This document shows, piece by piece, positions 1 through 64,000 of a stretch of DNA of 64,000 nt. The stretch is from positions 1 to 64,000 of the forward strand of contig JACPQY010000063.1 in the NCBI GenBank assembly GCA_016190245.1. Direction: 5' to 3'. Positions within the stretch are counted from its first letter, which is position 1. Every line of letters begins with the position of its first letter. A program made the translations under genes and the position numbers. Below the pieces are notes generated by a model. The model searched no databases, was not told the DNA's origin, and saw nothing but the letters and a program-made list of their open reading frames with translations. This DNA is from Nitrospirota bacterium (lineage in GTDB: Bacteria; JACPQY01).

Positions 1-135
1 ATCCACCTCACCCAACAGCGCAACGAAAAAGCCCGGGTGAGTCATCGCCGCAAGCGCCTTCGCGAGCTACACAGCATGGGGTACCACCTCACCCAACTCC
101 GCCGCTGTGATGGCAATCAAAAAAGGGCGTTGTAG
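1..135 (+). CDS. Possible C-terminal end of an unidentified protein (cut by window edge)
   Basis: Frame 1 is open from the first base to a TAG at 133-135, giving 44 residues that are strongly basic (RRKRLREL and similar). A 14-bp direct repeat (ccacctcacccaac at 3-16 and 84-97, 81 bp apart) encodes the repeated HLTQ motif, so the fragment may be part of a protein with 27-residue repeats. No family is recognised. It could equally be non-coding DNA downstream of the cytochrome gene that ends at 210. Bases 136-209 show nothing I can assign. Confidence 0.2.
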   Translation: MHLTQQRNEKARVSHRRKRLRELHSMGYHLTQLRRCDGNQKRAL

Positions 136-209
136 TGCTAGCGCGAAGTCGAAAAGGAAGGCCGTATTGCGAAAGTTCCGCACCGGAACCGGCGGCAAGG
201 GGTTGGCTC

Positions 210-2288
210 TCAGGGAACCGCGACGCTGAGGGAGGCCTCGGACAAGACGATGGGGGGCGGGGCGTCAGCGGGATTCGCGTACAGCCACTTCACGAACCGA
301 TCGTTGTATCGCCGGTAGAACCACCGGGCCTCAATCCGGTAGGGCCCGGCGACCGAGCTCGGGAGTGTCCAGACCACCCTGTCATGGAGGGCCTTGCCCG
401 GCTCCAACGTCAACTTGTCCGTCAGCGATGACGCGGCCCAAATGCGATGCCGATCCACGGGCCGCCCGTCGTCGCCTCGAAGGACGGCCCCGAGTCGGTG
501 GCGGGCGCTCACGGGGCGATCCGAGGGGGGCGGGGCTCCGTCTTCATATAGAACGCCTCCCCTCGCGTCCGTTACTCGAAGATGCAGCCAGATATCCGCC
601 AGGTCGAACATGGCCACTGGGAACTCGTGACCGATCCTGGAGTTGGTCGTGCGGATACCCACCATGATGCGCGAGGCATCGGCGGGGTCGGGGATCGAGT
701 CCAGCTCAAGGTCCAGGAGGGGACGGCGGGCGAAGTACTTCGTGTAGGCCTGCAGCGAGGGTTCGCGCTTCACCCACAGCAGGATCTGCATGAAGGTGGA
801 TACTTCGAGTTCCCCTCTCAGCCAGCGTCGGCTCTCCGCCTCGAAGTCCTTCACCTCCTCCAGTCCGGCAGCATCGCCCTGCAACGTGGCGGAGAGGGCC
901 GTCTGGATCCCGAACATGCGGTGGTCGGCGCGGGTGCTCCCGAGTTTTTCCATGGATTCGGGGTCATTGTGAGGGTGAAGTTGAAGGTGACACTCCATGC
1001 AGCGAATGCCCTCCGTCGGGAAAGAAGAGCGTTTCCACGAGGGATACGGGCCCGGTGGCTCGCCGTCGTTCCCGTCGAGAGTCACGGGCTCTGCGTGACA
1101 GGCGAGACAGAACTCGGCCTCTTGGTGCGACGGATGTCCGTACGAATTCCTGTGGGCTCGCAGGTCCTCCCCGATGAAGGCGCGGCGCCGCGCGGGGTCC
1201 GCATCCTCCGCATCGGGAAGGTAGATCGTCGGAACGGTGATCCGCCGCTGCCGCTTCGGGGACTCCGCGTCAGCCTCGTGGACGAGGTGGCAGGTCACGC
1301 AAGAAACTCCCGTTTCCTCGAACTCGCGCACCAGCTTTCCATCGGCCCCGGTGAACATGCCCGCGGCCGGGTTGTGGCATCTCTCGCACAATGCGGCGTC
1401 GCGGCCGGTTTCCTCCCTCCAAACCCGCAGGACGTTCTGGTACGCGACGTTGGAGGCGGAGTAGCGGTGGAGCGAGGCCGACCACTGCTTGTAGATCTCC
1501 GAATGGCATCCGGACCCACCACAGGACTCGGCCGATTCGAAATAGAAGGAGGGGAGCGATTCAACGGTGGAACCGGCCTTGAGCCGGTCCGGCCGACGAC
1601 TTGCCCCGGAACTCACGCCGGCGCCGCGACGCTCAAGAGCGATGAATCCGATGGAAAGGAGGATCACCGCCGAACCGAGGACGCCCGCCGCGGCCGCGAA
1701 CCGCGTCCGTCGGACGGGGTAGTTCCTCAGGATATGAAAAAGGACCGGCAGCCAAGCGAGCAGTCCGGAGTACCGATGTAGGAGGTGAAGCGGCTCGGAG
1801 CCGATCGACTTGAACGGGCCGCCCACGTAGAAGCCGCTGGCGAGAGTCAGGATCAGCAGCATGAACGCGGTGGATCCGTTGACCATCGAAGAGCGGCCGT
1901 GTGGGGCGGGGTTCAGGACCACGCGGAGCGCGAGGAGAAAAACGGCCAGCGCGCCCAGCATGAACGCTGTGTTGGCCGGCACGGGGAGGAGCAGGAAGAC
2001 AATGAAGCTCAGGCCGGCCGCCGCCGTCAGGATGGCCGCGCGCCACCCAACGAGCCGCCGCAGGTGGACGGCGGTCACCAGGAGCGCCACGGGTGCGGCC
2101 AGAAGGGAAATGCCGTTGTGGAGACGCACGATGGTGTACCGGAGCGAATCCGGGGCGTTGTGAAACTCCAAGCATGCGCCGGTGAGGAGTGAGAGGAGAA
2201 GAAGGACGATGAACGCGAAGACAGCCATGGCGCTCCATCCGCCGTAGAGTCGTGAACGCCGCTCGGAACCGCCTGCGGGGGCCACCAT
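210..2288 (-). CDS. Cytochrome-b-like membrane domain fused to pentaheme cytochrome c (copy 1)
   Basis: The N-terminal 220 residues or so form several membrane helices with two spaced His pairs, H57/H75 and H171/H185 (H-x17-H and H-x13-H), the pattern of bis-His heme b binding. A periplasmic cytochrome c554-like domain follows with five heme c motifs: one CX4CH (C256-H262) and four CXXCH (near residues 301, 330, 394 and 430). The last 160 residues are a heme-free beta-rich region. The likely role is electron transfer from membrane quinol to periplasmic or outer partners; this is inference. The ATG at 2288 is preferred because GAAGGG lies just upstream; a GTG at 2321 is possible. The gene lies 51 nt downstream of the spermidine-synthase-like gene, so they are probably co-transcribed. 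It is a paralogue of the product at 12046-14109. Confidence 0.85.
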   Translation of the reverse strand: MVAPAGGSERRSRLYGGWSAMAVFAFIVLLLLSLLTGACLEFHNAPDSLRYTIVRLHNGISLLAAPVALLVTAVHLRRLVGWRAAILTAAAGLSFIVFLLLPVPANTAFMLGALAVFLLALRVVLNPAPHGRSSMVNGSTAFMLLILTLASGFYVGGPFKSIGSEPLHLLHRYSGLLAWLPVLFHILRNYPVRRTRFAAAAGVLGSAVILLSIGFIALERRGAGVSSGASRRPDRLKAGSTVESLPSFYFESAESCGGSGCHSEIYKQWSASLHRYSASNVAYQNVLRVWREETGRDAALCERCHNPAAGMFTGADGKLVREFEETGVSCVTCHLVHEADAESPKRQRRITVPTIYLPDAEDADPARRRAFIGEDLRAHRNSYGHPSHQEAEFCLACHAEPVTLDGNDGEPPGPYPSWKRSSFPTEGIRCMECHLQLHPHNDPESMEKLGSTRADHRMFGIQTALSATLQGDAAGLEEVKDFEAESRRWLRGELEVSTFMQILLWVKREPSLQAYTKYFARRPLLDLELDSIPDPADASRIMVGIRTTNSRIGHEFPVAMFDLADIWLHLRVTDARGGVLYEDGAPPPSDRPVSARHRLGAVLRGDDGRPVDRHRIWAASSLTDKLTLEPGKALHDRVVWTLPSSVAGPYRIEARWFYRRYNDRFVKWLYANPADAPPPIVLSEASLSVAVP

Positions 2289-2339
2289 CACCGTCCCTTC
2301 ACAGATCTGTCGTGCGCACACGATCGCCGCGCCGATCCT

Positions 2340-4481
2340 TCACGCCTGACCCCGTTGAAGGGCAGACGTCTCCGGCGAAGATGCCGGTCTCTCCGGGCGC
2401 CAGAGCAGGGCGCCGGCAAGCCCGATCAGTGGCGCGGCCCGGGGGTAGACATGAAACCCGAACGTGTTGAGCAGGAACAGCGAGGCCACGCTCCCGAGCA
2501 CGAACCCGACACCCATGAAGGCATAGACGCTGGAAAGGCCGTCGGGCGGGACCCACCTCAGCAGCGCCGGCCAGTAGAGCCCTGCGGAGAAGCCCACCCA
2601 TACGGCGCACAACCCTATCGGGACGGCGGTGCCAAGCGGCTCGAGTACCGCGAGGGAAGCCGCGAGGCTGGCCGTGCCCAGCCAGGGCGCGAACCGCAGC
2701 CGCCACCCTTCACGCCAGTGCGCCACCCACAGGTTCGCTACGGCTCCTCCCGCCAAGAAGAGCGAAATGAGAAAACATGTCCCTGAGGCGGGCCCGGAAA
2801 GAAAGAAGCGGGCAAACTTCGTCACCAGATACGTCTCGCTGAGCGCATAGCAGAGGCCGAACGCCACCGCCGCCCATCGGCCGGACCACACCAATCGAGG
2901 GCCGTGTCGCCCGGCCAGCCGCGTCGTGATCGACATCAGACCCCAGACGCAGGCCAGCACACCCAAGGGGAAGAGCAGCGAACCGCGGCCCTCGTGCGGC
3001 GAAGGGTCGCGCAGTACCGGGCGGTCATCCGTTGGGAAGGCATCGGGCAGGGTACCGACTGGAACCGGCACGACCGATCCCAGCCCGCCTATGTCTCCCG
3101 CCATCCTCTCAATGGCCCGCGCGTCACGCGAGGCGAGGAAGAAGAAGAGAGGTAGTTCCACCATCGGGTAGTCGGCCACGACGTACCAGAAGGCGCGTGC
3201 TTCAACGCCAGGTGGCATCGCCGCCAAGAAGACCTGCGCCAGATCCTTCTGGATGCCGCCGGCATCGATCGCAAGGATTCCACCCGGCTTGAGGACGTGA
3301 TCGAACATTCGCAGATAGGCCTCCCGGGTGAAGCAATAGTTCTCGGCGAACAGCATCGCAAACGGGAACTGAACGGTTCCATTGTCGATGCCGTCGATGA
3401 AAATCAAGTCGAATTGTTCCTGCGTGCGATCGAGAAAGGCGCGACCTTCAGCCGCGATGAGTCGGGTCTGAGGCCGGCCGAACACATGGTTGTTGTAGCT
3501 GCCGAGGTCCGATGCGAACTTGGAAACGATGACCTCATCAATCTCGATGCCGACCACGCGTTGCAGCAGGGGTTCGCTCTCCAGCAATGTCTGAGTCGCC
3601 ACGCCGCCACTCGCCCCGATGACGAGAGCGTCGTTCCGGCCGGCGGCGACGACCTTGAGGATCTGCCGCCTCTGCAGGTGATCCCGCAACGGGTTCGTGC
3701 ACACGTACCAGAGCATGAAATCGTTGTGGATGCCTGCGACACAGGGGTCCGGCCCGATCATGAACTCCAGGAAGTCCATCTTGTGGTAGTCCGACCAATA
3801 GGTGCCCAGGTGGCGTCCGTCCCTCACACTCCACGTGAACAGCTTCTTCGACTTAAGCGCGGGGTAGGCGCTCAGGGCAAGGAGGATGGGCACGGCCACC
3901 GCGATCTGTCGCTTCCCAGACGGGAGAAGCAACACGAACAACGCCGTCAGGGAACACAGAAGGACGTAGGCGCCGACGACACGTATCGCCAGGTAGGACA
4001 GGATCGTGCCGACCACGAACGCCGCCAGATGGGCGGCGTAGTCCCGAGCCGGCCGCCGAGCATCGCTCAATGCCCGGCACAGAAGTCGACTGCACACGGC
4101 AAACGGGACGGCTGAGGCCGGCATCGAGAGCGCCAGAGCCGCCACGTGTCTGCCGGCATCCATCGGAGGGAACGCAGGCGCTCCAGCCGCCCGGACTAGG
4201 TACATCATGGACACGTGAGCGTTCTCGCAGAACGCAAATGCTCCCAGAACGAGGAGCAGCACTTCCGACCATTGGATGCGCGGGGCGGTTTTCCGATCCG
4301 AGCGAGCGGCCAGGATGGCCCCCGCCACAGAACCTGCCAACGAGAGGGTCACGATCAAGGGGAGGAAAACATTGGTGGGCATCTTCAAGCCATGAAGCCG
4401 CACGAGGGTGTGCAACATTCCTCCGGCCAAGAAGCCGGTTGTGATCGGAACGAACGACAGGCGCGCTGATGCGCCGGTCAT
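2340..4481 (-). CDS. Polytopic membrane protein with spermidine-synthase-like domain (copy 1)
   Basis: This 713-residue protein has about seven N-terminal membrane helices (residues 1-215), a Rossmann methyltransferase/spermidine-synthase-like core (about 220-450) and a second membrane block (about 475-690). The core shows GASGG in place of the usual GGGDG, the acidic ribose-binding end of strand 2 (EIDEV, about residue 313), and FIDGIDNGT where true spermidine synthases have a D-S-T-D-type catalytic loop. Two Cys, C247 and C261 (C-x13-C), sit just before the core and are conserved in the two paralogues at 6421-8439 and 15928-18120. The family is often annotated as fused MFS/spermidine synthase; the reaction is unproven. 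It is followed by the cytochrome gene. The ATG start at 4481 has GAAGCGG upstream. Confidence 0.8.
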   Translation of the reverse strand: MTGASARLSFVPITTGFLAGGMLHTLVRLHGLKMPTNVFLPLIVTLSLAGSVAGAILAARSDRKTAPRIQWSEVLLLVLGAFAFCENAHVSMMYLVRAAGAPAFPPMDAGRHVAALALSMPASAVPFAVCSRLLCRALSDARRPARDYAAHLAAFVVGTILSYLAIRVVGAYVLLCSLTALFVLLLPSGKRQIAVAVPILLALSAYPALKSKKLFTWSVRDGRHLGTYWSDYHKMDFLEFMIGPDPCVAGIHNDFMLWYVCTNPLRDHLQRRQILKVVAAGRNDALVIGASGGVATQTLLESEPLLQRVVGIEIDEVIVSKFASDLGSYNNHVFGRPQTRLIAAEGRAFLDRTQEQFDLIFIDGIDNGTVQFPFAMLFAENYCFTREAYLRMFDHVLKPGGILAIDAGGIQKDLAQVFLAAMPPGVEARAFWYVVADYPMVELPLFFFLASRDARAIERMAGDIGGLGSVVPVPVGTLPDAFPTDDRPVLRDPSPHEGRGSLLFPLGVLACVWGLMSITTRLAGRHGPRLVWSGRWAAVAFGLCYALSETYLVTKFARFFLSGPASGTCFLISLFLAGGAVANLWVAHWREGWRLRFAPWLGTASLAASLAVLEPLGTAVPIGLCAVWVGFSAGLYWPALLRWVPPDGLSSVYAFMGVGFVLGSVASLFLLNTFGFHVYPRAAPLIGLAGALLWRPERPASSPETSALQRGQA

Positions 4482-4778
4482 GCCGCTTCAGCCGCGTCCA
4501 TCGCCGTAGCCCGCCCTTGCCCGCCTACGCAAGGCGGCGAAACCGTGGGTGCCCCCTACTCCACCGTCCACGAATCGCCCCGCCGTGCGTGGGAACGCGG
4601 CGCTCAGCCGCTCGATGGCCCGCCGCCAAGCATTGAGATATGATCCGAACGCCGAGAACGAGGCCATGCACCCCACCGCGACTTCGATCCCCCTCCCCCT
4701 ACCCACTCCCAGGTTCCACGCGCGGACAGATGCAGGTCCAGCGCCCCTCCGGCACCCCGTCCTCCTTCCGTCGGCTTG

Positions 4779-6455
4779 ATGGCGCCGGCCTCTCCACACT
4801 CCAGAACCGCGCGCCGACCGAGGGCTGCCATCCTCTTGGCGGACAGTATAGTGTTTGTCGCCCTCACCTACAAGGCCATCGAGGCGTTCCTCCTCGCCGG
4901 AGAAGGCGTGCTGGACCAGCGCACGGGCCTGATCCGGGGGATCCTGTGCCTGGCCGCCCTGCTGCTGACCGCGTGGCTCCAATTCCGTTTCGTCCCGCTG
5001 GCCTCCCGCGAGCGGTGGGTGGATCAGGTTCTCGGCACGCTGGCCCCCGCGGCATTCGTCGCCAGCCTCGCCTTCTACCCGCCGGGGAAAGGGTTTTCGG
5101 GCCTGTGGCTTCCGCTCGAGTGGCACAAGCTCCCACTCAACATTGAACTGATGAGCCGGATCTCTCCGGCTCCGGCCGTGGCGATGGCCGCCTTCTTCGG
5201 CTTCCTCACGGTCGCCCTCGCGAGCGGCCGGAGACCCCTTCGGGTCATTCTCTGGACGGCACTCGCAGCGTGGGCGATCTTCAACATCTCGCTGGCCAGG
5301 TCTGACGCCCTCCGGTCAAAGGCGATCCTCTACGGCGTGGCCTTCGGGGCGCCGCCCTTCGTGGCCCTTTTCCTCGGCCTGGGCCGCTACCTGCGATGGG
5401 CGTCCCGCTCGGCGCTGGCCGGGTTGCTGGGGACGCTCATTTTCTGGCACTACGCCGCCGTTCTCCCCCCGAAGAGCAGCCCGAACTACCCCCCACCCTT
5501 CGAACTGGTTTACCCACGCCCGGGGACAACCCCCGACTTTCCGCTCGCCTTCATGCGGGACTATGCCCTCTCGCCGGACGGACGTTTCCTCTACACCAAC
5601 TACGGACCCGCCTCCGGCCTGGCCAGGATAGACCTTCAGACGGGAACGGCCGAGGTGCGCCACGTCCCCGGCCTCTCGCGCTACCTCTGGCTCGATCCCT
5701 CCGGTGACCCTCTCTACACGATGGATTGGGACCGCGGCGACTTCATCGTCTTCGGCACGAACCCCTTTCTCATTCGCTCGCGCGCCGACCTCCTGGAGCA
5801 GGGCCGCGTAGCCCCGTGGTCGTTCGACGTGACCGAGACCCGGCTTTACATCGGATTCCATGAGGCGCCGATCCTCGCCGAATTCGACCGCGCCTCGCTG
5901 TCCCTCCTCAGAACTCTCGATCTGAAACGCGAGGGCTGGACGCGGTTCAACAGCGGGCTTTACAAGGTCGTGTTCGATCGGGCCACGCACGCGATCTACA
6001 CGGAGGCAGGCATGACCGATCTTCGGGACCGGTTCGTGCTGCTGAAGATCGATCCCGATACGTTTGCGGTGACGGAAAGCGCCGAGCTTCCGGAGGGGGG
6101 CCTGGACTTCACACTTGTCCCGCCCCGCAACACCCTCGTGACGGCCAGTTTCTTCTCCAACCGGTTCTACGAGTATTCCCTCGGCCCGCTGCAACTCCGC
6201 CGCGTGATCGAGGGGCCGCTCAATTCGAGGAACATCGTGTACGACGCCCGCCGGAACCTTCTCTACGCATTGGCGTTTCTACCGGGCGAGCTCCGGTGCA
6301 TCGCCTACGACACAGGGCAGACGCTCGTCCGCCAGGAGGTGGGGAACAAAGCACAGAGCCTTTTGCTCGACGCGGCGCGAGACGCGCTCTTGATCGGAAG
6401 TTCGCACGGCGTCTATCGTGTCACACCGGGAGAATGGGTGGGTCGCCGGCCCTGA
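4779..6455 (+). CDS. Membrane protein with C-terminal beta-propeller (copy 1)
   Basis: The protein is about 558 residues. The N-terminal half (to about residue 235) is hydrophobic with several membrane helices. The C-terminal half has repeated beta-sheet blades of YVTN/NHL-like type, such as ALSPDGRFLYTNYG and IVYDARRNLLYALAF. The propeller is predicted to sit on the periplasmic side. The architecture recurs at 10566-12056 and 14295-15866, always beside a cytochrome or synthase-like gene. A TTG three bases upstream is possible, but the ATG is preferred. The 3' end overlaps the convergent gene at 6421 by 35 bp. The preceding 297-bp gap (4482-4778) is divergent from the synthase-like gene; apart from a small GC hairpin at 4521-4537 I see nothing definite in it. 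Confidence 0.7.
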   Translation: MAPASPHSRTARRPRAAILLADSIVFVALTYKAIEAFLLAGEGVLDQRTGLIRGILCLAALLLTAWLQFRFVPLASRERWVDQVLGTLAPAAFVASLAFYPPGKGFSGLWLPLEWHKLPLNIELMSRISPAPAVAMAAFFGFLTVALASGRRPLRVILWTALAAWAIFNISLARSDALRSKAILYGVAFGAPPFVALFLGLGRYLRWASRSALAGLLGTLIFWHYAAVLPPKSSPNYPPPFELVYPRPGTTPDFPLAFMRDYALSPDGRFLYTNYGPASGLARIDLQTGTAEVRHVPGLSRYLWLDPSGDPLYTMDWDRGDFIVFGTNPFLIRSRADLLEQGRVAPWSFDVTETRLYIGFHEAPILAEFDRASLSLLRTLDLKREGWTRFNSGLYKVVFDRATHAIYTEAGMTDLRDRFVLLKIDPDTFAVTESAELPEGGLDFTLVPPRNTLVTASFFSNRFYEYSLGPLQLRRVIEGPLNSRNIVYDARRNLLYALAFLPGELRCIAYDTGQTLVRQEVGNKAQSLLLDAARDALLIGSSHGVYRVTPGEWVGRRP

Positions 6456-8439
6456 TCCCCCTTGCCGCAATCGCGCCCAGAACCCCGATGAGAACCGCGG
6501 CCGCCCAGCCGCTCGCCCGGTAGCCGATGAAGAAGGGCGTGCCCTGCGCCGCATAGAGGCCCAGGAGGAACGCCAGTCGAGCGTCAGCCTTCCCCCGCCC
6601 CTCGGCCTCATCCGGCCAGAGCATCCCGAGTCCCAGGCCCAGAACCGCCGTCGAAACAAGCATCACCAGGGGCGACTTCTGGGCCAGCGCCACCATCAAT
6701 GCCGCAGCCGAGGCCAGGGCCGCGAGAGGGATGGACGACGATCCGCCGGCGCCGAGTCGCCGACTCAGGACACCCGAGATCATCCCTGCGATCAGGGCGA
6801 TGCCCACGTAGAGGCCGCCCGGGTAGGGTCCATAGGTGGAGACCAGCCTCGAGCACCATGCCGCAACCAGCGTCACAACCCACCCCCCGAGGAAGCCCCA
6901 GAGTCCCGCGACGAGCGCGTCCCTCCGCGATGGCCCCGCGCTCCTCCGCGCTGCGAAGGCGATGGCACCGAGAACGAAGAGCGGCAGTGGAAGCAGCACG
7001 AGGAGCAGATTCGGCTGGATGAACCGCTGCAGAAAAGGAGTGTCATCCGTGAACCGGTACTCCTTGCGATCATACGGAGGATGAACCTCGCGCAAGGCGG
7101 CTGATGATCGAAGTTCGTCCGCAATCCGTGCGAGGGCGGATTCATCTCGCGACGCTGCAATCAGGAACACGGGCAAGCCCATGAAGGGGTAGTCGCTGAA
7201 CGTCGTCCAGAAGATGCGGTACCCCACGTCGTCCGGGAAGTTCGCGACCAGCGGGATAGCCTCGAACTCCACGCTGCTCCCCCAGTTGATGGCGAGGATC
7301 CCGTCCTTCTCCAACCGCTCGTCGAAAAGCGTTCGGAAGCTTTCGCGGGTGAACACGAAATCCTCCTGGAAGAAGTTGGTGAGGGGTTGCACCACGAGCC
7401 GTATCCCAAGCCCGTCCATCACGATCAGGTCGTAGCGCTCCCGATCCCGTTCGATGAAGTTCCGCCAGTCCGCCACGACGGCCCTGTAGCCCGGTCTCTC
7501 GAACACGCCCTGGTTGTAACCTCTGTATCGGCCCTTCATTCGATCCACCACGATGGGATCGATTTCCACGGCCGTCACCCGTTGGAGTTGGCCGGGATCG
7601 CTCTCCAAGGTCAGAGGCGTCGTTCCATCCGTGCGTCCGAGCACGAGCAGGCTTGTTTTCCCCTTTCCGACGGCCCTGTGAAAGGCTCGCTGTTCCTTCT
7701 GGAGCATGCTCGTATCGTCACAGACCTGCCACAGCATGAGATAGCTGTAGACCCCGCCCAGGCAGTGGCCATCCCGAAACGAAATGAAGTTGAGAAAGTA
7801 GTAGGGGCTCCACGTCGTTTCCAACACCTCGTGGGGGCCCACACGCCAAGTGAGAAGCGCGCTCGGCCTTCTCTCCGAGAGGGGTACGAGGCCCAGCGAA
7901 AGCGCGAGGACCGCCAGGGTGAGAAGCCGGCGCCGAGACGCCATCAGCGTCAGCGCGGCGCTGAGTGCGAAGACCCAAGAGGCGCCCACAACGAGGATCG
8001 CGCAGTAGGAAGCCGACAAACCCAGCGCGACGCCAAAGAGCCAGCCCACGCGGTTCGTCCCCGCCACCCCACGCGTCCCCAATCGCAAACACACGGGAAC
8101 GCTCAGGAGCAGCGAGCTTCCCAGGAGCAGCCACTGGACGGGGACCCCGGTGGGCTTGGGATACGGGTAGTAGTTCGTGGACGCCAGAAAGTGGAGCGAG
8201 ATCCGGCTTCCGAAGAGCGTCGTGGCCACAAACATCAGGACAAACGCCGCGGACAGCCAGGTGGCGGCGCGCTGCTCCCTCCACTTCACGGGCCAAAGGG
8301 GGCCCACTGCGTATCCCAACGAGGGCGCCATCAGAATGAAAGGGCTCACGATGTCGAGTGGGAACCGGGCATTCATGATGCGGAGAAAAGAGAAGAGAAG
8401 ACTGGAGAGGACAAAACCAACCGAGATGGCGGTCATCAT
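6421..8439 (-). CDS. Polytopic membrane protein with spermidine-synthase-like domain (copy 2)
   Basis: The architecture matches the gene at 2340-4481: N-terminal helices, a Rossmann core and C-terminal helices. The core has LGRTDG as the nucleotide-binding loop, the acidic EIDPIV and VMDGLG, where the second catalytic Asp of spermidine synthase is replaced. The C-x13-C pair is C226/C240, in a stretch that also carries WSPYY and an LM-x-W motif. It shares YYPYPKP and FPLD with copy 3 at 15928, so these two are the closest pair. The frame is open upstream to 8691, but that would overlap the divergent lipoprotein gene; the ATG pair at 8434-8439 directly precedes the first helix and is preferred. 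The true enzymatic activity is unknown. Confidence 0.78.
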   Translation of the reverse strand: MMTAISVGFVLSSLLFSFLRIMNARFPLDIVSPFILMAPSLGYAVGPLWPVKWREQRAATWLSAAFVLMFVATTLFGSRISLHFLASTNYYPYPKPTGVPVQWLLLGSSLLLSVPVCLRLGTRGVAGTNRVGWLFGVALGLSASYCAILVVGASWVFALSAALTLMASRRRLLTLAVLALSLGLVPLSERRPSALLTWRVGPHEVLETTWSPYYFLNFISFRDGHCLGGVYSYLMLWQVCDDTSMLQKEQRAFHRAVGKGKTSLLVLGRTDGTTPLTLESDPGQLQRVTAVEIDPIVVDRMKGRYRGYNQGVFERPGYRAVVADWRNFIERDRERYDLIVMDGLGIRLVVQPLTNFFQEDFVFTRESFRTLFDERLEKDGILAINWGSSVEFEAIPLVANFPDDVGYRIFWTTFSDYPFMGLPVFLIAASRDESALARIADELRSSAALREVHPPYDRKEYRFTDDTPFLQRFIQPNLLLVLLPLPLFVLGAIAFAARRSAGPSRRDALVAGLWGFLGGWVVTLVAAWCSRLVSTYGPYPGGLYVGIALIAGMISGVLSRRLGAGGSSSIPLAALASAAALMVALAQKSPLVMLVSTAVLGLGLGMLWPDEAEGRGKADARLAFLLGLYAAQGTPFFIGYRASGWAAAVLIGVLGAIAARGIRAGDPPILPV

Positions 8440-8579
8440 CGAGGGCGCCCGGGACGCTGCATTATCGTCGCGGCCGCACCACATCGTCAAGCGCCACCCG
8501 GGCTTGAATCCGCCGGAGAAGCGGGGGAAGCTGCCACCATGACAAGGCCGGACGAACCGGCTGCGAGTGGCCGGACTCG

Positions 8580-10529
8580 ATGACGCCTTCAGGAAACCTT
8601 CCTGGTGGAGCCGCCAGGCGGGCCTTCCTGCTGCTGTGGGCAGCGGCCGCCCTGTGCCTCGCCACGTCTTGCAACCCTGAGCAAAAGGCAAGGATTGAGG
8701 CCGGACTCCAGCAGCGGGCCCAGCGTGCCATGACCAAGTGGCTGATCCTGCGATCCGGCGCTCTCCCCGAATTGTGGGGCGAGATCTGCGCCATGCTCTA
8801 CCCCGTTCCCGGCGGCATCCTGGCGGGACTGGGCTTCGACGTCGGGCTGTTCCGCACCGGTCCGGACGGCTCCCCCACCCTCTCCGCGCGGGCGGAAGTG
8901 GGCGGCATTGTCCACGACGCGGCCGCGGCCCCTCCCTACGTCTACCTTGCAGCAGGATCGACCGGACTGGGCGTGCTCGACTTGAGACAACCCGACCGCA
9001 TCCGGTCTGCCGTGAACCTCGGCGTGCCGGGCTACGCCCTCGTCGTGCGCGTGAAGGGAACGCGAGCCTTCGTCGGGCTCAAAGAGGGCGGGGGTCTGGT
9101 GGGGCTCGACATCAGCAGACCTGACAAGCCGTCCGTGTCCTTCTCCATCTGGCGGGGCGAAGACGTCTCGGATATCGAGTTCCTCGGGCCGTACGTCGTG
9201 GCCGCCGTCTCCAACCGCGTCGAAATCATCTCGCCCTCGGAAGCCGGCGCGCCGAAACAGATTTCGAGGTTTCCCCTGCCGCGACGCTCCGCCATCGAAC
9301 CGATCGATCCTCTCCCCCGAGACCTCGTCCTGAACCCACCCTACCTCTACGGGGTCAACGGGGCGGACGGCCTGTTCGTCCTCGATCTCTCGGATCCCAC
9401 CCGACCCCGCCAGGTATCGGAGTTGACGGACCGTGGGTTTCTCGAATCCATCGCCCTCTTTGGCGCGAAGGCCTTCGTGGGCAGGAAAACCGAACACGTG
9501 GGAATTGTGGACCTGTCCGACCCCCACCGCCCAACGTGGAAGGGCACGCTCCCCGTCTTCGGTCGCACCTTGAATTCCGGCGCCTCCGCGGACGAACTCC
9601 TTCTGGCCGGAGGCGCCAAAGGCTGGTCCATTTTCGACACGCGACGTGACCCACCGGCGAGGGTGGCCTCCTACACCCTCCCGCCCCGGGCCTACGACGT
9701 TCTGCCGGACGGGGAGAGAATCTACGTCGCGTCAGGCCCGCTCGGCATCAAAACCCTGCGACGCGAGGCGGACGGGTCGAACACCGAGATCGCCAGGATT
9801 GAGACCGCAGGGAACTCTCGGCATCTCCGCCGGGTGGGACAGGATCTCTGGGTTTCGGACACCAACGGGGGACTCGTCATCGCCTCCCTGGAAGATCCAG
9901 ACCATCCCGCCGTCCGGACCTACCTGAACACAGGCAACCACGTCTGGTCGAGCTTGCCGCTGGGCAGCGGACTCCTCATGGCCGGCGGGCGTGGGTTGTC
10001 CTTCTTCGTCCCCGCCCCCGGGGGCTTCTCCCTTGCCTCGGAACTCCCCCTCGATGGCTACCCCGTGGACATCGATGCGCATGAAGATCGTGTCTACGCG
10101 GCCCTGATCAGCGGCCGCGTAGCGGTCGGCAGGCTCGAGGGGTCATCCCTCCGCTGGATTCGCGATCTCATCCCCTCCAAGCCGATTCCCCGGCCCTGCA
10201 CGGCGCTGTCTGTTGCCGAAGGGCGAATGATCGTGGGAGACGCCAAGGGGAGGGTCTACCTCTACGACCTGCGGAATCCCGAGGAACCCAAGCTGGTCGC
10301 GAAGACGCGCGTCGGAGCAACCGTGTTCGACATCGAGTTCGACGGCCGGGAGGCCTGGGTGGCCGCGCACAAGGCAGGGCTCATCGAGATCGAGGCAATC
10401 GAGAACACCCTCAACACCTCGCATCGCTTCATGATCGGGCAGACCGTCCTGGGAGTCGGCCTGTCCGATTCGGAGGTCTTCGCTGCGACGGGAGATGGCC
10501 GCGTCGTTTCCGTCCCCAGGCCTCAGTGA
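8580..10529 (+). CDS. LVIVD-type beta-propeller lipoprotein
   Basis: A lipoprotein signal peptide with the lipobox-like end LATSC (Cys about residue 31) is followed by roughly 600 residues of LVIVD-like repeats. Typical blades read LDLRQPDRIRSAV, LDISRPDKPSV and LDLSDPTRPRQV, the family signature of a hydrophobic strand followed by D-x-S/R-x-P-x-x-P. Such propellers act outside the cytoplasm, usually as binding scaffolds; no catalytic motif is visible. The gene begins 140 bp from the divergent synthase-like gene and is followed 36 bp later by a membrane-propeller gene and then a cytochrome gene, so these three probably form an operon. Confidence 0.75.
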   Translation: MTPSGNLPGGAARRAFLLLWAAAALCLATSCNPEQKARIEAGLQQRAQRAMTKWLILRSGALPELWGEICAMLYPVPGGILAGLGFDVGLFRTGPDGSPTLSARAEVGGIVHDAAAAPPYVYLAAGSTGLGVLDLRQPDRIRSAVNLGVPGYALVVRVKGTRAFVGLKEGGGLVGLDISRPDKPSVSFSIWRGEDVSDIEFLGPYVVAAVSNRVEIISPSEAGAPKQISRFPLPRRSAIEPIDPLPRDLVLNPPYLYGVNGADGLFVLDLSDPTRPRQVSELTDRGFLESIALFGAKAFVGRKTEHVGIVDLSDPHRPTWKGTLPVFGRTLNSGASADELLLAGGAKGWSIFDTRRDPPARVASYTLPPRAYDVLPDGERIYVASGPLGIKTLRREADGSNTEIARIETAGNSRHLRRVGQDLWVSDTNGGLVIASLEDPDHPAVRTYLNTGNHVWSSLPLGSGLLMAGGRGLSFFVPAPGGFSLASELPLDGYPVDIDAHEDRVYAALISGRVAVGRLEGSSLRWIRDLIPSKPIPRPCTALSVAEGRMIVGDAKGRVYLYDLRNPEEPKLVAKTRVGATVFDIEFDGREAWVAAHKAGLIEIEAIENTLNTSHRFMIGQTVLGVGLSDSEVFAATGDGRVVSVPRPQ

Positions 10530-10565
10530 CGATGCTTGCCTTCGTGGTATGATGCCGGCCGACCC

Positions 10566-12056
10566 ATGGTGACAAGGGCCGGTCGGGAAGAGAATCAGCG
10601 TGCCGGCGGCCTCCCCATCACCCCCCGGGTGTTCCACGCCCTCCTCTGCTTGTTTCACACCCTGCCGCTCGGCGTCATCGGCCTCCTCGGTCGGTCTGCG
10701 CTCGCTCTCCTGCTCGTACCCGTGTGCGCCTGGGCCGCGTGGTGGGCCTCGCGCACAATCGATCTCCCTGCCAGGCTCCCCGGATTCCTGCTGGGATTCT
10801 ACGCCTACGGCGCCGCCGGATTCTGGCTAGCGTTTGGCTACATCTTCGAGTATCCGTTCAGCCACACCCTCTTCTATCTGCACCTCCTCTTCGTCGCGAC
10901 CGCGTGGCTTGCGTCCCGGGTGCCGTGGGCCGAGACTTGGGTCCCCCGCTTTGTCTCCCTGCTCCTAGTGGGCTTTGCATCGGCGGTCGCCACCCTGCCC
11001 TTCGGCCGCGCTGGAGGCATCGTCGCCTTGGCAACCCTCACGTTCCTGTTGTGGAGGGAGCGCGAGGCCTGCCGGCGCGCGTGGTCTCACCTCGGCGCGA
11101 CCGCGCTTCTCCCCGCCGTCTCGGCGTTCTTCGCCTTCGTCTTCAGCTTTGCGCTTCAGGCCGCGCCGAGGCCGGGCCTCGCCCGCGAGGTCACTCGCCA
11201 AGAGGGCGTGGAAGCGTTGACGCTCACCGGCCGCTTGCCGAGCACACAACCCCGACTGACCCTGGTGACGGAGTCCTGCCGGGCGGACGGCCTGATCGCC
11301 GGTTTCTCGCCGGCCATCTTCCCATCGCGCCTGACGCTGATCCATCGGGCCACGGGGACCGGCGAAATCACGATCAGCCCCAAGATCAAGGATCCTTCGG
11401 CCAACGCGGCGATGGATTGTTCGCGAGGCACGCTCTACGTCGGCCAAGGGGATCCCCCGGCCGTTCTGGCCTTTCACGACGACAACGTGAAGGAGCCTTG
11501 GCACACCATTCCCCTTTCCGGTGGACGCCCCAAGCTTCTCTTTCCTGCGGAGGACGCCTCGCTCCTCGCCGCCGTTGACGGCGACGGTCAGGCACACGTA
11601 CTCGACCTTTCCTCGAACCGCGAGCTTTCCGGGGCCGAGGACCGCGCCGGGCCCTGTGTCCGCCGGTCGGCGACTGGATGGCGCCCTTCCAACCTTCTGG
11701 GCCCCGCCCCGACTTGCGCGTACGACCCCCGGACCGGTTCCGTGTGGATGGCGGATTTCGAGCGCGGCATCCTGCAGCGATGGGAACACCCGGCGGGTAC
11801 TCGCAGCCTTCCACTCCACCTCGAACGAGGGATCCGGGTCGTCCTCCTTGATCCGGTTTCGAGACGCCTCGCCGTCGGCAACTACCTGACGGGCCACGTG
11901 ACCCTGATCCAGGCCGACACGGCGTCCGTCCTGCGAACCTTTTGGACAGGACCGCGCATCGAGGCGTTGGCCTTCTCACATGATCATGATCGCCTGTATG
12001 CGACGAGTGCGGCCGGCCTCTTGGAGATCTCTCTGCGGGGGACCCGTGGAGACTGA
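10566..12056 (+). CDS. Membrane protein with C-terminal beta-propeller (copy 2)
   Basis: The protein has about 496 residues: hydrophobic helices to about residue 210, then a propeller. It is clearly related to the product of 14295-15866. Both carry a TE-S/G-C motif at the start of the propeller, MDC or VDC in the next blade, a C-x-YDPR motif later, and NYLTG near the end, so several Cys are conserved and may form disulfides. The ATG at 10566 is preferred over an in-frame TTG at 10536. The stop codon overlaps the GTG start of the cytochrome gene by 11 bp, indicating translational coupling and a shared function with that cytochrome. Confidence 0.72.
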   Translation: MVTRAGREENQRAGGLPITPRVFHALLCLFHTLPLGVIGLLGRSALALLLVPVCAWAAWWASRTIDLPARLPGFLLGFYAYGAAGFWLAFGYIFEYPFSHTLFYLHLLFVATAWLASRVPWAETWVPRFVSLLLVGFASAVATLPFGRAGGIVALATLTFLLWREREACRRAWSHLGATALLPAVSAFFAFVFSFALQAAPRPGLAREVTRQEGVEALTLTGRLPSTQPRLTLVTESCRADGLIAGFSPAIFPSRLTLIHRATGTGEITISPKIKDPSANAAMDCSRGTLYVGQGDPPAVLAFHDDNVKEPWHTIPLSGGRPKLLFPAEDASLLAAVDGDGQAHVLDLSSNRELSGAEDRAGPCVRRSATGWRPSNLLGPAPTCAYDPRTGSVWMADFERGILQRWEHPAGTRSLPLHLERGIRVVLLDPVSRRLAVGNYLTGHVTLIQADTASVLRTFWTGPRIEALAFSHDHDRLYATSAAGLLEISLRGTRGD

Positions 12057-14109
12057 CCACCGACTCTTCCGGTCCCGCTGGGCCGGCATCGTTCACGTCT
12101 TCGTGTTCCTGTTCGTGGGGATCGCCCTCACCGGATACGTTCTCGCCCTGCGCCAACCCCTCGATCTCTTCGCTCTCTTCGCGCTCAAGACCCACGTCTG
12201 GCTGGGCTATTTCGCCACGATCCCCTTCGCGGTGATCACCGCCGTGCATCTGCGCAAGCTCTACGGGACGGGTGTCATGCTTCTGGGCATGGCGAGCCTG
12301 GGCGCGATGGTGTTCGCCTTCTTCATAGACCTCGGGCCCATCGAGCGTCTCGTCCTCGCGCTGGCCCCCCTGGTGTACGTGACAACGAGGCACTTCTTCG
12401 CGGGGGACCAATGGCCCCGCCCGAGGCTCATTCTGGGCACCCTTAGCTTCGCGGGCCTGGTGATGCTCCTCGGCACAGGTTGGCTCTTGGCGGGCCCTGC
12501 CCACACCCTGCGGACGAGCGCGATCAGCACCCTGCACGACACGCTCGGTTGGATCCTGCCCCCGCTGGCCCTCATCCATGTCTTCCGCAAGTACGAGCGG
12601 GAGGAGGACCCGCACTGGCGGGCCCGGTGGGGCCTGCTCCTTTGCTGGTGCGCAGCCCTGGGCGCATGGACCGCGATGGAAGTCGCCTCGGCGAAAACCC
12701 GTGAACGCCTGCGGCTGGCCCCCGTGGTGAGCCCCTCGACGGGATCCGATCCGGAAGGTTGCGGCCACGCCGCCTGTCACACCGAGATCTCAAAGCAATG
12801 GGGTGCATCGCCCCACCGCTTCTCATCGTCCAGCCTGCCCTACCTCAAGGTCGCCGCCCTGTTCGAGCAGGAGAAGGGCGAGGGGGCGCGCGACTTCTGC
12901 CGGGGTTGCCACGAGCCATCGGCCCTTCTCGGAGCGCAGGACGCCCCTTACGCCCCCCCCCCGCCGGGAATCCAACCCAGCGTCTCCTGCCGAGTCTGCC
13001 ATCTGATCGACCGGGTCGCGTCTCCCGGCGAAAACGGACACTTCGACCTCGCGCCGGAGCGGCTGTTTCTGCCGGGTCACGAAGCGGGAAACAACGCCGT
13101 CCGCGATCTCCTCGACGATTTCACCCTCCTGGACAAGCGCGACCACCGCGCCGCCTACCGTCGGGAGGCACAGCAGTCCGATGACTTCTGCCGCGCGTGC
13201 CACAACTCCCTCGTCCTCTCGCCCGGCCCCGGAAAACCCGATGTCGTCATCGAGGGCCCGTTCCCTTCCTGGGAGAAGTCCTTCTTTGCGAGGGAAGGGA
13301 TCGGCTGTGTCCACTGCCACATGCAGCTCTTCCGGTTTCCGGATCCGGACTCGATGGATAAGCCGCACCACTCCCGGCCGGACCACCGGATGTTCGGGAT
13401 CAACGCCTACCTGGCAACCACCTTGCCTGAGGGGCAGTTCGACGAGACCGCGCTGGACGCCTTCAGGGTCGAAACCCTGGGCTGGCTGGCGGGGACTCTC
13501 GACATCTCGACCTACGAACAGCTCTATCTGCGTCGAACCCGCGACCCCAGGTGGGACGCCTTCCGCACCTATTTTCAGGGCAAGCCTCTGCTCAACCTCA
13601 AGCTCCGGGGGGAAGGTGACGGATCGTCCCTCGTCCTCACGGCAGAGACGACCAATAGCCGCATCGGTCATAGATTCCCCACAGGTCTCCTGGATCTCAG
13701 CGAAGTCTGGCTGGAGGTGCGCATCGCCGGGGCGGATGGAAGAACCGTTTACGAGTCCGGCATCCCGCGGCAAGACGGCACGCTGCCGCCCGATACTCGC
13801 TCGCTCGCGGCCGACGTGCTCGATCGCGATGGGCGACCGGTGACCCGTCACAGGGTCTGGACGGCCGCGAAGATCGAGACGCGCCGCCTCCTCGAACCCG
13901 GAGAAACCGTCTACGATCGCTTCGGTCTTCCCTCCCTTCCCGAGGGAACCTTCCCGTTGACCGCCCGGGTTCGCTGGCTCTACCGAAGGTACAACCCCGA
14001 GTTTTCCGCGTGGGTGTTCGGCCCCGGCCACATCGTCCCCGTGGTGGAACTGGCCTCTGCCGAGCTTCAGTTCGGCGGCAACGCCGCCGGGCCCTCAGCG
14101 GAGAGGTGA
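12046..14109 (+). CDS. Cytochrome-b-like membrane domain fused to pentaheme cytochrome c (copy 2)
   Basis: This is a paralogue of the gene at 210-2288 with the same layout. The membrane domain carries H50/H68 and H164/H178 at identical spacings (H-x17-H, H-x13-H). The cytochrome c domain has one CX4CH (C239-H245) followed by four CXXCH motifs (C285, C315, C382 and C421). A beta-rich C-terminal part contains NSRIGHRFPTG, similar to the family's tail. The first c-type motif is followed by E-I-x-K-Q-W, typical of cytochrome c554-like proteins. The GTG at 12046 has GCGGGGGA upstream and overlaps the previous stop; a longer in-frame ATG at 11980 would overlap far more. The 185-bp gap to 14295 holds the heptamer repeat element. 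Confidence 0.85.
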   Translation: METDHRLFRSRWAGIVHVFVFLFVGIALTGYVLALRQPLDLFALFALKTHVWLGYFATIPFAVITAVHLRKLYGTGVMLLGMASLGAMVFAFFIDLGPIERLVLALAPLVYVTTRHFFAGDQWPRPRLILGTLSFAGLVMLLGTGWLLAGPAHTLRTSAISTLHDTLGWILPPLALIHVFRKYEREEDPHWRARWGLLLCWCAALGAWTAMEVASAKTRERLRLAPVVSPSTGSDPEGCGHAACHTEISKQWGASPHRFSSSSLPYLKVAALFEQEKGEGARDFCRGCHEPSALLGAQDAPYAPPPPGIQPSVSCRVCHLIDRVASPGENGHFDLAPERLFLPGHEAGNNAVRDLLDDFTLLDKRDHRAAYRREAQQSDDFCRACHNSLVLSPGPGKPDVVIEGPFPSWEKSFFAREGIGCVHCHMQLFRFPDPDSMDKPHHSRPDHRMFGINAYLATTLPEGQFDETALDAFRVETLGWLAGTLDISTYEQLYLRRTRDPRWDAFRTYFQGKPLLNLKLRGEGDGSSLVLTAETTNSRIGHRFPTGLLDLSEVWLEVRIAGADGRTVYESGIPRQDGTLPPDTRSLAADVLDRDGRPVTRHRVWTAAKIETRRLLEPGETVYDRFGLPSLPEGTFPLTARVRWLYRRYNPEFSAWVFGPGHIVPVVELASAELQFGGNAAGPSAER

Positions 14110-14130
14110 CGCGCCCGCCGAATCGCGCCG

Positions 14131-14250
14131 GTAAGCGTTCAGCCATCAGCAGTCAGCTTTCAGCTTTCGGACAAGGGACGGAGGTGCTCGTGTCTTGTAT
14201 TCCCCTCCTGATCCGAGGCTGACGGCTGAGAGCTGACCGCTGAACGCTTA
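14131..14250. repeat. Inverted heptamer-repeat element
   Basis: The outer arms are the perfect 12-bp inverted repeat TAAGCGTTCAGC (14132-14143) and GCTGAACGCTTA (14239-14250). Each arm continues for about 39 bases as a degenerate 7-bp period of the type TCAGCNN, and the two arms still match each other in every TCAGC block. The central 40 bases are unique. It lies between two convergent genes and may act as a bidirectional terminator or a structured element; the 7-bp periodicity is shared with repeats at 33562, 34446 and 46033. Confidence 0.75.
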
Positions 14251-14294
14251 CTCGCGCCGAAAGGGCCGTTCCTGGGTCCCCTCTGCCGATCCTG

Positions 14295-15866
14295 TCATCC
14301 GGGTCGTCCCGATCGCACGGCGGCGAGGTCAATCTCGAACAGCCCGATCGCCGAGAAAACGAGGAGCCGATCGGCGCGATAGCCGGAGAAAACCGGCTTC
14401 CCTGCGCGGGGCCCCACGTAGAACTGGGCCTTGCCGTCCAGCGTCTCCGCGTCCACGACATCCACGATCCCCGTCAGATAGTTCGTGACGGCGAGTACCT
14501 GTCCGGAGGGATCGCGGGAGAGATGCCATACACCGCGCCCGAGCTGGACCGCTCTAGGCGGCGTCGAGTCGTCCAGCGCCACGGAGACGAGCCGGCCGGC
14601 CCGCATCTCGGCAAAGTACAGGCGGCCCCGGCGCGGATCGTACTCGCAGTGAACCGGTGTTTGCATCCCCACCCTCCCCCCTCCGAGCTCTCTCACGGGG
14701 CTCGCGCTCGTTCCCAAGCTGTAGGGCACGGCTCGCCCACGCAACGCCCCGCCCGCAAAGCCACCCCACGCGACCCAGAACTCCCCGTCCCCGTCGAACC
14801 GGCATGTGCTGCGCGGCAGATCCTCGATCGTGTCCACGCTCCCACTCCCGAGATCCACCCTCACGACGCGAGCCGTGTCCTCGCCCGCCAACAGCACGAC
14901 CCGGCGGTCTGCCGACCACAGAAGCTGGATAGGCCGGAGGTCGGGAAGGTCGTACACCGAACCCGATCGCGTCACCGCCCCCAAGCCGTATTCGAGGATC
15001 TCGTTCGTGTCCAGACTCCCCACAAGAAACCGACCGCCTTCACAATCTACGAGGACGTTTTCCGAACCACCCATGACGTGCTTCGCGTAGGTTTGCTCAC
15101 CCGTCGCCCGATTCCAACGCATAAGGGAGTACTCTCTCTTGTCGCCTTGGGCCCCCATGATGAGGATATCCGGCGAGCACCCCTCCGTCACAAACCGCAG
15201 CCGGCGAGCCAACTCCGGCGGCCAGCTCGGCCGTCCCACCGCCATGAGGGACGTCACACCGGGCTGTGCCTCGACCCGCTCGATCCACGACGCCACATAG
15301 CCGCGCTGAAGGACGAGACCCGCCGCCGCCACGGGCAGGACGGCAACGGGGACGACGAGGGTACCGACCGCGAAGAGCTCACGCCACCGCGGGCGAAGGA
15401 GAAACTCCCTGCACAGGACGACCGCCCCCAGGGCGTAGAGCACGAGAACGGACGTGGAGTGCACGTTCCACAACAGGTAGCCCAGGAAACCCCAGTATCC
15501 GCCCCAGTAGGCAAGATCGAGCCAGCGACTCCGGACGAGGTGCACCACCAGAAAAGCCGCGCAGGCCCACCCCGCGATCCCGACCCACACGGGCTCGAAC
15601 GGACGGATGAACCAGATCACCACCAGAAAAGCGACCGCCAGCTCCGTGACCGCGTACCCCCACCGGAGGACCCGTGGCGCGCGCTCCCGCCAACCCCGCG
15701 TCACAAGCAACTCCCAGGCGAGATAGAGCACCAGGGGGAAAAGCACCGCGGTTGCCGGCCCGAACGCCATCATGAGCGCGATGCCGGGGAGGGCAAGATG
15801 AACGGCGTACACGCCGCACGTGATCACGAAGCCGGGCCTGACGGCTCTTTCGGACGCGGCGGTCAC
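14295..15866 (-). CDS. Membrane protein with C-terminal beta-propeller (copy 3)
   Basis: The protein has 523 residues. About seven hydrophobic segments fill residues 10-210, followed by a beta-propeller of some 300 residues (blades such as LFSAIGLFEIDL at the C-terminus). It aligns by eye with the product of 10566-12056, including the conserved TEGC, VDC, C-x-YDPRRG and NYLTG motifs. The start is a GTG at 15866, 61 bp from the divergent synthase-like gene at 15928, so both could share one short regulatory region. The gene is convergent with the cytochrome gene upstream. The function is unknown; binding of a periplasmic partner of the cytochrome is an inference from context. Confidence 0.7.
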   Translation of the reverse strand: MTAASERAVRPGFVITCGVYAVHLALPGIALMMAFGPATAVLFPLVLYLAWELLVTRGWRERAPRVLRWGYAVTELAVAFLVVIWFIRPFEPVWVGIAGWACAAFLVVHLVRSRWLDLAYWGGYWGFLGYLLWNVHSTSVLVLYALGAVVLCREFLLRPRWRELFAVGTLVVPVAVLPVAAAGLVLQRGYVASWIERVEAQPGVTSLMAVGRPSWPPELARRLRFVTEGCSPDILIMGAQGDKREYSLMRWNRATGEQTYAKHVMGGSENVLVDCEGGRFLVGSLDTNEILEYGLGAVTRSGSVYDLPDLRPIQLLWSADRRVVLLAGEDTARVVRVDLGSGSVDTIEDLPRSTCRFDGDGEFWVAWGGFAGGALRGRAVPYSLGTSASPVRELGGGRVGMQTPVHCEYDPRRGRLYFAEMRAGRLVSVALDDSTPPRAVQLGRGVWHLSRDPSGQVLAVTNYLTGIVDVVDAETLDGKAQFYVGPRAGKPVFSGYRADRLLVFSAIGLFEIDLAAVRSGRPG

Positions 15867-15927
15867 CGAATTCCCTCGGGGCCTACCTTGCGCTCGACGG
15901 CCGCACCAAGCCCGGACGTGTGACTAG

Positions 15928-18120
15928 GTGGCGGGGGGGCCGGCATTTCGCTATTCTTTCCCGGTCGTGATCAGCCGTACGGCCGTCGTCTTCCTCGGCT
16001 TCTTGATCCATTTCCAATGGCTCTCGCTCTACCATGCGGTGCAGACAAAGTTTCCCTTGGACCTCGTGGCGGTTCTCCTGCTCGGCCTCCCGCTCCTTGG
16101 CCTTTCCGCGGGGCTTCTGACACGTCGCGGGGAGGGCCGCCTCGGGCCGGTCTGGGCGGCCGGCGCCGCTGTCTTCGCATGGAGTCTCTGCTTCTCCCAG
16201 GCCCTCAACCTGCACTTTCTCGTCTCCTCCATCTACTATCCCTACCAGAAACCCGCCGGATATGCCCTCGGTGTCGCGATCTATGTGCTGGCGTGGATCG
16301 CCTGCGTCCCCTACTTTGGCGGCCTCGGAACGGCCTTGAGGACCATGGCCTCGGCTCGCGGGGCCGGGCCCCCGTGGCCCGCGATGGCGCTCGGATTCGC
16401 CCTCGCGTACCCCGCCGCTTACGCCGCCCGCACGGCGGTCGGTCCCTACCTCGCGCTGCTGCTTGCCTCCGGCATCTCACTTGCATGGCTCGGGCGTGGG
16501 GTTCCCCTCCGGGCCGCCGCACTCCTCCTGCTGGCCGGGGGATGGTGGGCCTACCACGCGAAGCCCACACAACTCTATCTCTGGCGGGCGAGGACCTACA
16601 CGGCCTCTGAGGAACGGTGGTCGCCCTACTATCGCCTGACTCCCGCATTCTTCAACGAGGGGCGCTGCGCGGGGGGCGTCTTCAACCAGTTGATGATCTG
16701 GTACTCCTGCTCCGAGTACGATCTCTACCCCCGGGAGTCCCGCCTGACCATCGAGGCGATGGGCGCCGGCCGTCGGAAACTCCTCGAACTCGGCAGAACG
16801 GACGGCATGACCACGCTCGCCACAAGGAACGTCTCGCCTGACGTTCGCTCGGTTACCGTAGAGATAGACCCGCTCGCGGTGCGCCTTTCCCGCACGCTGC
16901 TCGGGCCGTTCAACATGAACCTCTTCCGCACCCAAGGCGCGGACCTGATGGCGGCCGACTGGCGTCACGTCCTCCGGGATGATGGCGAGCGCTACGATTT
17001 CATCTATCTTGACGGCCTCGGCATCCGCCTGTACACGATCCCGCTGACGATCATCCCGCAGGAGAACTTCCTCTATTCGCGTGAGGCATACTCCGACATC
17101 TTCCGCCGCCGCATGGCGCCGGGCGGTCTTCTCGCGATCAATTGGGGCAGCACGCGCTCCGAGGAGGTCTATCCTCTCGTGGCGAACCTCCCGCCGGAAA
17201 TCCACGCGAGGGCCTACTGGGGGACGATGACGACATTCCCCTTCACCGGTCTCCCGCTCTTCTTCGTGATCGCCTCGGAGGACGACACAACGCTGGAGCG
17301 CATCGGTCGCGAGTTTCTGGCGATGGGAAACCTGCAGGAAGTCCCGTTGCCTCCGGAGCAGGTGGAACAGCATCGGTACACGGACGACCGGCCTCACAAC
17401 CAAAGGAAACTTCCGCTGATGCTGCTCGTGCCCACGCTGCCTCTGGCCTTCCTCGTGGCGCTCGCGTTTGCCCGCTGGATGAAGAGAAGCGGTTCGGGCT
17501 GGAAGAACCTGTCACCCGGGATCTCGGCCGGGTTCCTCAACGGCGTTGCCGAGGCCCTGCTCGTGAGCCGGGCCTCGATCCTGTTTCCGCTCGGCCCAGC
17601 TCAGGGGTGGGTGCCTTCGGCGGTGATGCTTTGGGGAGGTCGCGCTCTCGGCGGGCTGCGCTCTCCCTCAGACCGAGCCTCATGGCTCCCACCGGTGGCC
17701 ATCTTGGGCTCGTGCCTCGCGGTGACCGGCACCGTGCCCTATTCCGCCGTCACGGCATCGCTCGCGCTGGCGGGTGTCGCCCTCGGCGCGATGACCTGCC
17801 GCGCCCTCCACAACGCAGGAGATCACCCCCACCTTCATCCTCCCCCCTCAAGGGGGAGGAATGAGAATATCCCCTCCCCCCTCGCGGGGGAGTCCGCCAG
17901 TGGCGGAGAGGGTGGGGGGGAGGATGGCCACAGGCTCGGGTCGTGGGTGCTTGGCCTTGCGACCGGGATCTATTCTTTCCAGTGGATTCAGTACGCCCTC
18001 GGGTTTCGAGGGACGGCAGTGATGGTCGGCGTCTTGGGCTTTGTCGTGGCTGGGCGCGCTTCCCTGTTCCCCCTCTCCATAAAAGGCCAGGGTCCTATCC
18101 GAAAACGCCGGAGCTCGTAG
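15928..18120 (+). CDS. Polytopic membrane protein with spermidine-synthase-like domain (copy 3)
   Basis: The protein has 730 residues with N-terminal helices, a Rossmann core and C-terminal helices. It has WSPYY, the C-x13-C pair C247/C261, LGRTDG, EIDPLA and YLDGLG, closely matching copy 2. Two features are odd. Residues about 637-665 are encoded by a run of palindromes (17838-17907), an in-frame repeat insertion between C-terminal helices. The TAG stop is the first TAG of a GTAG-hairpin element. The start is GTG at 15928 with no obvious Shine-Dalgarno; a GTG at 15967 directly before the first helix is an alternative. Confidence 0.75.
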   Translation: MAGGPAFRYSFPVVISRTAVVFLGFLIHFQWLSLYHAVQTKFPLDLVAVLLLGLPLLGLSAGLLTRRGEGRLGPVWAAGAAVFAWSLCFSQALNLHFLVSSIYYPYQKPAGYALGVAIYVLAWIACVPYFGGLGTALRTMASARGAGPPWPAMALGFALAYPAAYAARTAVGPYLALLLASGISLAWLGRGVPLRAAALLLLAGGWWAYHAKPTQLYLWRARTYTASEERWSPYYRLTPAFFNEGRCAGGVFNQLMIWYSCSEYDLYPRESRLTIEAMGAGRRKLLELGRTDGMTTLATRNVSPDVRSVTVEIDPLAVRLSRTLLGPFNMNLFRTQGADLMAADWRHVLRDDGERYDFIYLDGLGIRLYTIPLTIIPQENFLYSREAYSDIFRRRMAPGGLLAINWGSTRSEEVYPLVANLPPEIHARAYWGTMTTFPFTGLPLFFVIASEDDTTLERIGREFLAMGNLQEVPLPPEQVEQHRYTDDRPHNQRKLPLMLLVPTLPLAFLVALAFARWMKRSGSGWKNLSPGISAGFLNGVAEALLVSRASILFPLGPAQGWVPSAVMLWGGRALGGLRSPSDRASWLPPVAILGSCLAVTGTVPYSAVTASLALAGVALGAMTCRALHNAGDHPHLHPPPSRGRNENIPSPLAGESASGGEGGGEDGHRLGSWVLGLATGIYSFQWIQYALGFRGTAVMVGVLGFVVAGRASLFPLSIKGQGPIRKRRSS
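17838..17907. repeat. Palindromic repeat cluster inside a coding sequence
   Basis: Three hairpins follow one another. TCCTCCCCC/GGGGGAGGA at 17838-17860 has loop CTCAA, CTCCCCC/GGGGGAG at 17874-17892 has loop CTCGC, and TCCGCC/GGCGGA at 17893-17907 has loop AGT. The two CTCCCCC hairpins share stem and loop style, so this is a REP-like module. It is translated in-frame into a Pro/Gly/Ser-rich segment of the host membrane protein. Confidence 0.8.
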
Positions 18121-18208
18121 GGGAGCATCTTCAGATGCTCCCTCCTCATGGGCGGGTCTGCCTGCCCGCCGTCCGCCGCGGCGGACAGGCGGGAAGACCC
18201 GCACCTAC
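18117..18208. repeat. GTAG-hairpin element between convergent genes
   Basis: It begins GTAGGGG and ends CACCTAC. The left part folds as GGGAGCATCT/AGATGCTCCC; the right part has the GTCCGCC-GCGG-type hairpin also found at 44998-45030, 56031-56050 and 57430-57450. The left GTAG provides the stop codon of the gene ending at 18120, and the right CTAC provides the stop of the minus-strand gene ending at 18205. Confidence 0.7.
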
Positions 18209-20250
18209 ATCCCGCCCCACCTCAGCCTGATCCAATCCACCGGCAAAGACCTCTGCTGCTTGCGCAGCAACTCGGCCGTGCCCAGAGAGGCGCGAAGCTC
18301 GATCCTGTGGAAGCCGACGCTCACGTCCAACACGATCTCACGAACCCTCTCGCCGCTGCCTTCCTCCCATTGCGGGAGCTCCGCGTTCTGCCAAGGCAAC
18401 TCGTCCAATCTCCAGTCTACCTCGATAGGCGTCTGCCGTTCTTCGTCCACGTATCGCGTTCCCCTGAACACGTCCTCCCACAAGGACCAGGGGTGTTCGT
18501 GCTCGAGAGACAGCCGGTAAGGACCGGTTCGCGTAACGTGAATGTACGAACGAAACACCCCCTCGGGTCCGAGGGCCACGGCGTTGCGCCACCCGTTCTC
18601 GGGGAGCACAACGAGTCCCTTCTTGCGGCGCTCGAATCGCGCCACGACGACCTCCTCGCCCACGCCGAACGTCCTCACCTCATCCGCCTGGGCCAGCCAG
18701 TCGTTCAGGACGCCCTCCCACGGCCCTTTCCATCGCGGCGAACCGTCCATTCCACCTTCGACGACCAGCCACCGCGACCCCTCGCCGGCGAGCTCTTCCT
18801 CGAGGTCCGACGAGGAGAGTATCGGCCGCGTCTCGCGCCTCAGGAACGGCGCTCCGCAGGGCAAGACGAACCGGTCCATGAACTCAAGATGACCTTCCGG
18901 GGAAAAGACATGGTAGCGGCACGTCGCCTCACGGTCTGGGCCCGGGAGGAGGGACACATCCGCCTCCGCGCCCACGCGGCCCGAGCGCGCCAGGTAGTAC
19001 GACATCGGGTAGGCCGTGAGTCCCGTGAAGATCACACCGTCGCCTGGCTCCCATCGCGCGGCGAGCCACTGCGCCGCCCCGCGCCAATCGTCCGTCGGCA
19101 CGAGGTAGTATCTCCCGAGCGCGACGAGTTGACCTGTGACGAAGAGCACGATGAGGCCGGCCTCGAACGCTCGTCCGAACCTCGCCCACGCCCGCGGCGC
19201 GCCAACGTCAGTCTTCCTCCCCCGTGCGATGCCCACCGCCATCACAAGCGCCATCGCAGGCAGGAGGTACACCACCATGCGCGACTCGAACATCCACCCC
19301 TTCCGAGAGATCCACGCGAGGAGGGGCAGGATGGAGAGAAGCGTGAGTACCACGTAGCCGGCGAACCGGGGCGAGGACGTCCACAAACGCCGAAGGCCGC
19401 GGACGATCCAGAGCGCGGCGACGAGGTCCGACGCCGCCACGACAGCCGCTGTCAGCGGGCCGGCCCACCCCTCCTGCCATGGGACCGTCCATTTCTTCAA
19501 GAACAGGAAACCGACCAGGAGCGGCAGCGGGGGCTCGACGCGATAGAAGGTCTGGGAGGAATCGAAGAGGCGTCCCACGAGATGGGCGTAGGGCGCCAGA
19601 CTTGCGGCGGCAAGCCCGAGGCTCAGGGCAACGCCCTGCGCGCGTCCGGCCGACCGGATCCCGGGAGCGTTCGTGAACCGCCAGGCCGCGAAAACAAGGA
19701 TCTGAGCAAGGAGAAAGTAGAGGCCCAGAAAATGGAGGTGGACAAGCAGGAGGTTGCAGAGGGCGTACCTGAGCCAACCCCGGAATCGTTCCTTTTCCAG
19801 AATCCGCCAGAAATCCACCCACACCACGAGCCCCACGAACATCACCAAGGCATACGCCCGCGCCTCTTGGGCGTGGCGAACCCAGAAGACGGACGTCATG
19901 AGGAACAAGGCAGCCCATCGCGAGGCCATCGGGAGGGCGCCCCGCCCGGCCAGCCGCGCCAGATACGCGCAAGCGGCGACGCCCGCCGCCACCGAAGGCA
20001 GGCGCATCCAGGCCTCGTCCGTACCGGCCCGCGCCCACACTCGCAGAAACAGAAGGTAGAGCGGCGGGCCCGATATCTCGCGCCCCACCAGCGCCTCTCG
20101 GAAGTCGGCCCACGGTTGGACCGCCCAGAACAGGCTCTCGATCTCGTCCAGCCAGTAGGACCGCGTCCACAATCCGACGCATGCCAGGGCCATCGCCGCG
20201 GCGGCGGCCAGGCACACACGCCACCCACCACCGTCTCGTCCCGCTTCCAT
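18205..20250 (-). CDS. GT39-like (GT-C fold) membrane glycosyltransferase
   Basis: The protein has about 681 residues. A short N-terminus leads into a first helix and then SYWLDEIESLF in the first periplasmic loop, the Asp-Glu site expected in GT39/ArnT-type dolichyl- or polyprenyl-phosphate-dependent glycosyltransferases. Around nine more helices extend to about residue 390, followed by a soluble, probably periplasmic, C-terminal domain of roughly 290 residues. The substrate is unknown. The ATG at 20250 is chosen because it places the first helix at the N-terminus; a TTG at 20319 would add 23 unlikely residues. The stop codon lies in the repeat at 18117-18208. The gene is divergent from the SBBP/DUF11 gene. 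Confidence 0.7.
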   Translation of the reverse strand: MEAGRDGGGWRVCLAAAAAMALACVGLWTRSYWLDEIESLFWAVQPWADFREALVGREISGPPLYLLFLRVWARAGTDEAWMRLPSVAAGVAACAYLARLAGRGALPMASRWAALFLMTSVFWVRHAQEARAYALVMFVGLVVWVDFWRILEKERFRGWLRYALCNLLLVHLHFLGLYFLLAQILVFAAWRFTNAPGIRSAGRAQGVALSLGLAAASLAPYAHLVGRLFDSSQTFYRVEPPLPLLVGFLFLKKWTVPWQEGWAGPLTAAVVAASDLVAALWIVRGLRRLWTSSPRFAGYVVLTLLSILPLLAWISRKGWMFESRMVVYLLPAMALVMAVGIARGRKTDVGAPRAWARFGRAFEAGLIVLFVTGQLVALGRYYLVPTDDWRGAAQWLAARWEPGDGVIFTGLTAYPMSYYLARSGRVGAEADVSLLPGPDREATCRYHVFSPEGHLEFMDRFVLPCGAPFLRRETRPILSSSDLEEELAGEGSRWLVVEGGMDGSPRWKGPWEGVLNDWLAQADEVRTFGVGEEVVVARFERRKKGLVVLPENGWRNAVALGPEGVFRSYIHVTRTGPYRLSLEHEHPWSLWEDVFRGTRYVDEERQTPIEVDWRLDELPWQNAELPQWEEGSGERVREIVLDVSVGFHRIELRASLGTAELLRKQQRSLPVDWIRLRWGGM

Positions 20251-20413
20251 GTGCCCGACAATACACGAAAACCGGGACTTGGGCGGGTCAAAACACTCGT
20301 TCCTTCCTAACTTCGGCAACCTTTCGCTGAACCTCTTTGGAACAAAACGTGCCTCTCAGGAGTCTAATTAAGTATAGATGTTTTTTCGCGTCAGCGAGGA
20401 TGGCAGTCGGCAT

Positions 20414-20420
20414 AGGAGGT
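20414..20420 (+). promoter_or_regulatory. Strong Shine-Dalgarno site deciding the start at 20427
   Basis: AGGAGGT lies 6 bases before the ATG at 20427. The frame is open upstream to a possible start at 20337, but that start has no comparable site. Confidence 0.85.
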
Positions 20421-20426
20421 CCCAAT

Positions 20427-23400
20427 ATGGATCAACGTGATCTCAGAATCGTAGGGTTCGTTCGCGCCAACTGGAGAAAGGCGGCCATCGCTGCCGGGGC
20501 AGGCCTCATAGCCTTGGCCATCACACGAGCGGTGTATCGATCACAACCTCTTGCCAGTACGTCACAAACCACATCAACAGGCGAACGGAGGCCACGGGAG
20601 AATGCTCCCGGGGTCCCCGAAAAAGCCCGGCAGCAGGCTGCAGCCCTCCAAACCTACTTCCGCTCCCCGATCCTATTCGAACCCAACGTGGGCCAAACGG
20701 ATCCCCAAGTCCGATACGTAGCGAGGGGTCCAGGATATTCCATTTTCCTTTCTCCGGTGGGGGCTGCCCTTTCGCTCTCCAGGCCGCGCCCGAACGAGCT
20801 CGGCAGGGGCTCGCTTGCATCACTCGGCCGGCGTGCTATCCCCTCGGCCCCGTTGGCAATGCCCGAATCCTATGATCGGGCCGCCGTCAAGCTGTCCTTG
20901 CTCGGGGCTAATCCCGAGGCAACGGTGGAAGGGCGCAACCCGAAGCCCACGAAGGCGCACTACCTGGTCGGCCGAGACCCCTCCCGTTGGCGCCGGGATG
21001 TCCCCAGCTTTGGGGAGGTCGTGTTCGAGAATGTCTACCCGAGCATTTCAATGGTTTTCCATGGGATGCATGGTGAGCTCGAGTTCGATTTCGAGCTCGC
21101 CCCAGGCGCAAATCCGGACCTCATCCGCATTCGATTCGATGGGGCCGAGTCCGTCTCTATTTCCCCCGAGGGCGACCTTCTGCTGGATACGCGCGTCGGT
21201 CAGCTTCGGCAACACAAGCCCAGCGTATTTCAAGCAGGGCCGCTCGGGCGGGAGATCGTCAATGGGAGACACGTCCTTCGCGCGGACGGTTCCGTCGCAT
21301 TCGAGTTGGAGGCCCATGACCCGACACGCGCTACTATCATCGATCCCGTCCTCTCATATGCAACCTATCTCGGAGGGAGCGGGACGGATGGCAGTGGGTT
21401 CGGGGTCGTGCGAACGCTGGCGACCGCCCTCGACGAGGCGACAGGAGTGCTGATCATCGCAAGCGGCACCACCTCGCTTGATTTCCCCACCACTCCTGGG
21501 GCCTTCCAGGAGGTGATGGCCGGCTATTTCGATGTCTTTGTCACCGCCATGGCGCCCCAAGGAGATGCACCCCTTTTCTCGACGTATCTGGGAGGGTCCG
21601 CCGCTGACAGCGCGGCCGGGGTGGCGTTGGACGCCCAGGGGAATGTCTACGTGGCCGGCTCGACTTGGTCAGCAGACTTCCCCATCGCGGGAAGCCCCTA
21701 CCAGGACCTCCTATCCGGTCTGACCGATGGGTTCGTTAGCAAACTGGATCCAACCGGTTCCTCATTGATCTATTCGACGTACTTCGGAGGAGATGGCTAC
21801 ACATGCATCCCATCCTGTGGCAGCGAGGTTGTCACTGACCTCGCGGTGTCTTCCACAGGTGAAGCTTTTGCAACCGGATTCACCGACGACCCTACCTTTC
21901 CCATCACACCGGGTGCGTTCGACGGGCAGGTCGAGTGGCCGGCCGGGGCGGACGGGTTCGTCACGAGGTTGAATGCTACCGGCAGTTCGCTCGTCTACTC
22001 CACCTTTCTAGGTGGTTCCGGCATTGACGAGATCTTCGGGATCGTGATCGCTCCTGATGGAACGGCCCTCGTGGGCGGATACACTCACTCAGCGGACTTC
22101 CCGACGGAAAACGCCTTTCAAGCGTCCTTGGCCGGCGACACGGATGCTTTTCTCACGAGGGTTTCCGTGAATGGTGACGCTCTTGTCTTCTCGAGTTACC
22201 TCGGAGGGGCAGGGGTCGAGGAGGCTTTGGATGTCGCGGTGGATGAAGCCGACAACATGTATGCCACCGGCATAACGACATCAACCGATTTCCCAGTGAC
22301 CCCCGGCGCATACCAACAGCAGTATCTCTCTTCGATCCAATTCCCCACGGCCTTTGTCACAAAAGTCGGGGCGAGCGGGACACTCGCTTACTCCACCTAC
22401 CTGGGCGGCAGCACCTACGATTGGGGATTGGCCGTCGCCGTTCATGATGGTGGACACGCGTATGTCGGGGGATGGACTACCTCGGCGGACTTTCCGATTG
22501 CCGACCCGTTGGTGGAGACACTAGGCCAACCAGGCGCGCGATACTTTCTTACCGAGCTCGATACCTCCGGGTGCGGAGTGCGGATGTCTACGTGGCTGGC
22601 GACGGGAGGCACGACCAATGCGTACGACCACGAAATCGACGCATCGTGCAACACCCACGCAGCCGGCGCAGGGCTTTCCTTAGCCGTTCCGACCACTCCC
22701 GGCGCCTTCCAGGAGTCCCCACCTGGAGGAGTGGACGCATTTGCGATGAGGATCGGGACTAGAAAAGCACCGGGCATGTCCGTGTACATCCTGAGCGGGG
22801 GCAACTACGCAGCCGATCAAGCCGTGGTGAACGCGCTGACCTCTGAGGGACACCTTCCCACCCTTGGCGTGGAACCTTGGCAGTGGGACGGCACTCAAGC
22901 AGACTTGGAAAGCTTCGACGCCGTTCTCTTCCTGAACAACTTCAACGAGGCTCAGGGGGACATGCCGGAGTCCGGCCAAACCGCCATCCTCAATTTCGTC
23001 AACGGCGGAGGCGGCCTTGTCACCGGGGAGTGGACCCTGTGGAATGCCTCACAGGCCCATTTCGCATTGTTGGAGCCCCTCTTCCCCGCCGTGTCCGAGG
23101 ACGTCAGCTTGGCGGGGCAGGCCACGTATTCCAGGGCCGTACCCGACTGCCGAGTCGGCAGCGGCCTCGTGCCGACGTTTGCCTTCGGTCTTACGACGGG
23201 CTCCTTCGGTACGGAATCCATCCTTCAGACCAAGGCCGGCGCGACGGTTTTCTACGGAAACGACCAGGGGGGCGACGGAGTGGTCGGTTGGACGTTCGGT
23301 CAGGGCCGCGTGGCCAGTTTCTCCACGCTCATCGCCGACGTGGAGCTATCCACTTGGTCATATGCCCGGCTTCTAGCGAATGCCGTGGAATGGGCGGCAA

Positions 23401-26054
23401 CCTCCGGGTCCGCCGACGTGGAGGTGGCGGGTTGGGTCGCCTCGCCAGATCCCGCCATGCCCGGCCAACCCATCACGTTCACTGCAACCGTGACGAATAG
23501 CGGCCCCCGGGAGGCCCTCGGTGTGGCCCTCTACGACTCGTTTCCGCCGGGGGTCATGTTCCTATCCGCGGACACGAGCCAAGGCTCGTGCAGCTACCTG
23601 GCGACGACCGTGTCATGCACTCTCGGTTCGCTCGCTCCGGGGGCCTCTGCGACCGTAGCGATCACGGTCGTTCCCCTGCCCCTTGGCCAGGAGACCGTCA
23701 CGAACAGGGTCCACCTCACGGGCTACCTGGACGATCCCGACCCTTGTAACAACAGCGCATCGGTCACCGTGGAGATCGTGGAAGGCATAGACGTGGCCAT
23801 CGAGAAAAGCGCCACGTCGGACGAGGTGAACTTCGGTGAGCAGCTTGTCTATGGTTTGGCGGTGTTCAATTTCGACAACGAAGATCCGGCCGAGGAGGTC
23901 GTGGTCCATGACTACCTGCCCGCGACCATCGTCGGTTTCCTGGCGGCCAACCCGTCGCAGGGTTCGTGTACTGAAGTCAGCGGCCAAGTCGAGTGCTTGC
24001 TCGGGACGATCGAGCCGGGGGGAGGCGCAACGGTCGAGATCACCGTTGAGGCCATCGCACCGGGAACGGGCACCAACACCGCGACGGTCGAGCATCTCGC
24101 GCCGGATCCCGTTCCCAGCAACAACACGGACTCCGTGCAGACGACGGTACAATCCATCGATCTGGACGTGAGCCAGTCGGACGCGCCGGACCCAGCGCAA
24201 ATCGGGCAAGAGGTCACCTACACCGTGACGGTCACGAACCTCGGGGCCCAGGCAGCCACGAACACCTTCTTCGGCAGCGGACCCCGAAGCCGCAACGGTA
24301 CGCCGGACGTGATCTCGGCCACCGTCGTGGGCGGCGCCGGCGATGAGTGCCGGATCGTCAGCAGACCGAATGGAGAGGTGGCCCAATGTTCGCTGGGAAC
24401 CATCGAGGGGGGGAGTGCCAAAGTGGTGCAGGTGGTCGCAACCCTTCCCGTGGCCGGGACCATGAAGAACAAGGCACAGGTGTCCGCTGTGGAGACGGAC
24501 CCCTTCCCCACCAACAACGAATCCATTGAAGAAACCGTCATCGGCATCGCCGATCTGTCGGTGACGATCGCGGACGCACCCGATCCGGTCGGTGTCGGAC
24601 AGCCGCTCACGTACACGATAACCGTTTCAAACGACGGTCCGGACCCAGTTGCCGACGGAGGCATGATCCACGCCTTCCCGGCCCGCTGGGGCATGGGTAC
24701 CGTCTCGTGGTCGAACGGGTCTTGCGATAGCGGCACGGCGGGTCGGGTCATCTGTACGTACATCGTTCTCGGTGCTGGGCAAAGCACCACGGGCACGGTC
24801 GTTGTGACCCCCACCTTCGGCCGCCCTGATCCCATCCCGAGCTCGGTGGCCGTCGGGTCCATGAGTGATCAGTACGATCCGAACTACACAAACAACATGG
24901 CTACCACCGAAACGACCGTCAGCAATGCGAATGCGGCGGATCTCGCCGTCACCCTTGCCGATGCCCCCGACCCCGGCCAGGTCGGCCAGCCGATCACGTA
25001 TTCAGCCTCTGTGAGCAACCTGGGTCCGGCGAATGCCACGGACCTGGTTCTGACATTCCAGTACCCCGCCGCTCAGGCGGACTTCGATCCCGAGGCCTCG
25101 GATCCCACCTGCTCTTCGCCCACGCCGGGCACCGTGGAATGCACCCACGCCTCCCTCGAAAGCGGTGCATCGCGATTGTTCGACATCGTGCTTGTTCCAT
25201 CTCTGGGTGGGACGCTTCGCACCCGCGCACGGGTGCGAAGCGGCGCCCCGGACCCGACCCCCGGCAACAACCTGGCCAGCGCTCAGACGGAGGTCATCGC
25301 GACGGCCGACCTGTCGATCACCAAGACTGCGGATCCCGGCACGGTTGGACTCGGAGAGCAGGTCGTGTTCACGCTCATGGTTTCGAACGCGGGACCCGAC
25401 CCGGCCGGCGCCGTCCTGAGGGACGTGGTCCCGGACGGGCTTTTTTTCCTGAACGTCACCCCCCCGGAGGGCTGCGATACCACGGAGTTGCCCAGCGTCA
25501 CCTGCAACCTCGGCACCCTCGACAGCGGTCAGGGGGAAACTGTCATGCTGACCGTTCGTGCGGACGCCGTTGGAACGGTGCGCAACACGGCCCGCGTCGC
25601 CACAAACGCCACCGACCCCCAGCCGGGAAACAACTCGGCCTCGGCGGTCGTTACCGTGACGGGCTCGGCGGACCTATCCCTCACCCTCAGTGACAGTCCG
25701 GACCCCGTTTCTGTCGGGCAGGCTCTAACCTACACCGCGGCCGTTTCGAACCTGGGACCTGACCCCGCCCTGCCGGACGTTGTGGATCAGCTCCCCGCTT
25801 CGGCGGTTTTCGTGTCGGCCGAGTCTTCGGACGGCGCCTCCTGCACGTACCTCTCGGGGCAGCACTCGGTGAGGTGTTCGCTCAAGCCGCTTGCGGTCGG
25901 CTCCATCGTGACGGTGAACATCGTCGTCACCCCACAGGCTGCGGGGACGATCGAAAGCGTTTCCAGAGTGCTGTTGGAGGCGGATCCGAACAAGCGGAAT
26001 AACAAGGAGACGGAATCGACCACGGTGCTGAGCATGGAGGCGGCTTCGCGCTAG
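20427..26054 (+). CDS. Giant exported SBBP-repeat/DUF11 protein
   Basis: The protein has 1,875 residues. A membrane-spanning export signal (about residues 17-35) is followed by the domain that commonly precedes SBBP repeats (EPNVGQTDPQVRYVARG, about residues 80-280). About seven SBBP blades follow (motifs such as AYSTYLGGS and GNVYVAGST, to about residue 760). An amidotransferase-like flavodoxin-fold segment comes next (GMSVYILSGGN onward, about 780-990), then seven DUF11 repeats (ADLSVTIADAPDPVGVGQ-type starts). The layout is that of a secreted or surface structural protein. No C-terminal anchor or sorting motif is visible. It stands alone with a strong ribosome-binding site; the flanking gene at 18205 is divergent. 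Confidence 0.85.
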   Translation: MDQRDLRIVGFVRANWRKAAIAAGAGLIALAITRAVYRSQPLASTSQTTSTGERRPRENAPGVPEKARQQAAALQTYFRSPILFEPNVGQTDPQVRYVARGPGYSIFLSPVGAALSLSRPRPNELGRGSLASLGRRAIPSAPLAMPESYDRAAVKLSLLGANPEATVEGRNPKPTKAHYLVGRDPSRWRRDVPSFGEVVFENVYPSISMVFHGMHGELEFDFELAPGANPDLIRIRFDGAESVSISPEGDLLLDTRVGQLRQHKPSVFQAGPLGREIVNGRHVLRADGSVAFELEAHDPTRATIIDPVLSYATYLGGSGTDGSGFGVVRTLATALDEATGVLIIASGTTSLDFPTTPGAFQEVMAGYFDVFVTAMAPQGDAPLFSTYLGGSAADSAAGVALDAQGNVYVAGSTWSADFPIAGSPYQDLLSGLTDGFVSKLDPTGSSLIYSTYFGGDGYTCIPSCGSEVVTDLAVSSTGEAFATGFTDDPTFPITPGAFDGQVEWPAGADGFVTRLNATGSSLVYSTFLGGSGIDEIFGIVIAPDGTALVGGYTHSADFPTENAFQASLAGDTDAFLTRVSVNGDALVFSSYLGGAGVEEALDVAVDEADNMYATGITTSTDFPVTPGAYQQQYLSSIQFPTAFVTKVGASGTLAYSTYLGGSTYDWGLAVAVHDGGHAYVGGWTTSADFPIADPLVETLGQPGARYFLTELDTSGCGVRMSTWLATGGTTNAYDHEIDASCNTHAAGAGLSLAVPTTPGAFQESPPGGVDAFAMRIGTRKAPGMSVYILSGGNYAADQAVVNALTSEGHLPTLGVEPWQWDGTQADLESFDAVLFLNNFNEAQGDMPESGQTAILNFVNGGGGLVTGEWTLWNASQAHFALLEPLFPAVSEDVSLAGQATYSRAVPDCRVGSGLVPTFAFGLTTGSFGTESILQTKAGATVFYGNDQGGDGVVGWTFGQGRVASFSTLIADVELSTWSYARLLANAVEWAATSGSADVEVAGWVASPDPAMPGQPITFTATVTNSGPREALGVALYDSFPPGVMFLSADTSQGSCSYLATTVSCTLGSLAPGASATVAITVVPLPLGQETVTNRVHLTGYLDDPDPCNNSASVTVEIVEGIDVAIEKSATSDEVNFGEQLVYGLAVFNFDNEDPAEEVVVHDYLPATIVGFLAANPSQGSCTEVSGQVECLLGTIEPGGGATVEITVEAIAPGTGTNTATVEHLAPDPVPSNNTDSVQTTVQSIDLDVSQSDAPDPAQIGQEVTYTVTVTNLGAQAATNTFFGSGPRSRNGTPDVISATVVGGAGDECRIVSRPNGEVAQCSLGTIEGGSAKVVQVVATLPVAGTMKNKAQVSAVETDPFPTNNESIEETVIGIADLSVTIADAPDPVGVGQPLTYTITVSNDGPDPVADGGMIHAFPARWGMGTVSWSNGSCDSGTAGRVICTYIVLGAGQSTTGTVVVTPTFGRPDPIPSSVAVGSMSDQYDPNYTNNMATTETTVSNANAADLAVTLADAPDPGQVGQPITYSASVSNLGPANATDLVLTFQYPAAQADFDPEASDPTCSSPTPGTVECTHASLESGASRLFDIVLVPSLGGTLRTRARVRSGAPDPTPGNNLASAQTEVIATADLSITKTADPGTVGLGEQVVFTLMVSNAGPDPAGAVLRDVVPDGLFFLNVTPPEGCDTTELPSVTCNLGTLDSGQGETVMLTVRADAVGTVRNTARVATNATDPQPGNNSASAVVTVTGSADLSLTLSDSPDPVSVGQALTYTAAVSNLGPDPALPDVVDQLPASAVFVSAESSDGASCTYLSGQHSVRCSLKPLAVGSIVTVNIVVTPQAAGTIESVSRVLLEADPNKRNNKETESTTVLSMEAASR

Positions 26055-26092
26055 CCCCCTTTGTTCATGAACTCTGCGAGGCCATGTTCCAT

Positions 26093-26111
26093 GCGATCCA
26101 TCCTGGATCGC
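26093..26111. terminator. Hairpin downstream of the SBBP/DUF11 gene
   Basis: GCGATCCA-TCC-TGGATCGC is a perfect 8-bp stem with a 3-base loop, 38 bp after the stop codon and before the convergent gene at 26241. No T-run follows, so it would be at most a weak or factor-assisted terminator. Confidence 0.4.
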
Positions 26112-26240
26112 AACCTATCATGGCCCCATCCCGTCCTTGGCAAGGGGCCAAGGAGGCAGGGGCCAGCCCCGCCCCACGCTTCCTGCGCGGGGGCGGCCCG
26201 TTGGGGCGAATAATTCATGCACTTCATCTCCCTCCCCTGC

Positions 26241-27119
26241 TCATGGCTTCCGCGCGGCCTTCTCCGCCTCCGGGGATGGTCGGGGGGGGCGATTGCGCAC
26301 CTTCGACTCACCGTACCGGCCGCGAAGCATGTCCAATGCCTGGCTGCTGGAGATCATTTCAACATTCATGTAGACGAGGGCGGGAGCTACCGTCTCCTTC
26401 CACTGGCGCCAATGCGAGTCGAGTTCCGGACCCTCGCGGTGTTGATCCACGGCCTCTTTGAACGGTGCGAGCGTCTTGTGCAACCGCTCGCCAAAGGCCT
26501 TCTGCCAATAGGCCTGGTTCGCCTCCAGAGCATCGGAGTAGCTCCGTGAAGACATCCGACCCCCCGGCTGGGCCAGGTAGGTCACGAACTCCCTCCCTAT
26601 CTGGGTACCCGACGCCTCACCGGCCAGTTGGAACAGTTGGTCCACCAAGCCGGGCTTCTTCATGGCGGTGACAACGTCCAGGTCCCTGAGCGAGCTCTCG
26701 CGTACGCGCTTCCGGATCACCTCGATCAGCGCCTCACGATCGAAAGTAGTCCAACGGGGCCCGGCCGGAGGGGCGAATGGAACCGGTCCCTGCGTCCGCT
26801 TCGGCGGGCTCGGTTCTTGTTCGGAGGGTACGGTCCGTGGAACCGCCGGGAAATTTCCTATGTCCGTGTCCGGCGGGGGCGCGGGCCTTGGGCGCGGGCC
26901 CTGAGGCGGCGGGGGAGTGACCTCTGCGGAGGGAATCGAACGCTTCGGAACATCGAGTCTCTGGGCGGCGAGACGGGCCAACAGAATGAGGCCGGCGAGG
27001 AGCGCCACCACCAGAATCCCCAGCCCGATCCAAACCCACCAGCCCGAGCGTTCCTTCTCCGGCAGCGGGCGTGGGCCCTGCCCCGCGCCACGTCCACGCC
27101 CTTCTCCGAAGTTAGCCAT
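26241..27119 (-). CDS. Single-TM Pro-rich protein of unknown function
   Basis: The protein has 292 residues: a Gly/Arg-rich cytoplasmic N-terminus, one membrane helix (WWVWIGLGILVVALLAGLIL, about residues 27-46), a long Pro-rich linker to about residue 120, and a predicted helical C-terminal domain. No family is recognised. The layout (one N-terminal helix, Pro-rich linker, helical tail) recalls the smaller protein at 29420-29986, but similarity is only in architecture. The ATG has GGGGAT upstream. It is convergent with the SBBP/DUF11 gene and 271 bp downstream of the DUF2723 gene, with a repeat element in between. Confidence 0.6.
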   Translation of the reverse strand: MANFGEGRGRGAGQGPRPLPEKERSGWWVWIGLGILVVALLAGLILLARLAAQRLDVPKRSIPSAEVTPPPPQGPRPRPAPPPDTDIGNFPAVPRTVPSEQEPSPPKRTQGPVPFAPPAGPRWTTFDREALIEVIRKRVRESSLRDLDVVTAMKKPGLVDQLFQLAGEASGTQIGREFVTYLAQPGGRMSSRSYSDALEANQAYWQKAFGERLHKTLAPFKEAVDQHREGPELDSHWRQWKETVAPALVYMNVEMISSSQALDMLRGRYGESKVRNRPPRPSPEAEKAARKP

Positions 27120-27190
27120 GCTATCCCCAATGCTCGGGAGCCGCGAGTCCGCCCGCCGGCCCTTGATCCGTCGGCAAGCATCCTGTCCGC

Positions 27191-27269
27191 GTAGGGGCGG
27201 CGTCCACGCCGCCCGAAATGCGCGATGACCACGGCGATCTCAGGCGGGCGTCCAGGAGGACGCCCCTAC
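27191..27269. repeat. GTAG-hairpin element with perfect 9-bp terminal inverted repeats
   Basis: GTAGGGGCG (27191-27199) and CGCCCCTAC (27261-27269) are exact inverted copies. Each end is itself a hairpin: GGGCGGCGT/ACGCCGCCC on the left and GGGCGTCC/GGACGCCC on the right. It lies in the 271-bp gap between the genes at 26241 and 27391, where I see nothing else. Confidence 0.75.
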
Positions 27270-27390
27270 GTGCTCCACCCGTTGGGTGAGTGCTCCTCCC
27301 TCGTCCTGTGAACGTTGTCAACGGATTACGGCCGGCGGAGAGCCCGGATCCGCTTGCGATCGCGCCCACCTGCTGCCTGCTTCCCATGAC

Positions 27391-29466
27391 CTATGGCAGA
27401 ATACAGGCCGGCTCGAAGGACCGCGAGCACCGTCTTTCGAGCTGCGTCATCGCTCTCATCGCGTCCCCCGCGGCCCTGTAGTCCCGGGCTGCCTCCTCGA
27501 ACCGCCCATCGGCCATCTCAAACGCGCCCCACTCCAGCAACCGCGAACCGAGAACCTCCAGATCCCCCCGCCCCAACTCCTCCTTCTCGTCCCACGGCCG
27601 AAGCAGATAGGATCTGGAAGGCGGCTCTCCGGAGGAGTTGAGGCCAAACAGCAGTCCGCTGTTCCATTTCGGGCGGCCGTAGGCCGGTTCGACCGCGGAG
27701 AACCGACGCTCGAGGTTCCCCGCATCCAGTCCGCTCGCCGCAGCGATGATGTAGGAATGGTACAAGCTTCCTGCCACCCAGTTTTCCGGCCGGAGACTCC
27801 CCGCGAGGGCCGGATCCGCCTTGCGCGGCGGGGCGAAATGGGCGAACTGGTCGGAGAAGACCGGTCTCTCCCCGATGTTCGCCTTCGCCAACCTTCCCGC
27901 ATACCGGAGCGAGGAACTCATCCATGAGGGGGCAGGCGGGGACTCCGTCTGGCGATCGGGAGGCGGGACCAGCGCGGAGTACAGATCGAGGAAACGCCGC
28001 CTCCCCCACTCCGTAGTGAAGATCGGCACGAACGCCAGGGCCACATCGGGGCGCCTCCGCTCCACCCATGTCGCCTCCTGAAGCGCGAACGCATTCCTCT
28101 CATTCAGGCAGACCAGAAGCGAGCCCGGACTCAGCTCGCTGAAAACCTGGTTCACCAAGCTCCGCGGCACGCGGTTCTCCACACTCCCCCTGGCGAGCCG
28201 GCCCCAGCCCTGCGAGCCCGCGAGCCAGAGCGCGTATCCGCCGGCGAGGGCCAGACCCGCCACGGCCCATCGCCTCGCCTCTCGCGTGGCCAGCCAGCAA
28301 AGCCCGAGTCCGCACAGCCACGTGGTTGAAATCGACAGAAACAAGCCGTAGCCGCCCCTCTCCTGGGAAGGGCTCGTTCCGGCAAGGAGCAAGAGCACCG
28401 CGGCAACCGGCACGGCGCCCAGGATCCGGTAGCGGAGGCGCACGGCCAGCCAGGCGACGCCCATGGCCCCCAGTGCCAGCAGCGGCCACGCGCCGGGCGG
28501 AGCCAGCGCCGCCGCAGCCCGCTGCTTCATCGGCCCCGTGAGCTCGCTCCCGACCTTCACCCCCCGCAGTTTCTCTCCGCCGAACTCGAGCGTGGTCCTC
28601 ACGTCGGCCCAGGATTCGCCTCCCGCGTGGGTGAGCGGGATGGCACGCCCGGATCGAAGGACAAGGAAAAGGTTGATGCCCTGGCAGGCGATGGGAATAA
28701 GCAGCAGCAGGACGGCTGCGCCCCGGGCAGGAAGAGCGCCGCGAACGAGGAGCATCACGGGCAGGATGACGGCGGGAGCGATGAGGAAGGCCGGATGGTA
28801 GGCCGCGAGGAGACAGGCAACCCCGTAGGCTTTCCAGAGGCGAGGAGGCCGGGCGGCGCTGAGCGCAAACCAAATGGCCGAGCACAGGAAAAGGGCCGGC
28901 ATCGTATTCTCGGCGGAAGCCGCCTCCTGCAGAAACGCTCCCTGGGAGCCGAACCTCACGACAACGGCGACAAGGCCGACTCCAACCAGAAAGCGGGCCA
29001 ACCTCCGGTCTGCCCGACCGATGCCCAGCCTGGCCACCCAGGCCATGGATCCAAGGAACGTGAACGTCAGGGTCAACGCACCCAGCACGGTGTTCATCCA
29101 GTTGACCCTGAGCGGGATGCTCCCGACGGGAACCAGACTCGCCAGCTTGGCCGGCATCACGTACATCGGATACCCGAGGAAATGCGCCGGGCTGAGGTGA
29201 TAGGACGCCGCGATCAGCTCCCCGGCGTCCCTCCATCCCACGTCCGCCGCCAGGAAGCGCAGGAGCAAGAGGTAGGACGCTGCGAACGCTACGACGCCGT
29301 GGAGGATGGACCCCCGACGAGCGAGGAGTGCGACCCCGGTCACGTCCTCCCGCGAAAGCGCCCGGTCCGGCACGACCTCCACACCCCCCAAGCGGGCACG
29401 GCCTAACCGGCCCTCGCCTCTAACCGCCCCGCACGCCCCGGCACATCTGACGGTGGATGCCGTCAA
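27391..29466 (-). CDS. DUF2723 family membrane protein (TMEM260-like, probable GT-C glycosyltransferase)
   Basis: The protein has 691 residues. The N-terminal motif GWRDAGELIAASYHLS followed by HFLGYPMYVMPAKLASLVP and SIPLRVNWM is the DUF2723 signature, including the acidic site in the first extracytoplasmic loop. About twelve helices reach residue 440, then a soluble C-terminal half of about 250 residues contains a domain resembling that seen in other DUF2723 proteins. Eukaryotic relatives (TMEM260) are O-mannosyltransferases; the bacterial substrate is unknown. It is the last gene of the minor-pilin operon and overlaps the upstream stop by 47 bp if the TTG at 29466 is used; a GTG at 29382 is a plausible later start. 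A role in pilin or surface-protein glycosylation is inference. Confidence 0.7.
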   Translation of the reverse strand: MTASTVRCAGACGAVRGEGRLGRARLGGVEVVPDRALSREDVTGVALLARRGSILHGVVAFAASYLLLLRFLAADVGWRDAGELIAASYHLSPAHFLGYPMYVMPAKLASLVPVGSIPLRVNWMNTVLGALTLTFTFLGSMAWVARLGIGRADRRLARFLVGVGLVAVVVRFGSQGAFLQEAASAENTMPALFLCSAIWFALSAARPPRLWKAYGVACLLAAYHPAFLIAPAVILPVMLLVRGALPARGAAVLLLLIPIACQGINLFLVLRSGRAIPLTHAGGESWADVRTTLEFGGEKLRGVKVGSELTGPMKQRAAAALAPPGAWPLLALGAMGVAWLAVRLRYRILGAVPVAAVLLLLAGTSPSQERGGYGLFLSISTTWLCGLGLCWLATREARRWAVAGLALAGGYALWLAGSQGWGRLARGSVENRVPRSLVNQVFSELSPGSLLVCLNERNAFALQEATWVERRRPDVALAFVPIFTTEWGRRRFLDLYSALVPPPDRQTESPPAPSWMSSSLRYAGRLAKANIGERPVFSDQFAHFAPPRKADPALAGSLRPENWVAGSLYHSYIIAAASGLDAGNLERRFSAVEPAYGRPKWNSGLLFGLNSSGEPPSRSYLLRPWDEKEELGRGDLEVLGSRLLEWGAFEMADGRFEEAARDYRAAGDAMRAMTQLERRCSRSFEPACILP

Positions 29467-29986
29467 AAACCAGGTTCAGGTACACCATCGCCTTGGCCTT
29501 CTCGGCTTCGCTTCGGTTGGACAGTTCCATGTCCTGTATGCGTTGCCGCTGATCGAAATACCAATCATCCACTTTCTTGCGCTGTTCGTCCGCCTGCTTG
29601 CAGAAGGCCTCAAACTCCCCGCGTTTCTTCGGATTCCCCGCCAGGGCCTGCGCCGCCATCTCTCCGATCCCCCTCCCCTTCGCGTTCCGGTAGACCCCAT
29701 CCATGACTTGGCTGAGCACTTTCATCGCCTCTCCGGGACTCTCGGGCATGGGTTTTCCCATCATCTGCTTGACGATCTCCCGCCCCACCTCGGGCGGCAC
29801 GAGCGGCTGGCCTTCGGGCGTGGCACCGGGCGCGGGCGTGAAGGCCGGCTCCTCGGCCGGCGGCGCGGCAACTTCCGCCGGCGGCTTGGGCGGAGGCACT
29901 TTCGAGATCCACCGCTCCACCGCGTACAAGCCGACCAGAACGACAAGGACGACGCCGACAGCCAGCAACAGTCGCTTCAGCAGCAT
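29420..29986 (-). CDS. Small single-TM protein at the end of the minor-pilin cluster
   Basis: The protein has 188 residues. One N-terminal helix (LLLAVGVVLVVLVGLYAV) is followed by a Pro/Ala-rich linker and a charged helical C-terminal domain with KVDDWYFDQRQRIQDMEL. No family is recognised. The ATG lies 5 bp after the stop of the giant PilX-like gene, which fixes the start despite the frame staying open further upstream, and argues for co-expression with the pilus genes. Confidence 0.65.
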   Translation of the reverse strand: MLLKRLLLAVGVVLVVLVGLYAVERWISKVPPPKPPAEVAAPPAEEPAFTPAPGATPEGQPLVPPEVGREIVKQMMGKPMPESPGEAMKVLSQVMDGVYRNAKGRGIGEMAAQALAGNPKKRGEFEAFCKQADEQRKKVDDWYFDQRQRIQDMELSNRSEAEKAKAMVYLNLVFDGIHRQMCRGVRGG

Positions 29987-29991
29987 GGGTC

Positions 29992-32900
29992 CTACATCGG
30001 CGAGTTGAAGACGACCGAGACAAGTTGCGTCAGTTGGTGAACCGGGAACCCGAGCTGCTTGAGCTTGTCGTCGTAGCGACACATCTTGCCCTGGCACAGC
30101 TGCGTATTGATCTTCCAGCAGGGTTGCATGGTGATCGCGCACGAGAACCCGAAGAACTGACAGAACGGATCCAGCCAGTCCCACACCTCCTCCGGCGCCA
30201 CCACGTGCCTCACCATGACGTTCCCGTTGTTCACGATGGCGTTGGCATCGAGGAAATTCGACTCCTCGTAGCCCGCCTTGCCGTTCGAGTACACCACGCC
30301 GTAGTTGGGGTTCCCGTCGAACAGACCGGTGTTCCAGCAGAAGAGCGTGAGGGCAAACGCGCAGACACCGTTCCAGTCCGTCGTGCCGCACAGGAAACTC
30401 TCCAGGCCGAGGCCTTGGGCCGAGAAGAGATCGGTGCCCGATATGACGTTAAAGCTGTGGTCCTCGTCCTTCGTGAAACTGTATCCGTCGTCGCAGATGT
30501 CGGTGGTGTCCACGAGGAGCGAAGTCAGATGTTCGGGATAGACCTGCGGCCCCATGCTCACGATATTGCCGAGGCCCACGACCGTCTGGTTCGTAGCGAA
30601 GCTCCCCATGGAAAAGACGGTGCCGTTGATCATGGCATTCTGCCAGGGCATCCCGACCACGCAAGGCGCTCCGTAGCTCCACAGCTCGAGGTCCGCATGC
30701 CCCTTGAAGACAGGCTGTGTGTAGCCCCAGTAGTCCTCGTCGTGCGGATCCGTGTCGCAGCCCCCCTGGAGGTTGGCCGCGTTGACCCAACTCGTGCCGT
30801 CCCAGTACGCGAACCGGGTGTTGTTGGACTCGGCGAAGAACTGCTCCGCGTAGCGGTCCTGGTAGTTGGCCTGGCAGTTGGCATTGGCGGCCGGCTCGCT
30901 GATCGCCGCACAGGCGTTGGAGTCGTCGCAGTTGTTGTTCCCGGGATCCTCGTCGAACGCGTGATAGTGCACATGGCCCGGCTCGCTGGGAACTTCGATG
31001 GGCGTCATGTTGATCGCCGTGGAAAGCGACAGCGCGGAGTCGTCCGCGAAGTCGTACGGGGTCGTGGTGCCCGTACCCTTGTCGCACGGCGCATGGCAGC
31101 ACAGATCGCCGCGCTTGCTGGGATTGCTGTAGGCCGCGCTCGCATCCGGGTCGCGTCCCTCGTGCAGGTCCACGCGCGTGAGGCCGCCCGCCTTGACCAC
31201 GAGATCGTTGAGGTCGTCCGTCCGCCAATCGTAGTGGCGGATGCCGTGCCAGGTGGACTTGTGCGGGTCGGTATCCGGGTCGCCGATGTAGCCGTCCACG
31301 TTGACGTCCATCTGGCCGTCACAGGAAAACCCCGAATCGTCCGGAGACGCACAGTCGAAGGGGCCTCGATCGTATCCGCCCGTGTCGTTGTTCTCGCTCG
31401 CCGTCACGTTTTCGTCGGCCAATTGACCGTTGGTATTGGTGTCCCGAATCGTGGGCCTGAGGCCCCGCACGAGGATGAGAGAATCGTCAAGGATCGTCCC
31501 GGCCACGTTGGTTTCGCCGCCGAAATCGGGCCTCGGCCCCAGCAGGAGCAAGGGAGCCGGCGTCGGGCAGCTCAGGCCGAACAGATCAAGGATCCAGTCG
31601 AGAACCGAGCACAGCTCGTTCACCACGCCCAGGGTGAACTCGGTGGCCGTTCCTATGTCCGCTCCCTTGATGAACGCATCGCCCCGTACGTAAATAGTGC
31701 TGTTCTCCTTGGTCCAAACGCCGAACTTCCTCGATGACACATCGAGCAACATCATCTCCCCCTCGGTAATCAGCAGGGCCAGAAAGAACGACCCCAGGCG
31801 GTCGGAGAGGTTGGCGTCAAGGATTTCCATGTCCCCCATGACGTAGAGCTTCGCGCCGGGCCGCAGGTAGAACCGGTTCCGGAAGGTCGCGTTTCCTTTG
31901 ACGACCACCGTGCCGTCGATCTCGAAACCGCAGTAGGCGGTCTTCCCGCAAGACCAGAAGCACGGCACCCAGCAGCATTCCGTCACCGGCGAGCAGTCCA
32001 ATTCGCAACCGTCCGCCCCGCAGTCGGTGCAGGGCTCGCAGACACAGTTACCAATACCAACCCCCTGGCAATTCCACCCCCCCCAGAGACACACGCACTC
32101 GTCGGCGCGGCCGCTGAGGTCCAGATTGCCGTTGATGATCACGTCCTTGAGGACATTCGTGCCGGTGGCCACCCCGTCATCCGTGGCCCAGCAGATGTTC
32201 AAGGGAGGGGGCAGAATCTCTGTGAGGTTCAACGCCATGGTCGCCCATTCGTCCACGTTGCAGCCCAAGACGATGTTCGGCACGGCGCTCGCGTCGCTGT
32301 CCGTCAACGTGCCCGTTGGCGGCGTGTAGGTGGGGTACACCGCCGTCCAGGCCCACCCGGCACCGATGGCGCTGACGTCCGTGTCGTCCGTGTAGGGCTC
32401 GGTGCTGTCGATCGTGGTGTTCCCGTTGTCGTCCCACGAGCACGAAAGCTTCCCGTCCGCGCCGCCCTCGTCGAACTTGATCGTGCAGCCCGGTGGATCC
32501 TTGCAGTTGTCAATGCAGTTCATGCGGTCCGCAAACGGTTTGTAGCACTCCCTGCCGGTGTTGCCCGGCGGCTCCTCACCCGGAAGGAACTTGCAGGCCT
32601 CCGGGAAAGGGATTCTCAGCGTGTGGTTGTCAATGTCATGCTGCGCGGTGTTGTTGAGCACCTCGGGCCAGTCGCCCCCATGCACGTCCGGATCCCCGCC
32701 TTCCTTATCGAGGACGCAGTTGGCGTTGCTGCCTGCCGCCGGACACTGGACGTCCTGCTCCTTCGGCGTGTAGAAGACATCGTCAATATCGATGATGTCG
32801 TTCGGGTCGTAGGCCCCTTTCCCGAAATAGGCGAACCCTTCGTCGATCTCCATGGTCCCCGCGGCGATATTGACTGAACCGGCCGGCCCCCAATTGAGGT

Positions 32901-33657
32901 AGTCGTCCACGAAGATCGGGAAGTCAAAAGGGGACATGAAGGTCATCGTGAAGACCACGTCGCATGTCTCCGGATCCACGCTGGTGTCGCATCCGGTCGG
33001 TCCCGGCGGCACCCGGCAGACCTCGACCGTGAGACCCATGTCCAGGATGGTGCGCTCGATATTGCCTTCCTCCGGGTCCAGCGGCAGAGCGGGGTCCTTC
33101 GGAATGCGAACATCCACGGAGTTCCGGACCCGATAGGTGCCGGTGGAGTAGTTGTCCGCGTTCACGTCGCAGCGGATGAGAAAACCCTTGCCGATATTCT
33201 CCGTTGAGCCATCGGCGGCGATCTTCACGGTCAGGTCGGTGAACACCTCCCCGCTCCCCTGCGTCACCATCTGGGCCCAGTAGTCATCCTTCGTGGGGTC
33301 GTCCCCTTTGATGTAAGCCAGGGCCGACTCGTAACCCGTCACTTGGATTCCCCCCGTGAGTTCGTGCGTGGCGATGAACTGGCTGTAGAGGCGGCTGACC
33401 GTGCTGTACAGGATCTGTTTTTGGTCCATGGTCTTGGCCTGATTGGCCACGGCCCTCGACCACTGAACGGCCTCCCCGCCCACCGCGGCGATCATCGCGC
33501 TGGCCACGACGATCAGGAGCATGGCAAGGACGAGGGCGATGCCGCGGCGGCCTCGCAGGCGGTGAAGCGTGAAGGGTGAAGAGTGAAGCGAAAGGCGGGA
33601 ATCCGGAGCGGCCGGCGCGCTGTGCGATGGAGAGGCGAGAGGCGGGTGCGTGCCCAT
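29992..33657 (-). CDS. Giant PilX-like minor pilin/adhesin with Cys-rich and Ca-binding-like segments
   Basis: The protein has 1,221 residues. After an unusual 38-residue leader comes GRRGIALVLAMLLIVV, the PilX-type N-terminal helix, so it should enter the type IV pilus or a pseudopilus. Normal PilX proteins are far shorter. Residues about 519-582 hold 14 Cys in roughly 60 residues. EF-hand-like Asp-rich loops occur near residues 406-418 (DDNGNTTIDSTE) and 782-792 (DVNVDGYIGD). The size suggests that it fills the role of both PilX and a PilY1-like tip adhesin; I see no separate PilY1. The ATG lies 3 bases after the PilW-like stop. Part of the leader is encoded by a 7-bp tandem repeat. Confidence 0.75.
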   Translation of the reverse strand: MGTHPPLASPSHSAPAAPDSRLSLHSSPFTLHRLRGRRGIALVLAMLLIVVASAMIAAVGGEAVQWSRAVANQAKTMDQKQILYSTVSRLYSQFIATHELTGGIQVTGYESALAYIKGDDPTKDDYWAQMVTQGSGEVFTDLTVKIAADGSTENIGKGFLIRCDVNADNYSTGTYRVRNSVDVRIPKDPALPLDPEEGNIERTILDMGLTVEVCRVPPGPTGCDTSVDPETCDVVFTMTFMSPFDFPIFVDDYLNWGPAGSVNIAAGTMEIDEGFAYFGKGAYDPNDIIDIDDVFYTPKEQDVQCPAAGSNANCVLDKEGGDPDVHGGDWPEVLNNTAQHDIDNHTLRIPFPEACKFLPGEEPPGNTGRECYKPFADRMNCIDNCKDPPGCTIKFDEGGADGKLSCSWDDNGNTTIDSTEPYTDDTDVSAIGAGWAWTAVYPTYTPPTGTLTDSDASAVPNIVLGCNVDEWATMALNLTEILPPPLNICWATDDGVATGTNVLKDVIINGNLDLSGRADECVCLWGGWNCQGVGIGNCVCEPCTDCGADGCELDCSPVTECCWVPCFWSCGKTAYCGFEIDGTVVVKGNATFRNRFYLRPGAKLYVMGDMEILDANLSDRLGSFFLALLITEGEMMLLDVSSRKFGVWTKENSTIYVRGDAFIKGADIGTATEFTLGVVNELCSVLDWILDLFGLSCPTPAPLLLLGPRPDFGGETNVAGTILDDSLILVRGLRPTIRDTNTNGQLADENVTASENNDTGGYDRGPFDCASPDDSGFSCDGQMDVNVDGYIGDPDTDPHKSTWHGIRHYDWRTDDLNDLVVKAGGLTRVDLHEGRDPDASAAYSNPSKRGDLCCHAPCDKGTGTTTPYDFADDSALSLSTAINMTPIEVPSEPGHVHYHAFDEDPGNNNCDDSNACAAISEPAANANCQANYQDRYAEQFFAESNNTRFAYWDGTSWVNAANLQGGCDTDPHDEDYWGYTQPVFKGHADLELWSYGAPCVVGMPWQNAMINGTVFSMGSFATNQTVVGLGNIVSMGPQVYPEHLTSLLVDTTDICDDGYSFTKDEDHSFNVISGTDLFSAQGLGLESFLCGTTDWNGVCAFALTLFCWNTGLFDGNPNYGVVYSNGKAGYEESNFLDANAIVNNGNVMVRHVVAPEEVWDWLDPFCQFFGFSCAITMQPCWKINTQLCQGKMCRYDDKLKQLGFPVHQLTQLVSVVFNSPM
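33562..33589. repeat. Heptamer tandem repeat in the PilX-like leader
   Basis: Four 7-bp units (GTGAAGC, GTGAAGG, GTGAAGA, GTGAAGC on the plus strand) lie inside the coding sequence just before the membrane helix of the giant PilX-like protein. Confidence 0.8.
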
Positions 33658-33660
33658 GAC

Positions 33661-34533
33661 TCAATACGGCCTCGAATACGTCGAGGTCCCCGAGGGACCT
33701 GCAATGCTCTGCATGAGCACCTCGGAGGCCGAGAAGGTCTGGTAGAACCAGTCGGCGGCCGTCGCGGCATTGCACCCGTTTTTCAGGCAGGTACGCGCCG
33801 TGATCACGAGCTGAACCCGCTTGAGCGTGATGCTCCCGCAGGTTCCGGGCATGTTCTGATCGTCGTAGCAGATGAACTGGATGTCCGCGAACTGGACCGT
33901 CCCGTTCTGGACGGTTCCGCTCTCCCGCAGGTCCCCCCGACACCAGGAGTCGCCCGTGAGTGGGGCGCAATTCGCGCCCGTATCGCACTGTGCAGCGTAG
34001 CCCGCGCCCTTTCCGCGCGAGAGGCACCATGTATTCCCCGAAGCCGTCTCACCGCCCACCCAGTATTTGTCCTGACTGGTAACCGTGTGGAACGTGCCCG
34101 TGTCGCCCGCTTGCCCCGCCGTCTGCGTGGCCGTCAGCGTCAACCCGAGCAGACGGCAAGGCGACCCGCCGCAGGAGGCGACGTCCACTGCGGCCGCCCC
34201 GCCCGACAGGCCCGTCATGGCCGCACGGAGCCACGAAGTGACCTGATCGCCGTACAAACCCACGGTCATCTGGTTGCGGCGGACTGCATTCTGGGCGGAG
34301 TAGGAGCTGACGAAACTGGTGTACAGGCCCAGCGTGCCGGCCGCGACCACGCCCATGATCCCCATGACGACCAGCAATTCGACCAGGGACATGCCACGGG
34401 AGGAATCGCGCGCCGCGAGTCCGCCATCGGGCGCAGAGCCGGGAGCCGAGAAACGAGAACCGAGAACGGAGAACACGGAACAGCGGGAAGGGCGGGGCTC
34501 ATGACTCATGACACATGACTCATGGCTCACCAT
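33661..34533 (-). CDS. pilW: PilW-like minor pilin
   Basis: The protein has 290 residues. The type III prepilin signal RG-MSLVELLVVMGIMGVV, with Glu at position 5 of the mature protein, marks a substrate of the prepilin peptidase. The leader is very long (about 47 residues) and is encoded largely by 7-bp tandem repeats. The mature part has several Cys and matches PilW in its place between PilV-like and PilX-like genes. The ATG overlaps the PilV-like stop codon (TGATG), a translational-coupling arrangement; an in-frame ATG eight codons later (about 34509) is an alternative start. Confidence 0.75.
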   Translation of the reverse strand: MVSHESCVMSHEPRPSRCSVFSVLGSRFSAPGSAPDGGLAARDSSRGMSLVELLVVMGIMGVVAAGTLGLYTSFVSSYSAQNAVRRNQMTVGLYGDQVTSWLRAAMTGLSGGAAAVDVASCGGSPCRLLGLTLTATQTAGQAGDTGTFHTVTSQDKYWVGGETASGNTWCLSRGKGAGYAAQCDTGANCAPLTGDSWCRGDLRESGTVQNGTVQFADIQFICYDDQNMPGTCGSITLKRVQLVITARTCLKNGCNAATAADWFYQTFSASEVLMQSIAGPSGTSTYSRPY

Positions 34534-34534
34534 C
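34446..34534. repeat. Two heptamer tandem repeats in the PilW-like leader
   Basis: Block 1 (34446-34480) reads CCGAGAA, ACGAGAA, CCGAGAA, CGGAGAA, CACGGAA. Block 2 (34500-34534) reads CATGACT, CATGACA, CATGACT, CATGGCT, CACCATC. Both have exact 7-bp spacing but different sequence. The pilW start codon and the pilV stop lie inside block 2. Confidence 0.85.
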
Positions 34535-35393
34535 AGCATCCCACCCTGATGCTCCGAGTGATGCTGACCTCCTGGCCACGCTCCATCCACCTGAGCTTGA
34601 TGCTCACATTCTTCATCAGCACATCCGTCAGCAACCCCGCGCACTCAATGCCGGCGCCCTTCTGGACGCTCCCGATACCCGCCATGTCATCCCTGATGTC
34701 CGTGATGGTCCACTCGATCCGGTACACGGTTGGATCGTCATCCGCGGGATCGGGATCGAAACAGGTGGTAGTGAGCTGGGGGCTGGAGGGGCAAGGGAAC
34801 GAGTCGCTCCCGTTCTTGATGTTCTCCACGTTGCCCGTGTTCCTGTTGTAGAACTTGAAGAGACAGTTCTGGGTGCTCGGGTTCACATTGGTGCAGTTCT
34901 GACCCGTGTTGTCCACCCGGGGGTTCAAGGTCTTAGTGCCCGTCTGGGAAAAGAAGTTGTCCACGATAGGCACGCCCGCCTCCCCATAGAGACCGACGCC
35001 GGACTGTGCCGCGATGTAGCCCATGCGTACCTGGTTGAGGAGCTCTTCCATGATGTGGTTGCCCTCACTGAGGTGGAAGGCGCGGTGGATGGACTGTTGG
35101 ACGTTCACCATCGCGCCGGCCGTAGCCGCCAAGCCGATGGCCAAGATAGACATCGCCACGAGGAGTTCAATGAGAGTGGCGCCAGGGGAGCGGGAGTCGG
35201 CAGGCGCCCATTGGGCGGATAGGCGCGAGGCGGAACCCAAGGGTCGGGATGCTCGCCCTTCAACTGCGGCCATCGTGGCCGCTCTTGGCATGGCGAGTAC
35301 CGCCTGCCTGCCGCGGCTCGGCGCAGGCACGGCGCCGTCCATGGCTGGGTCGGAAGCCGGATGCCTCGGAAAAAGATCCATCACAATGGGCAT
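34533..35393 (-). CDS. pilV: PilV-like minor pilin
   Basis: The prepilin motif PG-ATLIELLVAMSILAIG, with Glu5, precedes a mature domain with several Cys. The start is unresolved. The frame is open to 35468; ATGs at 35393, 35381, 35291 and 35273 are all possible. The ATG at 35273 would give a 31-residue leader, close to the 32-residue leaders of the two PilA genes, and has AAGAGCGG upstream. The stop overlaps the PilW-like start by one base. Together with the pilin gene at 35525 it heads the minor-pilin operon. Confidence 0.75.
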   Translation of the reverse strand: MPIVMDLFPRHPASDPAMDGAVPAPSRGRQAVLAMPRAATMAAVEGRASRPLGSASRLSAQWAPADSRSPGATLIELLVAMSILAIGLAATAGAMVNVQQSIHRAFHLSEGNHIMEELLNQVRMGYIAAQSGVGLYGEAGVPIVDNFFSQTGTKTLNPRVDNTGQNCTNVNPSTQNCLFKFYNRNTGNVENIKNGSDSFPCPSSPQLTTTCFDPDPADDDPTVYRIEWTITDIRDDMAGIGSVQKGAGIECAGLLTDVLMKNVSIKLRWMERGQEVSITRSIRVGC

Positions 35394-35396
35394 ATT

Positions 35397-35412
35397 CTCA
35401 AGAAGCGTGCCA
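35397..35412 (-). promoter_or_regulatory. Sigma-54-like element before the minor-pilin operon
   Basis: On the minus strand TGGCACG-CTTC-TTGAG matches the sigma-54 consensus TGGCACG-N4-TTGCW except for A in place of the conserved C at -12. Pilin genes are often sigma-54 dependent. If used, transcription would begin near 35385, favouring the downstream PilV start codons. Confidence 0.35.
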
Positions 35413-35524
35413 GATTGTCGAGGCCCCACCTCAAAAATCACAACACTACAATACGATAGAGACCCCACCCTGACTGGATCAGCCCGCCTGGAAAAGGATT
35501 GCTAGTTTGGACTAAAAAGTTCCG

Positions 35525-36016
35525 TCAGAAACAGGGGTTGTTCGCCACCGGGGGGCAGGTGCAAGTGTTGTTCGGCGGGATACACTGATTCGGAGTCGGA
35601 CACACGTTGTTCGTGCAATTAAGTGCCGCAGGCGAAGATTGCCCGGAGGAGGCATTGTAGATCGCGCTGCCGTTCTGGTGAGCGAACCGCGCGGACCAAC
35701 CATTGACATTGACGGCGTAGTTCGTGAGTGTCGTCCAGTTCGGGGGGGAGAAGGAAAGCATGAAACCACGCTGGCAGAGCAAGTTGCACATCTGAGCATT
35801 GCTGGGAATGTAGCCGAGGGTTTCCGAGAAGTAGGACTCTTGCGCCACGGAGAACTTGATCGCATCGGACAAGGCCACGGAGTTCCGCGCGCGGGCCTTG
35901 TATCCGATGTAGTTGGGGACGGCAACTGCGACGAGAACCCCCATGATGGCCACCACGGTCAGCAACTCGATCAGGCTGAACCCCCGTCTTCCGCCCACGA
36001 TGGCAAGATACACCAC
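35525..36016 (-). CDS. Type IV pilin, PilA-like, with Cys-rich C-terminus
   Basis: The protein has about 163 residues. A 12-residue leader ends GGRRG before FSLIELLTVVAIMGVLVAVAVPNY, a canonical prepilin with Glu5. The C-terminal tail is rich in Cys, Pro and Asn (CPTPNQCIPPNNTCTCPP), unlike the other pilins here. The GTG at 36016 is preferred; the frame is open to 36109, but that extension runs into the repeat at 36078-36133. No clear Shine-Dalgarno is seen. The gene heads the pilV-pilW-pilX-like cluster, separated by about 130 bp that include the sigma-54-like site. Confidence 0.75.
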   Translation of the reverse strand: MVYLAIVGGRRGFSLIELLTVVAIMGVLVAVAVPNYIGYKARARNSVALSDAIKFSVAQESYFSETLGYIPSNAQMCNLLCQRGFMLSFSPPNWTTLTNYAVNVNGWSARFAHQNGSAIYNASSGQSSPAALNCTNNVCPTPNQCIPPNNTCTCPPVANNPCF

Positions 36017-36077
36017 GTGCGTTTTTGATGCAAGTATCCCGGCGAGAGCCCAAGTCGGTTGATCGCAACCCTCCGGT

Positions 36078-36234
36078 GTAGGGGCGCATTCTTCTGCGTC
36101 CGGAAACACGGACCGATCAGAATCGGTCCCTACGAAACAGACACTCCAAAGAACTCCCGTAGGGGCGCATTCTCATGCGTCCGGAAAGCCGGACCGAGGG
36201 CGTGAAACGCCCCGCGGTCGGAATCGGTGCCTAT
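36078..36234. repeat. Pair of GTAG-hairpin elements in tandem
   Basis: Element 1 (36078-36133) runs from GTAGGGGCGCATTC to CGGTCCCTAC. Element 2 (36159-36234) starts with the same GTAGGGGCGCATTC and ends CGGTGCCTAT. Both contain a CGCAT/ATGCG-type hairpin followed by GTCCGGAAA. They fill most of the gap between the divergent pilin and membrane-protein genes. Confidence 0.75.
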
Positions 36235-36269
36235 GAAGACGTGGGATCCGTGGCGGAGGGAAGAAAAGG

Positions 36270-38630
36270 TTGCGGGGACCGGGCACGCGGCATAGACTCT
36301 CACGTTTCGTGGAACCCCGATCCCCTGCCACGCCGTCCTCCGCCTGGCTTGCGCTGACCGGCATCAATCTCCTCATGCTGGTCTTCGGAGTCCAGGGCCT
36401 TCACTCGGGCGATTCGGATACATTCTACCACCTTGCGGGGGGCCGCTGGATGTTCGAGCACCGGGCCGTCCTCGATCGCGAGGTCTTCTCGTTCACGATC
36501 CCGGACCGGCCGTGGCTCAACTACTACTGGCTCTTCGAGGCGCTCCTCTACGGCCTGCACCGCCTCGGCGGCTACCCGGCCGTGATCGGGCTTCGCGCGG
36601 CCGTCCTCGTCGCCCTCTCCACCTCGCTTTTCCTCCTCACCTGGCGGCTCACGCACCGGAGGCTGGGCCTGACCGTCACTTTCACGCTCCTCGCTCTTGG
36701 CCTCGTGATGCCCCGTTCGCTCAACATCCGGCCGCATCTTTTCTCCTACCTGTTTCTTGCCGTCACCTTGCTCTCCCTGGAGTGGATGCGCGGCGGACCC
36801 CGGCGTTTCCCCTGGTGGCTCGTGCCGCTGTGCGCCCTCTGGGCCAACCTGCACGGTGTGGAATACCCCGTCGCCCTCGCGGTCATGGCCTTCGCGGCCG
36901 CGGATGCCCTCCGACCCGTCGCCCGCGAGCAGGTGGCCGATCTCGTCCGACGATGGGACATCATGCGCTGGGTGGCGCTCCCCGCCGCCTGCGCCCTCGC
37001 CCTGGCCGCCAACCCCTTCGGCCTCTCCGTCTTCGAAGCGCCGCGGATTGCCACACGCCGGGAGGTCATGTCCTACATCGGCGAGATGGCGGGTATCCCT
37101 TGGTCCGGCCTCTTCAAGCTCGACCCGGCCGCTTCCGTTTTCGCCCTCTCCACCATCCATATCGCCCTGCTGCTTGCGCTGGTCGCCCTCCCCGCCTGGT
37201 GGCGCGCCCGGGACCTCAGGGCGCTCGTCACGGTCCCGTTTGCTCTCCTCATGGTTCACGACAAGGTCCGCTTCGTGGCGGAGTTCGGTGTCATCGCGGT
37301 GCCCTTCATCGCCTCGGGCTGGGCCGCTCTCCGGCCCGGCCACGCCGCCCTCCGGTTCCTCACCCCGCTGGTTTTCCTCTACCTCACCGTCGGCTACGCC
37401 GCGCCCATAGGGGAACAGTTCCATGCCGGGGCCTACGAGATGGTGGACAGGTACGCGTATCCCCTGGGCGCCGTTCGCGCCATCCAGCAGGCCAAGATCA
37501 CCGGCAACCTCCTGTGCAACCCCACCTATGCAGGCTACATCAGTTGGATACTTCACCCGGAGGTGAAGACCTCGATGGACATGCGCACCCCCGAGCCCTT
37601 TGACGCGCAAACCTACTGGATGGTCCGGTCGGTCGGCGGCTCCATCCCCCTCGAGAAATTCCGCGAACGCTGGCCCGTTGACATGATGCTCCTCAACCGC
37701 GGTTCGTCGATGGCCGCCAAGCTTGCCGCGGAGGAGAAGCCCGAGTACGTTTTTCTGTACGCCGATCCGTCCTATGACCTGTTCGTGAGGCGCGATCGCA
37801 TCGAAAACCGCCCCGACCTCGTACCACTCAAGGTCATGAAACCCTACGAGGACCCGGCGGAAAACATCAAGAAACTCAGCAAGGAGGAGCGGGACCTCCT
37901 GGAGCGGGAGCTGGCGTCGCTCCTCGCGAGTTGGGATGAGAACACCCTCGCCCATCTCTGGCGAAATCTCCTGTTACTCCAATCAGACCGGCCGCAGGAG
38001 GCGCTGACGCTCTCGCTCGACCTCGAGAAGCGATTCCCCCGCGAGGCCACGTATCCCTACCACACCGGCCTGGCCCACCTCGACCTGGAGGACACCGCCG
38101 GCGCGATCGAGGACTTCGAGCGGGCCGTGCGAATAACCCCGCACTACCTGCCGCCCTATCCCGCGCTGGCCGATGCTCTCTACAAGCGCGGGGAATACGA
38201 CCGCGGGCTCCGGGTGATGGGGCGATACCTGCCTCGAAAAGCCTTCGACCTGAACGGCAAGGAGTACTTCCTGCTCGGGAACCTGCGCTACCGCCGGGGG
38301 ACGTTGGAGGGGGCGGCCGACGCGTTCGAAAGGGCGCTCTGGCTGGTGGATGAGAAGGATGAGCTGCGCGCCTGGGTCGAGAACAACCTCGGGGGGATCT
38401 ACGTGGATCTGGGCGAGCCCGAGCGGGCCCTCCGGCTGCTGGAGACCGCGTCGGGGAGGGTGTCACCCTTCCCCGAGGCCGATTTCAACAAGGCCCGCGC
38501 CTTGGCCGGGCTGGGCCGATGGGACGAAGCACGCGTCCTGCTCGAAGGTCTCCTCGCGGGGGAGGGAGTAAACGAAGAGCTCCAGGAGAAAGCAAAAGCG
38601 GAGTTGGGGCGGGGGCCAGGGGGACCCTGA
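36270..38630 (+). CDS. GT-C-like membrane protein with C-terminal TPR repeats
   Basis: The protein has 786 residues. Around ten helices (about residues 25-395) include a first periplasmic loop with SGDSDTFYHLAGGRWMFEH and REVFSFTIPDRPWLNYYWL, typical of membrane glycosyltransferase-like proteins. A soluble domain follows, then at least four TPR-like helical repeats (about 560-770; AIEDFERAVRITPHYLPPYP). The layout resembles membrane oligosaccharyl- or glycosyltransferases with TPR tails. The substrate is unknown; its place between two pilin loci makes pilin modification a reasonable guess. The TTG at 36270 has GGAGG at 36255-36259; a GTG at 36309 is an alternative. Confidence 0.7.
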   Translation: MRGPGTRHRLSRFVEPRSPATPSSAWLALTGINLLMLVFGVQGLHSGDSDTFYHLAGGRWMFEHRAVLDREVFSFTIPDRPWLNYYWLFEALLYGLHRLGGYPAVIGLRAAVLVALSTSLFLLTWRLTHRRLGLTVTFTLLALGLVMPRSLNIRPHLFSYLFLAVTLLSLEWMRGGPRRFPWWLVPLCALWANLHGVEYPVALAVMAFAAADALRPVAREQVADLVRRWDIMRWVALPAACALALAANPFGLSVFEAPRIATRREVMSYIGEMAGIPWSGLFKLDPAASVFALSTIHIALLLALVALPAWWRARDLRALVTVPFALLMVHDKVRFVAEFGVIAVPFIASGWAALRPGHAALRFLTPLVFLYLTVGYAAPIGEQFHAGAYEMVDRYAYPLGAVRAIQQAKITGNLLCNPTYAGYISWILHPEVKTSMDMRTPEPFDAQTYWMVRSVGGSIPLEKFRERWPVDMMLLNRGSSMAAKLAAEEKPEYVFLYADPSYDLFVRRDRIENRPDLVPLKVMKPYEDPAENIKKLSKEERDLLERELASLLASWDENTLAHLWRNLLLLQSDRPQEALTLSLDLEKRFPREATYPYHTGLAHLDLEDTAGAIEDFERAVRITPHYLPPYPALADALYKRGEYDRGLRVMGRYLPRKAFDLNGKEYFLLGNLRYRRGTLEGAADAFERALWLVDEKDELRAWVENNLGGIYVDLGEPERALRLLETASGRVSPFPEADFNKARALAGLGRWDEARVLLEGLLAGEGVNEELQEKAKAELGRGPGGP

Positions 38631-38760
38631 GCCACCCGACAAGCGGAACGGTCCGCGAACGCGCCGGAGCGCTTGACAGCCTCGGAACCCTGTGCCAGCA
38701 TTTGCGATGAGAAGAAAGTCGGTCAGTTGGGAAACCCTATGCATTGGGGGAGGTGTTCAA

Positions 38761-39297
38761 ATGGAGTCGATGTGGGTGTTGGGTAGTAAGGTTCGGGCGT
38801 CCGCTCTGAAGGCGCGGGCGCGGGTCTTCGAATCGGAGCGGCGGGCGAAGGCTGGGTTCACGTTGATCGAGCTGCTTGTGGTCGTCGCCATCCTGGGCAC
38901 GCTCATGGCCATCGCCATTCCGAACTACCTCGGCTACAAAGAGAGAGCGAGACGCAATGCCACCATCGGCAACGCCGACCAGGCGGTCAAGTGGGTCACC
39001 GGCTGCCTCGACGCCCAGCGCGAGCTGGCGCGGCTGGACTACACGTGCGACGGCGTCATCGACAGCTACGTGGCGACGAATTGCGTCACCGCCTATATCA
39101 ACGGCATCGATTGCGGCAACAACGTCAAGAACCCCTATAACTCGTCGCAAAACGCCTTCGCGTCGGCCAACAACAACGTTCCCGGCATCGTATCCATGGT
39201 GGGGAACGGCAACGTGGGGCCGGTCACGGTCGTTTGGACGTACAAGAACGACACCGGCGGCAACCAGACCGACGTAAGTTCGGCATCGGCCGACTAG
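38761..39297 (+). CDS. pilA: Type IV major pilin candidate, tandem copy 1
   Basis: The protein has 178 residues. The GGGGGAGGTG Shine-Dalgarno ending about 6 bases before the ATG fixes the start. A long 32-residue basic leader ends KAG before [24 protein letters not shown], with Glu5, giving a 146-residue mature pilin with four Cys (TGC, YTC, TNC and IDC). It is nearly identical to the copy at 39729-40265 through the mature region; the leaders differ more. TTGACA occurs at 38673, but no convincing -10 follows at the right distance. The open frame back to 38692 is not needed. Confidence 0.88.
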   Translation: MESMWVLGSKVRASALKARARVFESERRAKAGFTLIELLVVVAILGTLMAIAIPNYLGYKERARRNATIGNADQAVKWVTGCLDAQRELARLDYTCDGVIDSYVATNCVTAYINGIDCGNNVKNPYNSSQNAFASANNNVPGIVSMVGNGNVGPVTVVWTYKNDTGGNQTDVSSASAD

Positions 39298-39362
39298 CCT
39301 GACCCTCGCCCACTCTTTCGGCGCCCGGCCTCGATTGGAGGCGGGTGTGGGCGCGGCCCGTG

Positions 39363-39403
39363 CCGCAGGCGGCCGTCACTCAGGCTGTGCGGGCCGCCTG
39401 CGG
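39363..39403. terminator. Long GC hairpin downstream of pilA copy 1
   Basis: CCGCAGGCGGCC (39363-39374) and GGCCGCCTGCGG (39392-39403) form a perfect 12-bp stem with a 17-base loop, 66 bp after the stop. There is no T-run. It could stop or stabilise the abundant pilin transcript, or be another repeat remnant. Confidence 0.4.
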
Positions 39404-39494
39404 GCGGCAGGAGGCCCCTGCGCGGAGGAGTGAGTCTCGCGACCAAGGTGGTCCGGCGATTGACAACCCCTACACCAATGTGTCAAGGTGGGGA

Positions 39495-39678
39495 GGCTGT
39501 GGGGAGAAGTAGACAACTTGCATCATGGGGGGGTGCCTTCCCCCGTAGCGCCCGATTTTGCATCGGGCGAAAACCGTCCGGCGTAAAGCCGGACGCTGCG
39601 AAGATATTCACCGGATCGGTGCCCCCCCCCGCGAGGCGCAACACCTGTTGTCTACGGATTAAGGGCTGTGGGGAGAAG
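39495..39678. repeat. Insertion-like segment with terminal inverted repeats between the pilA copies
   Basis: The 15-bp direct repeat GGCTGTGGGGAGAAG occurs at 39495-39509 and 39664-39678. Just inside it lies the 9-bp inverted repeat GTAGACAAC (39509-39517) and GTTGTCTAC (39647-39655). The interior has two hairpins of the GTAG class, CGCCCGAT/ATCGGGCG at 39549-39569 and GTCCGGC/GCCGGAC near 39575-39594. The layout recalls a small non-autonomous insertion with duplicated target, but no transposase is present. The segment lies in the 430-bp gap between the pilin copies. Confidence 0.55.
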
Positions 39679-39728
39679 GGTCGGAAGGATGGTCGCCTGG
39701 TATGACTAGCACCGGGGGAGGTGATCGA

Positions 39729-40265
39729 ATGGGAGCGATGCGGGTGGTTGGCAGCGGAATTCGTCTATCAGCCCTGAAGGCACGGTGTCGGGTCTTCGAA
39801 TCGGGGCGGACGGGCAGGGGCGGCTTCACGTTGATCGAGTTGCTTGTGGTCGTCGCCATCCTGGGCACGCTCATGGCCATCGCCATTCCGAACTACCTCG
39901 GCTACAAAGAGAGAGCGAGACGCAATGCCACCATAGGGAACGCGGACCAAGCCTTGAAGTGGATCACCGGCTGCCTCGACGCCCAGCGCGAATTGGCACG
40001 TATCGACTACACGTGCGACGGCGTCATCGACAGCTACGTGGCGACGAATTGCGTCACCGCCTATATCAACGGCCTCGATTGCGGCAACAACGTCAAGAAC
40101 CCCTATAACTCGTCGCAAAACGCCTTCGCGTCGGCAAACAACAACGTCCCCGGCCTGGTCTCCTTTGTGGGGAACGGCAACGTGGGGCCGGTCACCATCG
40201 TTTGGACGTACAAGAACGACACGGGTGGCAATGAGACGAAAGTGAGCTCTGCGTCGGCCGACTGA
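39729..40265 (+). CDS. pilA: Type IV major pilin candidate, tandem copy 2
   Basis: The protein has 178 residues, the same length as copy 1, with a 32-residue leader ending RGG before [14 protein letters not shown]. The Shine-Dalgarno GGGGGAGGTG precedes the ATG at 39729 exactly as in copy 1. The mature sequence differs from copy 1 at only a handful of positions (for example ALKWITG for AVKWVTG, and GLVSFVG for GIVSMVG), and the same four Cys are kept. Recent duplication or ongoing gene conversion is implied. It is followed by the convergent SPOR gene. Confidence 0.88.
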
Positions 40266-40304
40266 ACTGACTGCGGCAGACCTGCGGGCGCAGTCGCAGG
40301 GTTT

Positions 40305-40958
40305 CTATTCGGTCTCGCGGACGATCATCCCGCGGATGCCCTGCTCGGCGGCCAGCCGCCGGTATGTGGCCTGGGCGTCCGACTCGCCTGAATAGCGTCC
40401 AACGCGAACCCGGTACCACGTCCCTCCCCTGAGTTGCGCCGCCACCACGAAGGCATCCAGGCCCTTGGCCTTCAGTGACTTGGCCATCCGTTCCGCGGAC
40501 GCGCGGTCCTGGAAGGCGCCCACCTGCACGGCATAGTGAGCGCCGCTGGAGACGGGCGCGGGGCGAGCCGGGGGGATCACCCGGGCCTGGGGTCTGGCGA
40601 CCGGAGGGGGTGGGGGGGGCGGAGCTGCCGGCGCCACGGCCGGGGCGGTCGGTTCGGGCTGAACGGGAACCGGCGGGGCTGGCGGACGCTCGGACGGTGT
40701 CGGCGCCGCTGCGGACTCCCCGGCCAAGTTGGGAGGTTCACTCTCTGCCGAGGGAGGCTCTTGAAGGGCCGCTTCGAAGTCCTGCGAGACCGCGGGCGTG
40801 GGGGCCTTCCCCTGCCGCTTGACGATGAGGTTTCCCACAAGAACACCTGAGAAAAAGACGACGACCACGAAGAGTGCCGCCACACCCAGTAGAAGAGCAA
40901 ACTGCCTGGAGTCTGCGGAGAACTCGTAGCGGGTCGTCCCGCGGCGGAGATCCGTCAT
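40305..40958 (-). CDS. SPOR-domain inner-membrane protein
   Basis: The protein has 217 residues: a short cytoplasmic N-terminus, one membrane helix (FALLLGVAALFVVVVFFSG, about 20-40), a long Pro/Ala-rich periplasmic linker, and a C-terminal SPOR domain (HYAVQVGAFQDRASAERMA to YRRLAAEQGI, about 143-212) that binds denuded septal peptidoglycan in known members. This is the FtsN/DedD-type layout, so a division or envelope role is likely. It is the last gene of the long minus-strand operon, 36 bp after argS. Confidence 0.85.
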   Translation of the reverse strand: MTDLRRGTTRYEFSADSRQFALLLGVAALFVVVVFFSGVLVGNLIVKRQGKAPTPAVSQDFEAALQEPPSAESEPPNLAGESAAAPTPSERPPAPPVPVQPEPTAPAVAPAAPPPPPPPVARPQARVIPPARPAPVSSGAHYAVQVGAFQDRASAERMAKSLKAKGLDAFVVAAQLRGGTWYRVRVGRYSGESDAQATYRRLAAEQGIRGMIVRETE

Positions 40959-40994
40959 GGGCGAGACTCTAGCATAGGCGGGGCGACGTGTGAA

Positions 40995-42674
40995 TCACAT
41001 TTTGTCCGGCGCGGAGACGCCGATGAGGTCGAGGCCGCGGCGGACCACGGTGCCGAAGACGCGGCACAAAACCAGCCTCCCCAGCGAGGCGGCGCGGTCC
41101 TCAGTAACGATGCGCTGCAGGTTGTAGTACTGGTGGAAGAGGCGGACCAACTCGATGAGATAGAACGGGATACGGTGGGGTTCGCGGGCGCGCGCCGCGC
41201 CGGCCACGACCCAGGGGAAGTACGTGGCCTGACGGATCAGCTCCAGTTCCTCCTCCAATTGCAAGGTCTCGAGGTGACGCGGCTCCGCTTCGTTGAGCAC
41301 CAATCCCTTTTCGCCGGCATGGGCCATCAGGCTGGCCACGCGGGCGTGGGCATACTGAACATAGTAGACGGGGTTCTTCTCAGACTGCGTGCGCGCGAGA
41401 TCGAGATCGAAATCGAGGTGGCTGGACGGCTCGCGCATCAGGTAGAAGAAACGGGCAACGTCCGGTCCTACCTCGTCCAGGATCTCCCTGAGGGTCACGT
41501 AGGTGCCCTTGCGCTTGGACATCTCGACACGCTGTCCATCCCTCAGGAGCGAGACCATCTGGACGAGGATCACGTCGAGCCGACGCGGGTCCGCGTCCAG
41601 CGCGGCCAGCGCCCCGCGGACCCGGGGGATGTAGCCGTGGTGGTCCGCGCCCCAGATGTTGATCAGCGCGTCCCAACCGCCCGCCGCCTTGAGGGCGTGG
41701 TAGGCCGCATCGGAGGCGAAATAAGTCGGTGCGCCGGTCTCGCGAACGAGGACGCGATCCTTCTCGTCTCCGAATTGGGTGGAGCGGAACCAGAGTGCGC
41801 CTTCGTTCTCGTACGCGAGTCCGCGTTCCTTGAGTTTCTCGATCGTGCCCTCGATCTTTCCCTCGGCCTTGAGCCGGCTCTCGTGGAACCACGAGTGGAA
41901 CCCCACCCGGAAATCGGCAAGGTCGTGGCGGATGGCTTCGAGCATGCGCCCGGCGAGGAAGGGCGATACCTGATCCACGAAGGACGGCCAGGGCAAGTCC
42001 GCGCCTCTCAATTCATCAATCCGTCGGGCCATGGACGGCTCGCCCTTCAGCACCTCTGCCAAGGAATCGACGTACTCGCCCGCGTACATCTCGCCGTCCT
42101 CCCTCTGTGCCATGCCCTTTGCTTCGGCCACGCCCAGTGCCTTGGCCACCGAGGCGCACAGGGTCTCCATCTGCCCACCGACGTCGTTTACGTAGTATTC
42201 GGTGCGGACCTCCGCGCCGGCCTCGGCCAACGCCCGGCCCAGGGCATCGCCGATGGCGGCGTTGCGACCGTGCCCCACATGGAGCGGGCCCGTGGGGTTG
42301 GCGCTGACAAACTCCAGGAGGACGCGCCGGCCGGCCAACGTCTCGGTGTGGCCAACACGATCTCCCTGTGCGTAGGCGCGCCACAGCTCCTGGTGCCAGG
42401 CCTTCCGAGGCAGTCGCAGGTTGAGGAAACCCGCACCGGCGATTTCGGCCTTCTCGGCGCCGATCCTGCGGGACACCCCCTCGGCGAGTTTGGAGGCGAC
42501 TTCGCGCGGGTTCTTGCGCGCAGCCTTGGCGAGATGAAACGCGGCGTTGGACGACCAATCGCCGAACTTGCGGTCGCGACTCAGATCGACCAGATCGAGA
42601 GGGTCCGCTTCGGGGCGCGGGAAACCCGCCTCCTCGATGGCCTCGATCAGCGCAGCGGCGAGTTTGTCCTTCAC
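40995..42674 (-). CDS. argS: Arginyl-tRNA synthetase
   Basis: The protein has 559 residues, the usual size for this enzyme, which charges tRNA-Arg with arginine in the cytoplasm. An N-terminal Arg-tRNA synthetase N domain is followed by the HIGH motif as HVGHGRNAAIGDALG, the KMSKS-like site EMSKRKGTYVTLREIL, and the C-terminal DALR anticodon-binding domain (VQYAHARVASLM). It ends with the family-typical IGVSAPDKM. The GTG at 42674 is chosen because it gives the normal N-terminus; the frame continues upstream but overlaps recO. It lies 22 bp after recO. Confidence 0.96.
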   Translation of the reverse strand: MKDKLAAALIEAIEEAGFPRPEADPLDLVDLSRDRKFGDWSSNAAFHLAKAARKNPREVASKLAEGVSRRIGAEKAEIAGAGFLNLRLPRKAWHQELWRAYAQGDRVGHTETLAGRRVLLEFVSANPTGPLHVGHGRNAAIGDALGRALAEAGAEVRTEYYVNDVGGQMETLCASVAKALGVAEAKGMAQREDGEMYAGEYVDSLAEVLKGEPSMARRIDELRGADLPWPSFVDQVSPFLAGRMLEAIRHDLADFRVGFHSWFHESRLKAEGKIEGTIEKLKERGLAYENEGALWFRSTQFGDEKDRVLVRETGAPTYFASDAAYHALKAAGGWDALINIWGADHHGYIPRVRGALAALDADPRRLDVILVQMVSLLRDGQRVEMSKRKGTYVTLREILDEVGPDVARFFYLMREPSSHLDFDLDLARTQSEKNPVYYVQYAHARVASLMAHAGEKGLVLNEAEPRHLETLQLEEELELIRQATYFPWVVAGAARAREPHRIPFYLIELVRLFHQYYNLQRIVTEDRAASLGRLVLCRVFGTVVRRGLDLIGVSAPDKM

Positions 42675-42696
42675 GGCGATGGCTCGACGAAAAAGG

Positions 42697-43467
42697 TCAG
42701 GCGTCGATGAGCCGCTGCCACCAGCGCCACGAGGCCGGCTGGACGTCCAAGTGGTATTGGGTGAACCGATGCAGGAAGTGCCGGAGGGCGGGCCAGTCCG
42801 CCGCGGCGGACCAATCCTCCAGGGCATGGTCGGTGGGGCGGCGGTCGCCTTGCGCGCGTATCTCGACGAGAGAACGCACGGCCCGGCCGGGGAGGCGCAG
42901 GTTGACCTCCGCCGAGGGTACGCAGGCCGGGCAGAGAACACCCCCGGCGCGGTAGCTGATGGCGACTTCGGCGGCAACGGCCAGCGGCGCGTGGCACAAG
43001 GCACAGGCGTCCAACTTGGGACGGTAGCCGAGGGCCTGCTGGTACCGCAAAAGAAACTCGGCCAGGGTGCGGGGCATGGGACCGTCCGATGCGACTCGAT
43101 CCAAGGCCTGCACGAAGGCTTCGTAGAGCTCGATGAGCCGCACCCCCGGCTTGGTCCCACGCCACACCAGCTCTCCCATGTAGTACGCGATGGCGACGCG
43201 ATCGAGGCTCGAACGAAGTCCCAGTCCGAAATCCACAAGGGACGCCCCGGCCAGAAGGGGAATCGCGTTCGCGCGCCTCGTTTCGATCAGCACGTTGAGT
43301 CTCGCCAGCGTGTCCAGGATCCCGCCGAAGCGTTTCCGGCTCCGGCGGGCCCCTTTTGCGATGGTGGTGAGGACGCCCAAGTCCCGCGTGAAGAGACCCA
43401 CCAGCAGATCGCTCTCGCCAAAGGGGGTCCTGCGGAGTACGACGGCTTCCGTGGCGATGGATTTCAT
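42697..43467 (-). CDS. recO: DNA repair protein RecO
   Basis: The protein has 256 residues. RecO mediates RecA loading on SSB-coated single-stranded DNA in the RecFOR pathway. It has the N-terminal OB fold (EAVVLRRTPFGESDLLV, GVLTTIAKGARRSRKRFGG) and a C-terminal helical domain with the CxxC-x15-CxxC zinc site (CALCHAPL and CPACVP). The ATG overlaps the mtaB stop by 4 bp (ATGA). Confidence 0.93.
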   Translation of the reverse strand: MKSIATEAVVLRRTPFGESDLLVGLFTRDLGVLTTIAKGARRSRKRFGGILDTLARLNVLIETRRANAIPLLAGASLVDFGLGLRSSLDRVAIAYYMGELVWRGTKPGVRLIELYEAFVQALDRVASDGPMPRTLAEFLLRYQQALGYRPKLDACALCHAPLAVAAEVAISYRAGGVLCPACVPSAEVNLRLPGRAVRSLVEIRAQGDRRPTDHALEDWSAAADWPALRHFLHRFTQYHLDVQPASWRWWQRLIDA

Positions 43468-45083
43468 GACATCGCGTGTGGGCGCTCCGTGCCGGAGGCG
43501 GCCTCACCCCCCTCCCCTGCCCCGATGAGCATTCCCCTCAGACGAGAGCCTTCGATGGCGTCCGCGCGAAGGCGAACCACGGTTCCCCGCGGTCGCCCAT
43601 CGGCCCTAAACACCATTCGGACGTAGTCGCGGGTGGTGGCGGTCCACTCGCCGGGGTCCCGGTGCGACGGGGCCTCGGCGATCGCCTCGAAAACGCCGCC
43701 GACATGCCCCGCCAAGAACTTGTCCCTCCGGGTTCGGGAAAGATCGAGAAGCCTTCCCGCGCGGCGCCGCTTCGCCGCCTCGCCCACGTGGTCCGGCAGG
43801 CGTGAGGCGCGCGTGTGCGGGCGCGGCGAATACGGAAACACGTGAAGATAGGTGAAGGGGAAAAACTCGATGAAGCGCAGCGTCCGCTCGAACGCGTCCT
43901 CGGTCTCGCCGGGGAAACCCACGAGGACGTCGGCTCCGAGGTTGAGGCTCGGCATGCGCTCGCACAGGGCGGAAATCCGGGCCCGCATCGCCTCCACGGT
44001 GTAGGGTCGGCGCATGATGCGCAACACCTCGGGATCGGCGCTCTGAACGGCGACGTGGAAGTGGGGGCAGATTTTCTTTGACCCGGCCACCACCTGAAGG
44101 AGATCGTCGGTCAAGGCGCTCGGATCGAGCGAGCTGAGACGAAGCCGGACTCCGTCGTCCTCGGCACAGAGGGTCTCGAGCAGGCGCGAGAACGGGACCG
44201 GCGGATCGAGATCCCTGCCGTAGGCGGCCAGATGGACGCCGGAGAGGACAACTTCCCGCGCGCCGCCGCGAACAAGTGCCCGGTAGGCGGCCACGGCCTC
44301 GGCCGGGGGCAGGCTGCGGGAGCGGCCGCGCGTGAAGGGGATCACGCAGAAGGAGCAGCATTGATCGCAGCCGTCGTGAACCTTGAGAACGGGCCGGGCG
44401 CGATCTTGAACGTCAGTGGGCGCGGCCCCGTATGCAGCCCCGAATCCCATTCGGGGCCATGCACGGGGCGCGGCCGTGGAAGCGGCTGGGGACGCACCCT
44501 GAAGGGTGCGGCTACGGGCTGAGAGGATCGGACCGTGGTAGCCGCAGGCTTCCCCCCTGTGCCGCGTCGGCGGGCAGGCAGCCTGCGTCTCGAGTGCGCC
44601 CGGACGGGCGAGCAGACCGGACAGGACTTCCGCCAGGCGACCGGTCTCCCTCGCGCCCACCACCAGATCCGCCCCCTCCGCCCGGAGCTGTTTCGCCGCC
44701 ATCTGTGCATAGCACCCCGTGGCCAGAACGAACGCCGAGGGGTTCCACGATTTCACGCGGCGGATCCAGGCACGCGCATCGAAGTCCGCTTGCGCGGTGA
44801 CCGTGCAGGTATTCACGACGTACACGTCGGCCTCGGTGCGGCCCTGCATCGGCCGGTAGGCAAGGCCGGCCTCCTCGAGTTGGCGGCGCACGGCCTGTCC
44901 GTCGGCATAGTTGACGCGGCAGCCAAGGGAGATGAGAGAGAAGGTGCCCGCGAGCCGGCACCCGCGCAAGTCCTGTGCTGCATCGAGCTTGCTTCTCCGC
45001 CGGCTGGTCCGCCACGGCGGACTGGCGGATCGCCATGACACCCCTTCTGTCATCGCGAGGGCCAAGGCGTCCGGTGGTGTCAT
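43464..45083 (-). CDS. mtaB: tRNA t6A37 methylthiotransferase MtaB with repeat-derived inserts
   Basis: A radical-SAM enzyme that makes ms2t6A at position 37 of tRNAs. The UPF0004 domain (SLGCRVNYADGQ, VNTCTVTAQAD, ATGCYAQ) supplies the three Cys of the auxiliary cluster. The radical SAM motif is C-x3-C-x2-C in DGCDQCCSFC, followed by the conserved ITRG-type loop and a C-terminal TRAM-like domain. MtaB is preferred over MiaB because of SLGCRVN and the linker form. Between the two domains, residues about 161-229 are encoded by GTAG-hairpin repeats in-frame. The N-terminus also carries a GTCCGCC hairpin. The ATG at 45083 overlaps the mnmA stop (ATGA). Confidence 0.9.
   Translation of the reverse strand: MTPPDALALAMTEGVSWRSASPPWRTSRRRSKLDAAQDLRGCRLAGTFSLISLGCRVNYADGQAVRRQLEEAGLAYRPMQGRTEADVYVVNTCTVTAQADFDARAWIRRVKSWNPSAFVLATGCYAQMAAKQLRAEGADLVVGARETGRLAEVLSGLLARPGALETQAACPPTRHRGEACGYHGPILSARSRTLQGASPAASTAAPRAWPRMGFGAAYGAAPTDVQDRARPVLKVHDGCDQCCSFCVIPFTRGRSRSLPPAEAVAAYRALVRGGAREVVLSGVHLAAYGRDLDPPVPFSRLLETLCAEDDGVRLRLSSLDPSALTDDLLQVVAGSKKICPHFHVAVQSADPEVLRIMRRPYTVEAMRARISALCERMPSLNLGADVLVGFPGETEDAFERTLRFIEFFPFTYLHVFPYSPRPHTRASRLPDHVGEAAKRRRAGRLLDLSRTRRDKFLAGHVGGVFEAIAEAPSHRDPGEWTATTRDYVRMVFRADGRPRGTVVRLRADAIEGSRLRGMLIGAGEGGEAASGTERPHAMS
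44430..44596. repeat. GTAG-hairpin repeats inserted in-frame in mtaB
   Basis: It contains GCCCCGAAT/ATTCGGGGC (44437-44457); CGCACCC-TGAA-GGGTGCG followed by GCTAC (44493-44515), the reverse complement of the GTAGC-hairpin form; and GTAGCCGCAGGCTTC (44538-44552), identical to the start of the repeats beside truD. All are translated as the domain linker of MtaB. Confidence 0.8.
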
Positions 45084-46198
45084 CCTCGGATCCATGCGCC
45101 TCCCACCACCTCGTCGCCATCGTAGAACACGGCGGCCTGGCCGGGCGCGATGGCCCGCACAGGGCGCTCGAAGTCGACGCGGAGTCCCGAGCCCTCGCGC
45201 CGCACGCGTGCCCATTCACCTTCGTGACGGTACCGGACCCGGGCGCGCACCCGGCCCAGATCGTCCCAGGTCTCGTACCCGATGAGGTTGGGATCGCCCG
45301 CCTCGAGCCGATCCGCGTAGAGGTCGGGGGCGCTGCCGACGGACACCCGGCGCGTGGCGGCCTCGACGCGCGTCACATAGTGTGGGCCTCCCGTCAGCCC
45401 AAGGCCCCGCCGCTGGCCGACGGTGAAGGCGAAGTAGCCGTTGTGCCGGCCCAGGGTGCGGCCCTCGACATCCACGATCTCTCCTTCGGCCTGGAGGGCC
45501 GGCGCAAGGGAACGGACGGTGTCCGCGTAGCGACCTTCCGACACAAAACATAGCTCCTGGCTGTCCGGCTTGTCCGCGACGCAGAGGCCAAGCTCGGCCG
45601 CCCGACCCCTCACTTCTTCCTTCGTCAGGTCCCCCAGTGGGAAACAGGCGCGCGCGAGCTGCTGCTGCGTCAGACCGAAGAGGAAGTAGGACTGATCCTT
45701 GGACCGATCGCGCGCCCGGAGCAGGACGAATCGCCCGCGGCCGGGGCGCCACTCCACTCGCGCGTAGTGGCCGGTGGCGATAATGTTGGCCCCCAACTCC
45801 TGCGCCCTCTCCATCATGTGGCCCCACTTGATCCGGGTGTTGCACTGGGCGCAGGGGAGGGGCGTCTCGCCCGCCAGATAGCTGTCGAGGAAGTTCCCGA
45901 TGACATCCGTGCGAAACCTGTCCGACACATTGATGACGTAGTGGGGGATGCCCAATCGGTGGGCAACGGCCGCCGCATCGTGAGCATCCTCGATGCCGCA
46001 GCACCGACCGGTGGATCGTCCTCCTGCCTTCTCGACTCCCGACCCCGGGGTTCCCACTCCCGACTGCCGACTGCCGACTGCCGATCCAATGTTGTACGTC
46101 AACCCCACCACCTCGTGCCCCTGCTGCACCAGCAGGGCGGCGGCCACGGAGCTGTCCACTCCTCCGCTCATGAGCACGGCGATCCGGTCGTCAGTCAT
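45080..46198 (-). CDS. mnmA: tRNA-specific 2-thiouridylase MnmA with a repeat-encoded insertion
   Basis: MnmA thiolates U34 of tRNA Lys, Glu and Gln. The PP-loop SGGVDSS is at the N-terminus; the first catalytic Cys lies in PCAQCNTRIKWG and the second in QELCFVSEG; GHYARV is also present. Between the TYNI strand and the conserved RCCGIEDAHDAA, about 20 residues rich in Gly, Ser and Val are encoded by eight 7-bp repeat units (46033-46088). The core of this essential-type enzyme thus carries a repeat insertion, and all key residues flanking it remain. The ATG at 46198 gives the normal N-terminus. Confidence 0.94.
   Translation of the reverse strand: MTDDRIAVLMSGGVDSSVAAALLVQQGHEVVGLTYNIGSAVGSRQSGVGTPGSGVEKAGGRSTGRCCGIEDAHDAAAVAHRLGIPHYVINVSDRFRTDVIGNFLDSYLAGETPLPCAQCNTRIKWGHMMERAQELGANIIATGHYARVEWRPGRGRFVLLRARDRSKDQSYFLFGLTQQQLARACFPLGDLTKEEVRGRAAELGLCVADKPDSQELCFVSEGRYADTVRSLAPALQAEGEIVDVEGRTLGRHNGYFAFTVGQRRGLGLTGGPHYVTRVEAATRRVSVGSAPDLYADRLEAGDPNLIGYETWDDLGRVRARVRYRHEGEWARVRREGSGLRVDFERPVRAIAPGQAAVFYDGDEVVGGAWIRG
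46033..46088. repeat. Heptamer tandem repeat inside mnmA
   Basis: Eight consecutive 7-bp units run CGACTCC, CGACCCC, GGGGTTC, CCACTCC, CGACTGC (three times), CGATCCA. The 56-bp block is coding on the minus strand. Confidence 0.9.
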
Positions 46199-46248
46199 GG
46201 AGAGAGTATACACGAGCGCCTGCGGCACCCTCTACGGGTGGCCGGATC

Positions 46249-46920
46249 TCAAATCCGATGCAGCGTGCCGCCCTCCAGCCGGTACACCTCGTCCACCTGT
46301 TCGGCGAGGCGGGGATTGTGCGTCGCCAGGAGCATCGTCATCCCCCTCTCCCTCTGGAGGCCGTGGAGGAGGTCGAACACCTCCCCGCCCGTTCGCTGGT
46401 CGAGGTTGCCGGTGGGCTCGTCCGCCAGGAGCACCCGGGGACAGAGCATCACGGCGCGCGCGATGGCCACCCGCTGCTGCTCCCCGCCGGACAGTTCGCC
46501 CGGCCGATGCAGGAGGCGCTCCCCCAGGCCGACCCGCGTGAGGACCTCGCCCGCCTGCTCGCGGGCCTTCTCGCGCGACAGCCCGTGAATCAGCGCGGGC
46601 ATCATCACATTCTCGACCGCCGTGAACTCCGGCAGGAGGTGGAAGGCCTGGAACACGAAACCGACGTATTCGTTCCGGAAGCGTGCGAGCTCCACCCCGT
46701 TGTGTCGGAACACATCCACCGCGTCGTACCACACGGTCCCGGAGCTCGGCCGTTCGAGGGTGCCGATGATGTGCAAGAGCGTGCTCTTGCCGGCTCCCGA
46801 GGCGCCCACCAAGGCCGCGGACCTGCCCGTCGCCAGCGAGAGATCCAAGCCGGACAGGACCTCGATCTCCCCCGACTTGTGGAGGAAGTTCTTGCGGAGA
46901 CCTTCAACGCGAACGTTCAA
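46249..46920 (-). CDS. lolD: LolD-like ABC transporter ATPase
   Basis: The protein has 223 residues. Walker A is GASGAGKST, the Q-loop is VFQAFHLLPEFTA, the signature is LSGGEQQRVAIARA, Walker B is VLLADEPTG, and the H-loop is ATHN. It belongs to the LolD/MacB-type subfamily, which powers release of lipoproteins from the inner membrane with LolC/E. No LolC/E-type permease lies in the window, so the partner must be encoded elsewhere. The start codon is TTG. It lies 45 bp after the lipoprotein gene and 50 bp before mnmA. Confidence 0.88.
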   Translation of the reverse strand: MNVRVEGLRKNFLHKSGEIEVLSGLDLSLATGRSAALVGASGAGKSTLLHIIGTLERPSSGTVWYDAVDVFRHNGVELARFRNEYVGFVFQAFHLLPEFTAVENVMMPALIHGLSREKAREQAGEVLTRVGLGERLLHRPGELSGGEQQRVAIARAVMLCPRVLLADEPTGNLDQRTGGEVFDLLHGLQRERGMTMLLATHNPRLAEQVDEVYRLEGGTLHRI

Positions 46921-46965
46921 GGGCGGAGGGTGACGAGAAGGAGGACCGGGGGCCTGGCCTTTCCT

Positions 46966-47658
46966 TCAGAGGGTCTGCGTCCCGCAAACCGTGCTGGCAT
47001 CCGACGGGCCTTGGAACGCCACAGAAGAATCCCCGGCCATCGCGAGCATCTTCACAAAGAAGCTCTGGAGTGTGGACGTCGGGTCGGGATCGGTGAGCCG
47101 GAGCAGGAGATGGATCTGCCCATTGGGGCCGGTTCGCCCCAGGAAGGGCTTGCCGTTATCCGCCGGGCTGAGTCCCGACAGCAGGCACGTCACGTCCTGT
47201 GTCGTCTTGGACGAATCCGGCTTCAGCAGACTCACCTGATCGGCCGGAAGCTGCACGGCACAGTCGGACGGATCGACGCCCACTTGGAGGACTTGCCAGT
47301 ACTCCTCCTTGCTGAGGGACGCATCCTGTGGATAGAGCGTGCAATCGGCCACGAAGAAGTACTCCAAGTAGAACTGGACGAGGATCCCGGGGAGTACCTG
47401 GATAATCTGACCTCTCCGATTCGTGACGGGAACCGGGTTTACCGAGCGCTCCGCGCTCTCGACTTCGCGATAGGCGGTGATGGCCACGGGGTAGACCCAG
47501 CCGTCGTAGAGGGCGATGGCGCCGCCGCCGACATCGTCCGCCGTCACGTCCGACACCTGAACGCTGTCCGCCTCCAACTGGACATCCGGAGGTCCATATG
47601 TATCCGTGCAGCCCGCTGCCGCCGTTGCCGCGGCGAGCCAAAGCATCTTCTTCATCAT
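46966..47658 (-). CDS. Lipoprotein of unknown function
   Basis: The protein has 230 residues with a short signal peptide ending AAAGC (lipobox). The mature part has four further Cys and no recognisable family. It starts 4 bp after aroC, and its Shine-Dalgarno (GAAAGGAG) lies within the end of aroC. It precedes lolD in the operon, so a link to envelope assembly is possible but unproven. Confidence 0.75.
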   Translation of the reverse strand: MMKKMLWLAAATAAAGCTDTYGPPDVQLEADSVQVSDVTADDVGGGAIALYDGWVYPVAITAYREVESAERSVNPVPVTNRRGQIIQVLPGILVQFYLEYFFVADCTLYPQDASLSKEEYWQVLQVGVDPSDCAVQLPADQVSLLKPDSSKTTQDVTCLLSGLSPADNGKPFLGRTGPNGQIHLLLRLTDPDPTSTLQSFFVKMLAMAGDSSVAFQGPSDASTVCGTQTL

Positions 47659-47662
47659 CCCA

Positions 47663-48850
47663 CTAGGCTCCTTTCAACCCATATTCCCTGAGCGCTTTCC
47701 TGTACCCCTCGTAGTTGCGCCCGATCTCTTCCATGCTGTCGCCCCCAAATTTCTCAACGAACGCGGCGGCTACCTCGAAGGCCACCACCGCCTCCGCCAC
47801 CACGGCGGCGGCGGGCACGGCGCACACGTCCGAGCGCTCCACCTGCGCTCGGAAGGGCTCCTTGGTCCGGATATCCACGCTGGCCAGCGGTTTCATGAGC
47901 GTCGAAAGCGGCTTCATGACGCCGCGGACGACGATCTCCTCGCCCGTGCTCATCCCTCCTTCGATCCCCCCCCCCCGGTTCGTGGTGCGGAAGAACCCCC
48001 AGGGCCGCCCCGGGTCGTAGCCGATCTCGTCATGCACTTCCGATCCCGGCCGCCGGGCGCAGTCGAACCCCAGACCGAATTCCACGCCCTTGACGGCCTG
48101 AATGCTGAGCAGGGCCAGGGCGATCCGCGCGTCGAGCTTGCGGTCCCAATGCACGTGGCTCCCGAGCCCCGGCGGCGCACCGAGGACCACGACCTCGAAA
48201 ACCCCTCCCAGCGTCTCCCCCTTGCGCCGCGCCTCATCGATCTTGGCCTTGATCGCGCCTTCCACCTCCGCATCGTACACGCGCACCTCCGATGCCTCGG
48301 CGCGCGTCCTCCTCTCGGCGGGTGTCATCTGCCCGTCCCTCGCCCGCTCGCCTCCGATCTCCACGACGCACCCAAGCACATCGATCCCGAAACGCGCAAG
48401 GAGTTGGCGCACCACGGCCCCCACGGCGACACGGGCCGCCGTTTCCCGCGCGGACGCCCGTTCCAGCACGTTGCGCAGGTCCTCATGACCGTACTTCATG
48501 CCCCCCGCGAGGTCCGCGTGCCCGGGCCGAGGCCTGGTGAACGCCCTGTGGCGGGGGGGCGGCCCCTGGTAAGGGTCCATCTCATCCTTCCAATTCTCCC
48601 AGTCGCGATTGCGGACCACCATCGCCAAGGGCGAGCCGAGCGTCCGCCCGAACCGCAATCCCGAGACCACGTCCACTTCATCCGACTCGATCTTCATTCT
48701 CCCGCCGCGGCCATAACCGGCCTGCCTCCTCTTGAGCTCCAGGTCGATGTCGGCCTTTGAGATCTCGAGCCCGGCGGGCAACCCCTCAAGGATGGCCGTG
48801 ACCTGCGGACCGTGGGACTCGCCGGCCGTCAGGTAACGCAGCGTGCTCAC
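47663..48850 (-). CDS. aroC: Chorismate synthase
   Basis: The protein has 395 residues. It is the FMN-dependent last step of the shikimate pathway, turning EPSP into chorismate. It has the N-terminal signature AGESHGPQVTAILEGLPAG and the following RRQAGYGRGGRMKIESD, plus the family-conserved HAD-rich C-terminal region (RPGHADLAGGMKYGHEDLR and GVEFGLGF). The GTG start overlaps the pilQ stop (GTGA). Placement after pilQ is common in deltaproteobacteria. Confidence 0.96.
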   Translation of the reverse strand: MSTLRYLTAGESHGPQVTAILEGLPAGLEISKADIDLELKRRQAGYGRGGRMKIESDEVDVVSGLRFGRTLGSPLAMVVRNRDWENWKDEMDPYQGPPPRHRAFTRPRPGHADLAGGMKYGHEDLRNVLERASARETAARVAVGAVVRQLLARFGIDVLGCVVEIGGERARDGQMTPAERRTRAEASEVRVYDAEVEGAIKAKIDEARRKGETLGGVFEVVVLGAPPGLGSHVHWDRKLDARIALALLSIQAVKGVEFGLGFDCARRPGSEVHDEIGYDPGRPWGFFRTTNRGGGIEGGMSTGEEIVVRGVMKPLSTLMKPLASVDIRTKEPFRAQVERSDVCAVPAAAVVAEAVVAFEVAAAFVEKFGGDSMEEIGRNYEGYRKALREYGLKGA

Positions 48851-50955
48851 TTCTTTCCACCCGACTCCCGGGTCTTGCGCGCCTCCTGCTCCGCCTCCTC
48901 CTGGGTCTGCTGGGCAATCGTCTCCACCGTTTCGATGGTCTTGAAGTTGAGGATGCGCGGCGTCAGGAACATGATCAACTCGTCCGTTTGCTCCCTCCGG
49001 CTCGAGCTCCTGAAGAGCATACCAATAATCGGGATGTCTGACAAAATGGGCACCCCCGACTTGCTGCGCCTCAGGATCTGCGTCTGCACCCCGCCGATCA
49101 CGACCGTCTCGCCGTTCTTGACCAGCAATTCCGTTTCCGCCTCCCGTTTGAGTTGGGTGGGGATTCCGCCCACCACGCGGCTGAAATCCAGCTCGTTGCG
49201 TTCGAGCTTGATGTTCAGGAGCACGCTACCGTCCCACGTGATGTGAGGCGTGACCGTCAGGCGCAGATAAGCTTCGATCGTGGTCGTGCTGCTCCCCTGT
49301 GCGGTCTGCGTCACCACCACGATGGATTCGCCCTGCAGGATGAGGGCTTTCTTGTTGTCGAGGGCGGTGACTCTCGGGCTGGCCACGATGCGCCCCTGTC
49401 CGGATTCCTTCAGGGCGGACAGCACGTAGTTCACCGTGGCGAAGTTTCCGATCGTGCCCAGGGAAAGCCCCACGCCCACGCCGCGCCCGGCGGCCACCTC
49501 CGTGGCGGGGAAATCCACCACGAAGTTGTTGTTGAACGCGGGGGACGTCGCGCCCGTCACCCCCGTCCCGCCGACTTGGATCGCCGCGATGGGACCCGTG
49601 TTCACGCCCCTGGCTTGGTCAATCTGCAGCATGGTGCCGATCTGACTGCCCAGCGTTCGCAGGAAACTCTTGTTGGCTTCCACCACCTTCGCGTCGATCA
49701 TCACCTGGGGGGTCTGCACGTCCAAACGTCGCACCAAGGCCGCCACCTCGTCCACGTTGCGCTGAACGTCCTTGACGATGAGGCTGTTGGACCTCTCCTC
49801 TACCTTGATCTTGCCCCGCTCGCTCAGCAGAGAATCCTTGACGATGGGCTCGAACTCGGCGGCATTGGCGTAGTTGACCTGAATCACCTTCGTGACCAGC
49901 GGCTCGGCTCTCTCGGCAACCTTCTTGATCTCCGCCTCTTTGGCCTGCTCCTCCTGAACGCGCCCCCTCGGGGCGATCCGGAAGATGCGGTCGCCGATCT
50001 CCACCCTGGCCAGACCCTTCGTCTGGAGGATCACGTCCAGCGCCTGATCCGACGGGACATCCGCCAATCGGAGCGTGACCTTCCCCGTCACGTCCTCGTC
50101 CGCCACGACGTTGATCCCGGTCACTTCCGCAAGCAGGCGCAGGACGTTGTCGATGTCGATCTCCTTGAAATCGAGCGAGACGCGCGGCCCCGTGTAGATC
50201 TTTCCGGCGCCCATCGCCTCAGCCGAAATATCGATCTCGCGTTCGGCCCCGAGACTGCCTTGACCCGCGGCACTCGGCTCTTGGAAAGACACGAGCAGCG
50301 TGTGGCCCACGGCCTTGACCTCCGGGGTTGCCGCCTGGGTGAGGGACACGAGGATCCGCACGGACGGCACGGGCGTGGTCGCGTTCTGCGTGGGCGTGAT
50401 CGCGCCCACCACGCTCCGGTAGGCCGATACATCCATCACCGCCTGCAGTTCCGGCTTCAGCAGGGCGGGTTCCAGGTCGATCGCCACGGCGTTGGTCTCA
50501 AGAGTGGAGGTGCGGTACGCGAGGGGCGCCGAGGCCTGAATCGTCAGATTGGCCCGGCCTGCCTCCGTCGCAAAGGCGATGCCCTCGACGCGCGGCGCGC
50601 CGGGGACCGCAGCCGGCGCGGGGGCGGGCACGGCATCCCCTGCCTCTTCCACCTCCTCGACTTCCTCCTCCACCTCAGCCTCTCCAGGCTCCTCGGGCTC
50701 CGGCTCGGGTTCCGCCTCGGGTTTCGCTTCGGGCGCCTTCCTGGCCGTGGGCTCGGCCGCCGGCGGAGGAGCGGGGGCCTCCTCCTCGATCTCCTCCAAG
50801 AAATCGATCTCCTCTTCGTCCCCGGCCGGTTCCTCGATCTCCTCGATTTCTTCAAGCTCCTCCTCCTGCGCCCGCGGCAAGGGAACAAAACCAAAGAGGG
50901 CGAGCGCCAAAGCCGCCGGACCCAGGAAGCGCAGTGGAGCGGGGACGAGACTCAT
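48847..50955 (-). CDS. pilQ: Type IV pilus secretin PilQ
   Basis: The protein has 702 residues and forms the outer-membrane channel for the pilus. After a signal peptide (to about residue 29) comes an unusually acidic Glu/Pro-rich stretch of nearly 80 residues (about 30-110), then an AMIN domain (about 120-225), an STN-like domain (LDFKEIDIDNVLRLL), a secretin N1 domain and the C-terminal secretin barrel with VPILSDIPIIGMLFRS. The ATG overlaps the pilP stop (ATGA); frames further upstream are ignored. Confidence 0.95.
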   Translation of the reverse strand: MSLVPAPLRFLGPAALALALFGFVPLPRAQEEELEEIEEIEEPAGDEEEIDFLEEIEEEAPAPPPAAEPTARKAPEAKPEAEPEPEPEEPGEAEVEEEVEEVEEAGDAVPAPAPAAVPGAPRVEGIAFATEAGRANLTIQASAPLAYRTSTLETNAVAIDLEPALLKPELQAVMDVSAYRSVVGAITPTQNATTPVPSVRILVSLTQAATPEVKAVGHTLLVSFQEPSAAGQGSLGAEREIDISAEAMGAGKIYTGPRVSLDFKEIDIDNVLRLLAEVTGINVVADEDVTGKVTLRLADVPSDQALDVILQTKGLARVEIGDRIFRIAPRGRVQEEQAKEAEIKKVAERAEPLVTKVIQVNYANAAEFEPIVKDSLLSERGKIKVEERSNSLIVKDVQRNVDEVAALVRRLDVQTPQVMIDAKVVEANKSFLRTLGSQIGTMLQIDQARGVNTGPIAAIQVGGTGVTGATSPAFNNNFVVDFPATEVAAGRGVGVGLSLGTIGNFATVNYVLSALKESGQGRIVASPRVTALDNKKALILQGESIVVVTQTAQGSSTTTIEAYLRLTVTPHITWDGSVLLNIKLERNELDFSRVVGGIPTQLKREAETELLVKNGETVVIGGVQTQILRRSKSGVPILSDIPIIGMLFRSSSRREQTDELIMFLTPRILNFKTIETVETIAQQTQEEAEQEARKTRESGGKK

Positions 50956-51461
50956 TCCTTCCCCTCGTACAGCCACATCTCGTGCTGGATGGCGGCACCC
51001 ATTCCGAACGGCTTCTCCACGGCCACGACATGGTCGTACAGCACCTCTCGGATCACCGCCTTCTCCTTCCCGATCAAGTCTCCCACGCGGAGGAAGCACC
51101 CGTCGCCTGCCTCATCCTCAAACGCGGCCACGGCAACCTCGCCCCAGAGGATGCCGACCAACCGGTAGTTTTCCCGCGGGTACTTGAGGCCGCAATCGCG
51201 CGCGCTCACCACCGCGGGCACCTCCTGGTAGGGCTGAAATGGATCCCGTTTCTCCACCGGGTTGTACCGATACGTCGGCAGGGGCGGGGGCGCCGCGGCC
51301 GACGGAAGCGACTCCGCGGGGCTCTCCGGCGCAGCGGCGGGCTCCGGGGGGGGGCCGGCCTTCTTGCACCCCGGCAAGAACGGGGCAAGCCCCAGGATCA
51401 GGGCAAGGGTTCGGCTAGAGGCCTTCCGGAGCACCTTGCGTCCCTGCAGGGTTGCCCTCAT
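50952..51461 (-). CDS. pilP: Type IV pilus assembly lipoprotein PilP
   Basis: The protein has 169 residues. The signal peptide ends FLPGC (lipobox). A Pro/Ala linker leads to the PilP beta domain (YNPVEKRDPFQPY and RLVGILWGEVAVAAFED), which connects the PilNO inner-membrane complex to PilQ. The start is uncertain: the ATG at 51461 overlaps the end of pilO by 47 bp; a GTG at 51434 is an alternative. Confidence 0.9.
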   Translation of the reverse strand: MRATLQGRKVLRKASSRTLALILGLAPFLPGCKKAGPPPEPAAAPESPAESLPSAAAPPPLPTYRYNPVEKRDPFQPYQEVPAVVSARDCGLKYPRENYRLVGILWGEVAVAAFEDEAGDGCFLRVGDLIGKEKAVIREVLYDHVVAVEKPFGMGAAIQHEMWLYEGKE

Positions 51462-52101
51462 CGTTCGCGGTGCCGGCGTCCGGAGTCCCGGCCCCCGGCG
51501 CCGCCACATCGCTCGGGAGGTACCGGTAGGTTGTCGCGCGGCACGAGGTCGTGACCAGCGAACCGCCTTCCTTGTCCGCCGTCACGTCCCCGATCTTGAC
51601 ACCCGCGATACTGATGATCCGCGCGAACCGGCTGATCTCGTCGAAGAAAATGGCCGTGTTGTGGTAGGCCCCACGGATCTTCACGTCCACAGGAACCTCC
51701 GCATAGAAATCGCGCGGAATCTCGGCCTGAAGTTTCAGGAAAAAGACCTTCATGCGCAGCTTCTCGGCGAGCGCCTCGAGATCCTTGATGAGTTGGGGAA
51801 TCTCCTGCTCGTTGGGCAACTCGGACAGTCCCGCCCGAATCTGGGACCGGAGCTCCTCGACCCGGCGTTTGAGACGCGGCAACTCCTGCTCCACATGCCG
51901 GTTCATGAGGTTCGCCTGCTGCTTCTCGGAGAGCGCCGCCTCGAGCTGCCCGATCTTCCGGACCTGACCGTAGAACACCGGAAGGACGAACAACCCGAAG
52001 AGCAGGACAGGCAGCGCCACCGCCACCAAGTAGCGGACCACGGGCGTCGCCTTGAAGAAGACGTCCTTCAGGTTGACGCTGAGGCTGAGTTTGAGAGCCA
52101 T
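51415..52101 (-). CDS. pilO: Type IV pilus alignment protein PilO
   Basis: The protein has 228 residues: a short cytoplasmic N-terminus, one membrane helix (about 22-45), a coiled coil (about 50-95) and a ferredoxin-like periplasmic domain containing GAYHNTAIFFDEISR, the PilO signature. It pairs with PilN and PilP to align the assembly platform. It lies 6 bp after pilN. Confidence 0.93.
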   Translation of the reverse strand: MALKLSLSVNLKDVFFKATPVVRYLVAVALPVLLFGLFVLPVFYGQVRKIGQLEAALSEKQQANLMNRHVEQELPRLKRRVEELRSQIRAGLSELPNEQEIPQLIKDLEALAEKLRMKVFFLKLQAEIPRDFYAEVPVDVKIRGAYHNTAIFFDEISRFARIISIAGVKIGDVTADKEGGSLVTTSCRATTYRYLPSDVAAPGAGTPDAGTANDEGNPAGTQGAPEGL

Positions 52102-52107
52102 GAATCT

Positions 52108-52776
52108 CTATCCTGATTTCTCGCTGACAATGACGCCTTTGAGGGCAAACTCCAGGAACCTCCCCTGAGGCCCCTGCGCCTGCTCCTGAACCTCCTCCAA
52201 CTCGACGTTCTCGAACGAGGGGGTCTTCCGGAGGTTGATCATGAACTCGGCGATGGAGCGATAGTCCGTGGTGCGCCCCCTCACCCGAAACGAGCGGAGC
52301 GGGTCCACGGCCGGCGGCGGAGGGGCCGGCGCCGTTCCCTCGTCCCTGTCCACATCCTTCTTTCGCTTGCCCTTGGAGTCGGCCGGGGGCGGTGCCGGGG
52401 CCGGCTCGGACACGGTCTCCTGAAACTCCAGCACCCACAGCCGCTCCGGGGCGCTCGCGGCCAGGTCATCGAGGAAGTGGGCCGGACCCCGCCGACTGCT
52501 CCTCAGATGCTCGAGCACGTCGAGTCTCGTCCTCAGATCCGCCTCCACCACCTTGAACTGCTGAACCTCCCGGCGGATTCCCGCCAGCCTCTCCTCCTCC
52601 TGCTCTTCGGTGCGGATCTGGGCCTGAACCTCGCTGCTGCGGACCACCACCCATGTCTCCATGAGCACGCTGGCGAAGCCGACGCCCAGGAGAGAGGCCA
52701 GGAGCACCACCACGACGCGCCGAACCTCCGCCTTGCGCTTGACGTCACGGTAGGGCAGAAGGTTGATCCGGATCAC
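52108..52776 (-). CDS. pilN: Type IV pilus alignment protein PilN
   Basis: The protein has 222 residues. The start MIRINLLPYRD is the conserved PilM-binding motif (INLLPWR type). One membrane helix and a coiled coil follow, then the PilN core with YRSIAEFMINLRKTPSFENVEL. The middle contains a Pro/Lys-rich insertion (PAPAPPPADSKGKRKKD). The start codon is GTG. It lies 64 bp after pilM. Confidence 0.92.
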   Translation of the reverse strand: MIRINLLPYRDVKRKAEVRRVVVVLLASLLGVGFASVLMETWVVVRSSEVQAQIRTEEQEEERLAGIRREVQQFKVVEADLRTRLDVLEHLRSSRRGPAHFLDDLAASAPERLWVLEFQETVSEPAPAPPPADSKGKRKKDVDRDEGTAPAPPPPAVDPLRSFRVRGRTTDYRSIAEFMINLRKTPSFENVELEEVQEQAQGPQGRFLEFALKGVIVSEKSG

Positions 52777-52840
52777 GACGGACCCCCTCGCCGACGGTCC
52801 ACGGCCTGCCGTCGAGTTGCGTTCGGAAGTTCGTCAGGTC

Positions 52841-53923
52841 TCATTTCGTCATCGCATCCTGTGGCTGCCGAAGAGCCAAACCGACCCCGATGGCGGAGAC
52901 GGCGGAAAGCTCATCGAGCGTCGTCTTCGAGTACTTTGCGCCCACCTGCGCCCTCGCAAACGGGTTGAGCGGATCCACCGAAGCCCCGCCCATGCGGGCC
53001 CGAAGCACGTCAAGTAGGTGCGGCGTGCGCGTCGCTCCGCCCGTCACGAAGTAGCGCTGAATGCCCTCCTCACCGGCCGTGCCCAGGTAGAATTCCGCCG
53101 TCCGCTGAATCTCCGCCACCACGCCCTCGAGCGCCGCCCGAACCACCTCCTCGAACCGCGCCCGCTGCGCCTCCGGCACCTCCGAGCGCCCGGTCTTAAC
53201 AGCCTCCGCCTCGTCAAAACTGAGTCCGAGGCCCTTCTGAATCTCCGTGGTCATGCCGTGGCCCGCCGTCGGCACGTCCCGCAGAAACATCGGCACGCCG
53301 GCCCTCACGATCACAATGTTCGTCATCGAGGCCCCCACGTTCACCAACCCCACCAGCGCCTGTTCCAACTCAAGACGATTGGGCAGTAAGTGGTTCGCGT
53401 AGAAGCAGTTGAACAGGGCCAAGGCATCCACGTCCACCACCGCAAGCTGAAGCCCCGCCTCCGTCACGATGTTCTGGTAGTCGGCCAGCACGTCCTTCTT
53501 GGCCGCCACGAGGAGTACCGACATCTCACCCTCGCGCTTGGACAGGATCTGGTAGTCCAAGTTCACGTCGTCAATGCTGAACGGAATGTGCTGCCCCGCC
53601 TCCCAGTGAATCTGCTCCTCGGCTTCGGAGGGACTCATCGCCGGCATCGTGACCACCTTGGCGATCACGGCGTTTCCCGAAAGCGAACACGTCACCTTCT
53701 TCGCCTTCACGCCGCCGCTCTCGGCGAGGGAACGCACCGCCTGCGAAACCGCAGAGTAGTTCATCAGCGCGCCGTCCACGATCGCCTCGGCCGGAATCGG
53801 GGTGGCGGATACATGCTGAACCTCAAAGCCGTCCCTTTTCGACTGGACCTGCACCAGCTTGATGGCGGACGAGCCGATATCGAGTCCGACTACGGCCTCC
53901 CGACCCCCGAACAGAGAAAACAT
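52841..53923 (-). CDS. pilM: Type IV pilus actin-like protein PilM
   Basis: The protein has 360 residues. It is an ATPase-fold cytoplasmic protein that binds the PilN N-terminus. VVGLDIGSSAIKLVQVQ (phosphate 1), SLSGNAVIAKVVTMPAM, VDVDALALFNCF and YFVTGGATRTPHL (adenosine motif) are all present. It is the first gene of the 13-gene minus-strand operon, preceded by a sigma-70-type promoter. Confidence 0.96.
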   Translation of the reverse strand: MFSLFGGREAVVGLDIGSSAIKLVQVQSKRDGFEVQHVSATPIPAEAIVDGALMNYSAVSQAVRSLAESGGVKAKKVTCSLSGNAVIAKVVTMPAMSPSEAEEQIHWEAGQHIPFSIDDVNLDYQILSKREGEMSVLLVAAKKDVLADYQNIVTEAGLQLAVVDVDALALFNCFYANHLLPNRLELEQALVGLVNVGASMTNIVIVRAGVPMFLRDVPTAGHGMTTEIQKGLGLSFDEAEAVKTGRSEVPEAQRARFEEVVRAALEGVVAEIQRTAEFYLGTAGEEGIQRYFVTGGATRTPHLLDVLRARMGGASVDPLNPFARAQVGAKYSKTTLDELSAVSAIGVGLALRQPQDAMTK

Positions 53924-53957
53924 AGAGTTAGACCTTCAACCTGCTCACTGGCCCAAA

Positions 53958-53986
53958 ACTTTATCACCTGTGGCCACCACTGTCAA
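53958..53986 (-). promoter_or_regulatory. Sigma-70-type promoter for the pilM operon
   Basis: On the minus strand TTGACA (53981-53986) and TAAAGT (53958-53963) are separated by 17 bp, 35 bp before the pilM ATG. The region is AT-rich compared with the rest of the window. Confidence 0.7.
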
Positions 53987-54078
53987 GCCAAAACCACAAT
54001 ATTTAGTACTACTTAGGCTCGACCTACCATTAGCGGTACCCGTTAAAAAACAGCGATGGTTAGGGATGTTGCATTGCC

Positions 54079-54107
54079 TTGACTTTCGAATGCCGACCTT
54101 TTATTAA
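54079..54107 (+). promoter_or_regulatory. Sigma-70-type promoter for the lipoprotein-lysA pair
   Basis: TTGACT (54079-54084), a 17-bp spacer and TATTAA (54102-54107). The expected start of transcription is near 54114, only a few bases before the likely start codon at 54118, so the mRNA may be leaderless. Confidence 0.7.
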
Positions 54108-54117
54108 CTTCTTCCTC

Positions 54118-54654
54118 TTGATTTCCCCGAGGCGCCACGCTCTTTCCCGGACCCTTCACACGGGATCCGCCGCGCTCGTCTGCCTCCTGGTGTTCTCCGC
54201 CTGCGGGCGAAAAGAGAGGCCCTTCCCCCCTGAGGACGTCGTGCCCGCACCCATCTCCGATCTTACGCTCTTCGAGGAAGCCGACGCCATCCTGCTCACG
54301 TGGTCGGTCCCCAGCCGAAACATCAACCGTTGGCGCCTGAACGACCTCGCCGGCTTCAAGGTCCTGCGCAAGGTCGATGTGGGCGAATTCGAAGTCGTGG
54401 CCGACGTCCCCTTTGACGAGGAACTCGACCGCCTCGCGATCAAGAGGATCCGGTACCGGGAACCGAAGACCAGAAGCGTGTCCGGACCGACCGAAACGGC
54501 CCCGGATTCGCAGGCCGGCGTTCCCGCCACGGGCGAGGCGCCCGCGAAGGAGGTGGTCCTCCGCTACAAGGTGGTCTCGATCAACGAATCCGGATACGCG
54601 AGCGCCGATTCGAACATCGTGTCACTCACGCTCCCCCCCCCTGCACATCCATGA
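54118..54654 (+). CDS. Lipoprotein with fibronectin-III-like domain upstream of lysA
   Basis: The protein has about 178 residues. The signal peptide ends FSACGRK (lipobox), and the CGRKERPFPPEDV start resembles the LptM/YifL-type lipoproteins often found beside lysA. The body looks like a fibronectin-III-type fold (APISDLTLFEEADAILLTW, VLRYKVVSINESGYAS). The frame is open to a TTG at 54079, but that lies on the -35 box; the TTG at 54118 is downstream of the promoter and preferred. Its stop overlaps the lysA ATG (ATGA). Confidence 0.75.
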   Translation: MISPRRHALSRTLHTGSAALVCLLVFSACGRKERPFPPEDVVPAPISDLTLFEEADAILLTWSVPSRNINRWRLNDLAGFKVLRKVDVGEFEVVADVPFDEELDRLAIKRIRYREPKTRSVSGPTETAPDSQAGVPATGEAPAKEVVLRYKVVSINESGYASADSNIVSLTLPPPAHP

Positions 54655-55919
54655 CTCCACACATGGCCTACGCGGGCAACGATCTGGGTCTCGAAGGCGT
54701 TCGACTGTCCGATCTGGCCGCTCGGTACGGCACACCCCTCTACGTGTATTCGCATTCCGAGATGGAGGATCGCTACCGCGCCTTCAAGCTCCCCGATCGC
54801 GAAAACCGCCTCACCGTCTGCTTCTCGGTGAAAGCGAACCCGAATCCGGCGATTCTCAGAACCTTCTTCGATCTGGGCGCGGGGTTCGATGTGACCTCCG
54901 CCGGAGAGTTGTTTCTCGCGGGGCGCGCGGCTCAGGCGGCGGGGAACTCTCGAACGCCCGCGATCGTCTTCTCGGGAGCGGGGAAGTCCTCGGCCGAAAT
55001 CGAGATGGCGCTCAAAGACGGGATCACGATGCTCAACCTCGAATCCGGGGCCGAAATGGAGCGCGTGGCGGGGATCGCCGCACGCCTCGGCGTCCGGGCC
55101 CCCGTCTCATTCCGCGTCAACCCCGACGTCGACCCCAAAACCCATCCGTACATCGCCACCGGCCTGAGAAAACACAAGTTCGGAGTTCCTTGGAAAGAGT
55201 GCCTCGCCCTCTACGAGGCCGCCCGGCAACGGCCGGAGCTGGAGGTGGTCGGCGTCTCGTGCCACATCGGATCTCAGATGCTCTCGATCAGACCTGTCAC
55301 GGATGCGGTGCGCCGGATCCTCCGTCTCGCGGACGACCTGCGCCGCTCGGGTTTCACACTGCGCTACATCGACGTCGGCGGCGGCCTCGGCATCCGCTAC
55401 CATCGCGAGCATCCGCCCTCGCCCGAGCAGTATGCCGCCCGGCTGCTCGGTCTCACGCGGCGATCCAGCCTCCACGTCATAGCCGAACCGGGCCGCAGCC
55501 TTGTTGGGAACGCGGGCCTCCTCCTCACGCGCGTGCTGGACCGGAAGACCAACCGTGCCAGGCGGTTCGTCATCGTGGACGCGGCGATGACGGATCTCAT
55601 CAGGCCCACCCTCTATGGCGCTTACCACGAAATCCTTCCCGTTCGCCTGGCTGCTCGCGGTCGGGAACGCGTGGATGTGGTGGGCCCGGTCTGCGAATCC
55701 GGAGACTATCTCGCGCTCAACCGCCAACTGCCCCGCGCGAACGAAGGGGATCTCCTCGCCGTCCTTTCCTCGGGGGCCTACGGCTACGCGATGGCGTCCA
55801 ACTACAACGGCCGACTCCGCCCCGCGGAGGTCATGGTCAACCGTGGCGAAGTGGAGTTGATCCGCCCCCGCGAGCGCCTCGAAGACCTCCTGCCGTTCCC
55901 CCCTGATCCCGCCCGGTAG
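54651..55919 (+). CDS. lysA: Diaminopimelate decarboxylase
   Basis: The protein has 422 residues. It is the PLP enzyme that turns meso-diaminopimelate into L-lysine. The PLP lysine is in CFSVKANPNP, with conserved SAGELFLA, VSCHIGSQ, DVGGGLGI, AEPGRSLVG and PVCESGDYLA. The last residues and TAG stop (55917-55919) are encoded by the beginning of a GTAG-hairpin repeat. It is translationally coupled to the upstream lipoprotein gene. Confidence 0.96.
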   Translation: MTPHMAYAGNDLGLEGVRLSDLAARYGTPLYVYSHSEMEDRYRAFKLPDRENRLTVCFSVKANPNPAILRTFFDLGAGFDVTSAGELFLAGRAAQAAGNSRTPAIVFSGAGKSSAEIEMALKDGITMLNLESGAEMERVAGIAARLGVRAPVSFRVNPDVDPKTHPYIATGLRKHKFGVPWKECLALYEAARQRPELEVVGVSCHIGSQMLSIRPVTDAVRRILRLADDLRRSGFTLRYIDVGGGLGIRYHREHPPSPEQYAARLLGLTRRSSLHVIAEPGRSLVGNAGLLLTRVLDRKTNRARRFVIVDAAMTDLIRPTLYGAYHEILPVRLAARGRERVDVVGPVCESGDYLALNRQLPRANEGDLLAVLSSGAYGYAMASNYNGRLRPAEVMVNRGEVELIRPRERLEDLLPFPPDPAR

Positions 55920-56064
55920 CCGCAGGCTTCAGCCGGAGGCGGCCCGACTCGGCATCGCGGATCGTGATCCCGCCCGGTAGCCGCAGGCTTCAGCCTGCGC
56001 CCCTGACGCGGGCTGCCTGCCCACCGAAGTCCGTCCGCCACGGCGGACAGGCGGGAGGCCCGCG
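55916..56064. repeat. GTAG-hairpin repeat, copy A beside truD
   Basis: Two GTAGCCGCAGGCTTCAG starts lie about 60 bp apart (55916 and 55977). The second forms a perfect CGCAGGC-TTCA-GCCTGCG hairpin (55982-55999), and the end has the GTCCGCC/GGCGGAC hairpin. It is nearly identical and in the same orientation as copy B at 57314-57467. Confidence 0.9.
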
Positions 56065-56067
56065 CCA

Positions 56068-57270
56068 TCACATCAACAGCCGCCTCAGTAGAACCGTCGC
56101 GTAGCTCCCCGGCGGGAGCGTGAACCTCATCGCGACCTTGCGTCGCCTCTCGTAGACCTCGTCGTCGCCCGGCGGGTCGATCTCGAAATCCTCCGGAACG
56201 ACCACCATTCTCCTCGAGACCGACTTGAAAAAGGCTCCGCGCAGCCACGGGAGGGCGAAATCCCTTTGCTGCACGCCCTCCTCCGCCAGCACAGACCGCA
56301 TGACCTCGCCGGCGGCTCCCTCCGGCAGCTCCACGCGCCGGTCGATCGACGGCAGCACCTCGCCGCGCAACTCCTCGAACACCGTATCGGGCATCACGCG
56401 ATAGAACGCCCACCTCACGAGTTCGTTTCGAAACGGGAAGAGCGCCATGCGAGGACCGTAGGCGACCGTCAGGTACCGGCGGAGCGTCTCATTCCAGAGG
56501 TGGCTCTGGTAGGCGGAGAGGAAAAGGGAGAGGAGGGAACGCGGAACATGTTGTACCGCACCCCTGAAATCTTTTGGGTGGTTCCTAAGGTAAAGGATGA
56601 GGTTTCTCTCGGGCGCTCGAGGGGCGCCGGCGAGACAGGCATCCCAGTCGCCCCAGCGTGCGCGGACGCGGTTCTTGAAGGCCTTGAGCCGCGACCGGTC
56701 CTTCCGGCTGGGCGTCGCGAGGAAGAGCCGCAACGCCTCCTCCTCGCGCCCGCGCACCAACTCGCGGGCGAAGAACCCCCGCCCGTGTCGGGCTGAGCCG
56801 AAGCGCTGCTCGCCGAAGTAGTTCACGAATCCAAGATTGAGCACCTCGGTGTAGGCCCGGGCGAGCTTCTCCGTTTCCATGGGGGGGATGTCCCGAATCA
56901 CCACCTCGAACCGGTTTCCCTCGAGAAGATCGGGGCCCACGGGCCGCTCGGCCCGGGAGAGGTAGGCGACCCGCAGGCGACCGTCAGGCTGCGATTCGGG
57001 ACGCTCGGGGCCCACGGGCAACCGGATCCGTCCGGCATCCGTGTCCACGGAGATGACCTGCTCGGTGACGGCATACTTGTCCTTCTGCCCTGCCACGTGG
57101 ATGCGCCCCGCCGGCACTCTCCAGAGACGCGCCAGCACCTGCACCGCCTCCAAGGTCGAGAGCCCTTGCTTGCTTAGCCGCAGGACGGCGTGAGCACTCC
57201 CCGCGCAGGCAGGCGGCACGCGGATCAGCTCGCGAACAACGAAGTCCGCGGGCTTGACCTTGATTTTCAA
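56068..57270 (-). CDS. truD: tRNA pseudouridine synthase TruD
   Basis: The protein has 400 residues. It makes pseudouridine 13 in tRNA-Glu. The catalytic Asp is in GQKDKYAVTEQ, with NYFGEQRFGSARHGRGFF and LSAYQSHLWNE typical of TruD. The start codon is TTG at 57270. The gene lies between two direct repeats of about 150 bp and is convergent with lysA. Confidence 0.94.
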   Translation of the reverse strand: MKIKVKPADFVVRELIRVPPACAGSAHAVLRLSKQGLSTLEAVQVLARLWRVPAGRIHVAGQKDKYAVTEQVISVDTDAGRIRLPVGPERPESQPDGRLRVAYLSRAERPVGPDLLEGNRFEVVIRDIPPMETEKLARAYTEVLNLGFVNYFGEQRFGSARHGRGFFARELVRGREEEALRLFLATPSRKDRSRLKAFKNRVRARWGDWDACLAGAPRAPERNLILYLRNHPKDFRGAVQHVPRSLLSLFLSAYQSHLWNETLRRYLTVAYGPRMALFPFRNELVRWAFYRVMPDTVFEELRGEVLPSIDRRVELPEGAAGEVMRSVLAEEGVQQRDFALPWLRGAFFKSVSRRMVVVPEDFEIDPPGDDEVYERRRKVAMRFTLPPGSYATVLLRRLLM

Positions 57271-57313
57271 TCGGTGCCTGGCGCTTTCAAGACTCGGACC
57301 TCACGCCTGCTCG

Positions 57314-57467
57314 GTGGCCGCAGGCTTCAGTCGGAGGCGGCCCGACTCGGCATCGCGGATCGTGATCCCGCCCGGTAGCCGCAGGCTTCAGCCTGCGCCC
57401 CTGACGCGGGCTGCCTGCCCGCCGAAGTCCGTCCGCCGTGGCGGACTGGACAGGCGGGAAGCCCGCG
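57314..57467. repeat. GTAG-hairpin repeat, copy B beside truD
   Basis: It has the same layout as copy A, starting GTGGCCGCAGGCTTCAG, with the perfect CGCAGGC-TTCA-GCCTGCG hairpin at 57380-57397 and the same GTCCGCC tail, plus a few extra bases near 57446. The rest of the 418-bp gap to 57690 has a weak GGGGAC/GTCCCC hairpin (57576-57594) and no promoter I can support. Confidence 0.9.
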
Positions 57468-57689
57468 GCCACCACAGGCTTCATGCGGTTCGCCCCGTCT
57501 GCGAAGGGTGGTTCATCGGCGGCGCATCATCCCGCCTTCGCGGTCCGAAAGGAAGTGCCAACCCCCCCGAGAAGCGGGGACAAAATAAGTCCCCAAACCA
57601 CACGTCAAGGGCGTCGTTCGTGATATTTGTCACATACTTGTTTGCGCACCTGGACTACTCTCAGTTAGACTATCCGGCGGTTGATCGCG

Positions 57690-60600
57690 ATGCCGGTCGT
57701 GGGGGAAATCACTACGCGCACACAAGTGGGGTCTGGCGAGAGACGCGGCAAGGCACTGATCCTCAGTGCCTATCTCATGCTGAGCTCCCTCACCGTGCCT
57801 GCCTGCGATTTTCTGAGCCCCGGCGGATCTGACGAGGAAAAGACAAGCGGAAGCTCCTCCGAGCCGCTCCCCACCAAGACCGACATCGTTCAAGACGCCG
57901 TCACGGGCGTCGCCTTCGACGCGGGCGCCGCAGCCGGACAGACCGGTGGGATCCGCGGCTCCGTCCAGGCAGACGGCATCCGGGGCGCGGACATGTCGGG
58001 CGCAGACCAGGGAATCCGGGGCGGCATCCGCGGGGGGATCCGCGGGGTCTCGCCTCACGACCTCACGACCTCACGCTCCGTTCGTCGCCAGTCCGGTGAA
58101 ATCCCGATCGCGGGCGTGCGTGTGCGCATCGAAGGCACGTCCTTCACCACGATCTCCGACGACAAGGGAAACTACGCCTTCGACTACGTCCCCCCCGGGA
58201 ACTACCTCCTCGTCTCGGAGAAGCAGGGCGGCAGCGGCGAGATGTACGCCGCGTCCCAACCCATCTCGGTCGCCGCGGGCTCGGTGGCGGACACCGGACC
58301 GATGTCGCTGGCCGAAACCGGCTCGATCGGCGGCTCGGTCCGCCGGACGGACGCCTCCAGTCATCTCGGCACGGACGTCTTCATCCCCGGCACAAGCTTC
58401 ACCGCCAAAACCGACGACGAAGGCAAGTTTGTCATCACGTACATCCCCGCCGGCACGTACGACCTTGCGGCCATGTTCCCCGGCTTCGAGATTCAACGAT
58501 GGAAAGGCCTCGAGGTGCGCTCCCGCGAAGTTACGAGCGTAGCCGACGCGACGCTGGCCCGTGCCCCTCCGGAACGCGCGAAGGCCGGCATGATCCTCGG
58601 CCGCGTGACCGCAGCGGGTGGAGGGGCGGTCCAGGACGCCGTCATCACCACCCTCCCGGAGACGCAGACCGGACGCACGGACTCCTCGGGCTCCTACGTC
58701 CTTTCCAACCTGCCCCCCGGCGCGTACCTTGTGAAGGCCTCGCGCGGCGGCTTCTCGGCCAACTCGAAATTCGCCGATCTCTCGGAATCCCTCTTTGCCG
58801 AGGTCAACCTCACACTCGCACCAAGCGCGCAGGTCCTCGCCGCGGGGACCGGCGGCTCCTCCGTGGGGGCCGCCCCAAGCGTCACGATTGATGCCCCGGC
58901 CACGGCCTCGCCCGGCTCCTCCGTCCATCTCGCGGCCCAAGCCACGGATCCCGACAGCGAGACGATCTTCCTGACCTGGAAGGCCAACGGCGGCTCCCTC
59001 TCCAGCACGTGGAGCGCCGAGGTGGATTGGACCGCTCCCGGCTCGAACGGCGTGTTCATCATCGAGGTCACCGCGACGGACGGCACGCTCAGCGAGCGGG
59101 CGCTGGCCGCCATCTCGGTCTCCGCCACGGGCCAGACGCTGACCATAGATACTACCCCGCCCTTCCCGCCGCGCCCCGACCGCCTCACGCTCACCACGCG
59201 CCCGCCCGGTCAGACGGATGAGATCGCCGGCAGCGCGGGGGCCGTCGAAGCCGCCGCCACCGTCAAGGCCTTCGGCGACGACCTCCTCACCACGCTCCTC
59301 GGCACCGCCGTGGCGACGGGCGACGGCTCCTTCGGCCCGCTGTCACTCGGCGACAACAAAGGCGATGCGAACGACCTTGTCCACCTCGTCGTCATCGATG
59401 CCGTGGGCAACCTCGGCATCCCCTACGCCGTCCTCAACGACAAGACGGCTCCGGACACGGCCCTGACCAAGACGGTCTGCGCAGCGAGCGTCATGATCTG
59501 CCAGACCAACTCCTCGTCCGCCACGTTCGAGTTCATCGCCGCCGAGACGGACGCGACGTTCGAGTGCAGCGTGGACACGGCCGCCTTCTCGACCTGCACC
59601 TCACCTCACACCGCCACCGGCCTCACCGAAGGCGCGCACACGTTTAGGGTCCGCGCCCTCGACTCCGCCGGCAATGCCGACGCCTCACCCGCCTCGACCA
59701 CGTGGACGGTGGATCTGACCGCCCCCGATACCTCGATCACCTCCAACCCGACGAACCCCACCGGGCTCACCTCCGCGACGTTCGGCTTCTCTTCGCCCGA
59801 CGGCACCGCCACCTTCGAGTGCAAGCTGGATGCCGGGGCTTTCGCCGCCTGCGCCTCGCCCAAAGTCCTCACCGCTCTCTCCGAAGGCTCCCACGCGTTC
59901 TCCGTGCGCGCCGTGGATCCCGTCGGCAACGCGGACGCCTCCCCCGCCTCGTTCACCTGGACGGTGGATCTCACCGCGCCGGACACGACCATCACAACAC
60001 AACCGGCCACGCCCACGAGCGCCACGTCGGCATCCTTCTCGTTCACTTCACCCGATGCCGGCGCGACGTTCGAATGTTCCCTCGACAGCTCCGCGTTCGC
60101 CGCGTGCAGCGCCCCCTACGCCCTCACGAGCCTGACCGGCGGCTCGCACTCGTTCTCCGTGCGCGCCAAAGACGCCGCCGGGAACGCCGATGCCACGCCG
60201 GCAACGTACGCATGGGTGGTGGACATTACGGCCCCCACGCCCGGCACGCTCACGGCAACCAACACGTCCTACGGCGGCACGCACGTGGACGCGACGTTCG
60301 ACCTCTCCGTCAGCTTCACCGACGGCACCGGATCGGGCGTCGTCTCCTGCCAGTCCTGCAAGAGCACGGACGGGACGTGCGATTTCGAATGGGTCGCGGC
60401 CACGTTCTCGTCGGGCACCTGCTCCGTGACAGGGCTCGCCTGCACGGACGGTCAATCGCTTACTCTGAGCATGCGTGGGACGGACGCGGCCGGGAACGTC
60501 GGCCAGGCGGCGCCGATCACGCGGACGTGCGACGCCACGGCCCCCACGGCGGCCAGCGCCGTCACCCTCTCCAACGGCACCACCAGCACGCACGTGGATG

Positions 60601-63194
60601 GGAACTACGACATCCAGACTAATTTCTCCGATGCGAGCGGGGCCGGGATCGCGAGTTGCGAGTACTGCCAGGCGACGGATGGCACCTGCGACTCCGAGTG
60701 GACGGCCGCAAACTTCTTCGGTGGGAGCTGCACGAAGACGGGCGTCACGTGCACGAATGCCCAGTCCCTCACCATCAACATGCGCGCCACGGACAACGTC
60801 GGCAACATCGGCGCCGCCACGGCCATCACTCGAACCTGCGACACGGCCGCACCGGTCATCGGGACCGTTACCACCCCCGCCCCGTCAACGGCAAACTACG
60901 TCCCGAACAGCTTCACGCTCCAGGCCTCGTTCTCGGATGCCGCCGGGTTGGGCACCTGCGAGTATTGCAAGGCCACCGACGGCGCCTGCAATACCGAGTG
61001 GGCCTCCGCCACCATCAACGGCTCGAACTGCGAGAAAACGGGCATCACCTGCACCACGAGCGATTCCCTCACGCTCAACATCCGGGCTACAGACACGTTC
61101 GGAAATGTCGGCACCGGAACGCCCGTGTCGCGCACGTGCGACGCGACGGCCCCCACGACCACGGACAATGCCTCCACCACGTGGACGGCGAGCGACACGG
61201 TCGTCACTCTCTCGCCCACGGACAACGGCGGCGGCTCGGGAGTGGCGAGCACCGTCTACTGCGTGGATACCTCGGCCTCGTGCACGCCCGGCACATCGGG
61301 CACCTCGGTCAATGTCACCTGCGCCTCCGGGAACACCTGCCAGCAGTACGTGCGATATCAATCCACGGACAACGTGGGCAACGTGGAAACGGTGCGGACG
61401 AGCGTGGTGATCCGAATCGACAAGCAGGCGCCCACCACATCGGGCTCCGTCTCGATCTCACCGGTGGGCGGCTCCTACATGGGCACGAGCTACACGATCC
61501 AGGCCACCTTCACGGAGTCCGGCTCGGGCATCTCCACCTCCACGTGCGACTACTGCGCGGCGACCTCTTCACAGGGTGCCGGGTCTTGCGGCCCGGGCTG
61601 GACTGCCGTGGCCTCCGTCATCGGTACCCAGTGCTCGAGCACGGGCCTCTCCTGCACGAACAACCAGCTCTACTACTTTAAGATCCGCGCCAAGGACACC
61701 GTCAACAACGGCTACACCGAATTCAGTCAGGTCAACTACACCTGCGACGCCACCGATCCGTCGGCCGGCAACGTGTTTGACGGTCCGACCACCGCGGTGG
61801 ACGTGGACCTCTGGACGCACCCCAGCGAGTTCAAGGCGAACTGGAGTGGGTTCACCGACGCCGTGAGCGGCCTGAGCTACTACGAATACGCCATGGGGAC
61901 GACCATCTGCACGGGCGGCAACCCCAACAATCTGAAGGGCTGGACCAACATAGGCACGGCGACCTCCGTCGCCGTCACCGGCCTGTCGCCCACCGCTTGG
62001 AACACGTACTACTTCAACGTGAAGTTCTACGATCAGGTCGGCCGGACGGTTTGCTCATCGTCGGATGGTTATCTGCTGGTCGACCGGCTCATCCAGTCCT
62101 CCTATCAAGCGGGCCAGGACGCCACCGTGGTCCTCGACTCCAGCGGCCGCGACAACGTCCTCTTTGGACAGTACGACACATCCACCAGCGACTGGGATCT
62201 CAAGTTCGCCACCGACTCGGGCGGCTCATGGGCGATCGCCTCCGCGGCCTCCACGAACTCCGTGGGCGAGTATTCCTCCCTGGCCCGCAAGAGCAGCGAC
62301 GGCTCTTTCCACGTGCTTTACAAGGACAAGACGAACTACGATCTGCGCTACGCGACGTGCACCTCCGGGTGCGGCTCGGACCCCGGCTGGACGAATGACG
62401 TCTTGATAGACGGCAACTCAAGCCCCGGCACGGGCTGTTCGGCTACAGGGAGCATCGGCGACTACCCCCATGTCGTGTTCCAGGGGACCACGATGTACGC
62501 CGCGTACCGCGATGCCACCAACGCCTCCCTCAAGTACGCCACCTGCGCCGGGACCTGCACCACGAATACCAACTGGACCTGCGCCACCGTGAACGACGTG
62601 GCGAACCCGGTCGGCCTGTACCCCGATCTCCTGGTCACGGCGGGCGGCGTCCACCACGCGGTGCACTACGATTCCACCTCACAGGATCTGCTCTACTCAG
62701 AGTGCACCGCCACCTGCACCACGGGCGGCAACTGGACGACCGCCGCCATCCAGACCTCGAACAACTCGGGACGGTGGCCAAAAATCCAGCGCACGACCGG
62801 CGGAGTCCTGCGGGTGGTCTACCAGTTCGAAGACGGCGTGCCGACGCGGGAGTTGCGCTACACCACCTGCTCGGGCACATGCACAAACCCCGCGAACTGG
62901 AGCGCGCCCACGACGGTGGAGACCTGCGATTTCACCGACCGGTGCGGACATCTCGGCTATGCGCTGGACTCCAACGACAAGAATCACGTGAGCTACTACG
63001 GCAGCGGCGGCAGCCTGGGCTATGCGAACGACACGGGTGGATCCTGGACCACCACCAGCTTCAGTTCCGGAGTGACGGGCGCGTCGTGGAACGGCAACTG
63101 GACGAGCCTCGCTCTTGAAGGCAACCGGACTCCGCACATTGTTCACATGGACTACGCCAGCTACGACATCCGCCTCTTGGTTCCCTACCCATAG
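57690..63194 (+). CDS. Giant surface lipoprotein with carboxypeptidase-regulatory-like, Ig-like and propeller domains
   Basis: The protein has about 1,834 residues. A lipoprotein signal peptide ends LTVPAC, followed by a short GIRG-repeat stretch. Three carboxypeptidase-regulatory-like domains come next (DDKGNYAFDYVPPGNYLLV, DDEGKFVITYIPAGTYDL, DSSGSYVLSNLPPGAYLVK), then a PKD-like domain (about 400-470) and three Ig-like repeats with FECSLDSSAFAACSAP. About five Cys-patterned repeats follow (CEYCQATDGTCDSEW), and the C-terminal region of about 380 residues has propeller-like repeats each ending in YATC-x3-C. No catalytic motif is seen; a surface binding role is inferred. The ATG at 57690 is preferred over a TTG at 57681. 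Confidence 0.8.
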   Translation: MPVVGEITTRTQVGSGERRGKALILSAYLMLSSLTVPACDFLSPGGSDEEKTSGSSSEPLPTKTDIVQDAVTGVAFDAGAAAGQTGGIRGSVQADGIRGADMSGADQGIRGGIRGGIRGVSPHDLTTSRSVRRQSGEIPIAGVRVRIEGTSFTTISDDKGNYAFDYVPPGNYLLVSEKQGGSGEMYAASQPISVAAGSVADTGPMSLAETGSIGGSVRRTDASSHLGTDVFIPGTSFTAKTDDEGKFVITYIPAGTYDLAAMFPGFEIQRWKGLEVRSREVTSVADATLARAPPERAKAGMILGRVTAAGGGAVQDAVITTLPETQTGRTDSSGSYVLSNLPPGAYLVKASRGGFSANSKFADLSESLFAEVNLTLAPSAQVLAAGTGGSSVGAAPSVTIDAPATASPGSSVHLAAQATDPDSETIFLTWKANGGSLSSTWSAEVDWTAPGSNGVFIIEVTATDGTLSERALAAISVSATGQTLTIDTTPPFPPRPDRLTLTTRPPGQTDEIAGSAGAVEAAATVKAFGDDLLTTLLGTAVATGDGSFGPLSLGDNKGDANDLVHLVVIDAVGNLGIPYAVLNDKTAPDTALTKTVCAASVMICQTNSSSATFEFIAAETDATFECSVDTAAFSTCTSPHTATGLTEGAHTFRVRALDSAGNADASPASTTWTVDLTAPDTSITSNPTNPTGLTSATFGFSSPDGTATFECKLDAGAFAACASPKVLTALSEGSHAFSVRAVDPVGNADASPASFTWTVDLTAPDTTITTQPATPTSATSASFSFTSPDAGATFECSLDSSAFAACSAPYALTSLTGGSHSFSVRAKDAAGNADATPATYAWVVDITAPTPGTLTATNTSYGGTHVDATFDLSVSFTDGTGSGVVSCQSCKSTDGTCDFEWVAATFSSGTCSVTGLACTDGQSLTLSMRGTDAAGNVGQAAPITRTCDATAPTAASAVTLSNGTTSTHVDGNYDIQTNFSDASGAGIASCEYCQATDGTCDSEWTAANFFGGSCTKTGVTCTNAQSLTINMRATDNVGNIGAATAITRTCDTAAPVIGTVTTPAPSTANYVPNSFTLQASFSDAAGLGTCEYCKATDGACNTEWASATINGSNCEKTGITCTTSDSLTLNIRATDTFGNVGTGTPVSRTCDATAPTTTDNASTTWTASDTVVTLSPTDNGGGSGVASTVYCVDTSASCTPGTSGTSVNVTCASGNTCQQYVRYQSTDNVGNVETVRTSVVIRIDKQAPTTSGSVSISPVGGSYMGTSYTIQATFTESGSGISTSTCDYCAATSSQGAGSCGPGWTAVASVIGTQCSSTGLSCTNNQLYYFKIRAKDTVNNGYTEFSQVNYTCDATDPSAGNVFDGPTTAVDVDLWTHPSEFKANWSGFTDAVSGLSYYEYAMGTTICTGGNPNNLKGWTNIGTATSVAVTGLSPTAWNTYYFNVKFYDQVGRTVCSSSDGYLLVDRLIQSSYQAGQDATVVLDSSGRDNVLFGQYDTSTSDWDLKFATDSGGSWAIASAASTNSVGEYSSLARKSSDGSFHVLYKDKTNYDLRYATCTSGCGSDPGWTNDVLIDGNSSPGTGCSATGSIGDYPHVVFQGTTMYAAYRDATNASLKYATCAGTCTTNTNWTCATVNDVANPVGLYPDLLVTAGGVHHAVHYDSTSQDLLYSECTATCTTGGNWTTAAIQTSNNSGRWPKIQRTTGGVLRVVYQFEDGVPTRELRYTTCSGTCTNPANWSAPTTVETCDFTDRCGHLGYALDSNDKNHVSYYGSGGSLGYANDTGGSWTTTSFSSGVTGASWNGNWTSLALEGNRTPHIVHMDYASYDIRLLVPYP

Positions 63195-63307
63195 TAGCGC
63201 GCGCTGTCGACAAGCGACCGGCCACCCGCGCTTCGGGGTCAGGTCTTGCGATGCAACATGCGCTCGATCGCAGGACATGCGCCCGGAATGCCGGACAGGG
63301 AGAGGCT

Positions 63308-64000
63308 TCAGAAACTCGCCCCGATCCGGAGATAGAGATCCCAGAGGTCCCGCTCGGTGACCGCCTTGGCATACCCCAGGTGGAACGCCGTCGGGACGCC
63401 GTAGAACAGCACGACGTCGGTCCCGAGTTCGGCCCCCGCCCCAATCTCCACCAGATCAAGGGCATAGCGTTCGTCGTGGGCCAGCCCGCCGTCCAGGAAG
63501 GCCAGTGCGTGCAATTGCTGGACAAAAACGGGCCAGAGACGCACGCCGCGTTCGATGCGGGCGACAGGGAAACGATACTCCAGACTCCCCAGGGTGAACC
63601 GCCGGCCTTCGAGGTAGTTGAACGGCAGCCCGCGCAGCATGTAGTTGCGATCGGGAAGGCTCACGATCGGACTCTCGTCGAGAAACCCGCCCAGCGCGAA
63701 AGCGCGTCTCGATCCCTCGCCCAGGGCCGCCCCCCCGGCGAGACGCCAGGCCACCACGTGGTGCGGCAGGGGTGCAATCCGGTGGAAGCGCCTGTAGTCC
63801 GCTCGAAGCACCTGCTGGTCCAGGTCACCCCCGAAGACACCGTGCGCGATCTCCCATGACGAATGAAAGAACGCGCCGCGTTCCGGGCTGATCGAATAGC
63901 GATAGAACTTGCGATTGCCGTACCCCAGGCCGACCCGAAGTCCCGCCCGGTGCCCCGCCGCGAGATACTCCTCCGCCTTGTCCTTTCCGAAATTGTCGCG
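63308..64000 (-). CDS. C-terminal part of an Omp85/BamA-like outer-membrane barrel (5' end beyond window)
   Basis: The frame stays open from the stop at 63308 to the last base of the window, so the gene is partial; an in-frame GTG at 63811 is internal. The translated part reads like the end of a bacterial surface antigen (D15) domain: GNRKFYRYSISPERGAFF, then NYMLRGLPFNYLEGRR with an RGxPF-like barrel motif, FLDGG, and a C-terminal aromatic residue (ending GASF). Such barrels insert or secrete outer-membrane proteins, or close a propeller-barrel fusion. It is convergent with the giant lipoprotein gene. Confidence 0.7.
   Translation of the reverse strand, partial: RDNFGKDKAEEYLAAGHRAGLRVGLGYGNRKFYRYSISPERGAFFHSSWEIAHGVFGGDLDQQVLRADYRRFHRIAPLPHHVVAWRLAGGAALGEGSRRAFALGGFLDESPIVSLPDRNYMLRGLPFNYLEGRRFTLGSLEYRFPVARIERGVRLWPVFVQQLHALAFLDGGLAHDERYALDLVEIGAGAELGTDVVLFYGVPTAFHLGYAKAVTERDLWDLYLRIGASF

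Follow-up and report, generated by a model that had tools for sequence, protein, structure and literature searches.

Di-heme b/pentaheme c fusion cytochromes and beta-propellers as a recurrent gene pairing

Here, we address whether nine interleaved genes of cytochromes, spermidine synthase (SpdS)-like proteins, and propellers make up one membrane redox system. The genes lie at positions 210-18120 of a 64,000-nucleotide stretch of DNA (the window), which is contig C50 of G000, an 85% complete MAG of 3.29 Mb. Among the genomes compared, G000 has a single family-mate (G001), and the rest share only the domain with it; therefore, we treat it as an isolated lineage. The nine genes have an even GC content (0.64-0.67) and encode two fusions of a di-heme b domain to a pentaheme c domain (bc fusions), three proteins with a 6TM-SpdS-6TM layout, three membrane propellers, and one LVIVD lipoprotein, with no other gene types among them. 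An ORF check found all nine ORFs open at their expected positions, bearing out the inventory of an earlier note, which had proposed a new cytochrome-synthase-propeller system. Judged from sequence and gene order, we conclude that the pairing of cytochrome and propeller is real and recurrent, and that this pairing is the actual finding at this locus.

Cytochrome A (210-2288, minus strand) and cytochrome G (12046-14109, plus strand) are 33% identical in a full-length alignment and have in common five c-heme motifs, of which the first is CX4CH, and four membrane His residues. The ORF of A is open as far as 2321 and has an ATG at 2288; counted with this start, the previously noted 51-bp gap to the upstream gene is correct, as is the 11-bp overlap between G and the propeller gene at 10566-12056. 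The b half of both cytochromes contains the motifs H-X17-H and H-X13-H, which together are a signature of transmembrane di-heme binding (in A, H53/H71 and H167/H181, numbered from 2276), and both His pairs are present in 15 of 25 homologues compared with 0.44 expected by shuffling. Each cytochrome has seven helices (in A, one of them was assigned by eye). With a cytoplasmic N-terminus, this number suggests that the c domain is periplasmic and that one b heme lies near each membrane face. The five c-heme motifs follow the b domain in a c554-like order and, together with further invariant His residues, are present in all seven proteins compared. The c half matches Cytochrome_C554, and its best solved relative is the pentaheme c552 of T. 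tepidum (5ze8, E 2.5e-11), in a match that spans ~100 of 699 positions. On sequence grounds, we assign it to the known pentaheme (PHC) family of T. tepidum c552 and ExtKL. This family groups Thermochromatium tepidum c552 with ExtKL, Gsu2801, and PHCs of cable bacteria (PMC11976967). A putative ExtKL-like Ig-like domain completes the C-terminus of A; in connection with this domain, G has a short ExtKL match at 553-592. In a phylogenetic tree, the six bc fusions of the genome form one clade (100/99) with A and G as sisters, arguing for a radiation within this lineage.

The three membrane propellers are C (4776-6455, plus strand; ~6 TM helices followed by the propeller), F (10566-12056, plus strand, 37 bp after the lipoprotein gene), and H (14295-15866, minus strand). 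They are 21-30% identical to each other, and none has a Pfam match above the cut-off. Nevertheless, they belong to one family, the profile of which matches solved propellers. An AlphaFold model of H places the propeller after residue ~190, with a pLDDT of about 58-86 across most blades and below 50 in a gap at 350-405; thus, the fold is assigned by model and profile for H and by profile only for C and F. While the three genes described earlier as one set are a single family by profile, they represent two anciently separate types, i.e., type 2 (C) and type 1 (F and H), each with its own outside relatives in the tree. Both types are present with good support on C50 and on contig C86; contig C24 has a type 2 and, less surely, a type 1 propeller. 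An inverted CAGCNNTCAGC repeat between the convergent genes for G and H (14110-14294; 4 pattern matches compared with 0 expected) is probably a terminator or a repeat element. The ninth protein, E (8580-10529, plus strand), is an LVIVD-repeat propeller (PF08309, E 8e-10, above the cut-off) and, based on a signal read by eye (LATSC), a probable lipoprotein.

Cytochrome and propeller genes also lie together in a second island on the 21-kb contig C24, in which a propeller (16611-18293), two cytochromes (14791-16614 and 12729-14801), and a second propeller (10957-12867) are encoded in this order on one strand, with overlaps of 4 bp, 11 bp, and a longer one dependent on start choice. In total, the genome encodes six bc fusions and eight propellers of the window family. 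Not all are paired: C86 has two convergent propeller genes without a cytochrome, two of the six fusions are lone cytochromes without a propeller as the next gene (C81 and C7), and the gene next to that for A does not encode a propeller. Beside the second island (C24, 2983-10237), four genes lie in a row, of which at least three encode B12-binding and radical SAM domains; in several other genomes, for example at three of the loci inspected, propellers have nearby genes whose starts look similar.

Outside this genome, the cytochromes recur next to a different propeller. A comparison of 336 genomes shows that the c domain is widely encoded, for the most part in stand-alone proteins that measure about 370-570 aa. 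Fusion to the b domain is less frequent; the fused proteins often end in a TPR part, and four loci in other lineages encode such TPR-bearing pentaheme fusions. An FG-GAP/UnbV_ASPIC gene directly follows a b-fused cytochrome gene in G067, G145 (twice), and G280, and two such genes adjoin one in G030. Pfam was run directly on the propellers of G030 (both), G067, G145 (one), and G280; the second G145 gene was placed by the UnbV model. Adjacency in G208, G334, and G191 is suggested by motif count alone. The gap between cytochrome and UnbV_ASPIC gene is about −17 to +13 bp, leaving aside G030 with its uncertain start. Within the class to which G145 belongs, each of the four strong matches is followed 2-4 kb downstream by an UnbV_ASPIC gene in the same orientation, and each genome has 8-11 copies; some FG-GAP-bearing genomes are rich in UnbV copies. 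Altogether, at least three bacterial families besides that of G000 have bc fusions that adjoin FG-GAP/UnbV_ASPIC propellers. These fusions fall in two clades, both apart from the window clade, so that propeller linkage occurs in three clades and with two propeller families. No UnbV_ASPIC match was detected in the own genome with the same model that matches in other genomes. Of the 15 proteins that carry the b signature, 10 have a propeller neighbor, compared with none of the 10 that lack it; these numbers are indicative, as some of the counting was manual and the proteins are related to one another. Genes in AT-rich genomes were picked by length. The family-mate G001 has stand-alone pentaheme proteins only and no bc fusion, and nothing beyond weak repeat matches to the window propeller family. 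Pentaheme relatives in Pseudomonas were rejected as counterparts; they are stand-alone, one-TM proteins without a b domain or a propeller gene and are encoded near apparent secretion genes.

The window propeller family, TM anchor included, also occurs in five other genomes, in several cases with two genes that overlap or adjoin each other, and no cytochrome or SpdS neighbors were found there. Therefore, the family is not dedicated to cytochromes. Its membrane propellers are encoded as overlapping tandem pairs at three loci in other lineages; such pairs suggest that the propellers may form heteromers.

What, then, of the SpdS-like proteins? B (2340-4481, minus strand), D (6421-8502, minus strand; its 3' end is convergent with and overlaps that of C by 35 bp), and I (15928-18120, plus strand, divergent from H by 61 bp) are 26-36% identical and the only SpdS-like proteins found in the genome. 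The listed start of D at 8691 is too long, as homology begins near 8502. Only B passes the Pfam cut-off, I on its own matches no library model, and the predicted structure, with a mean pLDDT of 39, was unusable. B has GxSGG without the dcSAM-binding acid and DGID with the second Asp; D and I have GRTDG with the acid and DGLG without the second catalytic Asp. Thus, the full aminopropyltransferase motif set (the acid of GxG(D/E)G and the second Asp of DxxD) is absent from all three. Proteins of about 800 aa with the 6TM-SpdS-6TM layout are also encoded in four other genomes and belong to a widespread membrane family (700-840 aa) annotated as "fused MFS/spermidine synthase"; the window proteins have the layout in common with this family, although they are shorter and resemble it in sequence mostly in the core. 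The gene for I adjoins one for a 704-aa membrane protein (18205-20319) that looks GT-C glycosyltransferase-like by eye and has no library match; it is followed by a gene for a 1905-aa protein with repeated blocks (20337-26054; SBBP and DUF11 repeat-like by eye), pilin-like starts at 29992-40265, and pilM-, pilN-, pilO-, and secretin-like genes at ~48847-53923 (by eye).

Co-occurrence across genomes, set beforehand as the test of the three-part proposal, separates its components: cytochrome and propeller recur in the second island and in the other families, whereas all three protein families were seen together only in the window. In a coordinate comparison of 22 other genomes with these cytochromes or propellers, no SpdS match lies within 5 kb of a bc fusion or propeller. 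Because the three families occur separately elsewhere, a three-part system is not shown, and we reject it. The suggestion that the synthase-like proteins modify a substrate or cofactor for the cytochromes is likewise left unsupported by this lack of a shared neighborhood and by the incomplete catalytic motifs. A version of this idea, in which they modify the cytochrome, the propeller, or a membrane cofactor, could be modeled on fungi, in which a 7-TM SpdS-like protein with comparable motif loss is a protein methyltransferase that acts on the N-terminal histidine of exported proteins (PMC10349129). This precedent makes modification conceivable, and the gene for B precedes that for A by 51 bp on the same strand; however, the SpdS-like domain is the middle loop of a ~12-TM protein and cytoplasmic by TM count, while the c domain would be periplasmic. 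Taken together with the 22 genomes, we consider modification very unlikely. Most likely, the SpdS-like proteins are neighbors that stand outside the electron path and act separately in the cytosol, on small molecules or in methyl transfer; the LVIVD lipoprotein, too, is regarded here as a neighbor of the cytochrome-propeller link.

We suggest, with a probability of about one half, that the locus encodes inner-membrane, quinol-oxidizing bc cytochromes whose pentaheme domain, in the periplasm, docks to a membrane-anchored propeller. The heme motifs, the b-heme His pattern, PHC membership, gene coupling, and recurrence with the other propeller family are direct observations on which this reading builds. 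The cytochromes and propellers that occur unpaired, the lack of a bc fusion in G001, the 85% completeness of the MAG, and the high UnbV copy number of some FG-GAP-bearing genomes weigh against it. According to this model, each cytochrome would be an electron exit in the inner membrane. Two b hemes, one per membrane face, would be held between helix 2 (H-X17-H) and helix 6 (H-X13-H) and would pass electrons, presumably from (mena)quinol, to the periplasmic pentaheme domain. The propeller encoded by the neighboring gene, anchored in the same membrane, may dock to this domain from the periplasmic side and act as a scaffold or as the binding site of the final acceptor or a soluble carrier. The geobacterial inner-membrane bc-type cytochrome CbcL similarly combines a membrane b and a multiheme c domain in one polypeptide; however, in CbcL, nine c hemes precede the b domain, whereas the window cytochromes have five, after the b domain and of another c family. 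CbcL receives its electrons from menaquinol (PMC12307469), and we infer the same donor here. PHCs share the five c-heme motifs and the sequence relation to c552 with the window cytochromes, yet the cited literature does not describe any PHC as joined to a membrane di-heme b domain or as encoded with a propeller gene. Thus, the window proteins are bc cytochromes of an otherwise known kind with an apparently undescribed propeller linkage.

An alternative is that three unrelated membrane families were duplicated and shuffled together in a plastic region without a common function. The mixed strands with convergent and divergent gene order, the status of A and G as local duplicates, and the separation of SpdS-like proteins and propellers in other genomes are consistent with this; the second overlapping propeller-cytochrome-cytochrome-propeller run and the repeated pairing with a different propeller family across several clades argue against it, and we consider it unlikely. 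Less probable still is that the cytochrome feeds a redox enzyme of the periplasm, in which the propellers would be the subunits that catalyze the reaction or hold the substrate, comparable to the propeller and heme subunits of hydrazine synthase. Both the family profile and the model of H match hydrazine synthase beta, the profile weakly so, as well as an entry resembling cytochrome cd1, alongside many other propellers; moreover, a survey found FG-GAP/CRTAC1 genes adjoining genes for hydrazine synthase-like subunits (PMC12758564). However, propellers are all alike, the structure matches are the same unspecific kind of list as the profile matches, surface-layer YVTN, Lp49, and YncE propellers score equally, and neither a heme motif nor a metal site was identified in the window propellers. 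Beyond the docked cytochrome-propeller pair itself, we tentatively consider it possible, though doubtful, that a type of respiratory complex made of bc cytochromes and beta-propellers is conserved in several families, with unrelated propellers in the same docking or catalytic place: a membrane-anchored two-type pair in the window lineage and CRTAC1-like propellers in others. The CRTAC1-like FG-GAP/UnbV_ASPIC propellers adjoin the same bc fusion as do the window propellers but are of another sequence family and without an N-terminal multi-TM anchor.

The cytochrome-propeller pairing looks like a little-described electron-transfer unit; we found no description of a multiheme-FG-GAP or multiheme-propeller operon in the literature, the sole relevant paper being on anammox enzymes. 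If the pairing is physical, it would provide a first role, as partners of multiheme cytochromes, for many uncharacterized CRTAC1-like and membrane-propeller genes, and it would be a marker of inner-membrane electron exits in lineages without a named relative of CbcL, ImcH, or MtrA.
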